Assembly: GCA_024699855.1 (NCBI GenBank)
Contig: JAMPIQ010000001.1
Coordinates: 744,001 to 808,000, forward strand
Source: Aphelenchoides besseyi
Lineage: Eukaryota; Nematoda; Chromadorea; Rhabditida; Aphelenchoididae
DNA length: 64,000 bases
Direction of reading: 5' to 3'
Shown: piece after piece, positions 1 through 64,000 of the stretch
Layout of the letters: every line of letters starts with the position of its first letter
Position numbering within the stretch: the stretch's first letter is position 1
Notes under the pieces: model-generated
Told to the model about the DNA's origin: nothing
Databases searched by the model: none
The model's input: only the letters and a program-made list of their open reading frames with translations
Made by a program: the position numbers and the translations under genes

Positions 1-1302
1 GAATTTGTTTCCTCATCTGCCAACATCGAACACAAATGCTTCCAAATTGAAGTCTGCGGTCATTTCGAGGGTCAATGATGGGATGCACGCAATGATTAGA
101 CGTCTCGACCATAGGGTCCAATGGTAATTAAGGAAGTTCTACAATACAAATCTGTGTGATCTGAACGTCATTTTCTATCGTGAAATTGAGCTTAAGACTT
201 CAAGGCGAAGTAGTCCCCGTTTTAACCATAAATTTGACAATCAAGCACGTTCCGCTTTTAATCCCGGGTTTCGCTTAAAATCTCATAAATCTTTTAATCT
301 TTTTGACGTTTCAGTATAAACGCAGTTTGTCGGTGAAGACCGTTGAAATTGTTTGTCCGAAATAGACATTTATGTTGAGAACATGTTGTTCAACCAAAAT
401 TTTAATCGGAAATTCACCTAAGCTTTAAGTTCTTGGAGAATTCAGTTGAAGGTGATCTTCGTCTCAGCGAAGTCGTCTTTCATTGCGTGATATAGACACA
501 ACTATGTGGCATCACCTTACAGTTTTTTGAAGGCACTTTCGAAGGTTCTTTGTTTTCTGTTTACCAATCGTCATAATGAGAAACCGAAAGAATTCGTCCC
601 AGAGATGATCGACGCGTGCAATTGCCTCAATGATGTTTATCAGTTTCTTCCAATTTACATTCGGTTCTTCGGCTTTTGTTGTTCGGAAGGAGTGCCGCAC
701 AATCTTGGTTTCGACCGGGTCTTTTGTGACGCAAAGCGAATTGAGGCTTCGAGCTTAAGATTCACATACGATGAACGTGAAGTCGGATTGTGAAAACTGC
801 TAATTTCCAGTCAGAAATATTTCAAAAGTCGACGGACAAACTGAGGACAATCCACTTGACGTTCATAAGCTGTTCAAAGTTTGGCTTCAAGACCAGCTTC
901 CGAACCTCGTGACTTTGCGTCGGAAACCTTTGGCTCTTCACTTTTACGATAAACAACAAACGCAACGAACGGTCAGCGAAAGCATGCTTTTACAGGCCAT
1001 TTTCATCGACTTGTTTCCGGCACGACCAAATGTGGTGTGCAGAAACCCCCGCATTTCTTATGAGCATCAAAAATTCAGTCGTGCGTAACTTTTACACTGT
1101 AAGATTCACTCGTTCATTTCGACATTTGACTCAATGACCCAAATATCGAAAAGCAGTTGTCCTTGGAATTCCTTTACACTTCCCAGTGAAATTGATCAGG
1201 AATTTGCGCTGGAACCTTTGAGCGAATTAGAATTTTCGTTCCGCTACGCTCAACTTTCGCTACAAGAATGTCAACCCAAATGTCGACGCATGACTTTCAA
1301 AT
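1..1302 (+). CDS. Possible exons of an unrecognised gene, cut by left edge
   Basis: Several short open stretches on the plus strand follow one another with plausible splice borders. One is at about 1-121, ending at CAATG|GTAATT. Another is at about 142-300, before TTTGACGTTTCAG. A third is at about 523-780, after CATCACCTTACAG, and includes 'EFVPEMIDACNCLNDVYQF'. A fourth is at about 826-1088, after AATTTCCAG, and includes 'KLFKVWLQDQLPNLVTLRRK'. An open stretch at about 1130-1302 ends in TGA. The amino-acid composition looks protein-like, but I recognise no domain and the splice borders are not secure, since some implied introns would be only about 30 nt. It could be a divergent lineage-specific gene or a decayed one. 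A poly(A)-type AATAAA on this strand at 2055-2060 could end its transcript. Confidence 0.3.
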
Positions 1303-2089
1303 GAGCTGTCAAGGTAAATTTGACCTAAACATTTCACATCATTAGATAACTAGTAGACGAGAAAAAGTAAACGTAATGGCTAATTAGTGGAGATACGCAA
1401 CTCACATAGTGGCTAAATCTTTACGATCCTAGCTGCTTGACAAAAGATAAGAACGGAAATAAAACGTGATTGATAAGGAAACAACGGGAAAATTTCGAAC
1501 GTCGATGTCGTCGAAAGCTTTGCCCCGAAAAGTTAGCTAATCGATCGAAGATGATCGACAAATTTGCGTCGACTGTTACCTTTTTCGTTTGTTTTTTGAT
1601 TCTAAATTTACCCACAACCTAATCGAAATGACCATACGAACGTCACACAAACGTTTTTGTTTGCGTAACGACTCTCGCAACTTTCACAATGAAACTAACA
1701 AACAAGCGATCGATTCTGACACATTTGTACTTCAAAATCGCAATTCAAATTCGACGTCATTCACCCACGATCGTTTCGTCGATCCCCGAAATACCTTCGC
1801 GTGAATGTCGATGGATTCGGATCACAAAACAATTATCTTTGGTGTCAAACAACAGGGATGTAAACACGAGACTTGTTCTGTAAGATAAACAAATGCTTAT
1901 TCTTTTGTCTTGGGAATCAAAAACTTACAACTCGTCGCGGTTTTTGATTCGTTCCAGAACCATCAACGGCTTTCGACAACAAGACATTTGGTCTCTGGAT
2001 TCCTTTTTCGATACTCTAAGTTCTTATTTAAGGTCTTGATTGTAAGTTTGTTTCAATAAACCACTGTACACAAGTTTGAGTTTGATATA
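1303..2089. other. No gene seen; AATAAA on plus strand at 2055-2060
   Basis: Only short, overlapping open frames without protein-like character occur here. The one signal is an AATAAA hexamer on the plus strand (2055-2060). It sits about 30 bases from an AATAAA on the minus strand (2090-2095), as two converging transcripts would end. Confidence 0.4.
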
Positions 2090-2616
2090 TTTATTAATCA
2101 ATTGAAGCTATAAATAACCGGTACAACTCAAATTGTAAGGCAAACGTGGAGAAAAAACGGTTTTGTTCAATAGAATTAACAACAGTTGTGTAAAAAGAAA
2201 CTTAACAGATAAAACAGTATAGATATATTAGATTGAAAGTGTCGAATTGTAAGGCACTAGCTGACCATCGACCCTAACTGGTTTGGATTCCAGAGCACGC
2301 ATGGAAAGACACATCGTGGCGAATTGAACTTAACGCCCAACGGCGTCTGGCAAGTCCATTGCGATAAGGAAGCTGATTGTCGACGTGTTGAAACGTTAAT
2401 TTTCCACGAATCGCACTGGAGTAGTTGATCGAAGAGTTAACGTTTCTTCGAAGCCGAAGGCAAATTGCGCATAAGCCGTTGACGACGAGCTGCGAAGTGT
2501 TGAAGGGAAGTCGATTCGTTGGATAAGAGAACGGTAATCATTGTTGAATAGACGGTTTGACCGGCTGTTGAACACAAAAACTTTAACAAGTGTTTTCGAA
2601 AGCGTAAATTCGACAT
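2090..2616 (-). other. Putative short transcription unit, TATA box to poly(A) signal
   Basis: On the minus strand a good TATA box (2629-2636) is followed about 540 bases later by an AATAAA hexamer (2090-2095), a plausible compact transcription unit. A 59-codon frame runs from ATG at 2616 to a stop near 2437, but that ATG lies only about 13 bases below the TATA box and so probably upstream of the transcript start. From the next in-frame ATG the frame has 34 codons and ends 'MRNLPSASKKR'. A second frame without an early ATG is open for about 79 codons, ending near 2270. I recognise none of them. It may encode a small peptide or a non-coding RNA. Confidence 0.25.
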
Positions 2617-2628
2617 TAAAATCGAACT

Positions 2629-2636
2629 CTTTTATA
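2629..2636 (-). promoter_or_regulatory. TATA box
   Basis: Reads GGGTATAAAAGAG on the minus strand, a near-consensus metazoan TATA context. It is assigned to the short unit at 2090-2616, because no other minus-strand gene starts nearby. Confidence 0.4.
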
Positions 2637-2639
2637 CCC

Positions 2640-5600
2640 CTTCATTGCTCCACCCCTTTGGCCACGCCCCATTCAAATCCCGTTCGCTGAGCTCCCATAA
2701 TGCTTAACATCCCGCCCCATTTTGGTGTTTTTCTACGTCCATCGTTTTTGTCGACAACTCACGGCTTTTATTACTAGCGTTAAAATCCTGTAATATTCAA
2801 TAAGCTTAAAACAACGTCTGAACCCGATCGTTTCCTTGTTATTTCAGAAATCTGCGCAGGATTTCCTCTTTTTAACAGAATCATAGTGAATCGTCATCGG
2901 AAGAGAATTTCCGTAGTGTAAACTTCCAACTGTTAGTCAGGCTCCTGTTTAGCCGACGATTTAAATGTAATAACCATTGAGAACAAACATTGACAGTCAA
3001 AGTTCTTTTAAACGATACGATATGGTTAATATTTCTGATATCTGTGATCGCTTGTTCGGTTGACCGGGAAAGCTAATTTGCAAGTAACATGCGATTTCAA
3101 ATTCTTAATGTGGCAATTATCGTTCTTGAATGTCTTTACAAGTGTAAAGACAGTGATACTCGTATGTCAAGCGTAGTCGCCATGTCACGATTTTCATGTC
3201 ATTACGAACCAAAAAGAGCATACGGTAAAGATGAACGGCAGTCGCCATTTGCACGCAGTCCATAACTTTTCGCGGAACAAAAACGTGTAAACTTAAGGTC
3301 AATAAAACGTGTCGTGTCCTTTGTCGGTAATTGAACCCGTTCATGTGGTTGGATTGACATAATTAAAGGGTTTGTCGGATCATGCTATCGAAGTTTTCGG
3401 AACGATCTTGAGAACATTTTCTCGTTATTTGCTTCAAACCTTGTAATTATATAAAACACAATACCGTAATAGCCAAAATTCTTTCGAGCACACGTATAAT
3501 TGAATCGACCACGAAACTCGTTCGCAACAGATTAATCGAACAAAGCCGACGAAATAGGCATCTAATGCACGGATCAGTCAACCAGTTAGCACCTTCAACC
3601 GCAAAGTCCAACGGTTCAATCCGCTTTGAAAAGTCTTTAGTCTAGGTTAGAAATTGTACAGTAATCTTCGAATTAGTTTTCAAGTCTTCGAGCTTGTAGT
3701 AGAATAATTTATTTGAGAAATTACTAACCGGCGACTAATAAATACATTAAAGTGCGAACCCGTTTCGGAACAAAGAAATGAGATTTTAAACATTCATCAG
3801 AGATCTAATTTGGCCGCTGAACACGAACCCGCAGCTGTGAAGTTGGCTCGGAATGAAGTTGTTGATTTCTAGTTGGATTGACTAATGGATATGTTTGGGT
3901 GGAATGCAGACAATCGTCGAGACTGTTCCACAATCGAAGGCAGAATCTCGGATACCCGTTCCAGTCGTTTTGGCGTCCGAATGTTGTTGGTCATTAGCTT
4001 ACGGTCGTTTACTGTGACTCCTCAGCGATCGAGACTTGTCGAGTGACATTAGTGAGGTCGTTGAACGAATTCGAACGTTTCGACTCGGAAGTTTCATTTC
4101 TTCACCATGAATCAATATGTTTATCATTACGTCCACTTGTTCTTAGCTTCCAATTGAGAAGTTGGAATTTGGATGGCTGAAACAGAAGAGTGTGAATCTT
4201 AAACATCAAAACTACGAATCACGATTAAACATCAAATCCCGACGACGCGAAATTCGCCACTGTCTGATAACTCGAAACATTGGTATCCGTAAGCACAATC
4301 GGATCTATTGCTTATTTTTACGCAAATCACTGATCCGTTTGAAGAATTGAAACAGAGAGCCAAAATCGTGAACTCTACGAATGCAGTTAGAATAAGAAAC
4401 TGAGCATCTATCTGCTTGCCTTAAACCCTCGAAGAGTCGAGAGCATTGGCTCCGCCCATCGGGACCGAATCTCCACCTTTTTTACTGTTCAATGGAACGC
4501 ACACGAAAAACGAGAGACTATTTGGCTGCCGTTTTTAGATTCCCGTATAACCCTACAGACAGCAAAATAACTTCGGTTTTGAGTGCGAACGACAAAGACC
4601 AATAACAAAAATTTTAATCAAATCGTCCAATTCGATTAAAACAACCGAAACAACAGTCGAGCAAACGAACGCGACGTAAGCAAATCTGATTAACCGTCTG
4701 TCCATGTTTATAATCGTTGCATCGACCTGTGGACTTGGTACCGAAACTAAGCGACAGTTCTGATTGGTACAAGTCTAATATCTTATGTAGGGTTCGAACC
4801 AATATCGATTAAGTAGTTCAAACGTCATTTTTTCGAAGTTGCAAACAACATCTTTCTGAATATGATTGCGCTAAACAGAAATTAATTTGCATTTCCGAGA
4901 AGGCACAAGGTCGTCAACTTCCAACTTCTCAGGTGATTTTCATCGTATGCTTTGTAGCGAATAAGTAAAATCGCGCACAAGTTCGTTGACTTACATCCCT
5001 TTCGTCAGTTTCTTTCCTTCCTTTTTACCGTATACTTTCGAAGCACCTGCTTTTAGTCACGTACGACGAACAATAAGGACAAATGCAGTGAACGTTCGTT
5101 TGTAAAAAGCTCGGAAATATCGGAGTTCGTTTATTTAAACTACAAGTTGACGTGATGACACCATCGAAACTATCGAGATTACCAAAGGTCATCAATTGCA
5201 AAGTATGCAAATCCGTTCGAAAAGTCAAAGAGAATTGTGCCAAGAATTCGAAAACGTGACTACCCGTAGAACTAATTTTTGATTCTTAAGTTCTAAATCA
5301 GACTTTCTGAGAACATAAGCTGATCGCTTGTTGGAGTGAAGAACAAATCCCGCTGAGATGTAAGACATCACCCGATGGTTGCGATTTCGTTTATGCTTAC
5401 GGGGATTAGGAAATGAACCGAGACATGCTTAACGATCTCTGGCCAATTACTCGTATGAAGATGATTCTGCTGGTTATGTGTTTTGCTCGCAACCCCTTCA
5501 CCAACATGTTCTCTCGGATTTCACATCCGTCTAATTAAACCATTTAGCTGCAGAATCACGCCATAACACAGTTCAGTGAGAGCAAAACTACTGTAAGAGC

Positions 5601-8600
5601 GAGTGCTCGAGTTCTGTTGTCTTCAAACAAATTAGTTTCTTTGGACATCGCTGTTGACAAACAAGACAATAAAAATTAATGTGTTAATTTGCCTATTAGA
5701 CATCAATCTTCGGAAAGCTTCGAGACAGCAAAACTTGTTGCAATTTGGCCTCAACTTTCAAAGCCAATTCGCACGCTAATCCCTATATTCTTTTAAACGA
5801 CTCTAATCCCATTTGATCATAACGGTAAGATGGAACAAGCGAGATGTCACATGAAGTTTTCGTCGAGAAAAAAACAACAATATTGCTAATTACGAACGGA
5901 TCGAAAATCGCCAACAATTAGACACGAATTGGCAACGGGCTTCTTTTCTCCAAGTTCGCTTAATCAAACCAAAATTGGAATCTTTTGATTTGCAGCTGCA
6001 GTGTTGTCGTGAGGGAGGGGAAAAAAGAAGGTTATGAATATTGACCATAATTGGAAACCCAGACCTGAACACGAGCAACCACGAGGTTCGCTCACATCCG
6101 ATGTAAAAACAAGAATAAACGGCTAATTTGAATTCTTGCACTCGACATCGAGCATTTTGTTTCAATTGGTGCTGAAACGGAAATGAGGTTGTGAATTTAA
6201 AAACGGTGGAGCCAAGACACTAATTTTGTTTAAAATTAGTTTCGCATTGATCGACATCTTCGTCCCAAGTTGCTATGCGTGACTATCGCTTTCAAATAGG
6301 GCAATCGAACGTTTGAGATGTTTAGACGAAAACGACGTCAAGAATCGTAAGAAGACACAAATCCGAGGCTTCATCGCAATTTTTTATTCAATCAATGATG
6401 TTTCAATGAAGAATTTGTTGACAAAATGAAAAGTAAGATTGAGTCTGAGATTTCAAAGATCTTCACAAAGTTATACGTTCCACTCTTCTCTCGCAATCAG
6501 CTTTTGCATTCGCGAGAGACTTACTCACTAAGCCATTAGTTTCTAACCAGATGATACGTAATTTTTGCATTCAAAATGATTTCATCAATTTGGCGGATTA
6601 TCTATGTCTGTTCGTACGCTGACTCAGTAGTTAAATTCGGCACATTTGGTAATGAATTTGAGTAAGACGTTTGTTTTTATCTTATAACAAACCCGAATGG
6701 GTCAAGCACAATGTCCTAAGTAGACGTCGACACTCATAATAACGTCGAGTGAGTTGCCATTTATGGTTCAACGGTAATCGAATTCGAATCGTAAAATGTT
6801 CAAAACCACCCTCGTATTTCAACCCCAATCCTCGTGAGTACAAACGTTTGTTGTCGTACTCCAATTCGATTAGACGCCGAAAATGGAAATCAAAAATTCC
6901 AACGTTCTGGTTTGATTGGCATAACTGGAGGATTGACGCGAAAATATCAAAGTAAAAGTTTTTGAACGATAACTATCGGATAACATTAAACGTTAGTGGG
7001 ATGCGGAGTTGATGTTTCGAAAAGGTAATGACTTTCATTCGTTGACAACCTAATTGCACATCGCAACAGGAACATCCGTAACATTGAGGTCCGTGTCATT
7101 TCACTCTAACCGCTCATTGAATGCCAGTAATTGGAAATTAAAGTTCGTGTCATTTAATTTCCGTTTGTTTTGAAAAGATTTTCGCTGCTCAATTTTATGT
7201 TGTGAACTTTTGATTTCTGCAAAATCTGAAACATGTCACAACCGAACATTTGCAGCTGATTAACTCGACAGTTGGTGAAGAACATGTGCTCGATATGATC
7301 TTTGGGTATGATGTGGTTCGGCAAAAATAAGTATAAACCACATCATAAGGCTCAGACACTTGTCGGAAGATATAAGAAGGCTATAAAGAGCTCAATGAAG
7401 TTAACATAATTCTGTGCAACCGAATTGGCCTCATTCGCGCTCCTAATTTCCCATTTGAACGACATTTCACCGGATTTTGAATTTGCACTCCATGACCGTG
7501 TTTGACTACGGTATTGCTAATTAAATTAATTTGCTCGCTACAATCGGTTGTTTGTAATCATGGAAATGGGCTGCACGAGGTATGAAGATTAAACTTCCCG
7601 AGTCGATTAATCAAATTTCTGCAATCGGCATTCCGTAGCCCGATTAGACGAGTGAAGATGAACTTCATGACTGGACAGCCAAATGCAATTGTTGTTTAAA
7701 ATCTTCATTCAGACAAAGAAACTCGACTAGCGAAGTTCAATCGAAAGTTCTGAATTCAAGCAATTCCTCGTCTGACAACTTTTGTGTTCGAAAGGTTTAC
7801 GGGAAGTCTAAATCGGACCCGACAATACCAAACGTATACGATCGACAAACCCACATACTTTTTTGCAACCTTATGTTTCGTGTCCGATGAAACAAAAATG
7901 TCAAGTTCTTCCGTTTCATTGAGCGGAAACTCAACATTTTCCGTTCGTTGGGTGTAAAGTGCATTCGCGTGTCGAACTCCATTTGAAGCTCTGAATTTAA
8001 ACGGTGGATTGGCATGAAACAAACAAAGTAATATTGGCCGCTTAATTAAACGGCTTGTAGTCATAAACTTAACGGTTTCCGTTTTGGAAAGTTCGACCGA
8101 CGGCCATCGAATATTCCCAAACGTTTTTGTTCACGAATGACCGCACACTTTTTAACCAATAAACTTCGTAATCGACTTCGTTTCCGACAGATCCGATTGT
8201 GAGGGCGTTGGTGGGCGAGAGTGGCTAAAAGCGTCCGACAAGGTCAAGATCTAAAGACTTCGATTTGCAACTGACTAATGAGCTTGTAACCTCGAATACC
8301 GTAGTTGTTTACAGTTGTTGATCGAAGACGAAATAATAAGTGGGTTATAGGTATGGTCAGCTTTACGATTCCGACAATTTTCGATGCTGAAGACGCGTTA
8401 AATTACGACGCTGATTACGACGAATTCAGTTGATTGGTGTAATCGAGAGTCTGAGTTTCTAAACAAAACCACGAGCGTCCTTTACGTTCTCAATGTCCAA
8501 TTATGTTTCTTTGGACGAAACACATTGTCGGCTGCAAAAAACGCTCGAAACCATTGGCTTCTAATTTCGACTTCCCAGAATACCTCTTAGAGCTATGAGT

Positions 8601-9194
8601 GTGAACATCGGTGAACTTTTAACATTTGAGTTCATTGATTCCTGGTGCTAAACGAGCCGAGCGGACGAGTGCAATGATCAAAGGACGAAACAGATGAAAA
8701 TAACCATTGATTCAAACATTAAAAGTTTTCGATGTTGACGACAGAGCTTGGAGTTGCTTTGATCTCAATAAACTCCAAGCCTGTCAACAAGCAAGAAACC
8801 CGCTTTAAAAGAGGTTTCAATCAACAAATATATGAGGATTGTTTGAAGATATGAACTTACAGTTTTGATGAAAACTACAAGGTTGAGCTTAATAGTTAAT
8901 GCAATCAATTGAGATTTCAACTCAAAGCTCTACTTTGATGTTCTTCTTTGGTATTATTGATTTTTAGCCTTTAAATTTAGATGATTAATTTACAAGTTTA
9001 CACATTTGATCTGCTGAATAAACTCATATGCAAAAGTGTACATGTTCCCAAGCTACAAAATGACCCAAATACAAATCCAAAAAAGCTCTGTTATACGTTT
9101 AGAAAAACAGATGGTCGACGTCAAGTGTTTCGCTCATCATTTCAACTCACTAGACTTTTAAGTTGGATAGACTGGTAAAATTCTATATCGTGCA
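2640..9194. other. Long intergenic stretch, no gene supported
   Basis: About 6.5 kb in which I see only short open frames of up to about 100 codons. They overlap frames on the opposite strand, lack protein-like composition and show no splice-linked continuation. No tRNA cloverleaf or tandem array was found. The one local structure noted is the perfect 12-bp inverted repeat at 7307-7347. The stretch could hold regulatory DNA or old transposon remains that cannot be recognised by eye. Confidence 0.45.
7307..7347. repeat. Perfect 12-bp inverted repeat (hairpin), 17-nt loop
   Basis: TATGATGTGGTT at 7307-7318 is matched by its exact reverse complement AACCACATCATA at 7336-7347. Pairing does not extend convincingly beyond 12 bp, so the stem is short for a miRNA precursor. 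It may be a chance hairpin, a small protein-binding site or a transposon relic. Confidence 0.5.
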
Positions 9195-11663
9195 ATGGCA
9201 TCAAGTCCAGCAGTTGGTGGAATCGACGATCTAAACAAAAAATTGGCAAAGGTAGGGAAATCTCTGATTGGATGCTCACGATTTTAAGGACGAAGAGTGG
9301 CTAAATGATTTCAAATCGTCGTTGAAGAAAAGCGAACGTGTGGCCACTCAGGTGTCAACGATTCTCGACAACTTTACTCATCAAATCAACACACTTAGGA
9401 CGGGAGTTGCGCCGTTGTGTACGAAAACGTGAGTTTTTTTAACTCTAAGGCCTTGAGATAAGAAGTCTCTGATTTAGGTCGGCAATTCAAAAGAAGCAAC
9501 AGAGTAAGCAAAGGATTTGTAGCACATTCATGGTTGTCATCTAGATGTAAAAAAACTGTTGGGGATAACGGAAGCAAGCATTCAATTTTACGGCAAAACA
9601 GTCGAATTTGAGAGCGCAATTCGACGCGGAACAACGAATTTGGATCTCGACGAATACATCGAGTTGATGAATGGATTGAAGGACGCGATTGAGTTCTTTG
9701 GTTCCCACTCATCTTACAAAGGACAATTGGAAGCAATGGTTTGCTTGGTAATTGTCGTTGTTTGACTTGCTTTTAGCGTGAGAGCTTCGAAATTGGTTGC
9801 ACTTTTTTGGAAACCGAGTTCTGCAATTGCATACGAATTGAATCGACGATCCTTGATCCGGTGAAGATCGCGGAGTGTTTGGACGAGAACTACGGTTTGT
9901 TCAAAGCATTGTGATTAACGATTGTTGATTGTACAGAGATTCCTTCATTTCGATGGCCATCTTTGAGCACGTTCAAGAATACGTCTAAAGCAGCTTCGAT
10001 TGCCCGGTTTTTGAAACAAAACACTTCGTGTCTTCAATACCTGAAGTTTTTTGTGAACTTTCGCTCCGAAAATATGCTCAAAATCACGCGTTTGGTTAAC
10101 GACCAGATGCGTGGATTCGTACAACAAAAGTCGTCGAAAGCTCAGTTCCTAAAGACGTGGGTTAAGAAATCTAAATTAAAATCGTTTTTTGATTTCAGAG
10201 CGCTGAAGAAGGCCGCTGGTCGAGCAACAGAAAAACACTGTAAGTAAAGTTGTCGTTGAGTTTGAAAGCAGGAAGTTTAGTTGACGATCCGTGGGGTGAA
10301 AGCTCGATAACCGTGGCGACGATTTTGCTGTCCGTCCTACTCACATTGATTCAGGTGACGTTGTTTTGAGTTGACAATCAAATTGAATGTTTAGATTGAA
10401 ACGGAAGTTTGTTCGAAGATTTTTGCTTCAGTCGATGTCGAAGCACAGTTGGTGCGGAAAATCTCATCTGAGCCGTTGAAAGAGTGTTTGGAACGCGGGA
10501 TTGTAAGTCTCAAGATACGACAATCAAGAACATTCATTCAGATGGCTATCGAGCAATTCGACGCGACTTTCGTGCAAATTTTACCTCTCGCCGGTTTCGT
10601 TACTCGTCGTTCTCATCAGATGACGTCATTGTAAGCTCTTGAATTGCATTTGAGTTATTGACGTCGCTTAGATCCCGCAACATCGGACACTCGGAGATGT
10701 ACGCTCAGTTTTGTAAGAAACTCTACGAGAAAACCTCGCAATCGATCGCCGATTTTGTCGACTTCCTAACCAACGAGCACACGACTCGTTACGTGCCCTC
10801 AGATGGCAACTGTCACGAAATGTAAGTGGTCACAACGAGCCTCCTACATTTGCGTTCTAGCACATCGAACGCGATGAATTTTCTTAAGATTTTGGCTCAA
10901 TATCAATCAGTGGTAAATCACGTTCTCGAACAAACGCAAAAAGGCGGCGAATCAGCTCGTTTGTCGAAACTATTTGGTGCGTGTTCCCGTTGATTGTTGT
11001 CTTCTGATTTCGCATTTCAGCTCAAATCATTTCGGCTCTTGGAGTAAATCTACGAAACAAAGCCAGTGCTTATGCTGATCCTCATTTGGCCGCACTGTTT
11101 CTGTTCAATAACTTGACGTACGTTCAGCAATGTTTGAAGACCGAAGTTCTGTCGAAGTTAGTACGCGAACAGAACCCACAGTTCTTCAGCTACAACGAGC
11201 AGGAGATCGCCGGACACTTGAAAAAATATCTTCAAAGGTTCGAATCACTTCATTTGACGACCTTAACCTTGGATTTGCAGTTGGAATCGTGTAACCGCCG
11301 TTCTGACCGACGTCGACGCCGATCGTTCGGTTCGTGGAAAATACGCGGTTCGTTGTCGAAGCGATTGAAATGACTTTTGGTTTAGAACTTCAATCGGGAA
11401 TTTGACGCTGTGATCGAGACCCAGCGTGGCTACTGCGTTGCGGACGTTGAAACCGCACAAGCAATTCGACAGCGCATCAAACAACTGGTTCTTGTGCCGT
11501 ACATCGAGTTTACGAACAAGTGAGTAAACACATAAGCCAACCGCACTAAAGGGCTTTTAGACACTCACAAGAAGCCTACGACTTCAATTTGGATCGGCAA
11601 TTGAAATACGATGCTGAGTCCATTGAGATCATAATTGACAGACTTTTCGATGTTTCGTACTAA
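9195..11663 (+). CDS. exoc-7: Exocyst complex component 7 (Exo70)
   Basis: Exo70 is a subunit of the octameric exocyst, which tethers secretory vesicles to the plasma membrane; its C-terminal part binds phosphoinositides. The gene has many exons separated by 40-50 nt introns. The N-terminus (ATG at 9195, 'MASSPAVGGIDDLNKKLAK') is followed by the Exo70 N-terminal helices ('DEEWLNDFKSSLKKSERV'). A stretch near 9650-9730 ('LDLDEYIELMNGLKDAIEFF') matches the conserved early Exo70 region. Helical C-terminal modules with evenly spread similarity run to the last exon ('YDFNLDRQLKYDAESIEII') and a TAA at 11661-11663. The length, roughly 700 residues, fits the family. It is followed on the same strand by SERF, about 470 bases away. 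Family assignment rests on recognised motifs; individual exon borders were read by eye. Confidence 0.85.
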
Positions 11664-12136
11664 TCGACTTGTGAATATTTCGCTTAAACTAATAAAGAGC
11701 TTATTTCTACTGGATCTCTGTTCTTCACGACGATTCGTCGGCAGTTTCCAAAACGAAAACTTTTTGTCGATTCGCCAAGCAACTTGGTCGGAAGGCAGAT
11801 TTCTACGAAGATTCGGAATCATACCAGTCGATTTTCTGGCGCTTTTACCCGGAACTCGATTTTTTGTTCGATGGGAAACTTTGTCACGATTAGCGTTTTT
11901 ACTTTCGCGTCGAATGGCAAAAGTGATGGCGATCGATTTGCACGTTCTTTTTGGGTTCTTTCGCCCGACGCCCGAAGCGTTGGTGCTCAAGATCGAATTT
12001 CTGCGCGTTTTTCGTGCGCGTCATGAAGTTGACGACGTCGACGTGCGCGTGTTGCGTCTGCACAAAAATTGATTTTCGTTCAGTTTTCAGCGACGCGTTT
12101 TTCGCTCGTGACGTCCGCAGATTTCGACCATCGAAA
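11664..12136. other. Exo70-SERF intergenic region
   Basis: Several mutually overlapping open frames on both strands cover this stretch. They are rich in Arg, Ser and Phe, mirror one another and resemble no family, so they look like base-composition shadows. It probably contains the Exo70 3' UTR and the SERF promoter. Confidence 0.5.
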
Positions 12137-12411
12137 ATGACTCGTGAGTTTGTGTTTCGATTTCGTTTGAATTCCACGTTTCAGGTGGCAACCAACGGGA
12201 GTTAGCACGTGCCAAGAATCAGAAGAAGCTGGAGCAGCAAAACAAGAGCAAGAGCGCGTCGGAGAAGAACGGCGGTCTGACGTCCGAAAAGCGTTTGCAA
12301 CGCGACGCCGACGTGATGCGTGAGAAGCAGAAGAAAGCGTTGGAGCAGAAGGCGCAAGACGCGAAACCCGTCGATACAAACAAGGTGGTCAAGTTCGATC
12401 CGTTGAAGTGA
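12137..12411 (+). CDS. moag-4: SERF / 4F5 family protein (MOAG-4-like)
   Basis: This small, highly charged protein is homologous to human SERF1/SERF2 and C. elegans MOAG-4, known as positive modifiers of amyloid aggregation. The first exon is tiny (ATG ACT C|GTGAGT) and splices to an exon starting GTGGCAACC, giving the family signature 'MTRGNQRELARAKNQKK'. A second conserved block, 'RDADVMREKQKKALEQKAQD', follows, and the end is Lys-rich ('KVVKFDPLK') at TGA 12409-12411. At about 77 residues it matches the family size. The poly(A) signal AATAAA lies about 115 bases downstream. The gene converges with SMN, whose stop is 186 bases away on the other strand. Assignment is firm from the N-terminal signature. 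Confidence 0.9.
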
Positions 12412-12596
12412 CTTCGAAGTTCCGCTTCAACGACCATTCAAGTCGTAAGCGATTTCGGTTTTTGGTGTAAAAATTTGTTTGATTGGATGCAATAACTTCG
12501 ATTTGTGTGAATTTTAATCGCGATATCAATAAAAAAAGACTTGAGACTTCCAACAGCAAACGTTTTGATTACAAAAAACAAATGAGAAGAATCGGT

Positions 12597-13517
12597 TCAA
12601 CGTTTATAAACACTTGATTTGTTGAGACTTCGACGTTTTGACGTTGATAAGTGATTCGAGCCCTTCGGAGTTTGTCTTCGAGCTGTGAGACCCTGAAATG
12701 AAATAGTTGAAGGTCCAAAATTCATGTCAACTAACCTCGTGATATCCGGTTTGATAGCCCGCCATGTACCTAAACTTTAAGGGTATACGTTGTGATTGAC
12801 GACTTACCATGACATTAACATGTTCGTCAAACTCGTCTTCTCATCGGTGGTTGTTGAAAACTTCGAAAAGATTTCTGGTGGCGGCGGTACGAACTTCGGA
12901 GTTGGAACCTTTTTTTTGCCATATGAACTCTGGACCGAACAAAATCAGTTGAACGTAATAACTCTTAACTTACTGAAGATTGTGGCTTTTCGTAGACTAC
13001 TGTTCCCGAAGTACTAACCTCCATGATAGTTTCCTCTTCAAAATCGTCCTCTTCGCCCGGATGCTCAACATCCGACTCACTTAAACATTAGGGACTGATT
13101 ATTAAGAGCACAAATTTACGTACCTCAGCAACTGATCAACATTGACTTCTTGTTTCTCGCCTTCGTACTCTGTGTAGAGCACCGTAACCTTTTGTCCATT
13201 TATGCTAAAGAAATAACCGTCTTCAAAGTACAAAGCTTCTTTACCTGATGATCTTTGCCGGATAATACATGCCATCGTCGGGATAGTAAGCACAACACGC
13301 GTCGCCTTCTTTCCACTTCTAAAAGTGGAATGATTTTATGCAGGAGAGCCAAACAAACCTTTTTGCTCCTCGTATAGAAATCTTCTTCGGCCTGAAACGT
13401 TGTCTCAAATGAATAAACAAAGTAAGTAGAACTTACATCCACAGATACTTTTTCGTTCGTATCTTCGGACGTACTCATTTTGTAAAGTTCAATAACCGTA
13501 GCGTCGCTAATGTTCAT
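12597..13517 (-). CDS. smn-1: Survival motor neuron protein (SMN)
   Basis: SMN is the core of the complex that loads Sm proteins onto spliceosomal snRNAs. Six to seven small exons read on the minus strand. The N-terminus is short and acidic; ATG is at 13517, or an internal one at 13478 gives 'MSTSEDTNEKVSVD'. The Tudor domain at about 13320-13110 is clear ('KWKEGDACCAYYPDDGMYYP', then 'VTVLYTEYEGEKQEVNVDQL') and would bind symmetrically dimethylated arginines of Sm proteins. An acidic linker and a proline run ('FVPPPPEIFSKF') follow. The C-terminal YG box, spliced as 'SWYMAGYQTGYHEG', drives oligomerisation. A basic tail ends at TGA 12597-12599. The gene is head-to-head with the HDAC gene (ATG-to-ATG about 290 bases), so the two could share a promoter. 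Confidence 0.9.
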
Positions 13518-13807
13518 CCCTAGTCATCTAACAACAATTGTATTTCTTCAGCTATTTTGCCAAACGCCAAGATCTCAATTCGTCAAGCAGTTTTCTTGTC
13601 GAGACGAACGACGGTCGAGGAACTCAACGCCGTTGCTGCGCGTTCGATGGAAATAAGCCGGAATCTGTGAACACAAGTTCTTCGACATTTGAAGAACGTT
13701 TTCAGTGATTTGGCATTGTTTAAACTGCTTCTATCTCTCAATCGTGTGTTTCTACTTACTTTGCCGCTTCATTCGGACCTAATGTTCGATAATTTTAGAG
13801 CTGAGCG

Positions 13808-15535
13808 ATGTCGATTAAAAGGAGAGTTTCTTATTTTTACGACGGTGATGTTGGAAACTTCTACTACGGACAGGGACATCCGATGAAACCGCATCGAATT
13901 CGTATGACCAATTCGCTTCTTGTCGCCTATGGAGTTTATCAGAAATTAGATGTTTTCGTAAGTTTCGATCGTTTTCTTAGTTACAGAAAACTTCTTTAGC
14001 GGCCCGATCCAGCGACATTCGAGTCGTTGACGATGTTCCATTCGGACAGTTACATCAATTTTCTGCGCGACATACGACCCGACAACATTTCGAACTACGA
14101 GAACGCGATGCAGAACTTCAATGTCGGAGAAGATTGTCCGGTCTTCGATGGTCTCTACGAGTTTTGTAAAATTTCGAGCGGCGGCTCAATCGGTTGGTTT
14201 CGAGTCTGTGGATGTTTGTATTCGAGTTTCAGCGGCGGCTTCAAAAATCAACTTACAAGAATCGGATATTGCAATCAACTGGATGGGCGGTCTGCATCAC
14301 GCAAAGAAGTGTGAAGCCTCCGGATTCTGCTACACTAACGACATTGTCTTAGCGATTTTGGAGCTCCTCAATTATCACAAACGCGTTCTCTATGTTGATG
14401 TGAATCGGAAACATTGATTGAGTAAACAAACCGCTCTTTCAGATCGACATTCATCACGGTGACGGTGTGGAAGAGGCGTTCTACACGACGGATCGAGTAA
14501 TGACCGTTTCATTTCACAAATACGGTTTGTTTGACTTTCCATTCATGCACAGAACGTTTTTTAGGGGAATATTTTCCGGGAACTGGCGATCTCAAAGTAA
14601 GTGCGGAAGATGAAGTTTAGAGTCTGAAACTGGAATCTTTAGGATGTTGGCGCCGGTAGCGGACGTTATTACGCGCTGAATTTTCCGCTTCGTGACGGAA
14701 TCGACGACATGACCTACGAAAGTATTTTTGCACCAGTGATGGGCAAAGTTATGGAGTACTTTCGACCGGATGTTGTGGTTCTACAATGCGGTGCTGACTC
14801 GTTGACTGGCGATCGATTGGGATGCTTCAATCTGACGGTTCGCGGACATGGACGTTGTTTGGAGTTTTTGAAGAAGTACGACGTTCCGATCATGATGCTC
14901 GGTGGTGGAGGCTACACGATTCGAAATGTGGCTCGTTGTTGGACCTACGAGACTTCAGTGGCTTTAAATGTTGAACTATCGAACCGTGAGTTCATGTTTC
15001 GTTGACTTTAGTCAACAACGGGCTTTCAGATTTGCCGTATAATCAATACGTCGATTATTATGGCCCCGATTTCCAACTGCACATAACACCATCGAATATG
15101 CCCAACATGAACACTCGGGATTATTTGGAAAAAGTGAAGTAAGTAGTAATGAGCGTAATTGTCTGATCATGTGTTTTAGAGTCGAAATATACGAGTCTCT
15201 GAGACAACTTGATCCGGCGCCCGGTGTTCAAATGCAACGTTAGTTTGCGCACAAGTCCTGTTCAATTTCGATTTCAGAAGTTCCGAGCGTACGCATGGAC
15301 AAAACTGCAGCGATTGATGCGTCGAATCCCGACGAAAGACTACCAAGTAACCAAAAGTTTTGTTGCTAGATACAAAGATTGCCGTATTTCAGCTGCAATC
15401 ACCGATGGAATGATCGCCGATAATGGCGAATTCTACGATGAAGAAAAAGAAGGTGGTGACTATAAGAATCGGAACTCCTTCAAACGTACCGGATCTCCAA
15501 TGGAAGCGGACGACGCAAAAAGAAACAAGTCTTGA
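13808..15535 (+). CDS. hda-1: Class I histone deacetylase (HDAC1/2 type)
   Basis: This zinc-dependent lysine deacetylase belongs to the HDAC1/2/Rpd3 group, the catalytic subunit of NuRD-, Sin3- and CoREST-type corepressors. The N-terminus is diagnostic ('[20 protein letters not shown]'). The active-site stretch '[20 protein letters not shown]' is present. '[19 protein letters not shown]' spans a 42-nt intron at about 14400-14442 and includes a metal-binding Asp and the HHGDG motif. '[20 protein letters not shown]' and '[20 protein letters not shown]' include the second metal Asp and the catalytic Tyr. The tail is acidic then basic, ending '[13 protein letters not shown]'. About 450-480 residues, as expected. 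It is divergent from SMN upstream and in the same orientation as Mago, about 300 bases downstream. Confidence 0.93.
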
Positions 15536-15838
15536 AGCTAAGCAGTACAGAAGTTTTGAGTGAAGGACCCAAAATTTTTTGTATTTGAACAGAACGATAC
15601 TCTCGAATTGACCTCCAATCCGCAAACTCTTCTTCTGCATTTCTGTTATTTATTCCTTGTTCCTACTAAGTCGACAGCCGATATCAGTTGAGCTATTTAC
15701 ACGTTCACATGTAGTAATAAATAGTTCGTCAACATGGCTGAGGTGTTGGAGATTCACGTTGACAACGTTGTTGCATATCCATTCGATGTTCAATTTTTGT
15801 TTGTAAACCGATTGTTTAGAAGCTCAGCGATTCGAAAA

Positions 15839-16425
15839 ATGCCGTCGAACGAAGTGGAAATGGAGGCCGAAACCGGTGCATCTGGAGATCGAAACAAGTC
15901 GTTGGCAAAGGAACGTTTCTATTTGCGATACTACGTCGGACATCGCGGAAAGTTCGGTCACGAGTTTTTGGAGTTCGATTTTCGCCCCGACGGCAAACTG
16001 CGATATGCGAACAACAGCAACTACAAGAACGATACATTGATTCGCAAGGAGTGTGTTGTATCAAAATCGGTGCTTGCCGAATTGAAGCGCATAATCCTCG
16101 AGTCGGACATTCTGATGGTATGTGGAAGTTTTTTAGTTGATTAACACGTGTTTACAGGAAGACGATTCCAAATGGCCGGAACCGGATCGCGTTGGACGTC
16201 AGGAGTTGGAGATCTTGATTGGTGATGAGCACGTTTCTTTCACCACCAGGTTAGCAACTCAGCAATCAAATCGTACATAAGATTTTCAGCAAAATTGGCT
16301 CATTGATCGAAGTACAAGACAGCGAAGATGCCGATGGGCTTCGTGGCTTCTACTATTTGGTCCAAGATCTCAAATGCTTGGTCTTCTCGTTGATGGGACT
16401 TCACTTCAAGATCAAACCCATCTAA
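15839..16425 (+). CDS. mag-1: Mago nashi, exon junction complex subunit
   Basis: Mago forms the Mago-Y14 heterodimer that locks the exon junction complex onto spliced mRNA. The core is nearly invariant across animals and is fully present: '[20 protein letters not shown]', '[20 protein letters not shown]', '[20 protein letters not shown]' and the C-terminus '[16 protein letters not shown]'. Small introns lie near 16118-16157 and 16250-16290. The ATG at 15839 ('[12 protein letters not shown]') follows an acceptor-like TTGTTTAG at about 15817-15824. It gives a somewhat longer N-terminal leader than the usual few residues. An upstream in-frame ATG at 15734 is possible but would read through that intron-like stretch. 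Stop TAA at 16423-16425. Confidence 0.93.
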
Positions 16426-16707
16426 TTGTCTTCACACCTTCGTTTGTTGTCATTATTTAACCTCTGTGTTTGTAATCCATTAAGGACCATCATCTCATTT
16501 CGTTCTTTTTATTGACTTGTTCTAAATGTGAAGTATGTTTTATATTGATGTTGTAATGTTTTCGTATGCAGATAAACCAAAGAACGAAACTTTGTCGAGC
16601 ACAAAGCCTTGAAGTGGTTCAGAAATAGAAGTGCTATCGAATTGATAATCAGAAGGTCGACAAAATCAAAGGAAAAAAGTATTTAATTTGTCCTTCAGTC
16701 AACAAAG

Positions 16708-17606
16708 TCAAATTGCATCAGCATTCTCCTCGTCATTGGCGGCTTCGTCTTGATTGGTTTCGTAGAGTTTGCAGCGCGCCTCGTTGATTCGCACGTGAGC
16801 TTTGGTATCAGGTTGAGGCGGCGGGTTGATGGACAACTCGTGGCGCGACGGCAATTCATTGATCTCACGCTCGAACTGGGCACGTCGTTCCTTGATCTCA
16901 TTGTCCAAATTTCCCATCTTTTGAACGAGTTCTTCTTTCACAACATGCGGTGATTCGGCCTTCGGTTCGGGTTCTATCACTGCACCTTTCACATTCTTCG
17001 CTTCGTTCTACATTCGAATAGATAAATTAAATGTTCGGAGTAGAGGACTTACACTCGTAATCGCATTTTTTGCCTTTGACGTGATGTTCTTTGCTGTAAC
17101 GCCGTTGGCTACGATCTTCAACTTGTTGTCACTGTCCAAACAAGTGACTGACTTGCGCTCATCGACTTCGTTCTTCTGAATCGGATTCTGAAATCGAGAG
17201 AATACTTTAAGATTATTGTTCGTTAACTGGCCTTATCGTTTTTCGATGGCGATTTGCGAACTGTCGGGACGTGGGACTCCGTCTTTTGAGTCTCCACTTT
17301 CACAGCCATGATTTTCGGTTGCAACGGAATGTTTTGCAGTTGGGAAGTTTGACGTCCCTGCGATTGTTTTGGCAACTTGACCTTCGAGTCGGTCGGAGTT
17401 CGCATACGTGATCCTAGCGAGTCCACAGACGGACGCTTCTTCTTGTTGGCACAAATGGAGATTAGACCGACGAAACTGAAGAGAAGAGCAACAGCAAAAC
17501 AAAGTTCGTAGATCGCGCCGATGATGGTCAGTTGATGCATGTCGATGGAAAACCGAGAATACGAAAGATCGAAAGCCAACTCAGATTGACGGATCGAAGC
17601 CGACAA
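16708..17606 (-). CDS. One-pass membrane protein with charged cytoplasmic tail (unrecognised)
   Basis: I do not recognise a family. Reading from ATG at 17606 (or an internal ATG at 17540), a short N-terminus precedes one strong membrane segment ('LCFAVALLFSFVGLISICA'). This is followed at once by a basic stop-transfer 'NKKKRPS', suggesting a single pass with the tail in the cytoplasm. The tail is polar and lacks hydrophobic segments ('SPSKNDKA', 'KSVTCLDSDNKLKIVANGV'). The last exon contains a charged helix likely to coil ('MGNLDNEIKERRAQFEREIN') and ends 'DQDEAANDEENADAI'-like at 16708. Introns lie near 17188-17230 and 17006-17052. The layout resembles the protein at 44356-45096, though sequence similarity is weak. 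A transposon remnant begins about 110 bases upstream of the start. Confidence 0.6.
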
Positions 17607-17715
17607 CTTACAACCGTTGAGTTTGGACGACGAAATGACGAAGAGTAACCAGGCATTCGCCTTTCTATTAAACCTTTTTGCATAACTTGACTGAATAAAT
17701 TAATGTTTAATGGAA

Positions 17716-18075
17716 TACAGTACTGGACAAAAGTTTGGAAGACACTTGGTTTATTGGGTTTTTTGGATGCATTAGTAATGACAGCGTGGTTTTCCATATT
17801 TTCAGTTTTGTCGATAAATATTCTTTCATTTTAGATGCTGTCGGACGAGAAGAAAAATGAAATTAAGGAACAATACACGATTTTACGAAGTATTAGAGGA
17901 ACGGCGACGCAATGTGAAGTTTCGAAGTCAAGTGTTGAGCGCGTACTCAAAATTCGAGCAGAAAGACTCTCGGTCGACCAAAGAAAGTGAATCCCCGTCT
18001 TCGTTGTCGTATTAAAGGCCATGTAGTCAACGAACTTCAAGGCGGAACCGCGTTACCTCACTTTAGTAGTATGTG
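17716..18075 (+). mobile_element. Truncated, frameshifted Tc1/mariner-type element
   Basis: It starts at a TA with a Tc1-like terminal repeat, TACAGTACTGGACAAAAGTT. From ATG at 17835 the frame encodes a helix-turn-helix-like transposase N-terminus ('LSDEKKNEIKEQYTILRSIR', then 'CEVSKSSVERVLKIRAE'). The frame shifts near 17960-17970 and continues in another frame with the family's GRPKK-type basic linker ('TLGRPKKVNPRLRCRIKGHV'), ending at TGA 18073-18075. The DDE/DDD catalytic part and the matching right-hand terminal repeat are absent, so the element is a dead 5' fragment. Confidence 0.75.
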
Positions 18076-18461
18076 ATGCCAGAAGAGTCGCAAAATCAAT
18101 AAAAATCCCATAAATCATTCTGCGCTTAAACCTGTCACTTTTTGCTTTTATCTATCAAAAATCGTCAGGTATAGCCCTATATAAGGATTTTTTGTACAAA
18201 ATACAGTAACCGTACAAAAAACATTTTAATAAGGTATTAACACTAACCGTACAGTAACCGTACAAAAGTAACTTTCCGATCTCGCGGAGAAGTCATTTAT
18301 TATCACTCTCGAGGAGGGACCACCTGTCAAAAAAGACTTCACGACCGAGTGCCACACCGACAAGACCGCAAACCGTGAAAATTCCTTATCGAAATCGACC
18401 TTTTTTTGTTCAAATGTTCATTCTTGCAATCAACAATCATTTACGACTGAATGAAATGTAA
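18076..18461. other. AT-rich gap with a duplicated 17-mer
   Basis: The only structure seen is a 17-base direct repeat, ACAGTAACCGTACAAAA, at 18203-18219 and 18251-18267. Related shorter GTACAAAA and CCGTAC pieces lie around it. It may be remains of a transposon end. Confidence 0.5.
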
Positions 18462-19874
18462 CGATATCAAAAGCTACAATCAAAATTGTGATCACAAGAT
18501 TAAGTGATTTCCGATCATACTAATTTGTGATAGTTCGATAGTGAGTGGTCGTATGTTGATATAGTTGATGCCTACGAGATTCTAGCAATGTGTTCAACAG
18601 TATCCAAACCGAAAATGAAGACATGAAATTTGCCGGTTGTCTTTGTGACTCTAAGTCGAGGATTGAAAGTTCAAAAGAAAATCATTTCAAAGGTTTGTTT
18701 ACGACAAAAGCAATTGAGTAACTGAAAGTCTCTAATCTCCTCGCCAAACGGTGAAGATCTCAAAATCACTACGCTTGTCGATAGTCGGCATAATGTTTTA
18801 TTTGGGACCAAAATTCAGCCCTAGGAGTAGTGATCGAACTCTCACCAATAGAATCGCATAACACAGACTTGATATTCAAGAAATGAATTCGAAGGACCTG
18901 AAAATTTGTTAATGTCATGAACATTATTACTCACTTTGGATTGTGTTGGCCTCTAGCGAAAATCATGAGAAGGGTTGCTTCGATTATTTGACCAACTAAC
19001 TTCCTGAATACACCAGCGCGCCGACTAACGAAACTCGATTGTAAGTTGTCACATCTTCTATCTTCATTTCCGTTACAATAGTCCCAATTGCAGGACTGCC
19101 GGTAACGTGAAGCATTGCTTCGAAGGATCAACCTATACAGGCGAACTCGAACAGCGAAATTAGATCCCCTTGATAATAAAACAAGATATGCATTAAATCG
19201 TTCCCATCATTTTAACGTCAAATAAAAATACACTAACAGCAGAATCTAATAAGAAATTGAATAGGGAAAATTAGAGCAATTGGTTCAGCGGTTTTTTAGA
19301 AAAATAGCCCTTATGTAAAGTAAGTGCCCAAAAATACGATATTTTAAGGTGCGATCGAATTTTTTGTTGTGTGGTCGTATGAAATTGATTTTATCACTTA
19401 AACAACTTTTCGAGTTGACATCCTCTCCAAGGTTTCGCTCATTCATTCTCTTCTTGCTGCAATAACTTGAGCTTCTTAATCTACACATTGTCACTTTTAG
19501 AATCTTTTTATTGTTTTACAACATTTGCTAGATTATTAACAATCAAGGTTCAGTACATTCATCAAACATATTCAAAGACAACGACGATTACTCTTCGAAC
19601 ATAGAAGTGCGTATTGTGTCGAAATATCGGAGCTCACTGTTTCCAGACATTTGTGAGTTGACTCTAACATCAATTCAGCTTGTTTAAATTCGCTGTGGTT
19701 TCGTTCGAAACGTCTGTACTTGTCGAACAACAATCAGTAAGCATCTGTTTATTGGCATAAAAACATAATAAAAAGTTCAAGTCAGCTAAAAACAATCACC
19801 AACGAGAATGAGATGAATAGTAACGTGGGTCCATTGAGCTTGCGGCGAACAACAATGCGACATTCGGTGAAGGT

Positions 19875-20400
19875 TTAAGCGCCGGCCGCTTGCGGCCCAC
19901 TCTCATGACGTAAGTACGCTATCAAAGCGCGAATTCCCACATTGTGCGTGGCCTGCAAATCATGAATGAACGTTCAACTGAAGTTCGATTACCATGTTGA
20001 AATCCCGAAATTTATCTTGCAAACTTTTTGGCAGCTCGCTGTTCATGTGTTCCTCGTCGTTGTTGGATTGTAACGAACGTTCCGCCTTGCAGAGGATATG
20101 GAGTACTTTTGGGCAAAAGACTTTGAACACGTCTTCGATAACTGCAGACAGTGTATCGTGTCGAGATCGACGTCCGCGTATTCTGCTAATCAACTCAGAA
20201 TTCATGGGAAGGTTGCGTTGAAAGATGCGGAACAATTCGCTTTGGAATTCATTGAGCGGAAATATTTCGTCCATGAACAATTTGTAAACGTCGGCATATC
20301 GCATGCCTTCGACTAAACATGAAATTTCATTACGAACTCGACTGCCAAACTAACTTTCAGGAAGACCTGCGAAGCCGGTGTCTCGGACGTTGGTGTTCAT
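19875..20400 (-). CDS. AP-2-like protein with dimerisation domain only (left-arm copy)
   Basis: About 147 residues in three exons. Exon 1 from ATG at 20398-20400 encodes 'MNTNVRDTGFAGLPE' and closely resembles the first exon of the neighbouring AP-2 gene, including the TTTATTTGCAG acceptor about 35 bases before the ATG. Exon 2 begins 'VEGMRYADVYKLFMDEIF' and ends 'LPKSLQDKFRDFNM'. Exon 3 is 'ATHNVGIRALIAYLRHES...', with stop TAA at 19875-19877. It aligns with the AP-2 helix-span-helix region ('EGEAFKLAEDFG' to 'LPPELQKQLLELNL|VTHNFGVKAMQA'), but the DNA-binding basic region and transactivation segment are missing. All introns keep frame, so it looks translatable. By analogy with other dimerisation-only relatives it could form inactive heterodimers with AP-2; this is inference. 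Confidence 0.7.
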
Positions 20401-20816
20401 TTTGGTGGCGTTTGGGATGAAACAGAGGCTGCAAATAAAAAGTTCACGACATAACACGTAAGTCGGAGTTTTCGCGCCAACACGATTTTTGCACTACAAA
20501 AGTAAATCTCTCTGAGCCAATTCCAGAGAATAATCACCGACTGAACGATTCGTTCTGAGTGGCTTTGTTCCTTCAATATCCAAATCAAAGGGCGTGGATG
20601 AGTGAGCGATCGTGGGAGGAGCGCCGACAACAAGGTCGTTGGCCCAGACTCCTACTTTCGAAGGAACAAAGGATGGTGATTGCGCAAATCAGCGAGTCGT
20701 TTGAATTCTGCCCTTAGGAAGTGTGATGCGACAATCGGTGACGCCCCGTGAACGGCGCGCAAAAACAACAGTTTTCGCTAATTACCCACAGCTAACGCCG
20801 TCGGTATTCGGTGGTT

Positions 20817-21041
20817 TCAAGGTACGTATTTTTGCTTGGCAGTCGAAAACAACGATTGCCGCAAGACATTGGTAGAGTTTTGGGGAAGAGAGCCGAGACG
20901 AACCTTCGGACGATTAAGCGCTGATATGTCGACGTAAACCATCGACGATGGAAGCACGAGGATGAACAAGAGACAACACGGTATCGAGTAAATCAGCCAA
21001 AGAAATCGACGCATAATTGAACTTCGACGATCGCTTTTCAT
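20817..21041 (-). CDS. Short type II membrane peptide (left-arm copy)
   Basis: A 74-codon frame from ATG at 21041 ('MKSDRRSSIMRRFLWLIYSI') has a basic N-terminus, one hydrophobic segment ('CCLLFILVLPSSMVYVDIS') and a short polar end containing an N-glycosylation sequon (NST). It looks like the cytoplasmic tail, anchor and start of the stem of a Golgi glycosyltransferase, but no catalytic domain follows, so it may be a truncated gene or the first exon of one. A GTACCT donor-like site overlaps its end. The right-arm copy differs at four residues, clustered in the membrane segment. I cannot assign a family. Confidence 0.4.
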   Translation of the reverse strand: MKSDRRSSIMRRFLWLIYSIPCCLLFILVLPSSMVYVDISALNRPKVRLGSLPQNSTNVLRQSLFSTAKQKYVP

Positions 21042-21185
21042 CGCCGACAACCGTAACCCAAGAATTCGATTCTGTTGCTCTGAAACGCCTAAGAGACTGA
21101 GTTCTTCTATTCGATTAACGAAGCGGTTAAAGTTGTGAATTTTATTTCTTTTACAATTCGCTGTGGTTTCTTTCGAAAAGTTTAC

Positions 21186-23882
21186 TCATAGACAAAGAAC
21201 TTGAAGCTTGGAAACATAATCAATAGCTTTTATCAGGATCGTCGTGTTCGGCCGAAGAAGTTGAAGGCAGTTCGGGGTCGACCCGTAAACTTCATGAACC
21301 CTTCGTTCGTTGAAACCGGCGACTCGAACGCCGGCATTTCGAGGTTTCTTTGCAAACGTGATCGTATCGTCCAACAATGGATCCAGATGGCACGACTAAA
21401 CTCGAAAATTGTACGTTCAAAATCGTTCGCTTACAATGAAACGACAAGTCGGAAGTTCGCGGAGCAACTCGTCGGGAGTGTACATGGGCGAAATCAAACA
21501 GTCTCGTGGCAGATTCAATTCGAGCAGCTCGCTAAGCGAAGTTTTAACTTTCTCTGCTTCCTAAAATCACTATCTTTACTACGTCGAATACTCGACTAAA
21601 CCACCTTCTGTGCAGCACGAGTCAATTTCGGAGTACTGCAGGTGCGAGTTCGTGGATCGCAATTGCGTACCGGAGTCGTGCAGTGAAATAGTCGCCGTCC
21701 TGCATTCACTTCGGCGGCATTTTGACCGTTTTCTCTCTCGAAAACATTGTCATCAGCCGCAAGGTTGCTCATGCTGAAAGAAGCAGTCCGAAAGAACTTC
21801 TGGACGAAACATACGTTTTCGTTAGCGGATGGCTTTGCAGGTAGTCGATCAATGTTTGATCGTAGTTGCACGTGGAGAGCGAAAGGTACGATGGATTTCG
21901 ACTAACGTAAACGGTCGCATTTTCGTTTTCTCCACGTTGCTCTTCAGATTCTTTCGTATTGGTTTCGTCAATTGAGTTATTTAGGCTCTTCGGTTCGCCT
22001 TCTCGCGTTGCTTCGTCTGTTGAACGGTTCTTTGTCGCAACCAAGGTGTGGCCATTCAACGGACTGAATGGAACGCTCATATTCGACAAATTTATCAACG
22101 AAAGAATCGACTGACTTTCAAACAAAAATAAAGCAAATGGTACAAAAAGACAAAGGTAAAACAGACGTTGCAGTCCGCTGAATCGACCAAGTGTTTTGCT
22201 TCAACTTCGTCGACATATTCCAACAACGATTTGTGTCCTCGTTGACTGATCAAACTGTTGCTTGTGAGTTCCGATATAGTTCCATTTGTACAGCAATCTG
22301 TGTACGCAGCAGCACAACGAATAACAATCCTCATGTGAAGAAGCGGATCCGTGAAACTGAGTACCCGCGATGGCGAAGGAAGATACTATAAATGCCAACT
22401 TCAAAAGATCATAAAGAAAGCAAAGTACTTGGAATCAAACCGTCCGGCATTCTCGCGGCTTTCACTTAGCCAAACGAAGGGCAACCGAAACGATCAGATT
22501 ACCACCGGCCGAATCTCCGACCATCGAAAGTTTTTTGCCGTCCCATCCAAACTTCTCAGGATTCTTCAGAATCCAGGCATAAGCGTAGAGCACGTCTTCG
22601 GTGGGAAGTGGAAATGGGAATTGAGGAACCAGCGAGTAATCCACCGACACAATCGGGCAGTCCAGATACTTTGCCCACAACCGTAAATATGTTTCTGCGA
22701 TTTTGACGATGTTGCTACATAACCTAAAAGAAGCAGCTCGCGTTTTTATGTGTTTACCGCTCTTCCAACCTTCGCCGTGACAATGAAGCAATAGATTGGA
22801 GGAAAGTGGCTTCGTTGATTTTGTGGACGACTAAACATCTCAACGATCAGAGGCATTCAATTCACGTGACCTACCAATCCTTCACGACTTGTTGCCGACA
22901 GGATGCGCACTTGTATCGGAGTTGATGGTCCATGAGCACTCGGTTCAGGGATTTCAACTGGCCGCCCATCTCTTCCATCCAATCGGATCGGACCGTCCAT
23001 CGGAATCAGAACGACTTTGTTGATCTCCATCGTTGGACAAAGCAGTTTCGGCGGCGGGATTTCGGATAGGTTCCAAAAGTCGCGGCAAAACTCCAGATCG
23101 GCTTCCCGAGTCACTTTGATGATTCGTCGAGTACGCTCTTCAGAATTCAGAAAGTAGCGGCCGGAATTGAGCAGCGAACTGAACGCCGCCGTTCCACTTT
23201 CCCACGACCACGAGTAGGTGGCCAAAATGATTCCAATCGCATTGAAGATCGACGTGACGCTCGGAGCAAACTAAAAGCCAAAAAGAAAAGCAATTTCAAA
23301 GACTTCGAACCTACAAACCCGAAAACCGAATGCACGACCATAGAAACAAGAAGCATCCAAGCCCTCGATTCCCTTCAGCATACCATGATACAACGAGTAG
23401 TCGCAGTCAAGCGACGGGAACAACGAGTTCTCGTCCAATGTTTCGCTCAAAAGCACGACCGAAATCCATTTCCCGGTGTGTGTTCGTCGTAGTCGCATTT
23501 TCGTGCAGCCTCTTGCATCTTCAGCATCAAGTCTGAAATCAGCGATCTTTCGAATGGACGATGTCAACAGTTGTTACCGTTGATCATTTCGCTGCAACAT
23601 TCGGCGATTCGCTGATAGCACATGGATTTGGTTCGATTCGCGTCGAAGTAGACGTGATTCTCGTCGGCCAGCTAAACCCCGTGAAGTCATTTCGAACACG
23701 AGGAAATCAGATTACCAGTTTGAGCAAACGGAAAACTCCATCACACTCCACGAGCATTCGCGGTTCAACTTTGCGCGAACGACCGTTGGAATGTCGTTGC
23801 GATGAGTTTCCGTTTGCATCGAGTCGGCTGGAACACACGAACGTATGATAAACCAGCGGATGTTCATGACACGCAATTGCAT
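21186..23882 (-). pseudogene. Hormone-sensitive-lipase-like pseudogene (left arm)
   Basis: Similar to animal hormone-sensitive lipase (neutral diacylglycerol lipase of fat stores). The N-terminal regulatory part is recognisable ('DEHTPGNGFRS', 'CFYGRAFGFR', then 'FAPSVTSIFNAIGIILATYS'). The alpha/beta-hydrolase core has the DYSL/APQFPFP block, nucleophile motif GDSAGG, 'PSPSRVLSFTDPLLHM' and 'LDPLLDDTITFAKKPRNAGV' with the expected acid. Damage shared with the right arm: a frame slip after GNGFRS (about 23454), one near the TSSKS block (about 22705), an out-of-frame join near 22429, and the oxyanion motif HGGG changed to HGEG. Private damage here is a frame loss creating a stop at about 22466 ('VALRLAK*'). 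Its start lies about 110 bases after the AP-2 stop on the same strand. I judge it non-functional as a lipase. Confidence 0.75.
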
Positions 23883-23931
23883 TTCATTTCAACGGCTTCG
23901 AATATCAAACAACAATCAGCTAGCATCTTTG

Positions 23932-23937
23932 TTTATT
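23932..23937 (-). terminator. Poly(A) signal of the AP-2 gene
   Basis: AATAAA on the minus strand, 56 bases after the AP-2 stop. The same block (CAATAAACAGATGCT and neighbours) recurs downstream of the short AP-2-like genes at about 19755, 29985 and 34040, so the 3' end is shared by all four. Confidence 0.6.
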
Positions 23938-23992
23938 GGTATAAAATCATAATAAAAAGTTCAGGTCAGCTTAAAAGAGAATCCATTATCGT

Positions 23993-25593
23993 TTATTCTT
24001 CTGTTTCTAATATTTGGGACATTCTTTGGTAAAAGAATCCTTCCATGCCTTCGACTAAACAGTAAATTTCATTACGAGCTCCACAGTTAAACTAACCTTC
24101 AGGAACAGGCGCTTTGGGAGCGCCCAGAGCCGAGAAAACTGCCTGCATTGCTTTGACTCCAAAATTGTGGGTAACCTGAAAATAGAAGATTGAGCATCCT
24201 ATCGAGCGTAACCTACCAAATTCAATTCAAGAAGTTGTTTTTGCAACTCTGGCGGTAACGCATTCCGATCCACGAAATCGACCAGATTTCCGTAACCCAT
24301 CTCGAGCAACGATCGGTCGCGTTCGAGCAATCCACCAAGACAGCCGAATGTCGCTAACATAAGGTCAGTGATCGCCTCCGCCATCTGATCCTCAGTTGTA
24401 AGTTGGTCAAAGTTGTCCAACAACTGAAGAACTTCAGTAGCTCGCGGAGACAATCCGTCGGCAAAAGACTTTACCAATTCATTCCGCACCCATCTCGAAT
24501 CCAAACGTTCGCCGATCGCGTTTCCAAAGTCTTCGGCCAACTTGAAAGCTTCACCTTCACAGAGCGCCGTGAAGGTAGTGGGAGATAAAGTTCGTTTGCG
24601 TCCCGACACCAAGTCGATTCCCTTGTTGCGCAGTTGGTCGCTCAGCTGTTTGTAACCACCTTTTTCCTTGGCTCTAAATGCTCATTAAACGATTCATATA
24701 AGCTAACATACTTTCTTAAAACGGCACCAAGAAGCGAAATGCCCAGATTTTCTGGTGCACTAGTTCGCCGCATAACTTCACCTACGGTGACGTCAAATTT
24801 GGTGCTGTTGTGTAGCAGAGCCAATCGACCCGGAACCTTCATGAACACTTCGTCCCTTGCAGTGTTTGATGAAGCTAAATTGAAAGATGAAATTTTCACA
24901 TTTTACAGGGATCATTCTCAAGTTTGTTTGGTCACGTGCCATTGAGGTTTGATATCAAAACACGAAGTTAGAAGCCCCAAGAAAAATGATCGATTACTCG
25001 AATTCTCATAAAAAGTGGTCATTTTTTGAGTCACTTTGTAATTTAAACCGAACATTGATTACTTACTGTTGACTGTCGATGAAGAATCCGTGTAAACGCC
25101 GCTGCCGAACGCGTTGTTTGGTGCGAAAAAAGAAGTTGGTTGCATTGGGGTCGAAGACATTGGTAGTGCGTTGTTTGCGAGTTGTTGAGTTGACAGTTGC
25201 GGTTGATATGGAGTGTACGTGTGGTTGGGCCATTGATTTGCAAATCCGTAATTCTGAAATTGAAAGTACATCAACTTGCTCTCATCTTCGAGATACCTCA
25301 AAGAATCCTGCTTGCAAGTTCGGGATGAGCGGAAACGCAGGTTGGTAGTCTGTAAATGTGGTCATTAGCTAGAACGACCTTCAAAACTTACGGCCGAGGT
25401 TTTGCGGTGTTGATTGAGTAACCGGTTGGAATGGCTGCCGATTGTAAGAGTTCTCTGTTAGAACCGTTCGCTTTGGTACGATGTTCTCTTCCTGATCAGC
25501 CGAATCACGAAGACGTTGGCAACTGTTCGCCAAGCCGGACGACGACGCGAACGGCGGGAGTTCGTCATTGTTGTCTCCGACGTTGCTGTTCAT
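23993..25593 (-). CDS. aptf: AP-2 family transcription factor
   Basis: Sequence-specific transcription factor of the TFAP2 family; C. elegans members are named aptf, and aptf-1 is known for its role in the sleep-active neuron RIS. Exon 1 starts at ATG 25593 ('MNSNVGDNNDELPPF'). A Gln/Pro/Ser/Thr/Asn-rich activation-type region follows, with a PPxY-like stretch ('NHTYTPYQPQ'). The basic DNA-binding region is intact: 'VFMKVPGRLALLHNSTKF', 'VTVGEVMRRTSAPENLGISL', 'LGAVLRKAKEKGGYKQLSDQ' and 'GIDLVSGRKRTLSPTTF'. The helix-span-helix dimerisation domain runs from 'CEGEAFKLAEDFGNAIGERL' through 'LPPELQKQLLELNL' to 'VTHNFGVKAMQAVFSALG'. A final small exon adds 'VEGMEGFFYQRMSQILETEE'. About 400 residues, all introns in frame. 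The poly(A) signal (23932-23937) lies only about 50 bases before the lipase ATG. Confidence 0.92.
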
Positions 25594-26064
25594 TTTAGTG
25601 GCGAATTTGGGACGAAACAGAGGCTGCAAATAAAAAGTTCACGATATAACACGTAAGTCGAAGTTTTCGCGCCAACACGTAGAGGTGATCTTCAAGAAAC
25701 AACCGGAAATGAGAAGTTGGCGCAGATAACAACAAAAACTAAGTGAGGGATACAATGGAATTGTTCTCACACTATCTAAGCGCCTTGTAAACAATGCCGA
25801 CAAACACGCGAAGAAAAAGAACGAAGACTCGATCGATGGTCTTTCCGCGGTTCAAAGTCTTCGGTCGACACTTCGAAAGTCGACGGCTGCTCACAAAACT
25901 GAGTTGAGCCGAACGCTTGTAAGATTGAGCGAAAAAAACGGCTCCAATCACTAGACACACGAAGAGGTGTGAAAAAGTTGCACAAAAGTGCCGCTGCTTC
26001 TACTGCGTCTAATACAATGCGAAATCGGTGGTTTCCATTCGCCATTCACACACTCGGCCTCCGA

Positions 26065-28546
26065 AGAATCACGTCTACTTCCACGCGAATCGAACCAAAT
26101 CCATGTGCTATCAGCGAATCGCCGAATGTTGCAGCGAAATGATCAACGGTAACAACTGTTGACATCGTCCATTCGAAAGATCGCTGATTTCAGACTTGAT
26201 GCTGAAGATGCAAGAGGCTGCACGAAAATGCGACTACGACGAACACACACCGGGAAATGGATTTCGGTCGTGCTTTTGAGCGAAACATTGGACGAGAACT
26301 CGTTGTTCCCGTCGCTTGACTGCGACTACTCGTTGTAACATGGGATGCTGAAGGGAATCGAGGGCTTGGATGCTTCTTGTTTCTATGGTCGTGCATTCGG
26401 TTTTCGGGTTTGTAGGTTCGAAGTCTTTGAAATTGCTTTTTTTTTGGCTTTTAGTTTGCTCCGAGCGTCACGTCGATCTTCAATGCGATTGGAATCATTT
26501 TGGCCACCTACTTGTGGTCGTGGGAAAGTGGAACGGCGGCGTTCAGTTCGCTGCTCCATTCCGGCCGCTACTTTCTGAATTCTGAAGAGCGTGCTCGACG
26601 AATCATCAAAGTGACTCGGGAAGCCGATCTGGAGTTTTGCCGCGACTTTTGGAACCTATCCGAAATCCCGCCGCCGAAACTGTTTTGTCCAACGATGGAG
26701 ATCAACAAAGTCGTTCTGATTCCGATGGACGATCCGATCCGATTGGATGGAAGAGATGGGCGGCCAGTTGAAATCCCTGAACCGAGTGCTCATGGACCAT
26801 CAACTCCGATACAAGTGCGCATCCTGTCGGCAACAAGTCGTGAAGGATTGGTAGGTCACGTGAATTGAATGCCTCTGATCGTTGAGATGTTTAGTCGTCC
26901 ACAAAATCAACGAAGCCACTTTCCTCCAATCTATTGCTTCATTGTCACGGCGAAGGTTGGAAGAGCGGTAAACACATAAAAACGCGAGCTGCTTCTTTTA
27001 GGTTATGTAGCAACATCGTCAAAATCGCAGAAACATATTTACGGTTGTGGGCAAAGTATCTGGACTGCCCGATTGTGTCGGTGGATTACTCGCTGGCTCC
27101 TCAATTCCCATTTCCACTTCCCACCGAAGACGTGCTCTACGCTTATGCCTGGATTCTGAAGAATCCTGAGAAGTTTGGATGGGACGGCAAAAAACTTTCG
27201 ATGGTCGGAGATTCGGCCGGTGGTAATCTGATCGTTTCGGTTGCTCTTCGTTTGGCTCAATTGAAAGCCGCGAGAATGCCGGACGGTTTGATTCCAAGTA
27301 CTTTGCTTTCTTTATGATCTTTTGAAGTTGGCATTTATAGTATCTTCCTTCGCCATCGCGGGTACTCAGTTTCACGGATCCGCTTCTTCACATGAGGATT
27401 GTTATTCGTTGTGCTGCTGCGTACACAGATTGCTGTACAAATGGAACTATATCGGAACTCACAAGCAACAGTTTGATCAGTCAACGAGGACACAAATCGT
27501 TGTTGGAATATGTCGACGAAGTTGAAGCAAAACACTTGATCGATTCAGCGGACTGCAACGTCTGTTTTACCTTTGTCTTTTTGTACCATTTGCTTTATTT
27601 TTGTTTGAAAGTCAGTCGATTCTTTCGTTGATAAATTTGTCGAATATGAGCGTTCCATTCAGTCCGTTGAATGGCCACACCTTGGTTGCGACAAAGAACC
27701 GTTCAACAGACGACGAAGCAACGCGAGAAGGCGAACCGAAGAGCCTAAATAACTCAATTGACGAAACCAATACGAAAGAATCTGAAGAGCAACGTGGAGA
27801 AAACGAAAAATGCGACCGTTTACGTTAGTCGAAATCCATCGTACCTTTCGCTCTCCACGTGCAACTACGATCAAACATTGATCGACTACCTGCAAAGCCA
27901 TCCGCTAACGAAAACGTATGTTTCGTCCAGAAGTTCTTTCGGACTGCTTCTTTCAGCATGAGCAACCTTGCGGCTGATGACAATGTTTTCGAGAGAGAAA
28001 ACGGTCAAAATGCCGCCGAAGTGAATGCAGGACGGCGACTATTTCACTGCACGACTCCGGTACGCAATTGCGATCCACGAACTCGCACCTGCAGTACTCC
28101 GAAATTGACTCGTGCTGCACAGAAGGTGGTTTAGTCGAGTATTCGACGTAGTAAAGATAGTGATTTTAGGAAGCAGAGAAAGTTAAAACTTCGCTTAGCG
28201 AGCTGCTCGAATTGAATCTGCCACGAGACTGTTTGATTTCGCCCATGTACACTCCCGACGAGTTGCTCCGCGAACTTCCGACTTGTCGTTTCATTGTAAG
28301 CGAACGATTTTGAACGTACAATTTTCGAGTTTAGTCGTGCCATCTGGATCCATTGTTGGACGATACGATCACGTTTGCAAAGAAACCTCGAAATGCCGGC
28401 GTTCGAGTCGCCGGTTTTCAACGAACGAAGGGTTCATGAAGTTTTACGGGTCGACCCCGAACTGCCTTCAACTTCTTCGGCCGAACACGACGATCCTGAT
28501 AAAAGCTATTGATTATGTTTCCAAGCTTCAAGTTCTTTGTCTATGA
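26065..28546 (+). pseudogene. Hormone-sensitive-lipase-like pseudogene (right arm)
   Basis: Same gene as at 21186-23882, on the plus strand. It lacks the first exon because the repeat edge cuts it. It keeps GDSAGG (about 27206-27223), 'DYSLAPQFPFPLP' and the PSPSR/TDPLL block, and shares the frame slips after GNGFRS, near TSSKS and at GLIP, plus HGEG for HGGG (about 26945). Here the frame is open past the nucleophile ('RLAQLKAARMPDGLIP'), where the left copy stops. Private lesions are an extra A at about 27806-27810 (giving 'ENEKCDRLR*') and extra T bases at about 28415-28418 and 28442-28445 that break the region of the catalytic His. With no promoter and multiple breaks it is clearly dead. 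Confidence 0.8.
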
Positions 28547-28690
28547 GTAAACTTTTCGAAAGAAACCACAGCGAATTGTAAAAGAAATAAAATTCACAAC
28601 TTTAACCGCTTCGTTAATCGAATAGAAGAACTCAGTCTCTTAGGCGTTTCAGAGCAACAGAATCGAATTCTTGGGTTACGGTTGTCGGCG

Positions 28691-28915
28691 ATGAAAAGCG
28701 ATCGTCGAAGTTCAATTATGCGTCGATTTCTTTGGCTGATGTACTCGGTACCGTGTTGTCTCTTGTTTATCCTCGTGCTTTCATCGACGATGGTTTACGT
28801 CGACATATCAGCGCTTAATCGTCCGAAGGTTCGTCTCGGCTCTCTTCCCCAAAACTCTACCAATGTCTTGCGGCAATCGTTGTTTTCGACTGCCAAGCAA
28901 AAATACGTACCTTGA
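28691..28915 (+). CDS. Short type II membrane peptide (right-arm copy)
   Basis: Counterpart of 20817-21041, from ATG at 28691, 74 codons. Its membrane segment differs from the left copy at four places ('LMYSVPCCLLFILVLSSTMV' here), while the rest of the peptide is identical. The frame is intact in both arms, but no downstream catalytic exons were found. The upstream sequence contains the CCACAGCGAATT motif also found beyond the short AP-2-like genes. Unrecognised; it could be a decayed glycosyltransferase 5' exon. Confidence 0.4.
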   Translation: MKSDRRSSIMRRFLWLMYSVPCCLLFILVLSSTMVYVDISALNRPKVRLGSLPQNSTNVLRQSLFSTAKQKYVP

Positions 28916-29333
28916 AACCACCGAATACCGACGGCGTTAGCTGTGGGTGATTAGCGAAAACTGTTGTTTTTGCGCGCCGTTCACGAGGCGTCACCGATTG
29001 TCGCATCACACTTCCTAAGGGCAGAATTCAAACGACTCGCTGATTTGCACAATCACCATTCTTTGTTTCTTCGAAAGTAGGAGTCTGGGCCAATGACCTT
29101 GTTGTCGGCGCTCCTCCCACGATCGCTCACTCATCCACGCCCTTTGATTTGGATATTGAAGGAACAAAGCCACTCAGAACAAATCGTTCAGTCGGTGATT
29201 ATTCTCTGGAATTGGCTCAGAGAGGTTTACGTTTGTAGTGCAAAAATCGTGTTGGCGCGAAAACTCCGACTTACGTGTTATGTCGTGAACTTTTTATTTG
29301 CAGCCTCTGTTTCATTCCAAACTCGCCACCAAA

Positions 29334-29859
29334 ATGAACACCAACGTCCGAGACACCGGCTTCGCAGGTCTTCCTGAAAGTTAGTTTGGCAGTCGAGTTC
29401 GTAATGAAATTTCATGTTTAGTCGAAGGCATGCGATATGCCGACGTTTTCAACTTGTTTAGGGTTGAAATATTTCCGCTCAATGAATTCCGAAGCGAATT
29501 GCGTCGCTCCTTTCAACCCAACCTTCCCATGTATTCTGACTTGATCAGCAGAGTACGCGGACGTCGATCTCGACACGATACACTGTCTGCAGTTATCGAC
29601 GATGTGTTCGAAGTCTTTTGCCCAATAGTACTCCATATCCTCTGCAAGGCGGAACGTTCGTTACATTCCAACAACGACGAGGAACACATGAACAGCGAGC
29701 TGCCGAAAAGTTTGCTAGATAAATTTCGGGATTTCAACATGGTAATCGAACTTCAGTTGAACGTTTATTCATGATTTGCAGGCCACGCACAATGTGGGAA
29801 TTCGCGCTTTGATAGCGTACTTACGTCATGAGAGTTGGCCGAAAGCGGCCGGCGCTTAA
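29334..29859 (+). CDS. AP-2-like protein with dimerisation domain only (right-arm copy)
   Basis: Right-arm counterpart of 19875-20400. It has the same three-exon plan from ATG at 29334 ('MNTNVRDTGFAGLPE'), an exon 2 from 'VEGMRYADVFNLFRVEIFPL' to 'LPKSLLDKFRDFNM', and exon 3 'ATHNVGIRALIAYLRHESW', with TAA at 29857-29859. All splice sites and the frame are intact. Exon 2 differs from the left copy at roughly 24 bases, about 20 of them changing the amino acid (for example F to R, I to S, M-D to R-V), while flanking DNA is nearly identical. No DNA-binding region. Its persistence as an open frame beside a broken lipase suggests it is still under selection; role unknown. Confidence 0.68.
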
Positions 29860-31272
29860 ACCTTCACCGAATGTCGCATTGTTGTTCGCCGCAAGCTCAA
29901 TGGACCCACGTTACTATTCATCTCATTCTCGTTAGTGATTGTTTTTAGCTGACTTGAACTTTTTATTATGTTTTTATGCCAATAAACAGATGCTTGCTGA
30001 TTGTTGTTCGACAAGTACAGACGTTTCGAACGAAACCACAGCGAATTTAAACAAGCTGAATTGATGTTAGAGTCAACTCACAAATGTCTGGAAACAGTGA
30101 GCTCCGATATTTCGACACAATACGCACTTCTATGTTCGAAGAGTAATCGTCGTTGTCTTTGAATATGTTTGATGAATGTACTGAACCTTGATTGTTAATA
30201 ATCTAGCAAATGTTGTAAAACAATAAAAAGATTCTAAAAGTGACAATGTGTAGATTAAGAAGCTCAAGTTATTGCAGCAAGAAGAGAATGAATGAGCGAA
30301 ACCTTGGAGAGGATGTCAACTCGGAACGGTGTTTAAGTGATAAAATCAATTTCATACGACCACACAACAAAAAATTCGATCGCACCTTAAAATATCGTAT
30401 TTTTGGGCACTTACTTTACATAAGGGCTATTTTTCTAAAAAACCGCTGAACCAATTGCTCTAATTTTCCCTATTCAATTTCTTATTAGATTCTGCTGTTA
30501 GTGTATTTTTATTTGACGTTAAAATGATGGGAACGATTTAATGCATATCTTGTTTTATTATCAAGGGGATCTAATTTCGCTGTTCGAGTTCGCCTGTATA
30601 GGTTGATCCTTCGAAGCAATGCTTCACGTTACCGGCAGTCCTGCAATTGGGACTATTGTAACGGAAATGAAGATAGAAGATGTGACAACTTACAATCGAG
30701 TTTCGTTAGTCGGCGCGCTGGTGTATTCAGGAAGTTAGTTGGTCAAATAATCGAAGCAACCCTTCTCATGATTTTCGCTAGAGGCCAACACAATCCAAAG
30801 TGAGTAATAATGCTCATGACATTAACAAATTTTCAGGTCCTTCGAATTCATTTCTTGAATATCAAGGCTGTGTTATGCGATTCTATTGGTGAGAGTTCGA
30901 TCACTACTCCTAGGGTTGAATTTTGGTCCCAAATAAAACATTATGCCGACTATCGACAAGCGTAGTGATTTTGAGATCTTCACCGTTTGGCGAGGAGATT
31001 AGAGACTTTCAGTTACTCAATTGCTTTTGTCGTAAACAAACCTTTGAAATGATTTTCTTTTGAACTTTCAATCCTCGACTTAGAGTCACAAAGACAACCG
31101 GCAAATTTCATGTCTTCATTTTCGGTTTGGAGACTGTTGAACACATTGCTAGAATCTCGTAGGCATCAACTATATCAACATACGACCACTCACTATCGAA
31201 CTATCACAAATTAGTATGATCGGAAATCACTTAATCTTGTGATCACAATTTTGATTGTAGCTTTTGATATCG

Positions 31273-33282
31273 ATCTTAATAACTGTAAATTTCATGAATA
31301 ATGCGGTCCTAAACATAGTCGAAGCAAATGAGCCGAAAATTTTAACCATCAGACATTAAAGTCCGAGAGAAGTCAACTTCCATTGTCTACAACTCGAAGA
31401 CCAGTGACTGTATAAGCTTGTAGTTAACAAAACAACAATAAACACTATTGCACTCTAAACCCTGTGAATATCAGCGAAATCCGATCAGCCAATGAGCTAC
31501 AATACGCAACACCCCTCATTCCCTTGTATAACCCGTCCATCGCCCAAATCGATGTATCTTGGAAATTCTGGCAACAACTAGTGCTCAAATTGTTTTAACA
31601 AATAGCTTAAAGGTTTAGCTATTCAAGGTGTTCAAACTCGTAGCTACCGGATAACTGGAAGAGAAGTGAGAGCACTTCAAAGTCAGAAGATTTGTCAAAA
31701 ATCGTCCAAAATTGCAAAAGTTTGTGGAGCTCTTCTCACTAAAAATGGATAGCTGTAATTTGGCACACTTCTTATGGAGCTTAAAAGATTATAATTCTAG
31801 GAATTTCGAGAGCTGAGGTTGATCGAGAGCAGAATTGGAATCTAAAACACACTCAAAAACTGAGTCTTGTGAACTTGACTATAACAACGATATTAGTTGG
31901 TCTCAATCGCTGTAATTTGCGGGACAACTACACAATATTGGATTAGTTTGTGGTGGTTACTGCATGTTAATCGATTTAATGCTTGCAGAAATCGAACCTC
32001 ACGTCTACGGCTTGAGATAAGGAAAAGTAAGAAGCACAATTGCTTTCATATCTCAACTTCTAGTCGTCAAATGTTAATGAACTTCCAGCCACGTTGAATC
32101 AGTCAATATCTTAACATCTAGAGTTCTGATCAAACGTTTTTAGTGGCCATCAAAAACACTCTCCAAGTGATTGGTTCATTGATCGAAAATTCGAAATCCC
32201 TACGTGAAAAAAGCAACCGGATCTTCAGGTCATTTTACTCGAAGTTTTACGGGTAGCTGCTACTACCTCTGATCGCTGATCGTGTCAACCTGTTGGGTCG
32301 GATGTAAACCCGAAAAAGCAGTCGATTCGACCATTTTACTCGCTCCTTCTTTTCTCCATTTGCTCTTGAATTCTGTTCAGTGGATCAGAGTACAGATTTT
32401 TTACTGTCTAGTTTTCGATTGGGACTGGAAGGGATAATGGAATTGATGATTGTAGTGTATTCGAAGGATGTTATTAGCGAGCATTCAGGCAACCCTCCTG
32501 TAGTGAGATCGATTTTGTTGTTCTTCATTTGCGACTGCTTCCAAGGAATCTCAAGTGAACGTCACAGCATCTAGCCACTTGTTTTCAACCTCTGGTCATT
32601 AAAAACCATCACACCACTCCAAGTTTCTGCATTCAATAGTTCAAACAGAAGCTACTCCAGTTTTGCCATCGTATATTCTGGAATGCGATCACTGCGAGTT
32701 TATAAGCAATGCCCAACGATGGTCATTCGTGTTGTTTAGGCGCAAAGAAAAATTTAAATGGCGTGCCAACCAGCTTCGCGCAGTAAAAGACGGAGCTACC
32801 TCGTTTCGTGATCGGGCGCCATGGCCGTTCAGATGGTCAGTTGCCGTTTTTCTTCATGACCAAGCAACCGCTTGCCATCTCTTCCTCCGCTTTGTTCTAA
32901 TCTCCGTCGTTTTGATTTCGTTTACCCAACGATTTCTCCTGCTTGCTTAATCTGAAGTTTACAGTCACCTATCCAGTGGTCATCCGAAGCTTTAATCTTG
33001 ATTGCCTCATGTCGCTTTTCTCCGCGTTGGTCAAGAATTGTGTTCACTGTTGTTGTGTTGTTGCAGCTTGTTGTTATGCTTTCTTCCCATTTCCTACGCA
33101 TTTCAATTTGTTGTTTGAGTTCGTTAAGCCAAGCTTGAGAATAACTCTACGACTGTCGTTGTCATCATTCTTTTTGCTAACAGAGATCGAAGAAAATTTG
33201 GGGACTTCGATTTGAATGAATCTTAGATATCTTGTAAGAGAGTGTTATCCACTTATTCGCTTGGAGTTTCGTGATCTTGTCT
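31273..33282. other. Intergenic region outside the right arm
   Basis: Contains the dispersed repeat at 31350-31880. Short plus-strand frames at 32380-33215 are hydrophobic and Phe/Leu-rich but have no recognisable domain or splice-linked continuation. No gene is supported. Confidence 0.5.
31350..31880. repeat. Dispersed repeat, copy A
   Basis: Aligns along about 530 bases with 53385-53930 in the same orientation, with scattered substitutions and small indels. Well-conserved blocks include CATTCCCTTGTATAACCCG, GTCCATCGCCCAAATCGATG and AGTCAGAAGATTTGTCAAAA. It has no long open frame and no obvious terminal repeats, so it may be a non-autonomous element or a structured transcript. Confidence 0.75.
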
Positions 33283-34025
33283 AGCGAACTGAACGCCGCC
33301 GTTCCACTTTCCCACGACCACGAGTAGGTGGCCAAAATGATTCCAATCACATTGAAGATCGACGTGGCGCTCGGAGCAAACTAAAAGCCAAAAAGAAAAG
33401 CAATTTCAAAGACTTCGAACCTACAAACCCGAAAACCGAATGCACGACCATAGAAACAAGAAGCATCCAAGCCCTCGATTCCCTTCAGCATACCATGATA
33501 CAACGAGTAGTCGCAGTCAAGCGACGGGAACAACGAGTTCTCGTCCAATGTTTCGCTCAAAAGCACGACCGAAATCCATTTCCCGGTGTGTGTTCGTCGT
33601 AATCGCACTTTCGTGCAGCTTCTTGCATCTTCAGCATCAAATCTGAAATCAGCGATCTTTCGAATGGACGATGTCAACAGTTGTTACCGTTGATCATTTC
33701 GCTGCAACATTCGGCGATTCGCTGATAGCATATGGATTTGGTTCGATTCGCGTCGAAGTAGACGTGATTCTCGTCGGCCAGCGAAACCCCATGAAGTCAT
33801 TTCGAACACGAGGAAATCAGATTACCAGTTTGAGCAAACGGAAAACTCCATCACGCTCCACGAGCATTCGCGGTTCAACTTTGCGCAAACGACCGTTAAA
33901 ATGGCGTTGCGATGAGTTTCCGTGTGCATCGAGTCGGCTGGAACACACAAACGTATGATAAACCGGCGGATGCTCATGACGCCCCATTGCATTTCGTTTG
34001 AACGGCTTCGAATATCAAACAACAA
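33283..34025 (-). pseudogene. Lipase 5' fragment (third copy)
   Basis: Nearly identical to about 23173-23890: the N-terminal exons of the hormone-sensitive-lipase-like gene, from the first exon ('MLFDIRSRSNEMQW'-type start near 34025) to the SVTSIFN region. The copy stops abruptly at 33283, before the catalytic core. It keeps the same frame slip after the GNGF block. It lies directly downstream of a short AP-2-like gene, repeating the AP-2-then-lipase order of the main locus. Confidence 0.75.
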
Positions 34026-34166
34026 TCATCAAGCATCTGTTTATTGGTATAAAAACATAATAAAAAGTTCAGGTCAGCTAAAAACCATCACCAACGAGAA
34101 TGAGATAAATAGTAACGTGGGTCCATTGAGCTTGCGGCGAACAACAATGCGACATTCTGGGAAGGT

Positions 34167-34707
34167 TTAAGCGCTGGTCTGTTTCGGCTCACTCATATGA
34201 TCAAGGACAGTTTTCAAGATAAGGATTCTAAAGTTGCGCATGGCCTACAAATCATGAATGAACGTTCAACTGAACTTCAATTACCATGTTGAAATCCCGA
34301 AGTTTATCTTGCAAAATTTTCGGCAGCTCGCTGTTCATGTGTTCCTTGTGGTAGTTAAATTGTAACAAACGTTGTACCTTCAACAACTGATCCTTGTCGA
34401 GGATTTGGTACATTTCTTGGCTAACAACATCCAAGAATTCTGCGACAACTGAAGATTTTCCATCGGGTCCAGATTGGCATTCGTCCATTCTGCGGAACAA
34501 GTGGAAATACACGGGAAGATTGCGTCGAACAGAGCGACACAATTCCCTTTCAATTTCCCTGATCGGAAGTTGTTCAAACATAATCATGTTGAAATCGTCG
34601 GCCAATTGCATGGCTTCCACTAAACATGAAATTTCATTACGAATTAGAATGTCGAACTAACTTTCAGGAAGACCTGCGAAGCCGGTGTCTCGGACGTTGC
34701 TGTTCAT
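34167..34707 (-). CDS. AP-2-like protein with dimerisation domain only (third copy, diverged)
   Basis: About 152 residues in three exons from ATG at 34705-34707 ('MNSNVRDTGFAGLPE'). Exon 2 starts 'VEAMQLADDFNMIMFEQLPI' and ends 'LPKILQDKLRDFNM'. Exon 3 is 'AMRNFRILILKTVLDHMSEP...', with TAA at 34167-34169. Exon 2 matches the AP-2 dimerisation helix better than the arm copies do ('EAMQLADDF' against 'EAFKLAEDF' in AP-2; 'IERELCRSV' against 'VRNELVKSF'). Untranslated regions, introns and exon 1 are almost identical to the arm copies, while most of exon 2 and exon 3 are strongly different yet stay in frame. That pattern points to a functional, fast-changing protein. It lacks a DNA-binding region. 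Confidence 0.68.
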
Positions 34708-35160
34708 TTTGGTGGCGAGTTTGGGATGAAACAGAGGCTGCAAATAAAAAGTTCACGACATAACACGTAAGTCGGAGTTTTCGCGCCAACACGATTTTTG
34801 CACTACAAACGTAAAAGTCTCTGAGCCAACTCCAGAGAATAATCACCGACTGAACGATTTGTTCTGAGTGGCTTTGTTCCTTCAATATCCAAATCAAAGG
34901 GCGTGGATGAGTGAGCGATCGTGGGAGGAGCGCCGACAACAAGGTCATTGGCCCAGACTCCTACTTTCGAAGAAACAAAGGATGGTGATTGTGCAAATCA
35001 GCGAGTCGTTTGAATTCTGCCCTTAGGAAGTGTGATGCGACAATCGGTGACGCCTCGTGAACGGCGCGCAAAAACAACAGTTTTCGCTAATTACCTACAC
35101 CGACGGCGTTCGGTGGTTTCAAGATTTGAATTTTTGCTTGCCAATCGAAAACAATGATTG
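34708..35160 (-). promoter_or_regulatory. Conserved 5' flank of the third AP-2-like copy
   Basis: Matches the upstream DNA of both arm copies (about 20401-20830 and 28910-29333) almost base for base. This includes the TTTATTTGCAG acceptor before the ATG and a CACGCCC box. It then fades inside a rearranged remnant of the membrane-peptide frame (35100-35160, 'TTCGGTGGTTTCAAG' onward). Conservation in three copies may reflect recent duplication rather than function. Confidence 0.5.
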
Positions 35161-35845
35161 CCGCAAAACATCGCTAATTGCCCTCTATCTTTTAACGTCA
35201 GCTAAGCTTCGATGTAGTAAATAACTAGTATTTATAGAAGAAACATTGCGTTCATTTGGAACGCATTCATTTGCCAGGACTTTCAACGATTCATCGTTAT
35301 CCATTTATTGACAGTTATACACACAAAGAATAGCGAACAGCTTTAAACGAACAGAATGAACGGGTTTATTCTTATTGAGTTGACTATCTTGGAGATGATT
35401 ACGACTGAGATGAACAGAAATACGAACTTTAATTCAAATACCATCTTTAAACAGTTATCAAAATAGCTATTCGAGTGAATGTAATCGAATTTAAACGCAA
35501 AACTACACTCAAAAGAACAGTTGGAAGAACAGAGCACGTCGCATGAGACATTTTACGGTTGATGCCCAAGTTTTCATTCGTTTCTTCTAATCATTCGTTA
35601 ATCTCGCCTATGGTCAGGTATAAAGTCAGTTTCTGCTCCTACACTCATATGCTATACTTGAACTTATTTCTAAAGTCTTAATACAAGTGACAACAATTAC
35701 CGACATAAAGAACTTATTGCGTACTTGAAGTTTAATGAACGTTCAGAAACTCGGTATTCTCCATCTTGATTAATGTCAGAAACTTTGCTCACTTGAGATC
35801 GATAAATAAAATCCACGTACTAAACAATTCACTTTGTCAGTAAAA
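35161..35845. other. AT-rich intergenic region before COG3
   Basis: No convincing frame or structure was seen. It presumably holds the COG3 promoter near its right end. Confidence 0.5.
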
Positions 35846-38563
35846 ATGTCCGAGTTAACGGCCATTCAGAAATCCACTGTAACGTCGTTGAAATCGTGTT
35901 GTTCTCGTCTGAGCTTCGAACATGTGAAATCGAGTGAAAATGGGCCGAACGTCGAATATTCGCGTCCAGATTTTGTTCAAGGAACCGAGTTGTTGCACAC
36001 GATGAAGAGTCTATACGACATGGAAAGTCAGTTGGACACCGTGGACGACGATCTGACCATTCAAGCACTTAAGGAGTGTATGAAAAAGATTGCGATTTTG
36101 GACGAGAGACGAAAAGATTGCGATGAGGTTTGGAATTTTATTTTGATTTTATCTCGTGTTTAGAGTTTGAATGAATTGCATGAGAAATACGATTCTGTGA
36201 CAGAGAAAACCTCTCAACTGCACAACGCTTGTGATCGGATGATGTCCGAACAGACTCAATTGGCTGCTGGATCCGAGAGAATCAAATCTAATCTTCATTA
36301 CTATCAACAGTACGATTGGATTATGAAGGTAATAAATAGGTATTTTCAACGCCTTTTCATGTACGTTTAGAAACTGCAAACTTCGAAATTGTCGTTAACT
36401 GGGACGGTGTTCACGCAAATTCTTTCGACTATTCACGAGTGCATGACGTTTCTACGCGCCAATCCAGAGCATCGAGAATCAACGGTTTATCTCGTCAAAT
36501 ACGAACAATGCATGAGCAAAGCATTGACTGCTATTAAGCAGGGCGTCTTATCATTGTTGGAAGCTTGTGATCAAGATGTGAAACAACGCCAAAGAAGTCG
36601 ACAAGGAGAAGAAGATCCGTTCACACTCTTCTATGGTGTTTTCGGTTTGAAAGCTTCATCAGTCAAGTGAGTTTGAAAATACGAATCAGTTGCTTACTTT
36701 TGCTTTAGAAATACGATTGCTTTGGCGCATCAGTATTTTGCGAGTTATCCCGAGTATCAATCGATGTTTATGGACTGCGAATTGGAATACTTTCAAATTC
36801 GAGATCGTCTTCTTCAACCCGTTATCTATGCCACGCTTAATCAGTTGACTCGACGTCACAAAGACTCGTCTTGTTCGTTGACTCGTGATGGTTGCTTATT
36901 TCTCCTACGATTATGTGACGACGAATTTCGTTTGTACAAGCAGTTCTTTGTGGTTTTCGATGTTGACACGGCGCCTCCGACTGCCGCCAGTCGTTTGAGT
37001 TTACGAAGACGTCCAACTGCCAATTCGACAGCTCAAACTTTTTGGGATCAAGTCTCGGCACCGTTTGATCGTTTCATTGAAGGTCTCTGTCGTGTGTTCT
37101 ACGATACTCTACGACCATTGGTTATTCACAATCAACATTTGGAGACGTTGGCTCAATTGTGTTCGTTGTTGAAAATCGAGATGATCGAAGAGCGTTGTCT
37201 GCAAGTCCAACCACACGACGAGTTGGAATCGCTGATCAATCCGAGAGCTGGTTTTGTGGTTGTGATGCGTGAACTCGTGGGCGACATTGTTGAACGAATT
37301 GTTTACCGGTAAGTAAGCGAAAATAAAATGAAATGATCGTATCGTTTAGAACGTCGATTTTCGCTCGAAACGATTTGCTGTCTTACAATCCGGTAATCGG
37401 CGATCTCTACTATCCGGAATTGTTTCTGATGATGCGCGATATTGAGCAGAAACAGAAAACGAACGAGTTGGCTCAGAAGTCCAATTTGACGGCCGTCGAT
37501 CAACATTGTTTGTGGTACCCGACGGTTCGCAGAGCGATTTTATGTTTGAGCAAATTGTACAAATGTTTGGATGTGAGTGAGCAGTTCCGGTGTTTATCGA
37601 CTGATATTTTTAGGCTGGAGTCTTTGCCAGTGTTTCTCGAGACATTTTGGATTCCTGTTGTCAATCGTTGGAGATTGCAGCCAACAAAATTCGCGAGATT
37701 CCAATCGATCCGTCGAAAGCAACGTTGAAAGGACAAGGTCGATTGTTGGATGCCGAGTTGTTTCTGGTGAAACATCTTTTGATTATGCGCGAACAATCGG
37801 CGCCGTTTCGTCTTCCAACCACTCAGTCGAGTCGAAATCAACCAGAAAGCTCGTTGACTCAATTTGATTACTCGTTGGACTTGGGAAAGTATCGTGAGAA
37901 TGCCAGTGAGCTGTTTAGTGCCGAGAACAGAGCTCGTTGGTTCGAATTAAGCTCAAACAATGCGGTCTTGTCATTCCTCCTATCTGTAAGTCATTCTTTC
38001 AATTCCTTTATTTTCGGCTTTTAGCCACCTGTTCAAGTCAATGAACTTCAACTCGATAGTCGACGAATTGTTGAGTCCCGTCTGAAGAAACATTGTCAAC
38101 AGTTGATTCAATATGTGGTCGGATTCTTAACCAAAAATCTTATTGCTGTAAGCACATTAATTGATCACGAAGAGGTAAACGGAAATTAAAGAATGTGACC
38201 TTAATCTGTATTTCAGAGCAAAAAAACGCCCGTCGATTACTCCAAACACCCATCGCTTAGTCCAAAGTCGTTGAACGATGCAACTTCTGAGGCTTTTAAA
38301 TGCATTAAACAAAATTGGCCATCAGTAAGTTTCAACTAATTCTTTCATTTATTCAACCTGTTTCTTAGATCATTGCCGCTTATCATCTGTACATTGGAGG
38401 ATCCGAAACGGAAGAAATCTTACTGCAACCCGTGAGAAAAGGAGTAGTTGGCACATTCGGTTTAGTCGAAAAGTTTGTTCAAAAGAACTTCAATGAAGAA
38501 CAACAACAAGTTGCTTCAGTTCCAAATCAGGAACAAATTTGGTTACTCTTAAATGTGTCCTAA
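35846..38563 (+). CDS. cogc-3: Conserved oligomeric Golgi complex subunit 3 (COG3/Sec34)
   Basis: COG3 belongs to lobe A of the COG tethering complex, which acts in retrograde traffic within the Golgi. The gene reads from ATG 35846-35848 ('[18 protein letters not shown]') through about a dozen short-intron exons. The conserved Sec34 region is recognisable: '[20 protein letters not shown]' across the intron at about 36328-36370, then '[20 protein letters not shown]' and '[20 protein letters not shown]'. Long helical C-terminal repeats follow. The last residues before TAA (38561-38563) are '[11 protein letters not shown]'. The size, about 770 residues, is near the family norm. The Argonaute gene follows about 195 bases downstream on the same strand, but has its own TATA box. 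Confidence 0.85.
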
Positions 38564-38665
38564 ACACGTGTAAACATGTTTTAACGGTTGTGAATAAATT
38601 AACTTATTTTGGACGAAATTATCGATTCAAATCATTTTCCCACCAATTTTTGCATAACTGGTCGG

Positions 38666-38673
38666 TATAAAAG
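38666..38673 (+). promoter_or_regulatory. TATA box of the Argonaute gene
   Basis: GGTATAAAAGAG lies about 90 bases before the Argonaute ATG, placing a transcript start near 38697. Its presence between two genes of the same orientation argues for independent transcription of the Argonaute. Confidence 0.55.
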
Positions 38674-38758
38674 AGTGGAATTTGAGTGCTCACGTTCACT
38701 CGATCCCTAAAAGGGAACTGCGATCTGAACAGCTCTGAACGAAGCAATCCGTGAAATC

Positions 38759-41700
38759 ATGTCAGCGAAAAGTGGTAAGTCTCCTAGTCCCGTCGACTTC
38801 AATCTTTCTGTTTCAGCGACCTCAACCGACGATGGCAATCTCGACGCGCCGGCAACTCCGACCATTGGATCTGCAACTCCGCCGCGCGTGGCCAACTCGA
38901 ACAGCGGCGAATTGAGCGGCGGTCCGATCAGCTATCCCGAATCCAACAGCAAACGTTCGGGCTCTGACGAGGCGCAAGTGGAAGGTGGCGATCGTCCGAG
39001 TCCGCCGTCCACCGACTGTGCCGATCGTCGTCAAATCGGTGATGTTGTGGTGATGCCCGTCGAAGACGAACAAGAGATCTCTGAGGACGAACTGCGTACT
39101 GAAGCGGCGAGCAGCGAATTCGAAAGCGACGGAAACGAAAATGAACGTGCGATCGTTGCGATTTTGGAGACTAAAACTGCGGCGTTGAGCATCAAGACGG
39201 CTACTGAAACGGTTACGGCCATCGACTCGGTCACTTCGTACTTCTACGCCGACAATGCGGTAGTCTTGCGTCCGAATTTGGGATGTGCCGGACGTACAAT
39301 TCCGTTGCGTTCCAACTTCTTCGAAATTCGTGTCCAAGATCCATCCGTTCGCGTTCATCAATACCACGTGGAAGTTCGTCATGAGCGTATTCGTGCATTA
39401 GACCGGTGAGTCGAAAAACAAGAAATCCAAAATGACCTTCGAATTAAAGTGATGAAGCTCGTGCGATCTTTTGGCGTGTGATCGATACTCATCGTCAACT
39501 TTTTGGTTCGCCGTACGGTGTAGCATACGATGGCGGACAACAAATGTACACGACCGAAAAGTTGGCTTGTGGATCGGGTGTTACAACTTTGGAGGCCGAA
39601 GTTTGCTTGCCGCGTGATTCGGGACATCGTGGTTCTCGTTGTGCGTTGGTTCTTCAATTCACCGGTTCTGTTCTTCTGAAGGAATTGGCGCGCTCTCAAA
39701 ATCACTTGGACTCGGACACTCAACAAATGGCTCCAATCCAAGTTCTCGACATCATCGTTCGTCAAGCACTCACTTGTCCACTTTACGCGTATGTTAACTG
39801 ATTGGTCCCTGTTTTTGACTTGCTGTTTCAGGAAGTCGTCCGGTTTCTACGCCTGGAAGAACTCGTGTTATCGTTTGCCATGTGCTGGAAATCGTCCGTT
39901 GAACTTGGAAGGTGGTAAAGAGTTGTGGGCGGGATTCTTCGCGTCTGCTCATGTTGGTGAAGGTTGGCGTGCATTGTTGAACGTGGACGTTGCTCATACC
40001 GCTTTCTACAAGCCTCGCTTGAATGTGGTCCAATACATGTGCGAGATCTTGACAGAACGCAATTTCGGAGGACGCAACGCAATGAGCGTAAGTTTGAAGC
40101 ACAGAATGCAAATGGTTGTGGTGTTTCAGATGGACAAGTTGAACGCTCGTACTTCGTTGTCGAGTGGGGAGATGCGTGCATTTGCGGAATCGATTCGCGG
40201 TCTTCGTGTTCGTTGCAATCATGGCCAATCAAGTCGCGTTTATCGTGTCAACGGAGTGAAAGGACCAGCGAACGTGATGTCTTTTCCGGCTCGTTTGACC
40301 GATGCTCGTGGTGAAACGGTCGAACGCATGATGACCGTCGCTGACTACTTCCGTGAACGTTACACCGAACTCCAATTCCCATCTCTTCCGTGTCTTCACG
40401 TTGGACCACCGGCTCGCAACATTCTCGTTCCTGTCGAAGTCTGCATTTTGGATGGACCGCAAAAGTACACGAAGAAGCTCACGGACCGTCAAACTGCATC
40501 AATTATTCGCGTTTGTTTCTCTACTCTAATCCTGACAATTAACCACCTTTTCAGGCAACGGCTGTGGACGCTCAAACACGTCAAGCGAACATCGACGAAC
40601 TATGCGATTTGGCTGGCTTCAAAGACGATCCATTTCTTCACGCTTTTGGACTTCAAATCTCTCCGGACATGGTCGAAACTCACGGACGTGTTCTCGAACC
40701 TCCAGTTCTTGCCTATCACAACGGTGAGGAAGAAGTGACTCCAAAGGACGGTGCGTGGCCAGTCGAAAATCAACGTCTTTACATGCCGGCCGAATGTCGT
40801 TCTTATGTCATCTTTGCGTTGGTCGATCCGAAAGAACAGAGTCAATTGGAAAACTTCTGCGAACTGTTGGGCAAAAAAGCTCGTGCAATGGGACTCAAAT
40901 TTCCGGATTGGCCAGAACATGTTTCTTACGGTTCTAATCCCGCTGATCTTCAATCCATGTTCCACGAAGTTTGTGACCATTTTGCCGCCAATGGACGTAC
41001 TTGCGATTTGGCGATCGTTGTTCTTCCGGCCAAGAACTCCGAAGTTTACAGTAAGTCGTCGAAAGTTCAATGCGAAAAACATTTTCGCTTTTCAGTGACC
41101 GTCAAAGAACTTTCGGACATGCAATTTGGTTTGATGTCGCAATGCATTCTCTTCCGCAACGTTCAACGTCCAACCAGCGCTTCTTGTGCAAACATCGTTT
41201 TGAAGATCAACATGAAATTGGGCGGAGTCAACTCGTGTCTTGTGGCCGATGAAGTCAGCGCTCGTTACTTAGTCAATCGTCCGGTTCTTGTCCTTGGCAT
41301 CGACGTCACTCATCCGACTCAAATCGAAGAACGTGCTGGAATGCCATCAGTTGCGGCGGTGGTTGGCAATTTGGACACTTTGCCTCAGGTCTACGGTGCG
41401 AATGTCAAGGTCAGTTTTCTCGCGTCTACAAACGCCTTTATTTCAAGGTCCAACGTCGCTGCCGTGAATCGGTTGTCTACGTGACTGAAGCAGTTCGTGA
41501 ACGCGTGGTTGCATTCTTGAACGCGACTTCTCGTCTTCCGGAACGCATTCTCGTCTACCGTGATGGTGTTTCGAGCGGCCAATTTGCTGAAGTTTTGCGT
41601 GAAGAGTTGAACGGCATTCGTGCTGCTTGTGCAATGATCACCGCCAATTACCGTCCACCAATCACTTACATCGTGGTCCAGAAGCGTCATCATGCACGTT

Positions 41701-42267
41701 TGTTCTGCAAAAACCCACTCGACACTGTCGGTCGTGCCAAGAACGTCCCGCCGGGTACGGTCGTTGACACGGGAATCTGCTCGCCGGAAACGTTCGATTT
41801 CTATCTCTGCAGTCATTTCGGAATCCAAGTTCGTTCTTCTACTCATCCATCTTCTTATTTTAGCTTTCAGGGAACTTCTCGTCCGGCTCGTTACCAAGTT
41901 CTCTGCGATGACTCTGCATTCACTGCTGATGAGCTTCAAGCCATCACGTATAATCTTTGTCACACTTACGGCCGTTGCGGACGCTCGGTCTCGATTCCGG
42001 CACCAACTTACTACGCCGATTTGGTTGCAACTCGCGCTCGTTGTCATTTGAAACGTCATTTGTGAGTTTTCAGTTTGAACTCGAAACTCAACTCAAAATT
42101 TCAGGGCCGCTCAACAAAACGGTGGAACGAAGACCAAGCATGCGTCGGGAAATGATCGTCGTGGAAAGTCGGGTTCCCGTCGTCAGGACATCAAACAAGC
42201 AGATCAACAAATGCAAAGTTTCGTTTCGGTCACTGAATCGTTCAAGGAACGCATGTACTTCATCTAA
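38759..42267 (+). CDS. Argonaute protein, AGO subfamily
   Basis: Small-RNA-guided silencing protein of about 1,000 residues. A Ser/Pro/acid-rich N-terminal tail is followed by the N domain ('[20 protein letters not shown]'), a DUF1785/PAZ region ('[16 protein letters not shown]', '[20 protein letters not shown]') and the MID domain ('[20 protein letters not shown]'). The PIWI domain has '[20 protein letters not shown]', '[13 protein letters not shown]', '[20 protein letters not shown]' and '[20 protein letters not shown]'. The catalytic set reads D-E-D-D: the last position, His in ALG-1/AGO2, is Asp here. It is an AGO-clade rather than PIWI or WAGO member; a relation to ALG-3/4-type proteins is possible but unproven. 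The C-terminus ends '[13 protein letters not shown]'. A 42-nt in-frame intron-like stretch follows codon 5. Poly(A) signal at 42345-42350. Confidence 0.93.
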
Positions 42268-42723
42268 CGGTCAATAGACTGCCAATTATTATATCCATGA
42301 AAACTGTACTCCCCATTATCCTTTTTTTGTATGTCCCACCAAAACAATAAACCACTTTAACCAAATGATTGCCAATTGACAATAAGAAAACTTGCAGCAA
42401 ATTTGCTGCTCATTGGCTACGAGTTAGTTTCTGACTAATTCAAGTTCACTACTTCGACATCGCGATTAAGGAGTGATTTTATTTGAACAAGATAATAGAC
42501 AACTGTACAAATGGCGTTTCGAAGCAACAACGCCAAACATTCCTGAGGTTTTTAACTGTGACTTTCAATTACATTTCACTGATCGTTAAAATTCGACTAT
42601 TTGATTGGAAGGACAAGATATTGAGCGTATTGAATCATTACCTGAGCTTAATCGTTACTCGAAAATTGGGTCTTAGTTACAATTCGACATAATGAACAAT
42701 AGGGAAATATGAAACAATTGAGT
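42268..42723. other. Convergent 3' region of Argonaute and LIN-28
   Basis: Both genes end here. The Argonaute AATAAA is at 42345-42350. On the minus strand AATAAA at about 42477-42482 fits the LIN-28 3' end. The inferred LIN-28 3' UTR (42483-42723) contains CTCAGG, a six-base partial match to the lin-4/miR-125 seed, at 42641-42646. Confidence 0.5.
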
Positions 42724-43533
42724 TTACGAATCTTTTCGTGGACGTTGTTCACGTCGTGGACCTCGATTTTCGCCACGGGCTTGTCGTTGAGCTTGAAAGT
42801 CCGGGCAATTGCCAACCAAATGATCCGCAGAATGGCAGTGATAACAAGCTTTCGCTGAAATCTCTTTTTTGCAATGTTGAGCACGATGGAATCCCAATTG
42901 GCCGCATTTAAAACAACTAGAATAATATAGACATCAATTGCCAATTTCCTTTTTAGTCGCTTACCGTATCATCTTCTCACGTTTTTTGCCCAACGGACGA
43001 ACGTGATGGCCGCGAAGTGCCGCGCCGTTGACTCCTCGAACTTCCGACGCTTCCAATCCGTTTCTACCCAAACTGACCGTAAACTCAACTTCTTCGTCCT
43101 CGTCCAAACTACGAAAACCTTCCATTACCAAAGCCGACTAAACTCGCATCATTAGATCTCGTCTTTTTGTCTTAAAACTTACTTGATGAACGAAAACATC
43201 GTCATTATGTTCGCGTGCTTCTTCGAAATACGGATCAATAAAACCAAACCCTTTGGACACGTTGAACCAACGACATTTTCCTTTCCACTTGTTACCCACA
43301 TACTTACGATAACGTTCCAAATCGGCTTCGCTTGGTGGAGCTCGACGTTCGGTTTGAGTGGCGGGTTGACCGTTTCCGTTTTCACTCGATTCAGAAGTAC
43401 CATTGCTTCCATTAGACTTTGTAACAGGTACTTGTTTCTCCTCCTTCTTTTGTTCTTCCTTTTTGGCAGGCGCCTTCTCCGACTTCGATTTCTGCGCCTT
43501 TGAGCCTCCCGTTGTATTTCCCTTCTCCGCCAT
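42724..43533 (-). CDS. lin-28: LIN-28 RNA-binding protein
   Basis: LIN-28 binds let-7 precursors and mRNAs and controls developmental timing. Three exons. Exon 1 starts at ATG 43533 with a Lys/Glu-rich tail, then the cold-shock domain: 'KGKCRWFNVSKGFGFIDPYF' carrying RNP1-like aromatics, 'DDVFVHQ' (RNP2), and 'SALVMEGFRSLDEDEEVEFT' in exon 2. Exon 3 carries two retroviral-type zinc knuckles ('CFKCGQLGFHRAQHC' and 'CYHCHSADHLVGNC') and an Arg-rich end 'GPRREQRPRKDS', with TAA read at 42724-42726. About 238 residues. The cold-shock plus paired-knuckle combination is unique to LIN-28 among animals. The acceptor CTCTTTACAG directly abuts the ATG, so a leader intron or trans-splice site is likely. 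Confidence 0.95.
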
Positions 43534-44355
43534 CTGTAAAGAGTTGCAATCAATGCGATAGGCACGAAGAAGTGAAATTAGCAATAAATGACCATCAAAA
43601 ACACGAGTTTATCGTAAACAGATTGTAAATCTTTCGCGCTTACTACAAAATTTGACCAATGGTCATCTACTTTAGGCGTCTAGCTACAATTCGCCATTAT
43701 GTTGAAGCGGCTACATAACCAAATTTAATGAATCTAAGTCTTAAATACCAAATCTCCTTCCTTGACGTCAACATATCCAACGGATATTCGAGTTAAATGA
43801 AAGTGGGCAAGGCAGTTTTTCTGTCTAATCAACCCAATGGTCACTCTTTGTGGGTCACTCGTAGTCTGTTTGGTTCGAGATGCGGGTCGTGGGTCAAACC
43901 GAACGCGTCCTTTGCAATCGGGAGAAATCGGCGTATCGTGTGGACAGTCCGCGAGAGTGACGAGTTGAACAGAGAAAGTACCGGGTCGCGTGAATCGGAC
44001 GGCAAAACGGGAGGCGGTCCAAAAGCTTCCCTCCAACTGGTCATTCTCTCTTTACCCACATGCGTCAAACCCAATGACACTCTCGACTCTTTTGCGCTGA
44101 CCCGCTATAAAGGTCAACAATACCGGGAACGAGCTGAGATATGACAAGCTGTGAGCAGAAGCTCCTCGCTTCAATGGACTCTCGAACATGTTCTGATTGA
44201 AAAACGAGTTTGAGTGGTCGATTACCATCTTAGCTTCAATCGGAATATAAACTTACATTAGCAGCTAATCGATGCTTTTATCAGTTTGGAATGGCAAAAT
44301 GAGTTCACAAGCTACAGGACTTTATTCGCAGACAGTAGAAACAAAAGCCTTCAGC
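43534..44355. other. LIN-28 upstream region
   Basis: Holds the LIN-28 promoter. A plus-strand TATAAAGG at 44106-44113 has no assignable gene behind it. Open frames on both strands at 43730-44140 mirror each other and are probably composition artefacts. Confidence 0.45.
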
Positions 44356-45096
44356 TCATTCGGATTTGTGTTTATCCGGTTTGATGCTGTCGATGTTTTT
44401 GACCGTATCGTCGTCGTGTCCAACCTAAGATCGACTATCACAGATTTACATCTACAACCACAAACCTTTTGTGAAACAGACGGTTGCGTAGGATCAGTCG
44501 CCGGTTGATCGGGTTCCGGATCCTTGGCCGAATGTTCGATTTTTGGTTTGACCGATTTCTTTGGATTATCTGAAATTTCTAAGCTAAAAATCGTTAAAAC
44601 GCAAATCACTTTTTTTCTCTTTTGTATTGGCCGTCGGTTTTGCTTTTTCTTCTTTTTTACCTAAAGGAATCAGAACCCTTTTGTCCGTGATTATGCATGT
44701 GACTCACTTGGCATTTTCTGCTCGACACCCGCTTTCTTCTCTTCCATTACTTTTGCTGCACCGCCATGGTCCTGAACGATGGCGCCTAATTGTACACTCA
44801 AATTTGCTTACCGAAGTGTTGAGGTCCGTTTTCGCTGTCATCGATTTTTGTCCGTTCGTTGGATCACTTGGCGTGATAACAGCCGGCGCAATAGCCGGTA
44901 CGACAGGAAGGCTCGGAACGACCTGAACGGGAACTACGGGTTGTGGTTGCGGTGCTGCAAGTGTTCGAGCTTTTCCGTTCTTCTTCTTGCGGCAGCCCGA
45001 ATTCAAGTTCACAACCAGAAGCCCAACGGTCGCTGTGGTAAGAACGATCGGCGTCACGGTGTTGTACAAAATCTCATCAAATGTTTGTTGAAACAT
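44356..45096 (-). CDS. One-pass membrane protein with Lys/Pro-rich tail (unrecognised)
   Basis: I recognise no family. From ATG at 45096 a short N-terminus leads into one membrane segment ('VLTTATVGLLVVNL') and a basic stop-transfer ('CRKKKNGKARTL'). Then comes a Pro/Val-rich run ('PQPQPVVPVQVVPSLPVV'). Four further small exons, separated by 38-47 nt introns, encode a Lys/Glu/Pro-rich tail ('KEEKAKPTANTKEKK', 'KDPEPDQPATDPTQPSVSQK') ending 'DSIKPDKHKSE' at TGA 44356-44358. The low-complexity cytoplasmic tail after a single anchor resembles 16708-17606 in plan. Nothing in the neighbourhood (LIN-28, elongin B) indicates a role. Confidence 0.55.
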
Positions 45097-45680
45097 AACT
45101 TGAATTTGTTATTGATGGACACGAAACAAACAACCGAGTTGGAAGAGAACTGATATATTGAAAGAAGCCACTCGAATAAAAGTCGATGTTTTTTTGCAAA
45201 TTTATGTCACGAATCCAAAATGCAAATGTTTAGATGCATACCAACCTGAAAACTGTTTCCGTTTGTATTTCTTTGAGGGTTTTCACAGTAAATCTATGCA
45301 TTGACTTAAAAGACTGATGATAAAATTAACGTTTATAAACGTAACTTCTCCAAATATGTTTGATCGTAGCAACAACCACCTTTGAGCTCCCATTTCTTGC
45401 CATGTATTTTGAACATACTTCTTTGCTAATTATTTTTGTTTGCGTAGCTTACAATCTTTCATATTGTTTCATTGGCCTACGAACAACATCATTCTCAGTT
45501 ATTTTGTTTCAGTTCTAATTGTGATTCTTGAATTTACATTTTATCATGAGCGATACAGGAACAAATAGATTATAAAACGAAGTTAATACAAAGGCTTTCA
45601 TAATGCCGAAGATCCATTTCCGTGACTGATAAACGATGTAAACTTGAAAATGAGGATCAGTACCAATACGGTGAAAAAAC
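45097..45680. other. Intergenic, nothing recognised
   Basis: AT-rich, without open frames of note. It lies between the elongin B stop and the start of the membrane-protein gene, both on the minus strand. Confidence 0.5.
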
Positions 45681-46160
45681 TTAGGCATCCCCAGTGCTTT
45701 CGTTTCCTGTCATTTGTTCGGGCAACGGCGGCGGTGAACTTAACGGAGTCAATTCAACAGAGTCGTTGTCTTCTAAATCGAATCATGATAACAAGTTAAG
45801 AATCGAACTTACCTGGCAACAAATAGGCGAGAAGTGCCGGCTCGTCTGGCTTCGCGTTCTTTTGACTAAAACCTAATTCCGACAAGGTTTTGTCCGACTC
45901 CAAAGTCACCCAGCTGGTGTGCGAGTCGTTGGTCGAGCGTTTCAACGTGATGTTGCTGACAGGAGTCTAAAATCTGTGAACTCAAACTTTGAAGGTCAAT
46001 ACTCACATCAAGAATTCCTGCGATGATCTTTTTAATATCCGCAACAGTGCCGTTCTCCGCAACATCGGCCATAATATGCGTGGTCTTACGTTGTACTTCA
46101 AAAAAGAGCTCCTGAAATAAACAATTCAAAATACAAAAGGAACAACAGTAAATTTACCAT
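45681..46160 (-). CDS. elb-1: Elongin B
   Basis: A ubiquitin-like adaptor that pairs with elongin C in cullin-RING ligases of the VHL/SOCS-box class and in the elongin elongation complex. The ATG (46158-46160) is the last codon of its exon; the next exon begins GAGCTC, giving 'MELFFEVQRKTTHIMADVAE'. The ubiquitin-like fold continues with 'NGTVADIKKIIAGIL', then 'SDKTLSELGFSQKNAKPDEP' and 'ALLAYLLP'. The C-terminal tail 'ELTPLNSPPPLPEQM' is the hallmark elongin B end, which binds cullin adaptors. Stop TAA at 45681-45683. It lies about 330 bases downstream of UEV on the same strand, close enough for co-transcription, and both serve ubiquitin pathways. Confidence 0.9.
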
Positions 46161-46493
46161 TTCAATTGGATTTCGAACGATTTCTAAAAATGAATTAATT
46201 GAACTTCAGAAATCAACGAAGTCACAAGATAACTTAAAGGCTATAAACCTTTTCAAACGACTGTAAATACTCGGCAACCGAATAATTTAAATTCATTAAA
46301 ACTCCGCTAAACATCTAAACGAATAGACACACATCCGGAGATAAACATCTGACAAAGGATTGATTCGGTTTACATGTGGAAAGGGACAGAAAAAGAGGAG
46401 TAGAAAATAGTCGATTTCGAAAACATCAATGAGAAAGTATCGCAAATCTTAACGGGTACACAAACTGGACACGCAGATTTATGAGAACGAACA

Positions 46494-47066
46494 TCAGAAA
46501 GTGGAACCTTCGGCCGGTTGAGGCATCTTAGCGTTTTCTTTTGAGCTCATCATATGCTTACGAATATCGTCGAGAATCGTTTTAATATAACAACCAGTGG
46601 ACCATTGACGCAATGACGGAACGTAGCGTTTATCGACCTAAACCCCCCAAATTTCTTTATTGCTACTCATGATTTTCGACTTACAACTCCGCTTTGTGGA
46701 TTCACACCATTGATGTTGATTTTTGTTGTGAAACGAACGGTCGGCGGATCCTTCGGATAGTTGGGTCCACACTCAATACGCAGATTGTATATTCGAGTTT
46801 CGTACGGAGTCTAAATTACCACTGATTATCAATGCATTCGGTAAATTCAAAAATTACACGCGGTGGTCCCAAAACCATACCAGTCCAACGAGTCAATGTC
46901 ATATCCTCATCATCCTCCAATCCCCACGAAATGTTACCGTCACGATTACCTTTCTGTCCTTCTTCCAATTCCTCCAACAGTCGGAAATTTCTGGGAATTT
47001 CGACGTTATCTGAAAGTATCGACAACGTGAAAGACATCGTGCAATCAATGACTCACCAGAAGTCAT
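46494..47066 (-). CDS. uev-1: Ubiquitin-conjugating enzyme variant (UEV1/MMS2)
   Basis: A catalytically inactive E2 relative that partners Ubc13 to build Lys63-linked ubiquitin chains in DNA-damage tolerance and signalling. ATG at 47064-47066 in a tiny exon (MTS) splices to '[20 protein letters not shown]'. Conserved blocks follow: '[20 protein letters not shown]', '[20 protein letters not shown]', '[16 protein letters not shown]' and '[20 protein letters not shown]'. The HPN motif and active-site Cys of true E2s are absent, as expected for a UEV. The C-terminus ends '[10 protein letters not shown]' at TGA 46494-46496. About 145 residues, matching the family. Confidence 0.93.
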
Positions 47067-47752
47067 AGCTAAGCACACGCTTATGACAAAATCCACGAGT
47101 TTTACTTGGTCAAAAACCTGAAAACAAAAAACGATTAAACGAAGTGTTTAAAATCGTCGAATATCGCGATTCGATAAGAACCTTTCAATCAACACTATTC
47201 GAAGAGTTTCTAGTAAACTTAAAGTTGAGTATTGTTTCGAAGAATTAATCAAAAAACAAACGTTGCTATTGATTGACTAGGCACCAAAAAAAACATGGCA
47301 AAACAGAAGCAACTTTCAAGCAAGCTTTGTTTCGAAAACAAACGCGCGTAAAATAGAGCGTCAAGCTCATTCAAACTCAAAAGCCAAGCCCTAGCAATTG
47401 TGCTTGATAATCTCCAAGTGAACGCTGCAAAATGTTCAATTTTCCATCCTCCTCGTTGAGGGAACTGCGAAAACCAAGCCGAAAGGTCGCGAAACGAAAT
47501 GAGTTTTTGGCGTTTTGTTCGTCACTCTCTTGACTGTTGGGCTAAAGGACGAAAACTGATGGAGCAAAAAGAGAGCCATGAGTTTGCCTCTCTTGCTAAT
47601 CTCACATCAATTCGTTAGATCACGAAATTGTCGAGGATCACACTAAATTCATTTTTTCGAATTTTGAGTATTTCTTAAATCGTGATGTTCAATTGGCTTT
47701 TCGTGAATTTTGAACTTAACTTAGTTGAATTTTAGATTAACGTTTATTCGAC
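47067..47752. other. Divergent promoter region between UEV and IDH
   Basis: UEV reads leftward and IDH rightward from this stretch. It has no open frames of note, and an acceptor-like GAATTTTAG lies about 20 bases before the IDH start. Confidence 0.5.
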
Positions 47753-49170
47753 ATGCTCAAACGGGGTCTTGCCACCGCTTCGCTTTTCAATCGTTCCTTC
47801 GCCACACAAGCCAAAACTAGAGTTGTTTTGATTCCAGGTAAACAGCTTTGTTGTTGATTCTCGATTCACATTTACGTTTTAGGTGATGGTATTGGCAATG
47901 AGATTTCGTCGGCAGTTCAGAAGATCTTCGAAGCAGCCAACACACCAATCGACTGGGATCCCGTGGATGTGACACCAGTGAAAGGTCGTGATGGTATCTT
48001 TCGTATTCCGGCGCGTGTTATTGAATTGATGCATGAGAATAAAATCGGATTGAAAGGACCCTTGGAAACACGTAAGTTTGAGTTTTGTTTAGAACCTACA
48101 AAAACTAAACGACAATTTCAATTTAGCTATTGGAAAAGGTCATCGTTCGTTGAATTTGGCTGTACGTCGGTACGTTTCCGTTACAGTTAGTTTATCTATT
48201 CATTTAGTGAATTCAATTTATACGCCAACGTCCGACCTTGCCGTTCACTCGAAGGACACAAAACATTGTACGATAACGTCGACGTTGTGACTATTCGCGA
48301 GAACACTGAGGTTAATCCCGAGTATTAGGAAGCGAAGTTAGAAAGCAAATTTACAGGGCGAATACTCAGGAATTGAACACGAGATTGTCGATGGTGTTGT
48401 TCAGTCGATAAAATTGATTACCGAAAGTGCATCACGTCGTATTGCTCGTTATGCCTTCGAATATGCTCGTCAAAATCGGCGTAAACTCGTCACCGCCGTC
48501 CACAAAGCGAATATCATGCGTATGAGCGATGGTCTTTTCTTGAACATGTAAGACATTTAGAATGAACGAACTTATTTGTTTTTTTAGGTGTCGTGAACAA
48601 GCGGCCGAATTTCCGGATATCAAATTTAAAGAAGCTTACCTGGACACCGTGTGTTTAAACGTAGGTTTCCAGTTCGAATGCTTTACTTATGAACTCGCTT
48701 AGATGGTTCAAGATCCGTCTCAATACGACGTTTTGGTTATGCCAAACTTGTAATTTCATAGCTGATCGATTATTTTAATTCCAATGTTCAGGTATGGTGA
48801 CATTTTATCGGACTTGTGTGCGGGTCTTATTGGCGGTTTGGGAGTTACCCCGTCGGGTAACATCGGTGAAGGCGCCGCTGTTTTCGAATCCGTTCACGGT
48901 ACTGCACCGGATATTGCCGGACAAAACAAAGCGAATCCGACGGCTTTGCTTCTTTCTGCTGTCATGATGTTGCGTTACATGAACTTGGATTCGTATGCTA
49001 ATAAAATCGAAAAAGTAAGTCTACATCTAATTCGATCAAGGACCATTGAATTTCAGGCCTGTTTTGATGCTATTGCTCACGGCGATCAAAAGACCGGCGA
49101 TTTGGGCGGCAAAGGCACGTGCTCTTCATTCACCGAAGATATTTGCGCCAGAATACGCAATTCGGATTAG
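47753..49170 (+). CDS. idha-1: NAD-dependent isocitrate dehydrogenase, alpha (catalytic) subunit, mitochondrial
   Basis: Converts isocitrate to 2-oxoglutarate with NAD in the TCA cycle. From ATG 47753-47755 a basic, Ser/Ala-rich targeting peptide ('[18 protein letters not shown]') precedes the Rossmann-like start '[20 protein letters not shown]'. Substrate and metal sites are intact: '[14 protein letters not shown]', '[20 protein letters not shown]', '[18 protein letters not shown]', '[18 protein letters not shown]' and '[20 protein letters not shown]'. About 360 residues, typical of IDH3A. Seven or so introns of 40-50 nt. The end is '[14 protein letters not shown]'. Confidence 0.95.
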
Positions 49171-49518
49171 TTAACTCGGTGCTCATTAGTTATAGTTCCA
49201 ATGATCTAGGGATGAATGTGTGTATTGGTTATAGGAATTGTGTGGATTAGGTCTTTTTTGTTTATGGTAAAAATCTTTTTTCCGTCTACTTCAACAACAT
49301 GACTAGCAAAACATCCATGACGCGTAATCGATATTCCCCGTTGAGTTTCTGCTTTACATCATTTGGTCGAATCGTATTCGTTGATTTGCGTCTTTATTTG
49401 CGGTTAATAAAATGAACATTTAATTTGGCAGTTCGAAGGAAGAATAGACGTGATTATGAGCGAGTGAACGAAGTGAATCGATGGGAACTCTCAACGTGTT
49501 TGTATTCTTTTTTCCAAC
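49171..49518. other. 3' region between convergent genes
   Basis: Holds the IDH 3' UTR, with AATAAAATG at about 49407. No other feature was seen. Confidence 0.5.
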
Positions 49519-50738
49519 TCATCTACAACTTCTCGAGTTATTTCGCATGCCATCCTGAAGTTTTCGTATAGTCAGAACATTTGCGATGTGAACAAACTTG
49601 AAAGCACTACGATCCTCTGGTGTGTTTTCCATTGACTGCTGTAGCAGTCGATCGTTTTCCATCAGTCGAGACCATCGCTTCTCGATTTCCGCGCGACTCA
49701 ATGGTGGTTGGACGGTGATACGAACAGAGCTCGGACGTTGCGGAGTCTTCGAAGTCAAAGATTGTTGTGAACCTAATGACTTTTTCATTATGGACGCGTT
49801 CTGTCGAATTCGATGTCGCGCTTCGGCCAAATCGGCAGGTAAAAGGAAACTCTTCGGTTTGTCGTCACTGAACGACTTTCGATAGAAAACACTCGGTGAT
49901 GCGTGAGTTGGAGTTGTGCATTGCGTCTGAGCGTGACTTAACGTCGACGATCGAGCAGCCCGTAGACTTTGAGTTGAACGCCAATTAACTTCGAGTTCGT
50001 TTTTTGTCTGCATCTGAAACTTCTTTATGGGCCATGATATGCACTCAATATTACCTTGTTCAGAGTCTTAATCACGTTGTTGTAAAAATCATCTGTTGCT
50101 CGTTGCAGAAATGATCCCTTGGTTGTTGAACGGTGAATCGAAAGAAACTCTTCAAGCCGATAGAGCATATCGCAGAGATTGCAAGCGAAGAAATTCATTA
50201 TTCGAACATCGAAGGCACTGAAAACGATAAGTACAGCGTTGAAGACACTGCTAACCTTGATAATCGTATGATAAATGTCTTGATCAAATAGCCGAGACGA
50301 CGAGAAACAAACAGAAATTTTGCGTGAACGAAACGTTCCGATCCAACTAAACGATCCAATTGAACACGAATCGAATACAAAGTCGAAGATTCGCAATTGA
50401 AACGTTCGATTCGATCGGCGAGTTGAACTGAAAATACCAAAAGAATGTGAAAACTTAGATGTTATCCTACCGCTTCTCAGAAATGTTTCCACCGACAATT
50501 GTAAAGATCGAATGAGCTGTTCCAGAGCATTTTCGACTTCCATTTCCTCGACATTTTGACCACGAAAATTCGCGTTTTCTGCATCGGGAATCGGTGTGTT
50601 GTTCAGGGAATCGAGTTTGTTTTGCACGTTCATCGCCTCAGCCAACTGTTCGGTCCAATGCCGTTGGAATTCACGACTCGCGAGTATTTCCGTCATCATC
50701 CGACATGCCAGCTCGTCAGTTGGAATTGGCGTTGGCAT
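49519..50738 (-). CDS. Predicted helical protein, family not recognised
   Basis: From ATG at 50738 ('MPTPIPTDELACRMMTEILA') the protein is acidic and helical ('FQRHWTEQLAEAMNVQNKLD', 'EMEVENALEQLIRSLQLSVE'). After an intron near 50467-50425 the frame continues 'VQLADRIERFNCESSTLYSI' and 'RLVGSERFVHAKFLFVSRRL', then, after a second intron (about 50258-50220), 'AFDVRIMNFFACNLCDMLYR'. The last exon is Ser/Thr/Gln-rich then basic-helical ('LPADLAEARHRIRQNASIM', 'RAEIEKRWSRLMENDRLLQQ'), ending near 49519. About 360 residues with no membrane segment. I see no catalytic motif; the composition would suit a coiled-coil or scaffold protein. It converges with IDH. Confidence 0.55.
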
Positions 50739-50750
50739 GATCTTCGGCTG

Positions 50751-50969
50751 CTAGTATTGAACTCGCATGTAGCACCGAAATCGCGGCTGAAGTTTCGACG
50801 GATCCGAGAGTTGCATGTAATAGTGGAACTCGGCGAAATAGAAGAACAAATACAAGATGTAAATGACGAACGTCAGAACGAACCACAGACGTTGGGCTAA
50901 CAAGTGAGCGGGAATTTTGACGACGAACGGGAATGAGTTGTAAACAAAAAATTCACATCCAGTCAACAA
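50751..50969 (-). CDS. Possible small membrane protein or upstream exon
   Basis: A 72-codon frame, hydrophobic in its centre ('RLWFVLTFVIYILYLFFYFA'), ends only 12 bases before the ATG of the gene at 49519-50738. I found no phase-compatible donor joining it to that gene. It may be an independent small membrane protein, the first exon of an alternative transcript, or chance. Confidence 0.25.
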   Translation of the reverse strand: MLTGCEFFVYNSFPFVVKIPAHLLAQRLWFVLTFVIYILYLFFYFAEFHYYMQLSDPSKLQPRFRCYMRVQY

Positions 50970-51898
50970 GCGAATAACAATCGGGTTTGTTGATTATCGC
51001 ACAAAAACACACGCTCCAAAAACTGCGGCGGCATCCACGAGACCACCGAGAGCAGTCGGACAAGAAACGGAGCTTTGGACCCCGGCAGTCGGTTCGTGTG
51101 CGTAACGCGTCTATTGGAAGCAGCTCTTCGGGTTCGTTCTAATGGTGTGTAGTTTCAGGTTTGTAACTTGGCAGGTGCGCGAGAATCGTCGATTTTCGTT
51201 CAGAAGATCGTCCATTGAATTAACGTCTTTTCCAGCGCTTCAGAAGTGGTCATAGTCAAGAGTCATTGTTTACAGTAATAGACACTTTCATTTTGTAAAT
51301 CAATAAGCCGAAACTGTGAACTCATAAAACTACAATCAAGACTTAATCTTCACTTTCAGTTTGTTTCCATGGGGTCAAATTGAATTCTTTGCCCCAAACT
51401 TTTCTCTTCGGTCTCCCCGAACATCGAAAAACGTCTGACGTCTCGACGAACGAGTTGCCCACCGCTGTCGTTCCCGGCCGTCTGTTTTCATTTTTCTTTT
51501 CAACTTCACGGCTCAAAGGCATTTTTTCCGATTCATTTGACGACTCTCGAACGCGCATCTTTTCCACAGCTTATCAAGAGGTTTTCATACGAAAATGAGT
51601 GTGAACCTTCGATTCATTTATGTTGAAAATTCTCTGAATTCTGAGCTTTTGTTCGGACAAAAATGTCAATTTTCAACATTTTTGCATCATTTCGTTCGCT
51701 TTCGAAATCTCCATTGGACCCTTGCATTGGTTGCTCGTTCTTCTCGGCGGTTTCATTCGATTCGCGCTCTCACCAAAGCCGCTCAGTTGGGTATTTCACG
51801 TGTACATTTGAAGTCGTTCTTTCGTGTGCTCACTTCTTCAAACCGCTGTTTGATTGCTTTCGACTTTTAAGGTTACAAACAAAAAAGAATTCTCGAAA
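50970..51898. other. Aldolase 5' region
   Basis: Several short frames on both strands, with no recognisable domain. The end CGACTTTTAAG just before the aldolase leader looks like a splice acceptor, so a 5' untranslated exon and intron or a trans-splice site probably lie here. Confidence 0.45.
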
Positions 51899-53142
51899 AT
51901 GGCCGAAGTCGGTGGTTCCTATCAGCGTGCTCTGACCAAGGAGCGTGAAGAGGAATTGAAGTCGATTGCCGCCAAGATCTTACAACCGGGCAAGGGAATT
52001 CTGGCCGCCGACGAATCCACCGGATCGATTGGCAAACGTTTGGCGTCGATCAATTTGGAGAACAACGAAACCAATCGTCGAAAGTATCGTCAACTTCTCT
52101 TCACAACTCCAAACTTTGGCCAAAACATCAGCGGTGTGATTTTGTATGAAGAAACTTTCCATCAAGTAAGTTCATCAAACGTGATTTAGACTTCTATTTT
52201 TTCTCTTTTAGTCAACTGATGGTGGTAAACGTTTCGTTGATTTGATTCGTGAACAAGGTGCAGTTGCGGGCATTAAACTTGATTTGGGTATCGTTCCATT
52301 GGCCGGAACCATTGGCGAAGGAACTACTCAAGGTCTTGACAATTTGGCGAAACGTTGTGAAGAATTCAAAAAGGGCGGCTGTGATTTTGCCAAATGGCGT
52401 AACGTTCTGCACATCGGCCAACACGTTCCATCGCATGTTGCATTGCAAGAGAACGCGAATGTTTTGGCTCGTTACGCCTCGATTTGCCAACAAGCCGGAT
52501 TGGTTCCGATTGTTGAGCCTGAAGTTTTGTGCGATGGAGAACATGATATTGAACGTTGTCAGAAGGTAAGTGGAATTTGTTTGGGGTTTGTACGTCCGAT
52601 TGTTTTGAGGTTACTGAGCAAGTATTGGCTTATCAATACAAAGCATTGGCTGATCATCATGTCTTTTTGGAAGGAACACTCTTGAAGCCGAATATGGTTA
52701 CACCCGGACAACAATCTCAAAAGAAGGCATCTAACGAAGAAATTGGACTTGCCACCGTCACCGCTCTTCGTCGTGGTGTACCTCCAGCTGTTCCTGGTAA
52801 ATTCGAAAACCTCAGTGTCAATTATGTTGGTCTCTTATTTTAGGTATCGTCTTTTTGTCTGGTGGTCAATCAGAAATCGATGCGACTAAGAACTTGAATG
52901 CCATCAATCAGGCGCCATTGGGCAAACCGTGGGTCTTGACGTTTAGTTATGGCCGTGCATTGCAAGCCTCCGTTCTCAGCACATGGCAAGGAAAGGACGA
53001 GAACATCGAAGCCGCTCAAAAGGTTCTTCTTCATCGTGCCAGTGCCAATGGATTGGCTCAACAAGGGAAATACGATGCATCAAGCGAAGACAACGCAGCA
53101 GCTGCTGCCGAATCGTTGTTCGTTAAGAATCACGCCTATTAG
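51899..53142 (+). CDS. aldo: Fructose-bisphosphate aldolase, class I
   Basis: Glycolytic enzyme cleaving fructose-1,6-bisphosphate. ATG at 51899 ('[20 protein letters not shown]') is followed by the canonical '[20 protein letters not shown]', '[20 protein letters not shown]', '[20 protein letters not shown]', '[20 protein letters not shown]' and '[16 protein letters not shown]'. The Schiff-base lysine is in '[17 protein letters not shown]', and '[20 protein letters not shown]' and '[20 protein letters not shown]' follow. The C-terminal Tyr needed for full activity is present ('FVKNHAY'). About 365 residues; introns near 52167-52211, 52566-52609 and 52797-52843. Codon choice is strongly biased, consistent with high expression. 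AATAAA at about 53240. Confidence 0.96.
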
Positions 53143-54888
53143 ACAAATTAGGATTTCTGCTCTTAGTCCCAATTAAACGTTTGTTTGCATCTAATTCTCT
53201 GTCACTTGTTCTACTCGAAACGCTAAGAAACTAGATTGGAAATAAATCTTTGTAGTCATCAATTTTTTCGAATATAAGGTTGACAATTGTGTGAGTGAAA
53301 ACAATCTATGACAGGAATAGAATGATTAGTTGTTGAGATTGAATCAAAGAAACAAAACCAATTACACTCAAATCTCCAATGTAGCAGACATTAAACTCCG
53401 AGGAAAACAACTTCCATTGACTACGACCCAAGAACCACTGACTGCAGAAACGTGTGATCAACAGAACAACAACATCCACTACTGAACTCCAAACCCTGTG
53501 AATTTCAGCGGAATCCAATCAGCCAACGAGCTGAAATACACAACACCCCCCATTCCCTTGTATAGCCCGTCCATCGCGCAAATCGATGTAGTTCGGAGAT
53601 GTTGGCAACAATTAGTGCTCATATTACATTATTAGAAAGCTCGAAAGTCTAGCTATTTGTATGCGTAAACTCGTGATCAGCGGATAACTGGGAGAGAAAC
53701 GAGGGCGCTTCAAAGTCAGAAGATTTGTCAAAAATCGTTCAAAATCGCAAAAGTTTGTGCAGCTCTTCTCGACGATGATAGAGAGCTCCAATTTGGCACA
53801 CTTGTTAACTAGCTTAAGAGAGTAAGAATCTTAAGGTTTGGAGCGCCAAGATTGACTGAGAGAAGAATCGGAGTCGAGAACATACTCAGAAATCGCCCAA
53901 AGTCGAGTACCTTTTCTTGACAATGAAAGTGTTTGAAACTAATCACTATCATTTAAACAGCATAAAATTGAGTGTTTAAAGATAATTGGCATAGACAATC
54001 AGCTTGAAAATGTACTAGAAAAGAATGTCATCAAGATGTTATAAAAGAACACTAGAAAAACTATTTGAATTCATCGTAGTGCATTTCATTTACGTCGTCT
54101 TAGGCAGCGGGACATTTAGCAATTGGATAGGCGCAGTTGTTCCTGTGGCCAGTTGTTAAGAAGAAGAACAAAATAGACAACACTTGACTGTTTTGTTCTC
54201 AATAACCATTAGTTTTGTGCTATCGGTTTTGATATTCGATGCTGTGAAAAGAAGATCAGAGTTTGAATGCGACCAGATGGAAGTTTTTGATCGTTAGCGA
54301 ATGTGATTGAAGTTAGCTCGTAGTTTGAAGAATTTTGTCCGCGATCCATTAGGAATTTCAGATAAAGGGACGGACGAGAAGGAGAAAACGCTCATTTTCC
54401 TAATATCCATCAACAGCAACGCTCACCGAAGAACGTCGTGCTGTGAAAAGGATTGACTGTACCGTTCGTCCATAAAATATACTTTTCTCGTTTTGATCGC
54501 TGTTCAACAACTATAACCAAAGTTGTTTTCGCTTCGAAATGAGATTTGCAAGAGTTAGCAAATGTGACGATAAGTTGATATGAAGCAAAATTGACGGCTG
54601 GTAAGAGATGTTTGCGAGTTGTTTGTAGAGTGTTTAGTGTGTTTGTTATCGAAACAAGAAATGGTCGGATTGTGAGTGAAGATAAAAGAATATGTTTTGG
54701 AAGTTGTGTATTATTTGAATGGATGACATCGATAGTTTTTGTTGAATTGGAAGAGAGGCCCCCCGGAGGTGGGGCCGTCCGCTGATTTACTTGTCGGAAC
54801 TTCTAAACCGAATACTCAACTGGTTCTGATGCAAATTCACTCTTTCCATTTATCTACTTTTCATTTTCTTCTCGTAAGTCGCAAAATG
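53143..54888. other. Intergenic region with dispersed repeat
   Basis: Contains repeat copy B (53385-53930). Elsewhere it holds only short frames; a GGCCCCCCGGAGGTGGGGCC palindromic GC patch at about 54758-54777 stands out in AT-rich DNA. Confidence 0.5.
53385..53930. repeat. Dispersed repeat, copy B
   Basis: Direct-orientation relative of 31350-31880. It shares blocks such as CATTCCCTTGTATAGCCCG and GTCAGAAGATTTGTCAAAAA, with divergence spread along the length. The two copies are 22 kb apart and share no flanking genes, so a mobile or independently duplicated unit is likely. Confidence 0.75.
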
Positions 54889-55551
54889 TGTAAATTTCGC
54901 TCCGATCTCAAGCAACGAAAGAACTTGAAACCACCGGCTCTATGCAGCGATTTGAGTTCTACGGCAAAAGCGTCGATTACTGATAACTCGGCATCTTCCA
55001 AATTTAAGCTGTGGTCACATAAGCGTCCACGTCAATATGAGGTAGGCAATACAATTACTTCTGTTTATGTCTTTATTTTAGGAGACCAACAAACGAGCGA
55101 ATTCGATCGTTACTACAGCTCCTGCATCAGTGGATCAAAAAATTGGTGCCGCTAAAACCACTGAGAATGATGATTCGAGTGGCTCTGAAATGAATGTCAC
55201 ACTCGTAAGTTCCGTTAACTCGTGATCCAATTCAATTTCATTTAAAGAACACGACTGTGAAAGGACAATCAGTGAACGAAGTATCGAATGCCGCTGAGGA
55301 GTTCAATCATCTGAAACCTCGGACGAAGTAAACGCTACGATTGCGCATCGAATACAATTACTATTTGCAGAGAAGCACATCGTGATTTAAGCGGCCGACC
55401 AGCAAAATACAACGATGCCGAATATCAAACGTTGTACGGACTGAACGACTGGAACAGTCAAATTGACGGTTTCGATTCGTTTGTTCGTTCAAACGTCATT
55501 TCCGAATCGCCTTCGAAGGACTTGAAAACAGCTGTTGAATTGAAAGAATAA
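54889..55551 (+). CDS. Small charged protein, unrecognised
   Basis: Four exons. ATG at 54889 ('MCKFRSDLKQRKNLKPPALC') is preferred; an upstream in-frame ATG at 54831 would add a hydrophobic stretch. The protein is Lys/Ser/Thr-rich and looks disordered ('SSKFKLWSHKRPRQYE', 'SIVTTAPASVDQKIGAAKTT', 'AEEFNHLKPRTK'). The last exon holds its most ordered-looking part ('GRPAKYNDAEYQTLYGLNDW') and ends 'SPSKDLKTAVELKE' at TAA 55549-55551. About 170 residues. The basic first half could suit a nuclear or chromatin protein, but there is no recognised motif. An AATAAA follows at about 55577, well before DNA polymerase alpha. Confidence 0.5.
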
Positions 55552-55821
55552 TCCTTGGTTTAAAGAGTTTCTGATCAATAAACACTCTTCAATCCTCAAA
55601 TTTCGGAGTTGGAAGCTCTTCAATCACCATTGGGCTTCAGAGTTTGACGCAAATTGTCAAGAAACTTCGAGTTCTAACGGGAACACCAAAAGCCTAGGCG
55701 CGAAAGCGATTGGTTCGCTATTTTGCTTTCATGCCGTTTGCAACAAGTCACCATCTCAATTTTGTTTTTGCGAATCTTTTTTTCAATAGTCCAACTAAAT
55801 GTCAAATGTTTCAGCATCGAG

Positions 55822-58800
55822 ATGTCGGACGATGAAGCGAACACAAGTCGTCGACGCAGTTCACGTGTTCCACAAACTTCCGCGAAGAAAAACCATCAAA
55901 CTGCGGCGTTGGAGAAGATTCGCCAATCGCGAAGCGGTGGAAAAAAGTATCGAGCGGATGTGAGTTTGCTTGAAATCGTCCACGAGCTCGTTGTTTCAGG
56001 TCAAAGATTCGATTCAAGACGTATACGAAATCATTTCGGAAGAAGACTTCGAGCGCCGAAGAGCGCACGATCAGTTCGTGGAAGATGACGGTGAGAAGTA
56101 AAAACGGTTTTTTTTCAGCTCTCTCTTTTCAGATGGTACCGGATATTACGACGATGGTCTTGAAGACGATTGGGAGGAGTTGGAAGACGAACCTAACTCA
56201 TCCAAACACTCAAGTTCACGAAAGAAAGCAAAAGAAGAAAAAAAGAAACGTGAGTTAGTTACTGTCAAAATCTTGCTATTAGACATTTCAGCAAAAGGTG
56301 GAATCTACGAATTTTTGGTTCCAACGAGTAGAATCAAAAACAAACCGTCCGACGATGTGCCGTGCAATTTGGACGATGACAAGGATCTGTTGGCATGTTT
56401 GGATCAGATCAGTAACACTCCAGCGCAAGAAGCCGATTTGTTCACTCAATTCGCTGCTCCAACATTACCAACTCGTCAACCTCGTCCATCACATGCGGGA
56501 TTGAAAGTCGACTTTCCATCGACATCGCCATTTGCTGAGAAGGAACAGCCACGAAGGTACGATCTTCTTTGTTCTTATTGTCATTTTTGGCTTCAGAATC
56601 ACATTGCAACAAAAACGTCCGGCATCCGAAATGCCCGCAGAAGCGCCAATTCCAAAACAGCCGAAACAAACGCCCGTTGAAGAGCTAGAAATAGACGACG
56701 ATGTTGGTGGTTTCGACGATTTTGACGATGAAGCGATGCAACTGCCAAACGAGGGTTTGGAAGTCGGAAAACCTCTGTCTGATTTGAAGTTTGCGACTAA
56801 AAGCGAAGAATCGACGGAGAATTTTGTTCACTTCGCTAAGTTTGTTGGCAATGCGGACGAGGAAGACGTGATGAACGTGACCGAAAACACAAAAGAAAAC
56901 GCTCTACAAATGTACTGGATAGAGGCATTCGAAGATCCGTACAAGCATCGCGGAAACGTTTACTTGTTTGGTCGGGTCAACAACAAAAGTTGTTGTGTTG
57001 TGGCAAAGAACATCGAGCACAAGATCTACTTCGTACCTCGTGAATTCGTAAGCTGAAAGATTTTTGAGCGAGTCAAACGAACCTTTTAGGATGAAAATGG
57101 AAACGCGGATTTCGAATCGATTCACAGCGAAGTTCAAGAGAAATTTTTCAACGGAACGTTTTTTGCCAATCGCAAATTTAAGGATCCCGGACTTCGTACT
57201 AAGCCAATGGACGTCAAATTTGTTCCGACATGCAACGAAAAGACAAACAATACGACAAACGAAAGAAAAACGTTGATGACCCTCTACAAGGTAAGCAAAC
57301 GAACAACCAATCGATCATCATCTAATGTTTAGGGTTCTTTGCCAAAGATCTCTCCAACCACGCAGGGCAAAACCTTCAGTCACGTTTTGAACACAACGGC
57401 GACTGCCATGGAACGTCTACTTGTGGAACTCAAACTACGGGGTCCGTGTTGGATAGAAATCTCAAATCACGGTTTGATTAACAATCTGATGTGGATAAGA
57501 AAGAGTTTCAGTTGAAACAAAAACGAACAAGCTCTCACATTGCGAGTTGGAATACATAGTCGACATGAAATCGATGAAGAACATTCGACCGATTGAGAGC
57601 AAGACTACTGGACAACGCATCTCGTTACTTTCATTTTACATTTGTGGCGGTTCGTCGACTGAGAGCAAAGAAACAGAAGTGAGTTGACTTGTACATTATC
57701 GATTCCAACACTTTAACTTCAGATTGTGATGATCGTCTGTTTGCTTCGACGTGTTCCACTCGATTGTACTACAGTTGATGCGTACGACAATAAGAGACAA
57801 TACGAAACCTGTTGCTGTACGTTAAATTTAAGTTGTTTACTGTCTTAATGTTTACTTTCTAGTTATTGCACCACCAAAAAAAGGATCGCTTCCAATTGCG
57901 TTCGATAACCAATTGAAACGTGCAGGCATTCCACCCGCCTGTGTGATGAATTTGCCAAATGAACGAACGTTGTTAAACGCTTTCTTGGCTAAGTTCAAAC
58001 AAATGGATCCCGATGTTGTTGTTGCACACGACATTTCTGCACAATTGACTTTGCTAATGTCACGAATCGACAAATACGAAATTCGCACATGGAGTTTTGT
58101 TGGACGTTTGCAATCTAGTGATCCGTCCAGTCGATTGAAAAAGACTAAGGACGGACAGTGGGAGTTGATGGCCGGACGATCGGCGTTATGTTCGAAGTGG
58201 GTGTCTCGTTGCGTTTCGCAGTTTAATCGATCAATTTCAGAACATCAGCTGAAGAGTTATTTCCGACCCGAAGCTACGAGCTCGAAGATCTTCTGACTCA
58301 GTTGGCTCCCAAGGAAACTCGAACTCAATTAACGTTTTCACAAATCATGGATCCATTTAAGTATGTCGATAGTTGTTAATTGTTTGAAAACCTTTTTGTT
58401 TACAGATCAATCAGACCGGAGCGTACACTTCCGCAGTTGATTCAATGGGCGTGGATGGAAGCGTTCTATCCGCTAGTGATCGTCTCTCGTTTGAATGCAC
58501 TTCCACTTTTCGTTCAAATTACGCAGATTGTTGGCGGAGTTTTGGTGAGTTCGAATGTTCATTCAACTCCAACTCAAAGTATTCAGTCTCGAACATTGTT
58601 GGGTGGACGAGCTGAGCGCAACGAGTATCTTCTGTTGCACGCATTTCACGAAGCCAACTACGTACCACCGGACAAGAAACAGTTTGGTGGCGAGCGGAAG
58701 AAAGAAAAGCAACTCAAATCTCAAAATGAAGATGAAAACGAAGGAAAGAATTCGAACAACAAAAAAGCTCAATACACTGGTGGTTTGGTGTTAGAGCCGA

Positions 58801-60866
58801 AGAAGGGCTTCTACGATCATTACATCGTTTTGCTCGACTTCAATTCGCTATATCCGAGTATTATTCGTGAGTTCAACATTTGTTTTACGACCGTTCCACG
58901 TTGCTACGAAGAACCAGTAGGCGAATCGAGAGCGTTTTTGTCAATTTGGTTTTGTGTTTTAGGACGAAAATGGACTTCCAAATCCGCCAGAAGAATCGAC
59001 AGGCGAAGGGATTCTGCCGAAAGAGATTCGCAAACTCATCGACAAACGAAACTCTGTAAAGAAGGATATGAAGTTGGTCAGAGTCGGAAGTGACGATTAC
59101 ACGAAATTGGACGTTCGACAAAAGGGTCTGAAGTTAACAGCCAACAGCATGTACGGCTGTTTGGGTTTCAATATGTCGCGATTCTGCGCGAAAACGTTGG
59201 CCGCAATGATCACATCGAAGGGTCGTGAACTGCTCAGTCAAACCAAAGAGATCGTTGAACGCCAAGGCTATGTGGTCGTCTATGGAGACACGGATTCGAT
59301 TATGGTCAACACGAACACTTCGACGTACAAAGACGCATTACGTTTGGCCAAGAATATGCGCAAAATCGTGAATGGTCGTTTCAAATACGTCGAAATGGAC
59401 ATCGACGGGCTCTTCAAACGAATGTTGTTGCTGAAGAAGAAGAAGTACGCCGCATTGACCGTTTCATTGGAAGATGAAAAGATCGAAAAACGCGAAATGA
59501 AAGGATTGGATATTGTTCGACGCGATTGGTCGATGTTGGCACGTGAAGTTGGTGAAGAAGTTGTGGACTTGATTTTGAAATCGAATGAGCGTGAGGAGTT
59601 GATTAACGATGTGATCAAGAAGTTGAACGAATTGGCCGAAGATGTCAAAAATCACAAAAAGCCGATGGAGAAGTTCGAGATTCTGAAGCAGTTGACTAAA
59701 CCGCCCAAAGATTACACGGACACCAAAGCTCAACCGCACGTTCTCGTCGCTCTTCGACTCAACCAAACGAAAACTCACACTTTTCGTGCCGGAGATGTTG
59801 TGAAGTACGTGATCTGCGAAGTAAGTGGCTGTCCTGGATTCAGACGATCGAATTTTTTCAGGATGGAACGAACAACTCGGCCATGCAACGAGCATATCAC
59901 TTAGAAGAAATCAAGAACAACGAGAATTTAGCAATTGGTGAGTTCGCTTTGTAGATTGAATAACAAGGTTTCAGATGTTCATTATTATCTCTCCCAGCAA
60001 GTACACCCAGTGATTATGCGACTGTGCGAACCGTTCGTCGAATTGGACGCCTGTCGAATAGCCGAAGCGTTGGGTCTTGACTCCAGCAGCTACAGGAATC
60101 GAGCATCAAAACAGTCGATGGGAATCACTGCACTGGACACTCTGTCCGATGCATTCGTTGCTTTCGATGTCTACAACGGTTTTACATTCGAGTGTCCAGA
60201 GTGCAAGAAACAAGTGATTATTCGATCAACTTTCAACAATGAGGTAAAGTCATTCCTTGTCTCGTGCCTTCTGATTCTTCAAATTCAGCAATCAAACTTG
60301 GTTTTTGCATTGGAATCGTGTACGGAATGTAAATGCGATTTGATACCTCACTTCGATGAACTGGAATTCGCTTTGACGCAACAGCTGAACGGCGTGATCA
60401 AACGATACGGAGATTGCAAGTACGTGTGTGAAGACCAAACGTGTGCTTATGCAGAGGAAGAGAAGTTTGCGTTGACGTGGAGCAACAGCTACGGTCCGAC
60501 TTGTCCGCAGTGTAAAGCGTCAGTGATGCAAAAAGAAGTGAGTTTGTTGCCGTCGAGTCTCATGTCGATCTTGTTTAGTTTTCGCTCAAAGACCTCTTCT
60601 ACCAACAGAAGTTCTACAAAACAATTTTCGATTGGAAAAGTTGTTTGCAGACGCATTGTACGGAGGAACAGAAAAGTTTGTTAATGTTGTTTACTTCTTA
60701 CTCCCATGCTATAACTTCAGAATCGCTCAAAAGCCGATCGACGTTCGACCAAGTCACTCGCTTCTACGATCAATGCGAAAATATTGTTACTCACCACCTC
60801 AAATACAATCGTTACAATCGAGTGAAGCTCAAAGAACTGTTTCGTGGCTTTAAGATTTCAGTTTAA
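55822..60866 (+). CDS. pola-1: DNA polymerase alpha catalytic subunit
   Basis: B-family polymerase that extends primase RNA primers to start replication. ATG at 55822 ('[20 protein letters not shown]') begins the acidic N-terminal tail ('[20 protein letters not shown]'). The N-terminal and inactivated-exonuclease regions follow across many small exons ('[20 protein letters not shown]', '[19 protein letters not shown]'). Polymerase motif A is at about 58838-58890 ('[20 protein letters not shown]'), motif B at about 59125-59230 ('[19 protein letters not shown]') and motif C at about 59270-59305 ('[12 protein letters not shown]'). The C-terminal Cys-rich modules that bind the B subunit are present ('CPECKKQV', '[10 protein letters not shown]', 'CPQCKASVM'). 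It ends '[11 protein letters not shown]' at 60866. Size and domain order fit POLA1. Confidence 0.95.
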
Positions 60867-62047
60867 CACTTGTTGTTTATTTTCTGTTTTTGACCTCACT
60901 AACTTTGTTCTTGATCGATTATCGCAAACTACTGACTTGTTCTTATGATAAGAAGACAATAAAATTATAGTAGCTGCAAACGGTCAGTTCTCATAGGAGC
61001 GGAGAAACTTCAGACTTCAAAACGTAATTGTAAAGGTGTTTGTTAAAACACAGTTCATAGCTTCCAAGACGAGGTCCACGTAGTTGTACGACTGTGTTCG
61101 AACAGCCTATCTTTCAACGGATGGAATAGTCAGAAGCCGGGTGTGTGGTGTATCATAAGAGCTCAAAGGCATTTCGACAATCTCACGCGAGCAACTCTGC
61201 TGATCCAAAAACGGAGAGATTCAGTCATTCGTTTAGTTCACTCTTCATTGTTGGGCGCGTTCTTCGACTTGTCCTACGTCCAAATGTTTAAAAGACCAGA
61301 TGACGTTGAGCCAGAATTGCAAGTTTCAAACTTTCAAGCGAAAGTTTACGGGACGCTTGATTATTCATTTGCTTATAGGCCTAGTGGTCGATTCATTTAT
61401 TGATATCTTTTGTACGTAAAAATGAAGCTAATTGTCTACGACACGTGGACAAAAACATCAATGTAGGCATAACGCACTTGATTTAGTAACATTATTTTTG
61501 GTTTTCTTCAGCTAGCTGGCAAATTTTCGAACGCTGTTTGTTTATACGACGACCTTCCTTCTTTCATCGACGACTATACGATCGTACAGTTGTTTAGGCA
61601 CGGATGCACAACCACCTGCAATGATTTCAGGAGTAAAGTCGACTCGAAAAGCAGACGTAAATTCTGTTTCAGAGCGAGATGCTGATCTCATTTTCAAGTC
61701 CATCAAACGAACCGGCAAATCGCAGTGCTGGTCACAAACAGAGTATACGATACGTACAAATTGCAAGAATCAATTCATTCGCTTAATTCAACTTACTTTA
61801 CTCTTTCAGTTTACTTGTTAGACCTTTGGATATGAAAAAAGCTACCCAACATAAACACTATCAATTACTCAAATCAACTTTTATTCTTCATGATTAACAA
61901 CACAAGTAGTGCAAGTGCTTAGAATAACTGCTGGTCGGCTAACGAATTTATTGGATCTTTGACGGAGATCAATTAAACATAAACTTAACTCCAGCAACAA
62001 CGTAAAAATAGTAGTGCCAATCTTGTTAAATTATCAACAAAAATAAA
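60867..62047. other. Intergenic region between convergent genes
   Basis: Holds the 3' ends of polymerase alpha (AATAAAATT at about 60958) and SF3B3. A plus-strand frame at 61143-61403 (86 codons, 'QMFKRPDDVEPELQVSNFQA') is the best candidate for an extra small gene but has no recognisable domain. Confidence 0.45.
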
Positions 62048-64000
62048 TTAGAACGCATAACGTGTTCTCAAGTCTTCGAGTTTCCGTAGAATGAATGCTG
62101 CCGGTCGAGAGAATGACATCGCAATCGTTTGTTGCTTGTTTGCCTCCAACATGTTGAACTGCTCGCAAATATCACCATCGATCACGTTTTTGCACGGCGC
62201 ATAAAAGGATCGATAAGCCAAATGATCGCGACCACACAAAGGCGGGAATTCGACTCGCATGTGCATTTCGAGAGTTTGGAAGAATTCGTATTCCTAAACT
62301 CGAATTACCAGAATAAGCACAAGACAACTCACATCTCGAGATAGGAATGGAACAAGCATTCCAATGCCGCCCGAAATCGTTGTGTAGATAAGTGAATCGT
62401 CGGACCCGGGAACCAAACTGCTCTTCTGCAGTGAGGTTATCATATCACCAACGTAAAATTGAGTTAACTGCTCCATCTAAAATGTTAATGTCTGGTAGTG
62501 AGTAGTAGAGTCAAGTACCTTCTGTGATGCTCCGTTCATGTTTCCACGATCCCAAAGGGCACGCACGCCGGTTGGGTCTTCTTGCACTTCTTCAACAACA
62601 TTCTTTGGTAAACGCAACTGAAATTTGACAGCTAAACCGTCCAATTGCCAAGTGGACTTACGATCGAAATGCTTCCGAAACGATCTCCAACCGCCAAAGT
62701 ATCGTAGTCGAGAATGCAGATCGCCGTTACGTAACGTGGAGTTGTTTCGTCGCAGAAAACAACCAACTGGTTCTCCTGAAAACTTCTATTCACAATTCAA
62801 CTTGTTCGTTTACCGCTTTTTTGTAGCGAAGAAAATGAACCGATTCCTCCGAATCGCTGACCACAATTCGCTGTCCGACGGAACGAATGTCGCAGATTTG
62901 TACGGGAATTTGCTGAAAACAATGCTGGTACGATCACAAGCCAAATTCAGAACTCACTCGATTCTCGCATTTAGCTAAAAGCTGCTTTTTACCCAAATCA
63001 TACATTCGAAGGCGACTTCCGATTCCGATCAGCGCCATTCCGCGAAAATCGTGAATGGCATTTACGACCTGAAGTCGAAGAATAAAAACGAATGAATTGA
63101 ATCGAACAACCTCGTTTGTTTCCGTTCGATGCACGAACTCAAATCGATTTCCGTCGGGCGCCAAAACAAACGTGTAAACACAACCACCGGCATGTTTTCG
63201 AGGTCTTAGTTGCAATCCAACGGCACAACCAACTAAAACACAAGTCAAATCGCCGGTGTTGCCGCGTTGTTGACTTTGAAATTTAACCATTTCAATGCTG
63301 AAACCAAACAATAAGGCTGTGAAGTTTGAACGAACCAGAATGCAGCTTCGCCTTCCGGCAACTCATAGTTGCAAAGCGTGTCGCCGGTTCGTGCACTGAT
63401 CATTCGAACAGCCGAAGCCCAAGTTCCGGGTTGGCCGGGCGGTGCTCCGAAAGTCGATTCGTCCGGTTCGTAGTGTTTCATTGAGTGAGCCACTTCTTCG
63501 GCCATTTGTCGTTCTTCGGCCGTGGATGCCAAGTTGAGTACATCCTTAAAGAAGGGTCACACATCGACAGCCGCCATTCATTTGAACTTACATTCGCTGA
63601 TTCCTCACGTCGACGTCTTTTCGCTTTCTCGGTGAATGCCGCGTGATCGGTTTCGATAATGATCATGTTGCCAGAAGGCTGATGGCAAACAAAACGTCGC
63701 GGAGTGTATTTCAAATTGTAATGAATTTCGTTGAAAACAGCGCCCAACTTCTCCAACGCCAAAATTCTAAACATTCGTTGAGTTGAATTCGATGGAGTTT
63801 TGAATTAACCTCAACGCGTTTTCAGTAATTGCAACAATTCCTTCGTTACATTGATCGGACGAAAAACTCGCGGCACACTCGAGAGCTTGGTAACTGAGTG
63901 GAGTCAAATGGAAACGTGATTGATAGTTGTAGAACAACCAGGCACGACTCGAGCAAGCAAATAACTAAAAACGAACGGGAATTAATGTAAGTCAGAAGGG
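62048..64000 (-). CDS. teg-4: Splicing factor 3B subunit 3 (SF3b130), 3' part
   Basis: SF3B3 is the large beta-propeller scaffold of the U2 snRNP SF3b complex. Only the C-terminal part is in the window; the gene continues past the right edge. Reading leftward: 'NLKYTPRRFVCHQPSGNMII' then 'IETDHAAFTEKAKRRRREES', 'STFGAPPGQPGTWASAVRMI', 'GCAVGLQLRPRKHAGGCVYT', 'MALIGIGSRLRMYDLGKKQL', 'LVPGSDDSLIYTTISGGIGM', 'FPPLCGRDHLAYRSFYAPCK', 'NVIDGDICEQFNMLEANKQQ' and the family end 'KLEDLRTRYAF' with TAA/TAG at 62048. Propeller and C-terminal helices are collinear with animal SF3B3. C. elegans teg-4 is the named orthologue. Confidence 0.94.

Follow-up and report, generated by a model that had tools for sequence, protein, structure and literature searches.

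A multicopy Aphelenchoides besseyi gene family that keeps only the AP-2 dimerisation domain, looks to be diversifying and may act as Id proteins do

In a 64,000-nucleotide stretch of the Aphelenchoides besseyi genome (positions 744,001 to 808,000 of contig JAMPIQ010000001.1; hereafter the window), three short genes encode proteins that keep the helix-span-helix (HSH) dimerisation domain of AP-2 and have no DNA-binding basic region. They belong to what looks, from the sequences, to be a diversifying family of at least 13 members, beyond what an earlier, preliminary description of the window could see. A. besseyi is the rice white-tip nematode, a plant parasite of the order Rhabditida. By analogy with the Id proteins, the three genes (here A, B and C) would belong to a young microprotein family of A. 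besseyi, derived from AP-2, that titrates AP-2 into non-DNA-binding dimers, a reading that we rate just above an even chance.

A scripted rebuild places the three genes at the ends given in the preliminary description (Table 1), with products of about the 150 residues expected. Each gene has one open frame and, in the splice models, three exons; the introns measure 42 and 40 nt and have GT..AG borders. Frames and splice sites are intact, as had been claimed. Copy C is identical, letter for letter, to a hypothetical A. besseyi protein at NCBI (P0004). We take TTTTTATTTGCAG before the ATG of A to be a putative splice-leader acceptor, and the same acceptor-like sequence is found before B, C and a full-length AP-2.

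As described, the three genes adjoin this full-length AP-2, which is of type 1 and lies in the loop of a 5.2-kb inverted repeat whose arms hold A and B. The arms differ most in the HSH exon, with 17 mismatches in the 200 positions 20270-20071; each of the other full intervals compared has 0-6. Each arm also carries a piece of an Abhydrolase_3 (hormone-sensitive-lipase-like) gene, with a third partial copy at 33283-34084. Elsewhere in the window are genes for a histone deacetylase, Mago nashi, COG3 and an Argonaute with PAZ and ArgoL1 (14643-16144, 36677-37312, 39680-40738), and a dispersed 0.5-kb repeat, 79% identical between 31350-31859 and 53385-53892.

Table 1. Coordinates of HSH-only genes and related features (window positions, except for the last line)
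Feature	Position	Strand	Description
HSH-only gene A	20400-19875; exons 20400-20355, 20312-19993, 19952-19875	-	147 aa; splice model; true frame open in exon 2
HSH-only gene B	29334-29859; exons 29334-29379, 29422-29741, 29782-29859	+	147 aa; splice model
HSH-only gene C	34707-34167; exons 34707-34662, 34619-34285, 34244-34167	-	152 aa; splice model
TTTTTATTTGCAG before ATG of A	20429-20441	-	putative splice-leader acceptor
TTTTTATTTGCAG before B	29291-29303	+	acceptor-like sequence
TTTTTATTTGCAG before C	34738-34750	-	acceptor-like sequence
TTTTTATTTGCAG before full-length AP-2	25624-25636	-	acceptor-like sequence
Full-length type-1 AP-2	25593-23993; exons 25593-25392, 25349-25297, 25253-25067, 24874-24712, 24673-24217, 24175-24097, 24054-23993	-	400 aa, seven exons; splice model; TF_AP-2 E 2.1e-38
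3' end of type-1 AP-2	23993-24096	-	matches HSH-only intron 1 and start of HSH exon, cut short; from sequence
Inverted repeat, arm 1	18462-23661	-	holds A; 98.6% identity to arm 2
Inverted repeat, arm 2	26065-31272	+	holds B; 98.6% identity to arm 1
N-terminus-only AP-2 genes	L055 C2:10.34 Mb, L056 C1:13.71 Mb, L057 C3:0.60 Mb, L058 C3:4.48 Mb, L066 C2:9.89 Mb		

The preliminary description had assigned the short proteins to AP-2 and staked the assignment on a profile search, which comes out AP-2-like. When a profile of 13 HSH-only proteins is compared with a profile built from 12 AP-2s, ten of which come from species other than Aphelenchoides, the two match at P 3e-6 and a probability of 88%, in register over the HSH. 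In a Pfam scan, TF_AP-2 does not match A or B and matches C at E 0.0013, below cut-off; among the 13 members it appears at E <= 1 in five (best 5.5e-4), with none seen over the cut-off, and TFAP2 is not found when the HSH-only profile alone is compared with solved structures. At the sequence level, the decisive evidence for an AP-2 domain is that full-length AP-2s of the same species, here type 2, bear the same type of HSH and act as intermediates. Three of these proteins (P0008, P0009 and P0011) match TF_AP-2 at E 8e-39 to 4e-36, and the type-2 HSH is 49-54% identical to copy C. In the predicted model of P0008 the HSH is confident (block means around 90 across most of residues 321-440), and each of the seven PDB entries that this model matches at E <= 0.001 is a human TFAP2A/B. 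In single-chain models, the helices predicted for copy C match those of P0008 at a 300-residue shift; the model of C has lower confidence than that of P0008 (mean pLDDT 73, pTM 0.59) and by itself gives no significant fold match.

The second half of the original claim, that no basic region is present, also stands: just 15-16 residues lie ahead of the HSH exon, and the deletion can be mapped. The homologous dimerisation domain is there, but because the basic region before it is missing, an HSH-only protein is not an AP-2 transcription factor.

Descent from AP-2 likewise stands, but the neighbouring gene, whose HSH is more canonical, is not the nearest full-length parent; this place falls to AP-2s of type 2 at other sites in the genome. 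Splice models give five such genes, three with products identical to NCBI entries. Similarly, exon 1 had been described as shared with the AP-2 next door. About 86 nt of promoter-proximal DNA upstream of the ATG and about the first 7 codons are indeed common to HSH-only and AP-2 genes; the rest of exon 1 is not, and its modest match (14-18 of 25 nt) is to the end of the type-2 basic-region exon. Both introns are kept from type 2, the 42-nt intron before the HSH exon with 33-38 of 42 bases identical to A and C, and the 40-nt last intron with 35-38 of 40 bases identical to A. The HSH exon measures 320 nt in type-2 gene T2a and in 11 of the 13 HSH-only genes, 335 nt in C, T2c and T2e, 317 nt in HSH-only copy L042 and 287 nt in T2b and T2d.

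HSH-only exon 1 opens with the 7 codons that begin AP-2 exon 1 and continues for 25 nt; the junction links those codons to roughly the final 8 of the basic-region exon. Across the five type-2 genes the deleted length is 989-1,194 nt, about 1 kb and in frame. The simplest account is that a single in-frame internal deletion removed the activation and DNA-binding parts of a type-2 gene; because the junction is common to all 13 intact copies, we infer one origin. The products, at 147-152 aa against 390-450 aa for the type-2 parents, are microproteins in the sense of short single-domain derivatives of a larger multidomain protein. The HSH exon of C groups with type-2 AP-2 genes (clade support 96), from which gene conversion among copies is evident, and the 3' end of the type-1 neighbour, whose last intron is identical to intron 1 of A at 35 of 42 nt, is, judged by its letters, a gene fusion or a conversion tail.

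A DNA search of the nematode's own genome returns at least 42 matches, a lower bound with 40 of 54 candidates scored. Seventeen HSH-only loci were examined and at least 13 are intact, two of them, besides C, identical to NCBI proteins (L037 to P0003 and L039 to P0002, the latter from M3Y98). All 13 carry a putative trans-splice acceptor before the ATG, and 12 (the exception is L037) have AATAAA in the 3' flank. Among the other four, L045 on C2 has no complete model, and the three on contig C28 have no intact one. C28, 19.7 kb long, can be aligned with window positions 18521-33805 at 95.4% identity, and gap openings (408) outnumber mismatches (189) in the alignment; by its sequence it looks like a duplicate of the window locus (L060, L061) in unpolished or alternative-haplotype form. 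A search for the same truncated family among 5.8 billion proteins, based on shared 5-residue words and covering annotated proteins of similar length, finds HSH-only proteins in A. besseyi alone, four in number (two M3Y96, two M3Y98); the other matches are three A. besseyi AP-2s of 233-249 residues and an unnamed 103-residue fragment (P0035).

The 13 intact copies were compared in 78 pairs, with the four other loci dropped. Mean dN is 0.233 and mean dS 0.124, and dN exceeds dS in 74 of the pairs. A codon model gives an omega of 2.12 (lnL -2670.55, where the same tree with an omega of 1 gives -2684.83; LRT 28.6), a value that assumes one tree, is complicated by gene conversion and has to be read with a coding silent divergence above the intron divergence of 0.071. 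UTRs in the same copies diverge by 0.054-0.090. Adding five type-2 HSHs gives 2.04 (LRT 33.2). For 11 of the 13 copies, over the 320-nt exon, the ratio is 2.10 in the true frame and 0.75-1.12 in the five other frames, and with GC-conservative changes the signal is stronger (5.7 versus 2.0). The fastest block, codons 61-96 (2.4-2.6), lies inside the HSH; exon 1 reaches 2.5 at very low divergence. The first 200 nt of exon 2 have a nucleotide diversity of 0.19-0.41; for the 160 nt leading up to the start region it is 0.02-0.06, and for part of the 5' flank further upstream 0.11-0.18.

On these figures the HSH-only family looks to be under diversifying selection. By the same measure, type-2 genes give 0.51 for the N-terminus, 0.40 for the basic region, which is constrained, and 1.07 for the HSH with its tail. 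Type-1 HSHs give 0.62-0.83 in five of six pairs, the sixth being without silent change, and type-1 basic regions 0.45-0.52 in three pairs and 1.06-1.10 in two, with one undefined; given those two, not every AP-2 here is strictly constrained. Transcription-factor dimerisation domains are normally conserved, and for this reason an omega above 2 in such a domain, in at least 13 intact copies, is unusual. It points to an arms race, or to a code for partner specificity.

The reverse product is also seen. At five loci (Table 1), the AP-2 N-terminus with its activation part is in frame with the last residues and 3'UTR, and the basic region and HSH are deleted. A complete short frame (124-126 aa) is present in three, whereas the guide alignment puts a stop in the other two; the three intact members have ratios of 0.63-1.18, without an excess like that of the HSH-only genes. 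In the NCBI annotation, AP-2 is also found fused with its neighbours, a major sperm protein (P0010) or a lipase-like hydrolase (P0015, P0019).

DNA binding by AP-2 requires a dimer formed through the HSH, with involvement of the adjacent basic region (excerpts of PMC2890516 and PMC4866721). An HSH-only protein would pair through its HSH with a full-length AP-2, most likely type 2, with type 1 or the conserved AP-2s as possible partners. Because AP-2 binds DNA as a dimer using its basic regions, such a partner would withdraw it from DNA, in the way that Id acts on bHLH factors and microproteins act more widely (excerpts of PMC5381583). The shared promoter-proximal DNA could put both proteins in the same cells. 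Rapid change in the HSH might tune partner choice or escape it. Against this reading, the fastest block lies inside the HSH, and dimerisation could have been lost in some copies.

A diversifying HSH is expected from co-evolution of decoy and target, but also from a new partner. It is possible, and we put it forward tentatively, that HSH-only decoys and type-2 AP-2s diversify their HSHs mutually and swap HSH exons by conversion, in an arms race or partner code; omega is about 2 for the decoys, about 1.1 for the type-2 HSH and 0.4 for the type-2 basic region. If so, which AP-2 partners are silenced and which are spared would depend on the decoy, and the sets of copies would differ between populations.

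On the new-partner explanation, which we consider rather unlikely, the proteins would be real and selected but no longer AP-2 antagonists, with the HSH reused as a stand-alone module (in homodimers, HSH-only heterodimers or with other partners) and selection acting on the new role. The rapid change inside the HSH fits this account, as do two sites, L067 (C1:10.39 Mb) and L068 (C1:15.22 Mb), where a type-1 AP-2 is broken (stop in exon 1; HSH ending after AEDFW) beside an intact HSH-only neighbour. Distance can be read in its favor too, since an AP-2 match lies within 5 kb of seven of the 13 intact copies (those at the two sites included, and within 9 kb of copy C) and the other six have none within 5 kb. 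Yet the HSH tail KAERSLQSNN..DFNM, with a ratio near 1, is nearly invariant (pN 0.061), and exchange of the HSH with type-2 genes suggests that the task is still shared.

Genetic conflict, with the HSH-only gene as a selfish or toxin-antidote-like element, or its suppressor, set against full-length AP-2, strikes us as improbable. Nematodes are rich in such elements, the family is multicopy, dispersed and diversifying, and no equal-length intact copy in the window's genome is more than 84% identical to the M3Y98 protein P0001; however, no toxin-like partner gene was identified, and the ends of homology vary among loci.

We regard it as very improbable that the genes are neutral deletion derivatives, untranslated or decaying. 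L045, broken outside C28, the three C28 loci and the existence of the reverse deletion products would agree with decay. Against it, at least 306 changes among the 13 copies (chosen as intact, and 13 of the 14 outside C28) would have produced about 10 stops without constraint, and none is seen; all 13 keep both GT..AG introns at the same lengths, and the excess of amino-acid change is frame-specific. The marks of a pseudogene, frame loss and no coding-specific change, are therefore absent from these copies. Many effectors of plant parasites are multicopy and diversifying, as this family is, but the N-terminus MNSNVRDTGFAGLPE has, judged by eye, no hydrophobic signal peptide and the proteins derive from a nuclear factor, so we give secreted effectors hardly any credence.

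Titration of AP-2 by HSH-only microproteins, the reading that we prefer, can be compared with several known systems. Factors of the bHLH class and several plant factors are known to have relatives that only dimerise; for AP-2, an animal developmental regulator, we found none described. In the open-access literature we find no description of an HSH-only AP-2 and, in agreement with the preliminary description, no natural AP-2 antagonist family. The origin of the family can be read stepwise, from parent gene, deletion ends and retained introns to spread and selection. It lets one ask whether dominant-negative paralogues drive rapid change in their targets, and natural AP-2 blockers would be offered as tools.

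Human TFAP2A/B and C. elegans APTF-1 to -4 have the HSH domain in common with the HSH-only proteins, by shared descent through type-2 AP-2, but the latter have neither the basic region nor the activation domain. Four AP-2 members are present in C. elegans, and the excerpt of PMC4866721 with that count gives no HSH-only form. Other incomplete AP-2s are a natural AP-2alpha isoform with residues 296-437 altered, in which the HSH is lost and the basic part kept (excerpt of PMC6418405), and an engineered, dominant-negative delta-AP-2gamma in which only the activation domain is missing (excerpt of PMC2890516); neither, however, is HSH-only or a gene family. The microProteins LITTLE ZIPPER, MIF and miP1a/b are, likewise, short single-domain relatives of a larger factor, but their target interaction is demonstrated. 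In the text of PMC5381583, where Id is described as the first microprotein, no AP-2 microprotein is named (0 occurrences of 'AP-2').

The closest parallel is with the Id proteins, in which the dimerisation domain is also kept, the basic region is also missing and inactive dimers would likewise be expected. The domain there is HLH and here HSH, and the Pfam matches listed at E <= 1 for the 13 members include no HLH family; by this analogy, the HSH-only family may work like Id without being a member of it. It is also young, multicopy, fast-evolving and traced to one internal deletion, and to our knowledge its at least 13 intact, apparently diversifying members set it apart from the Id family.
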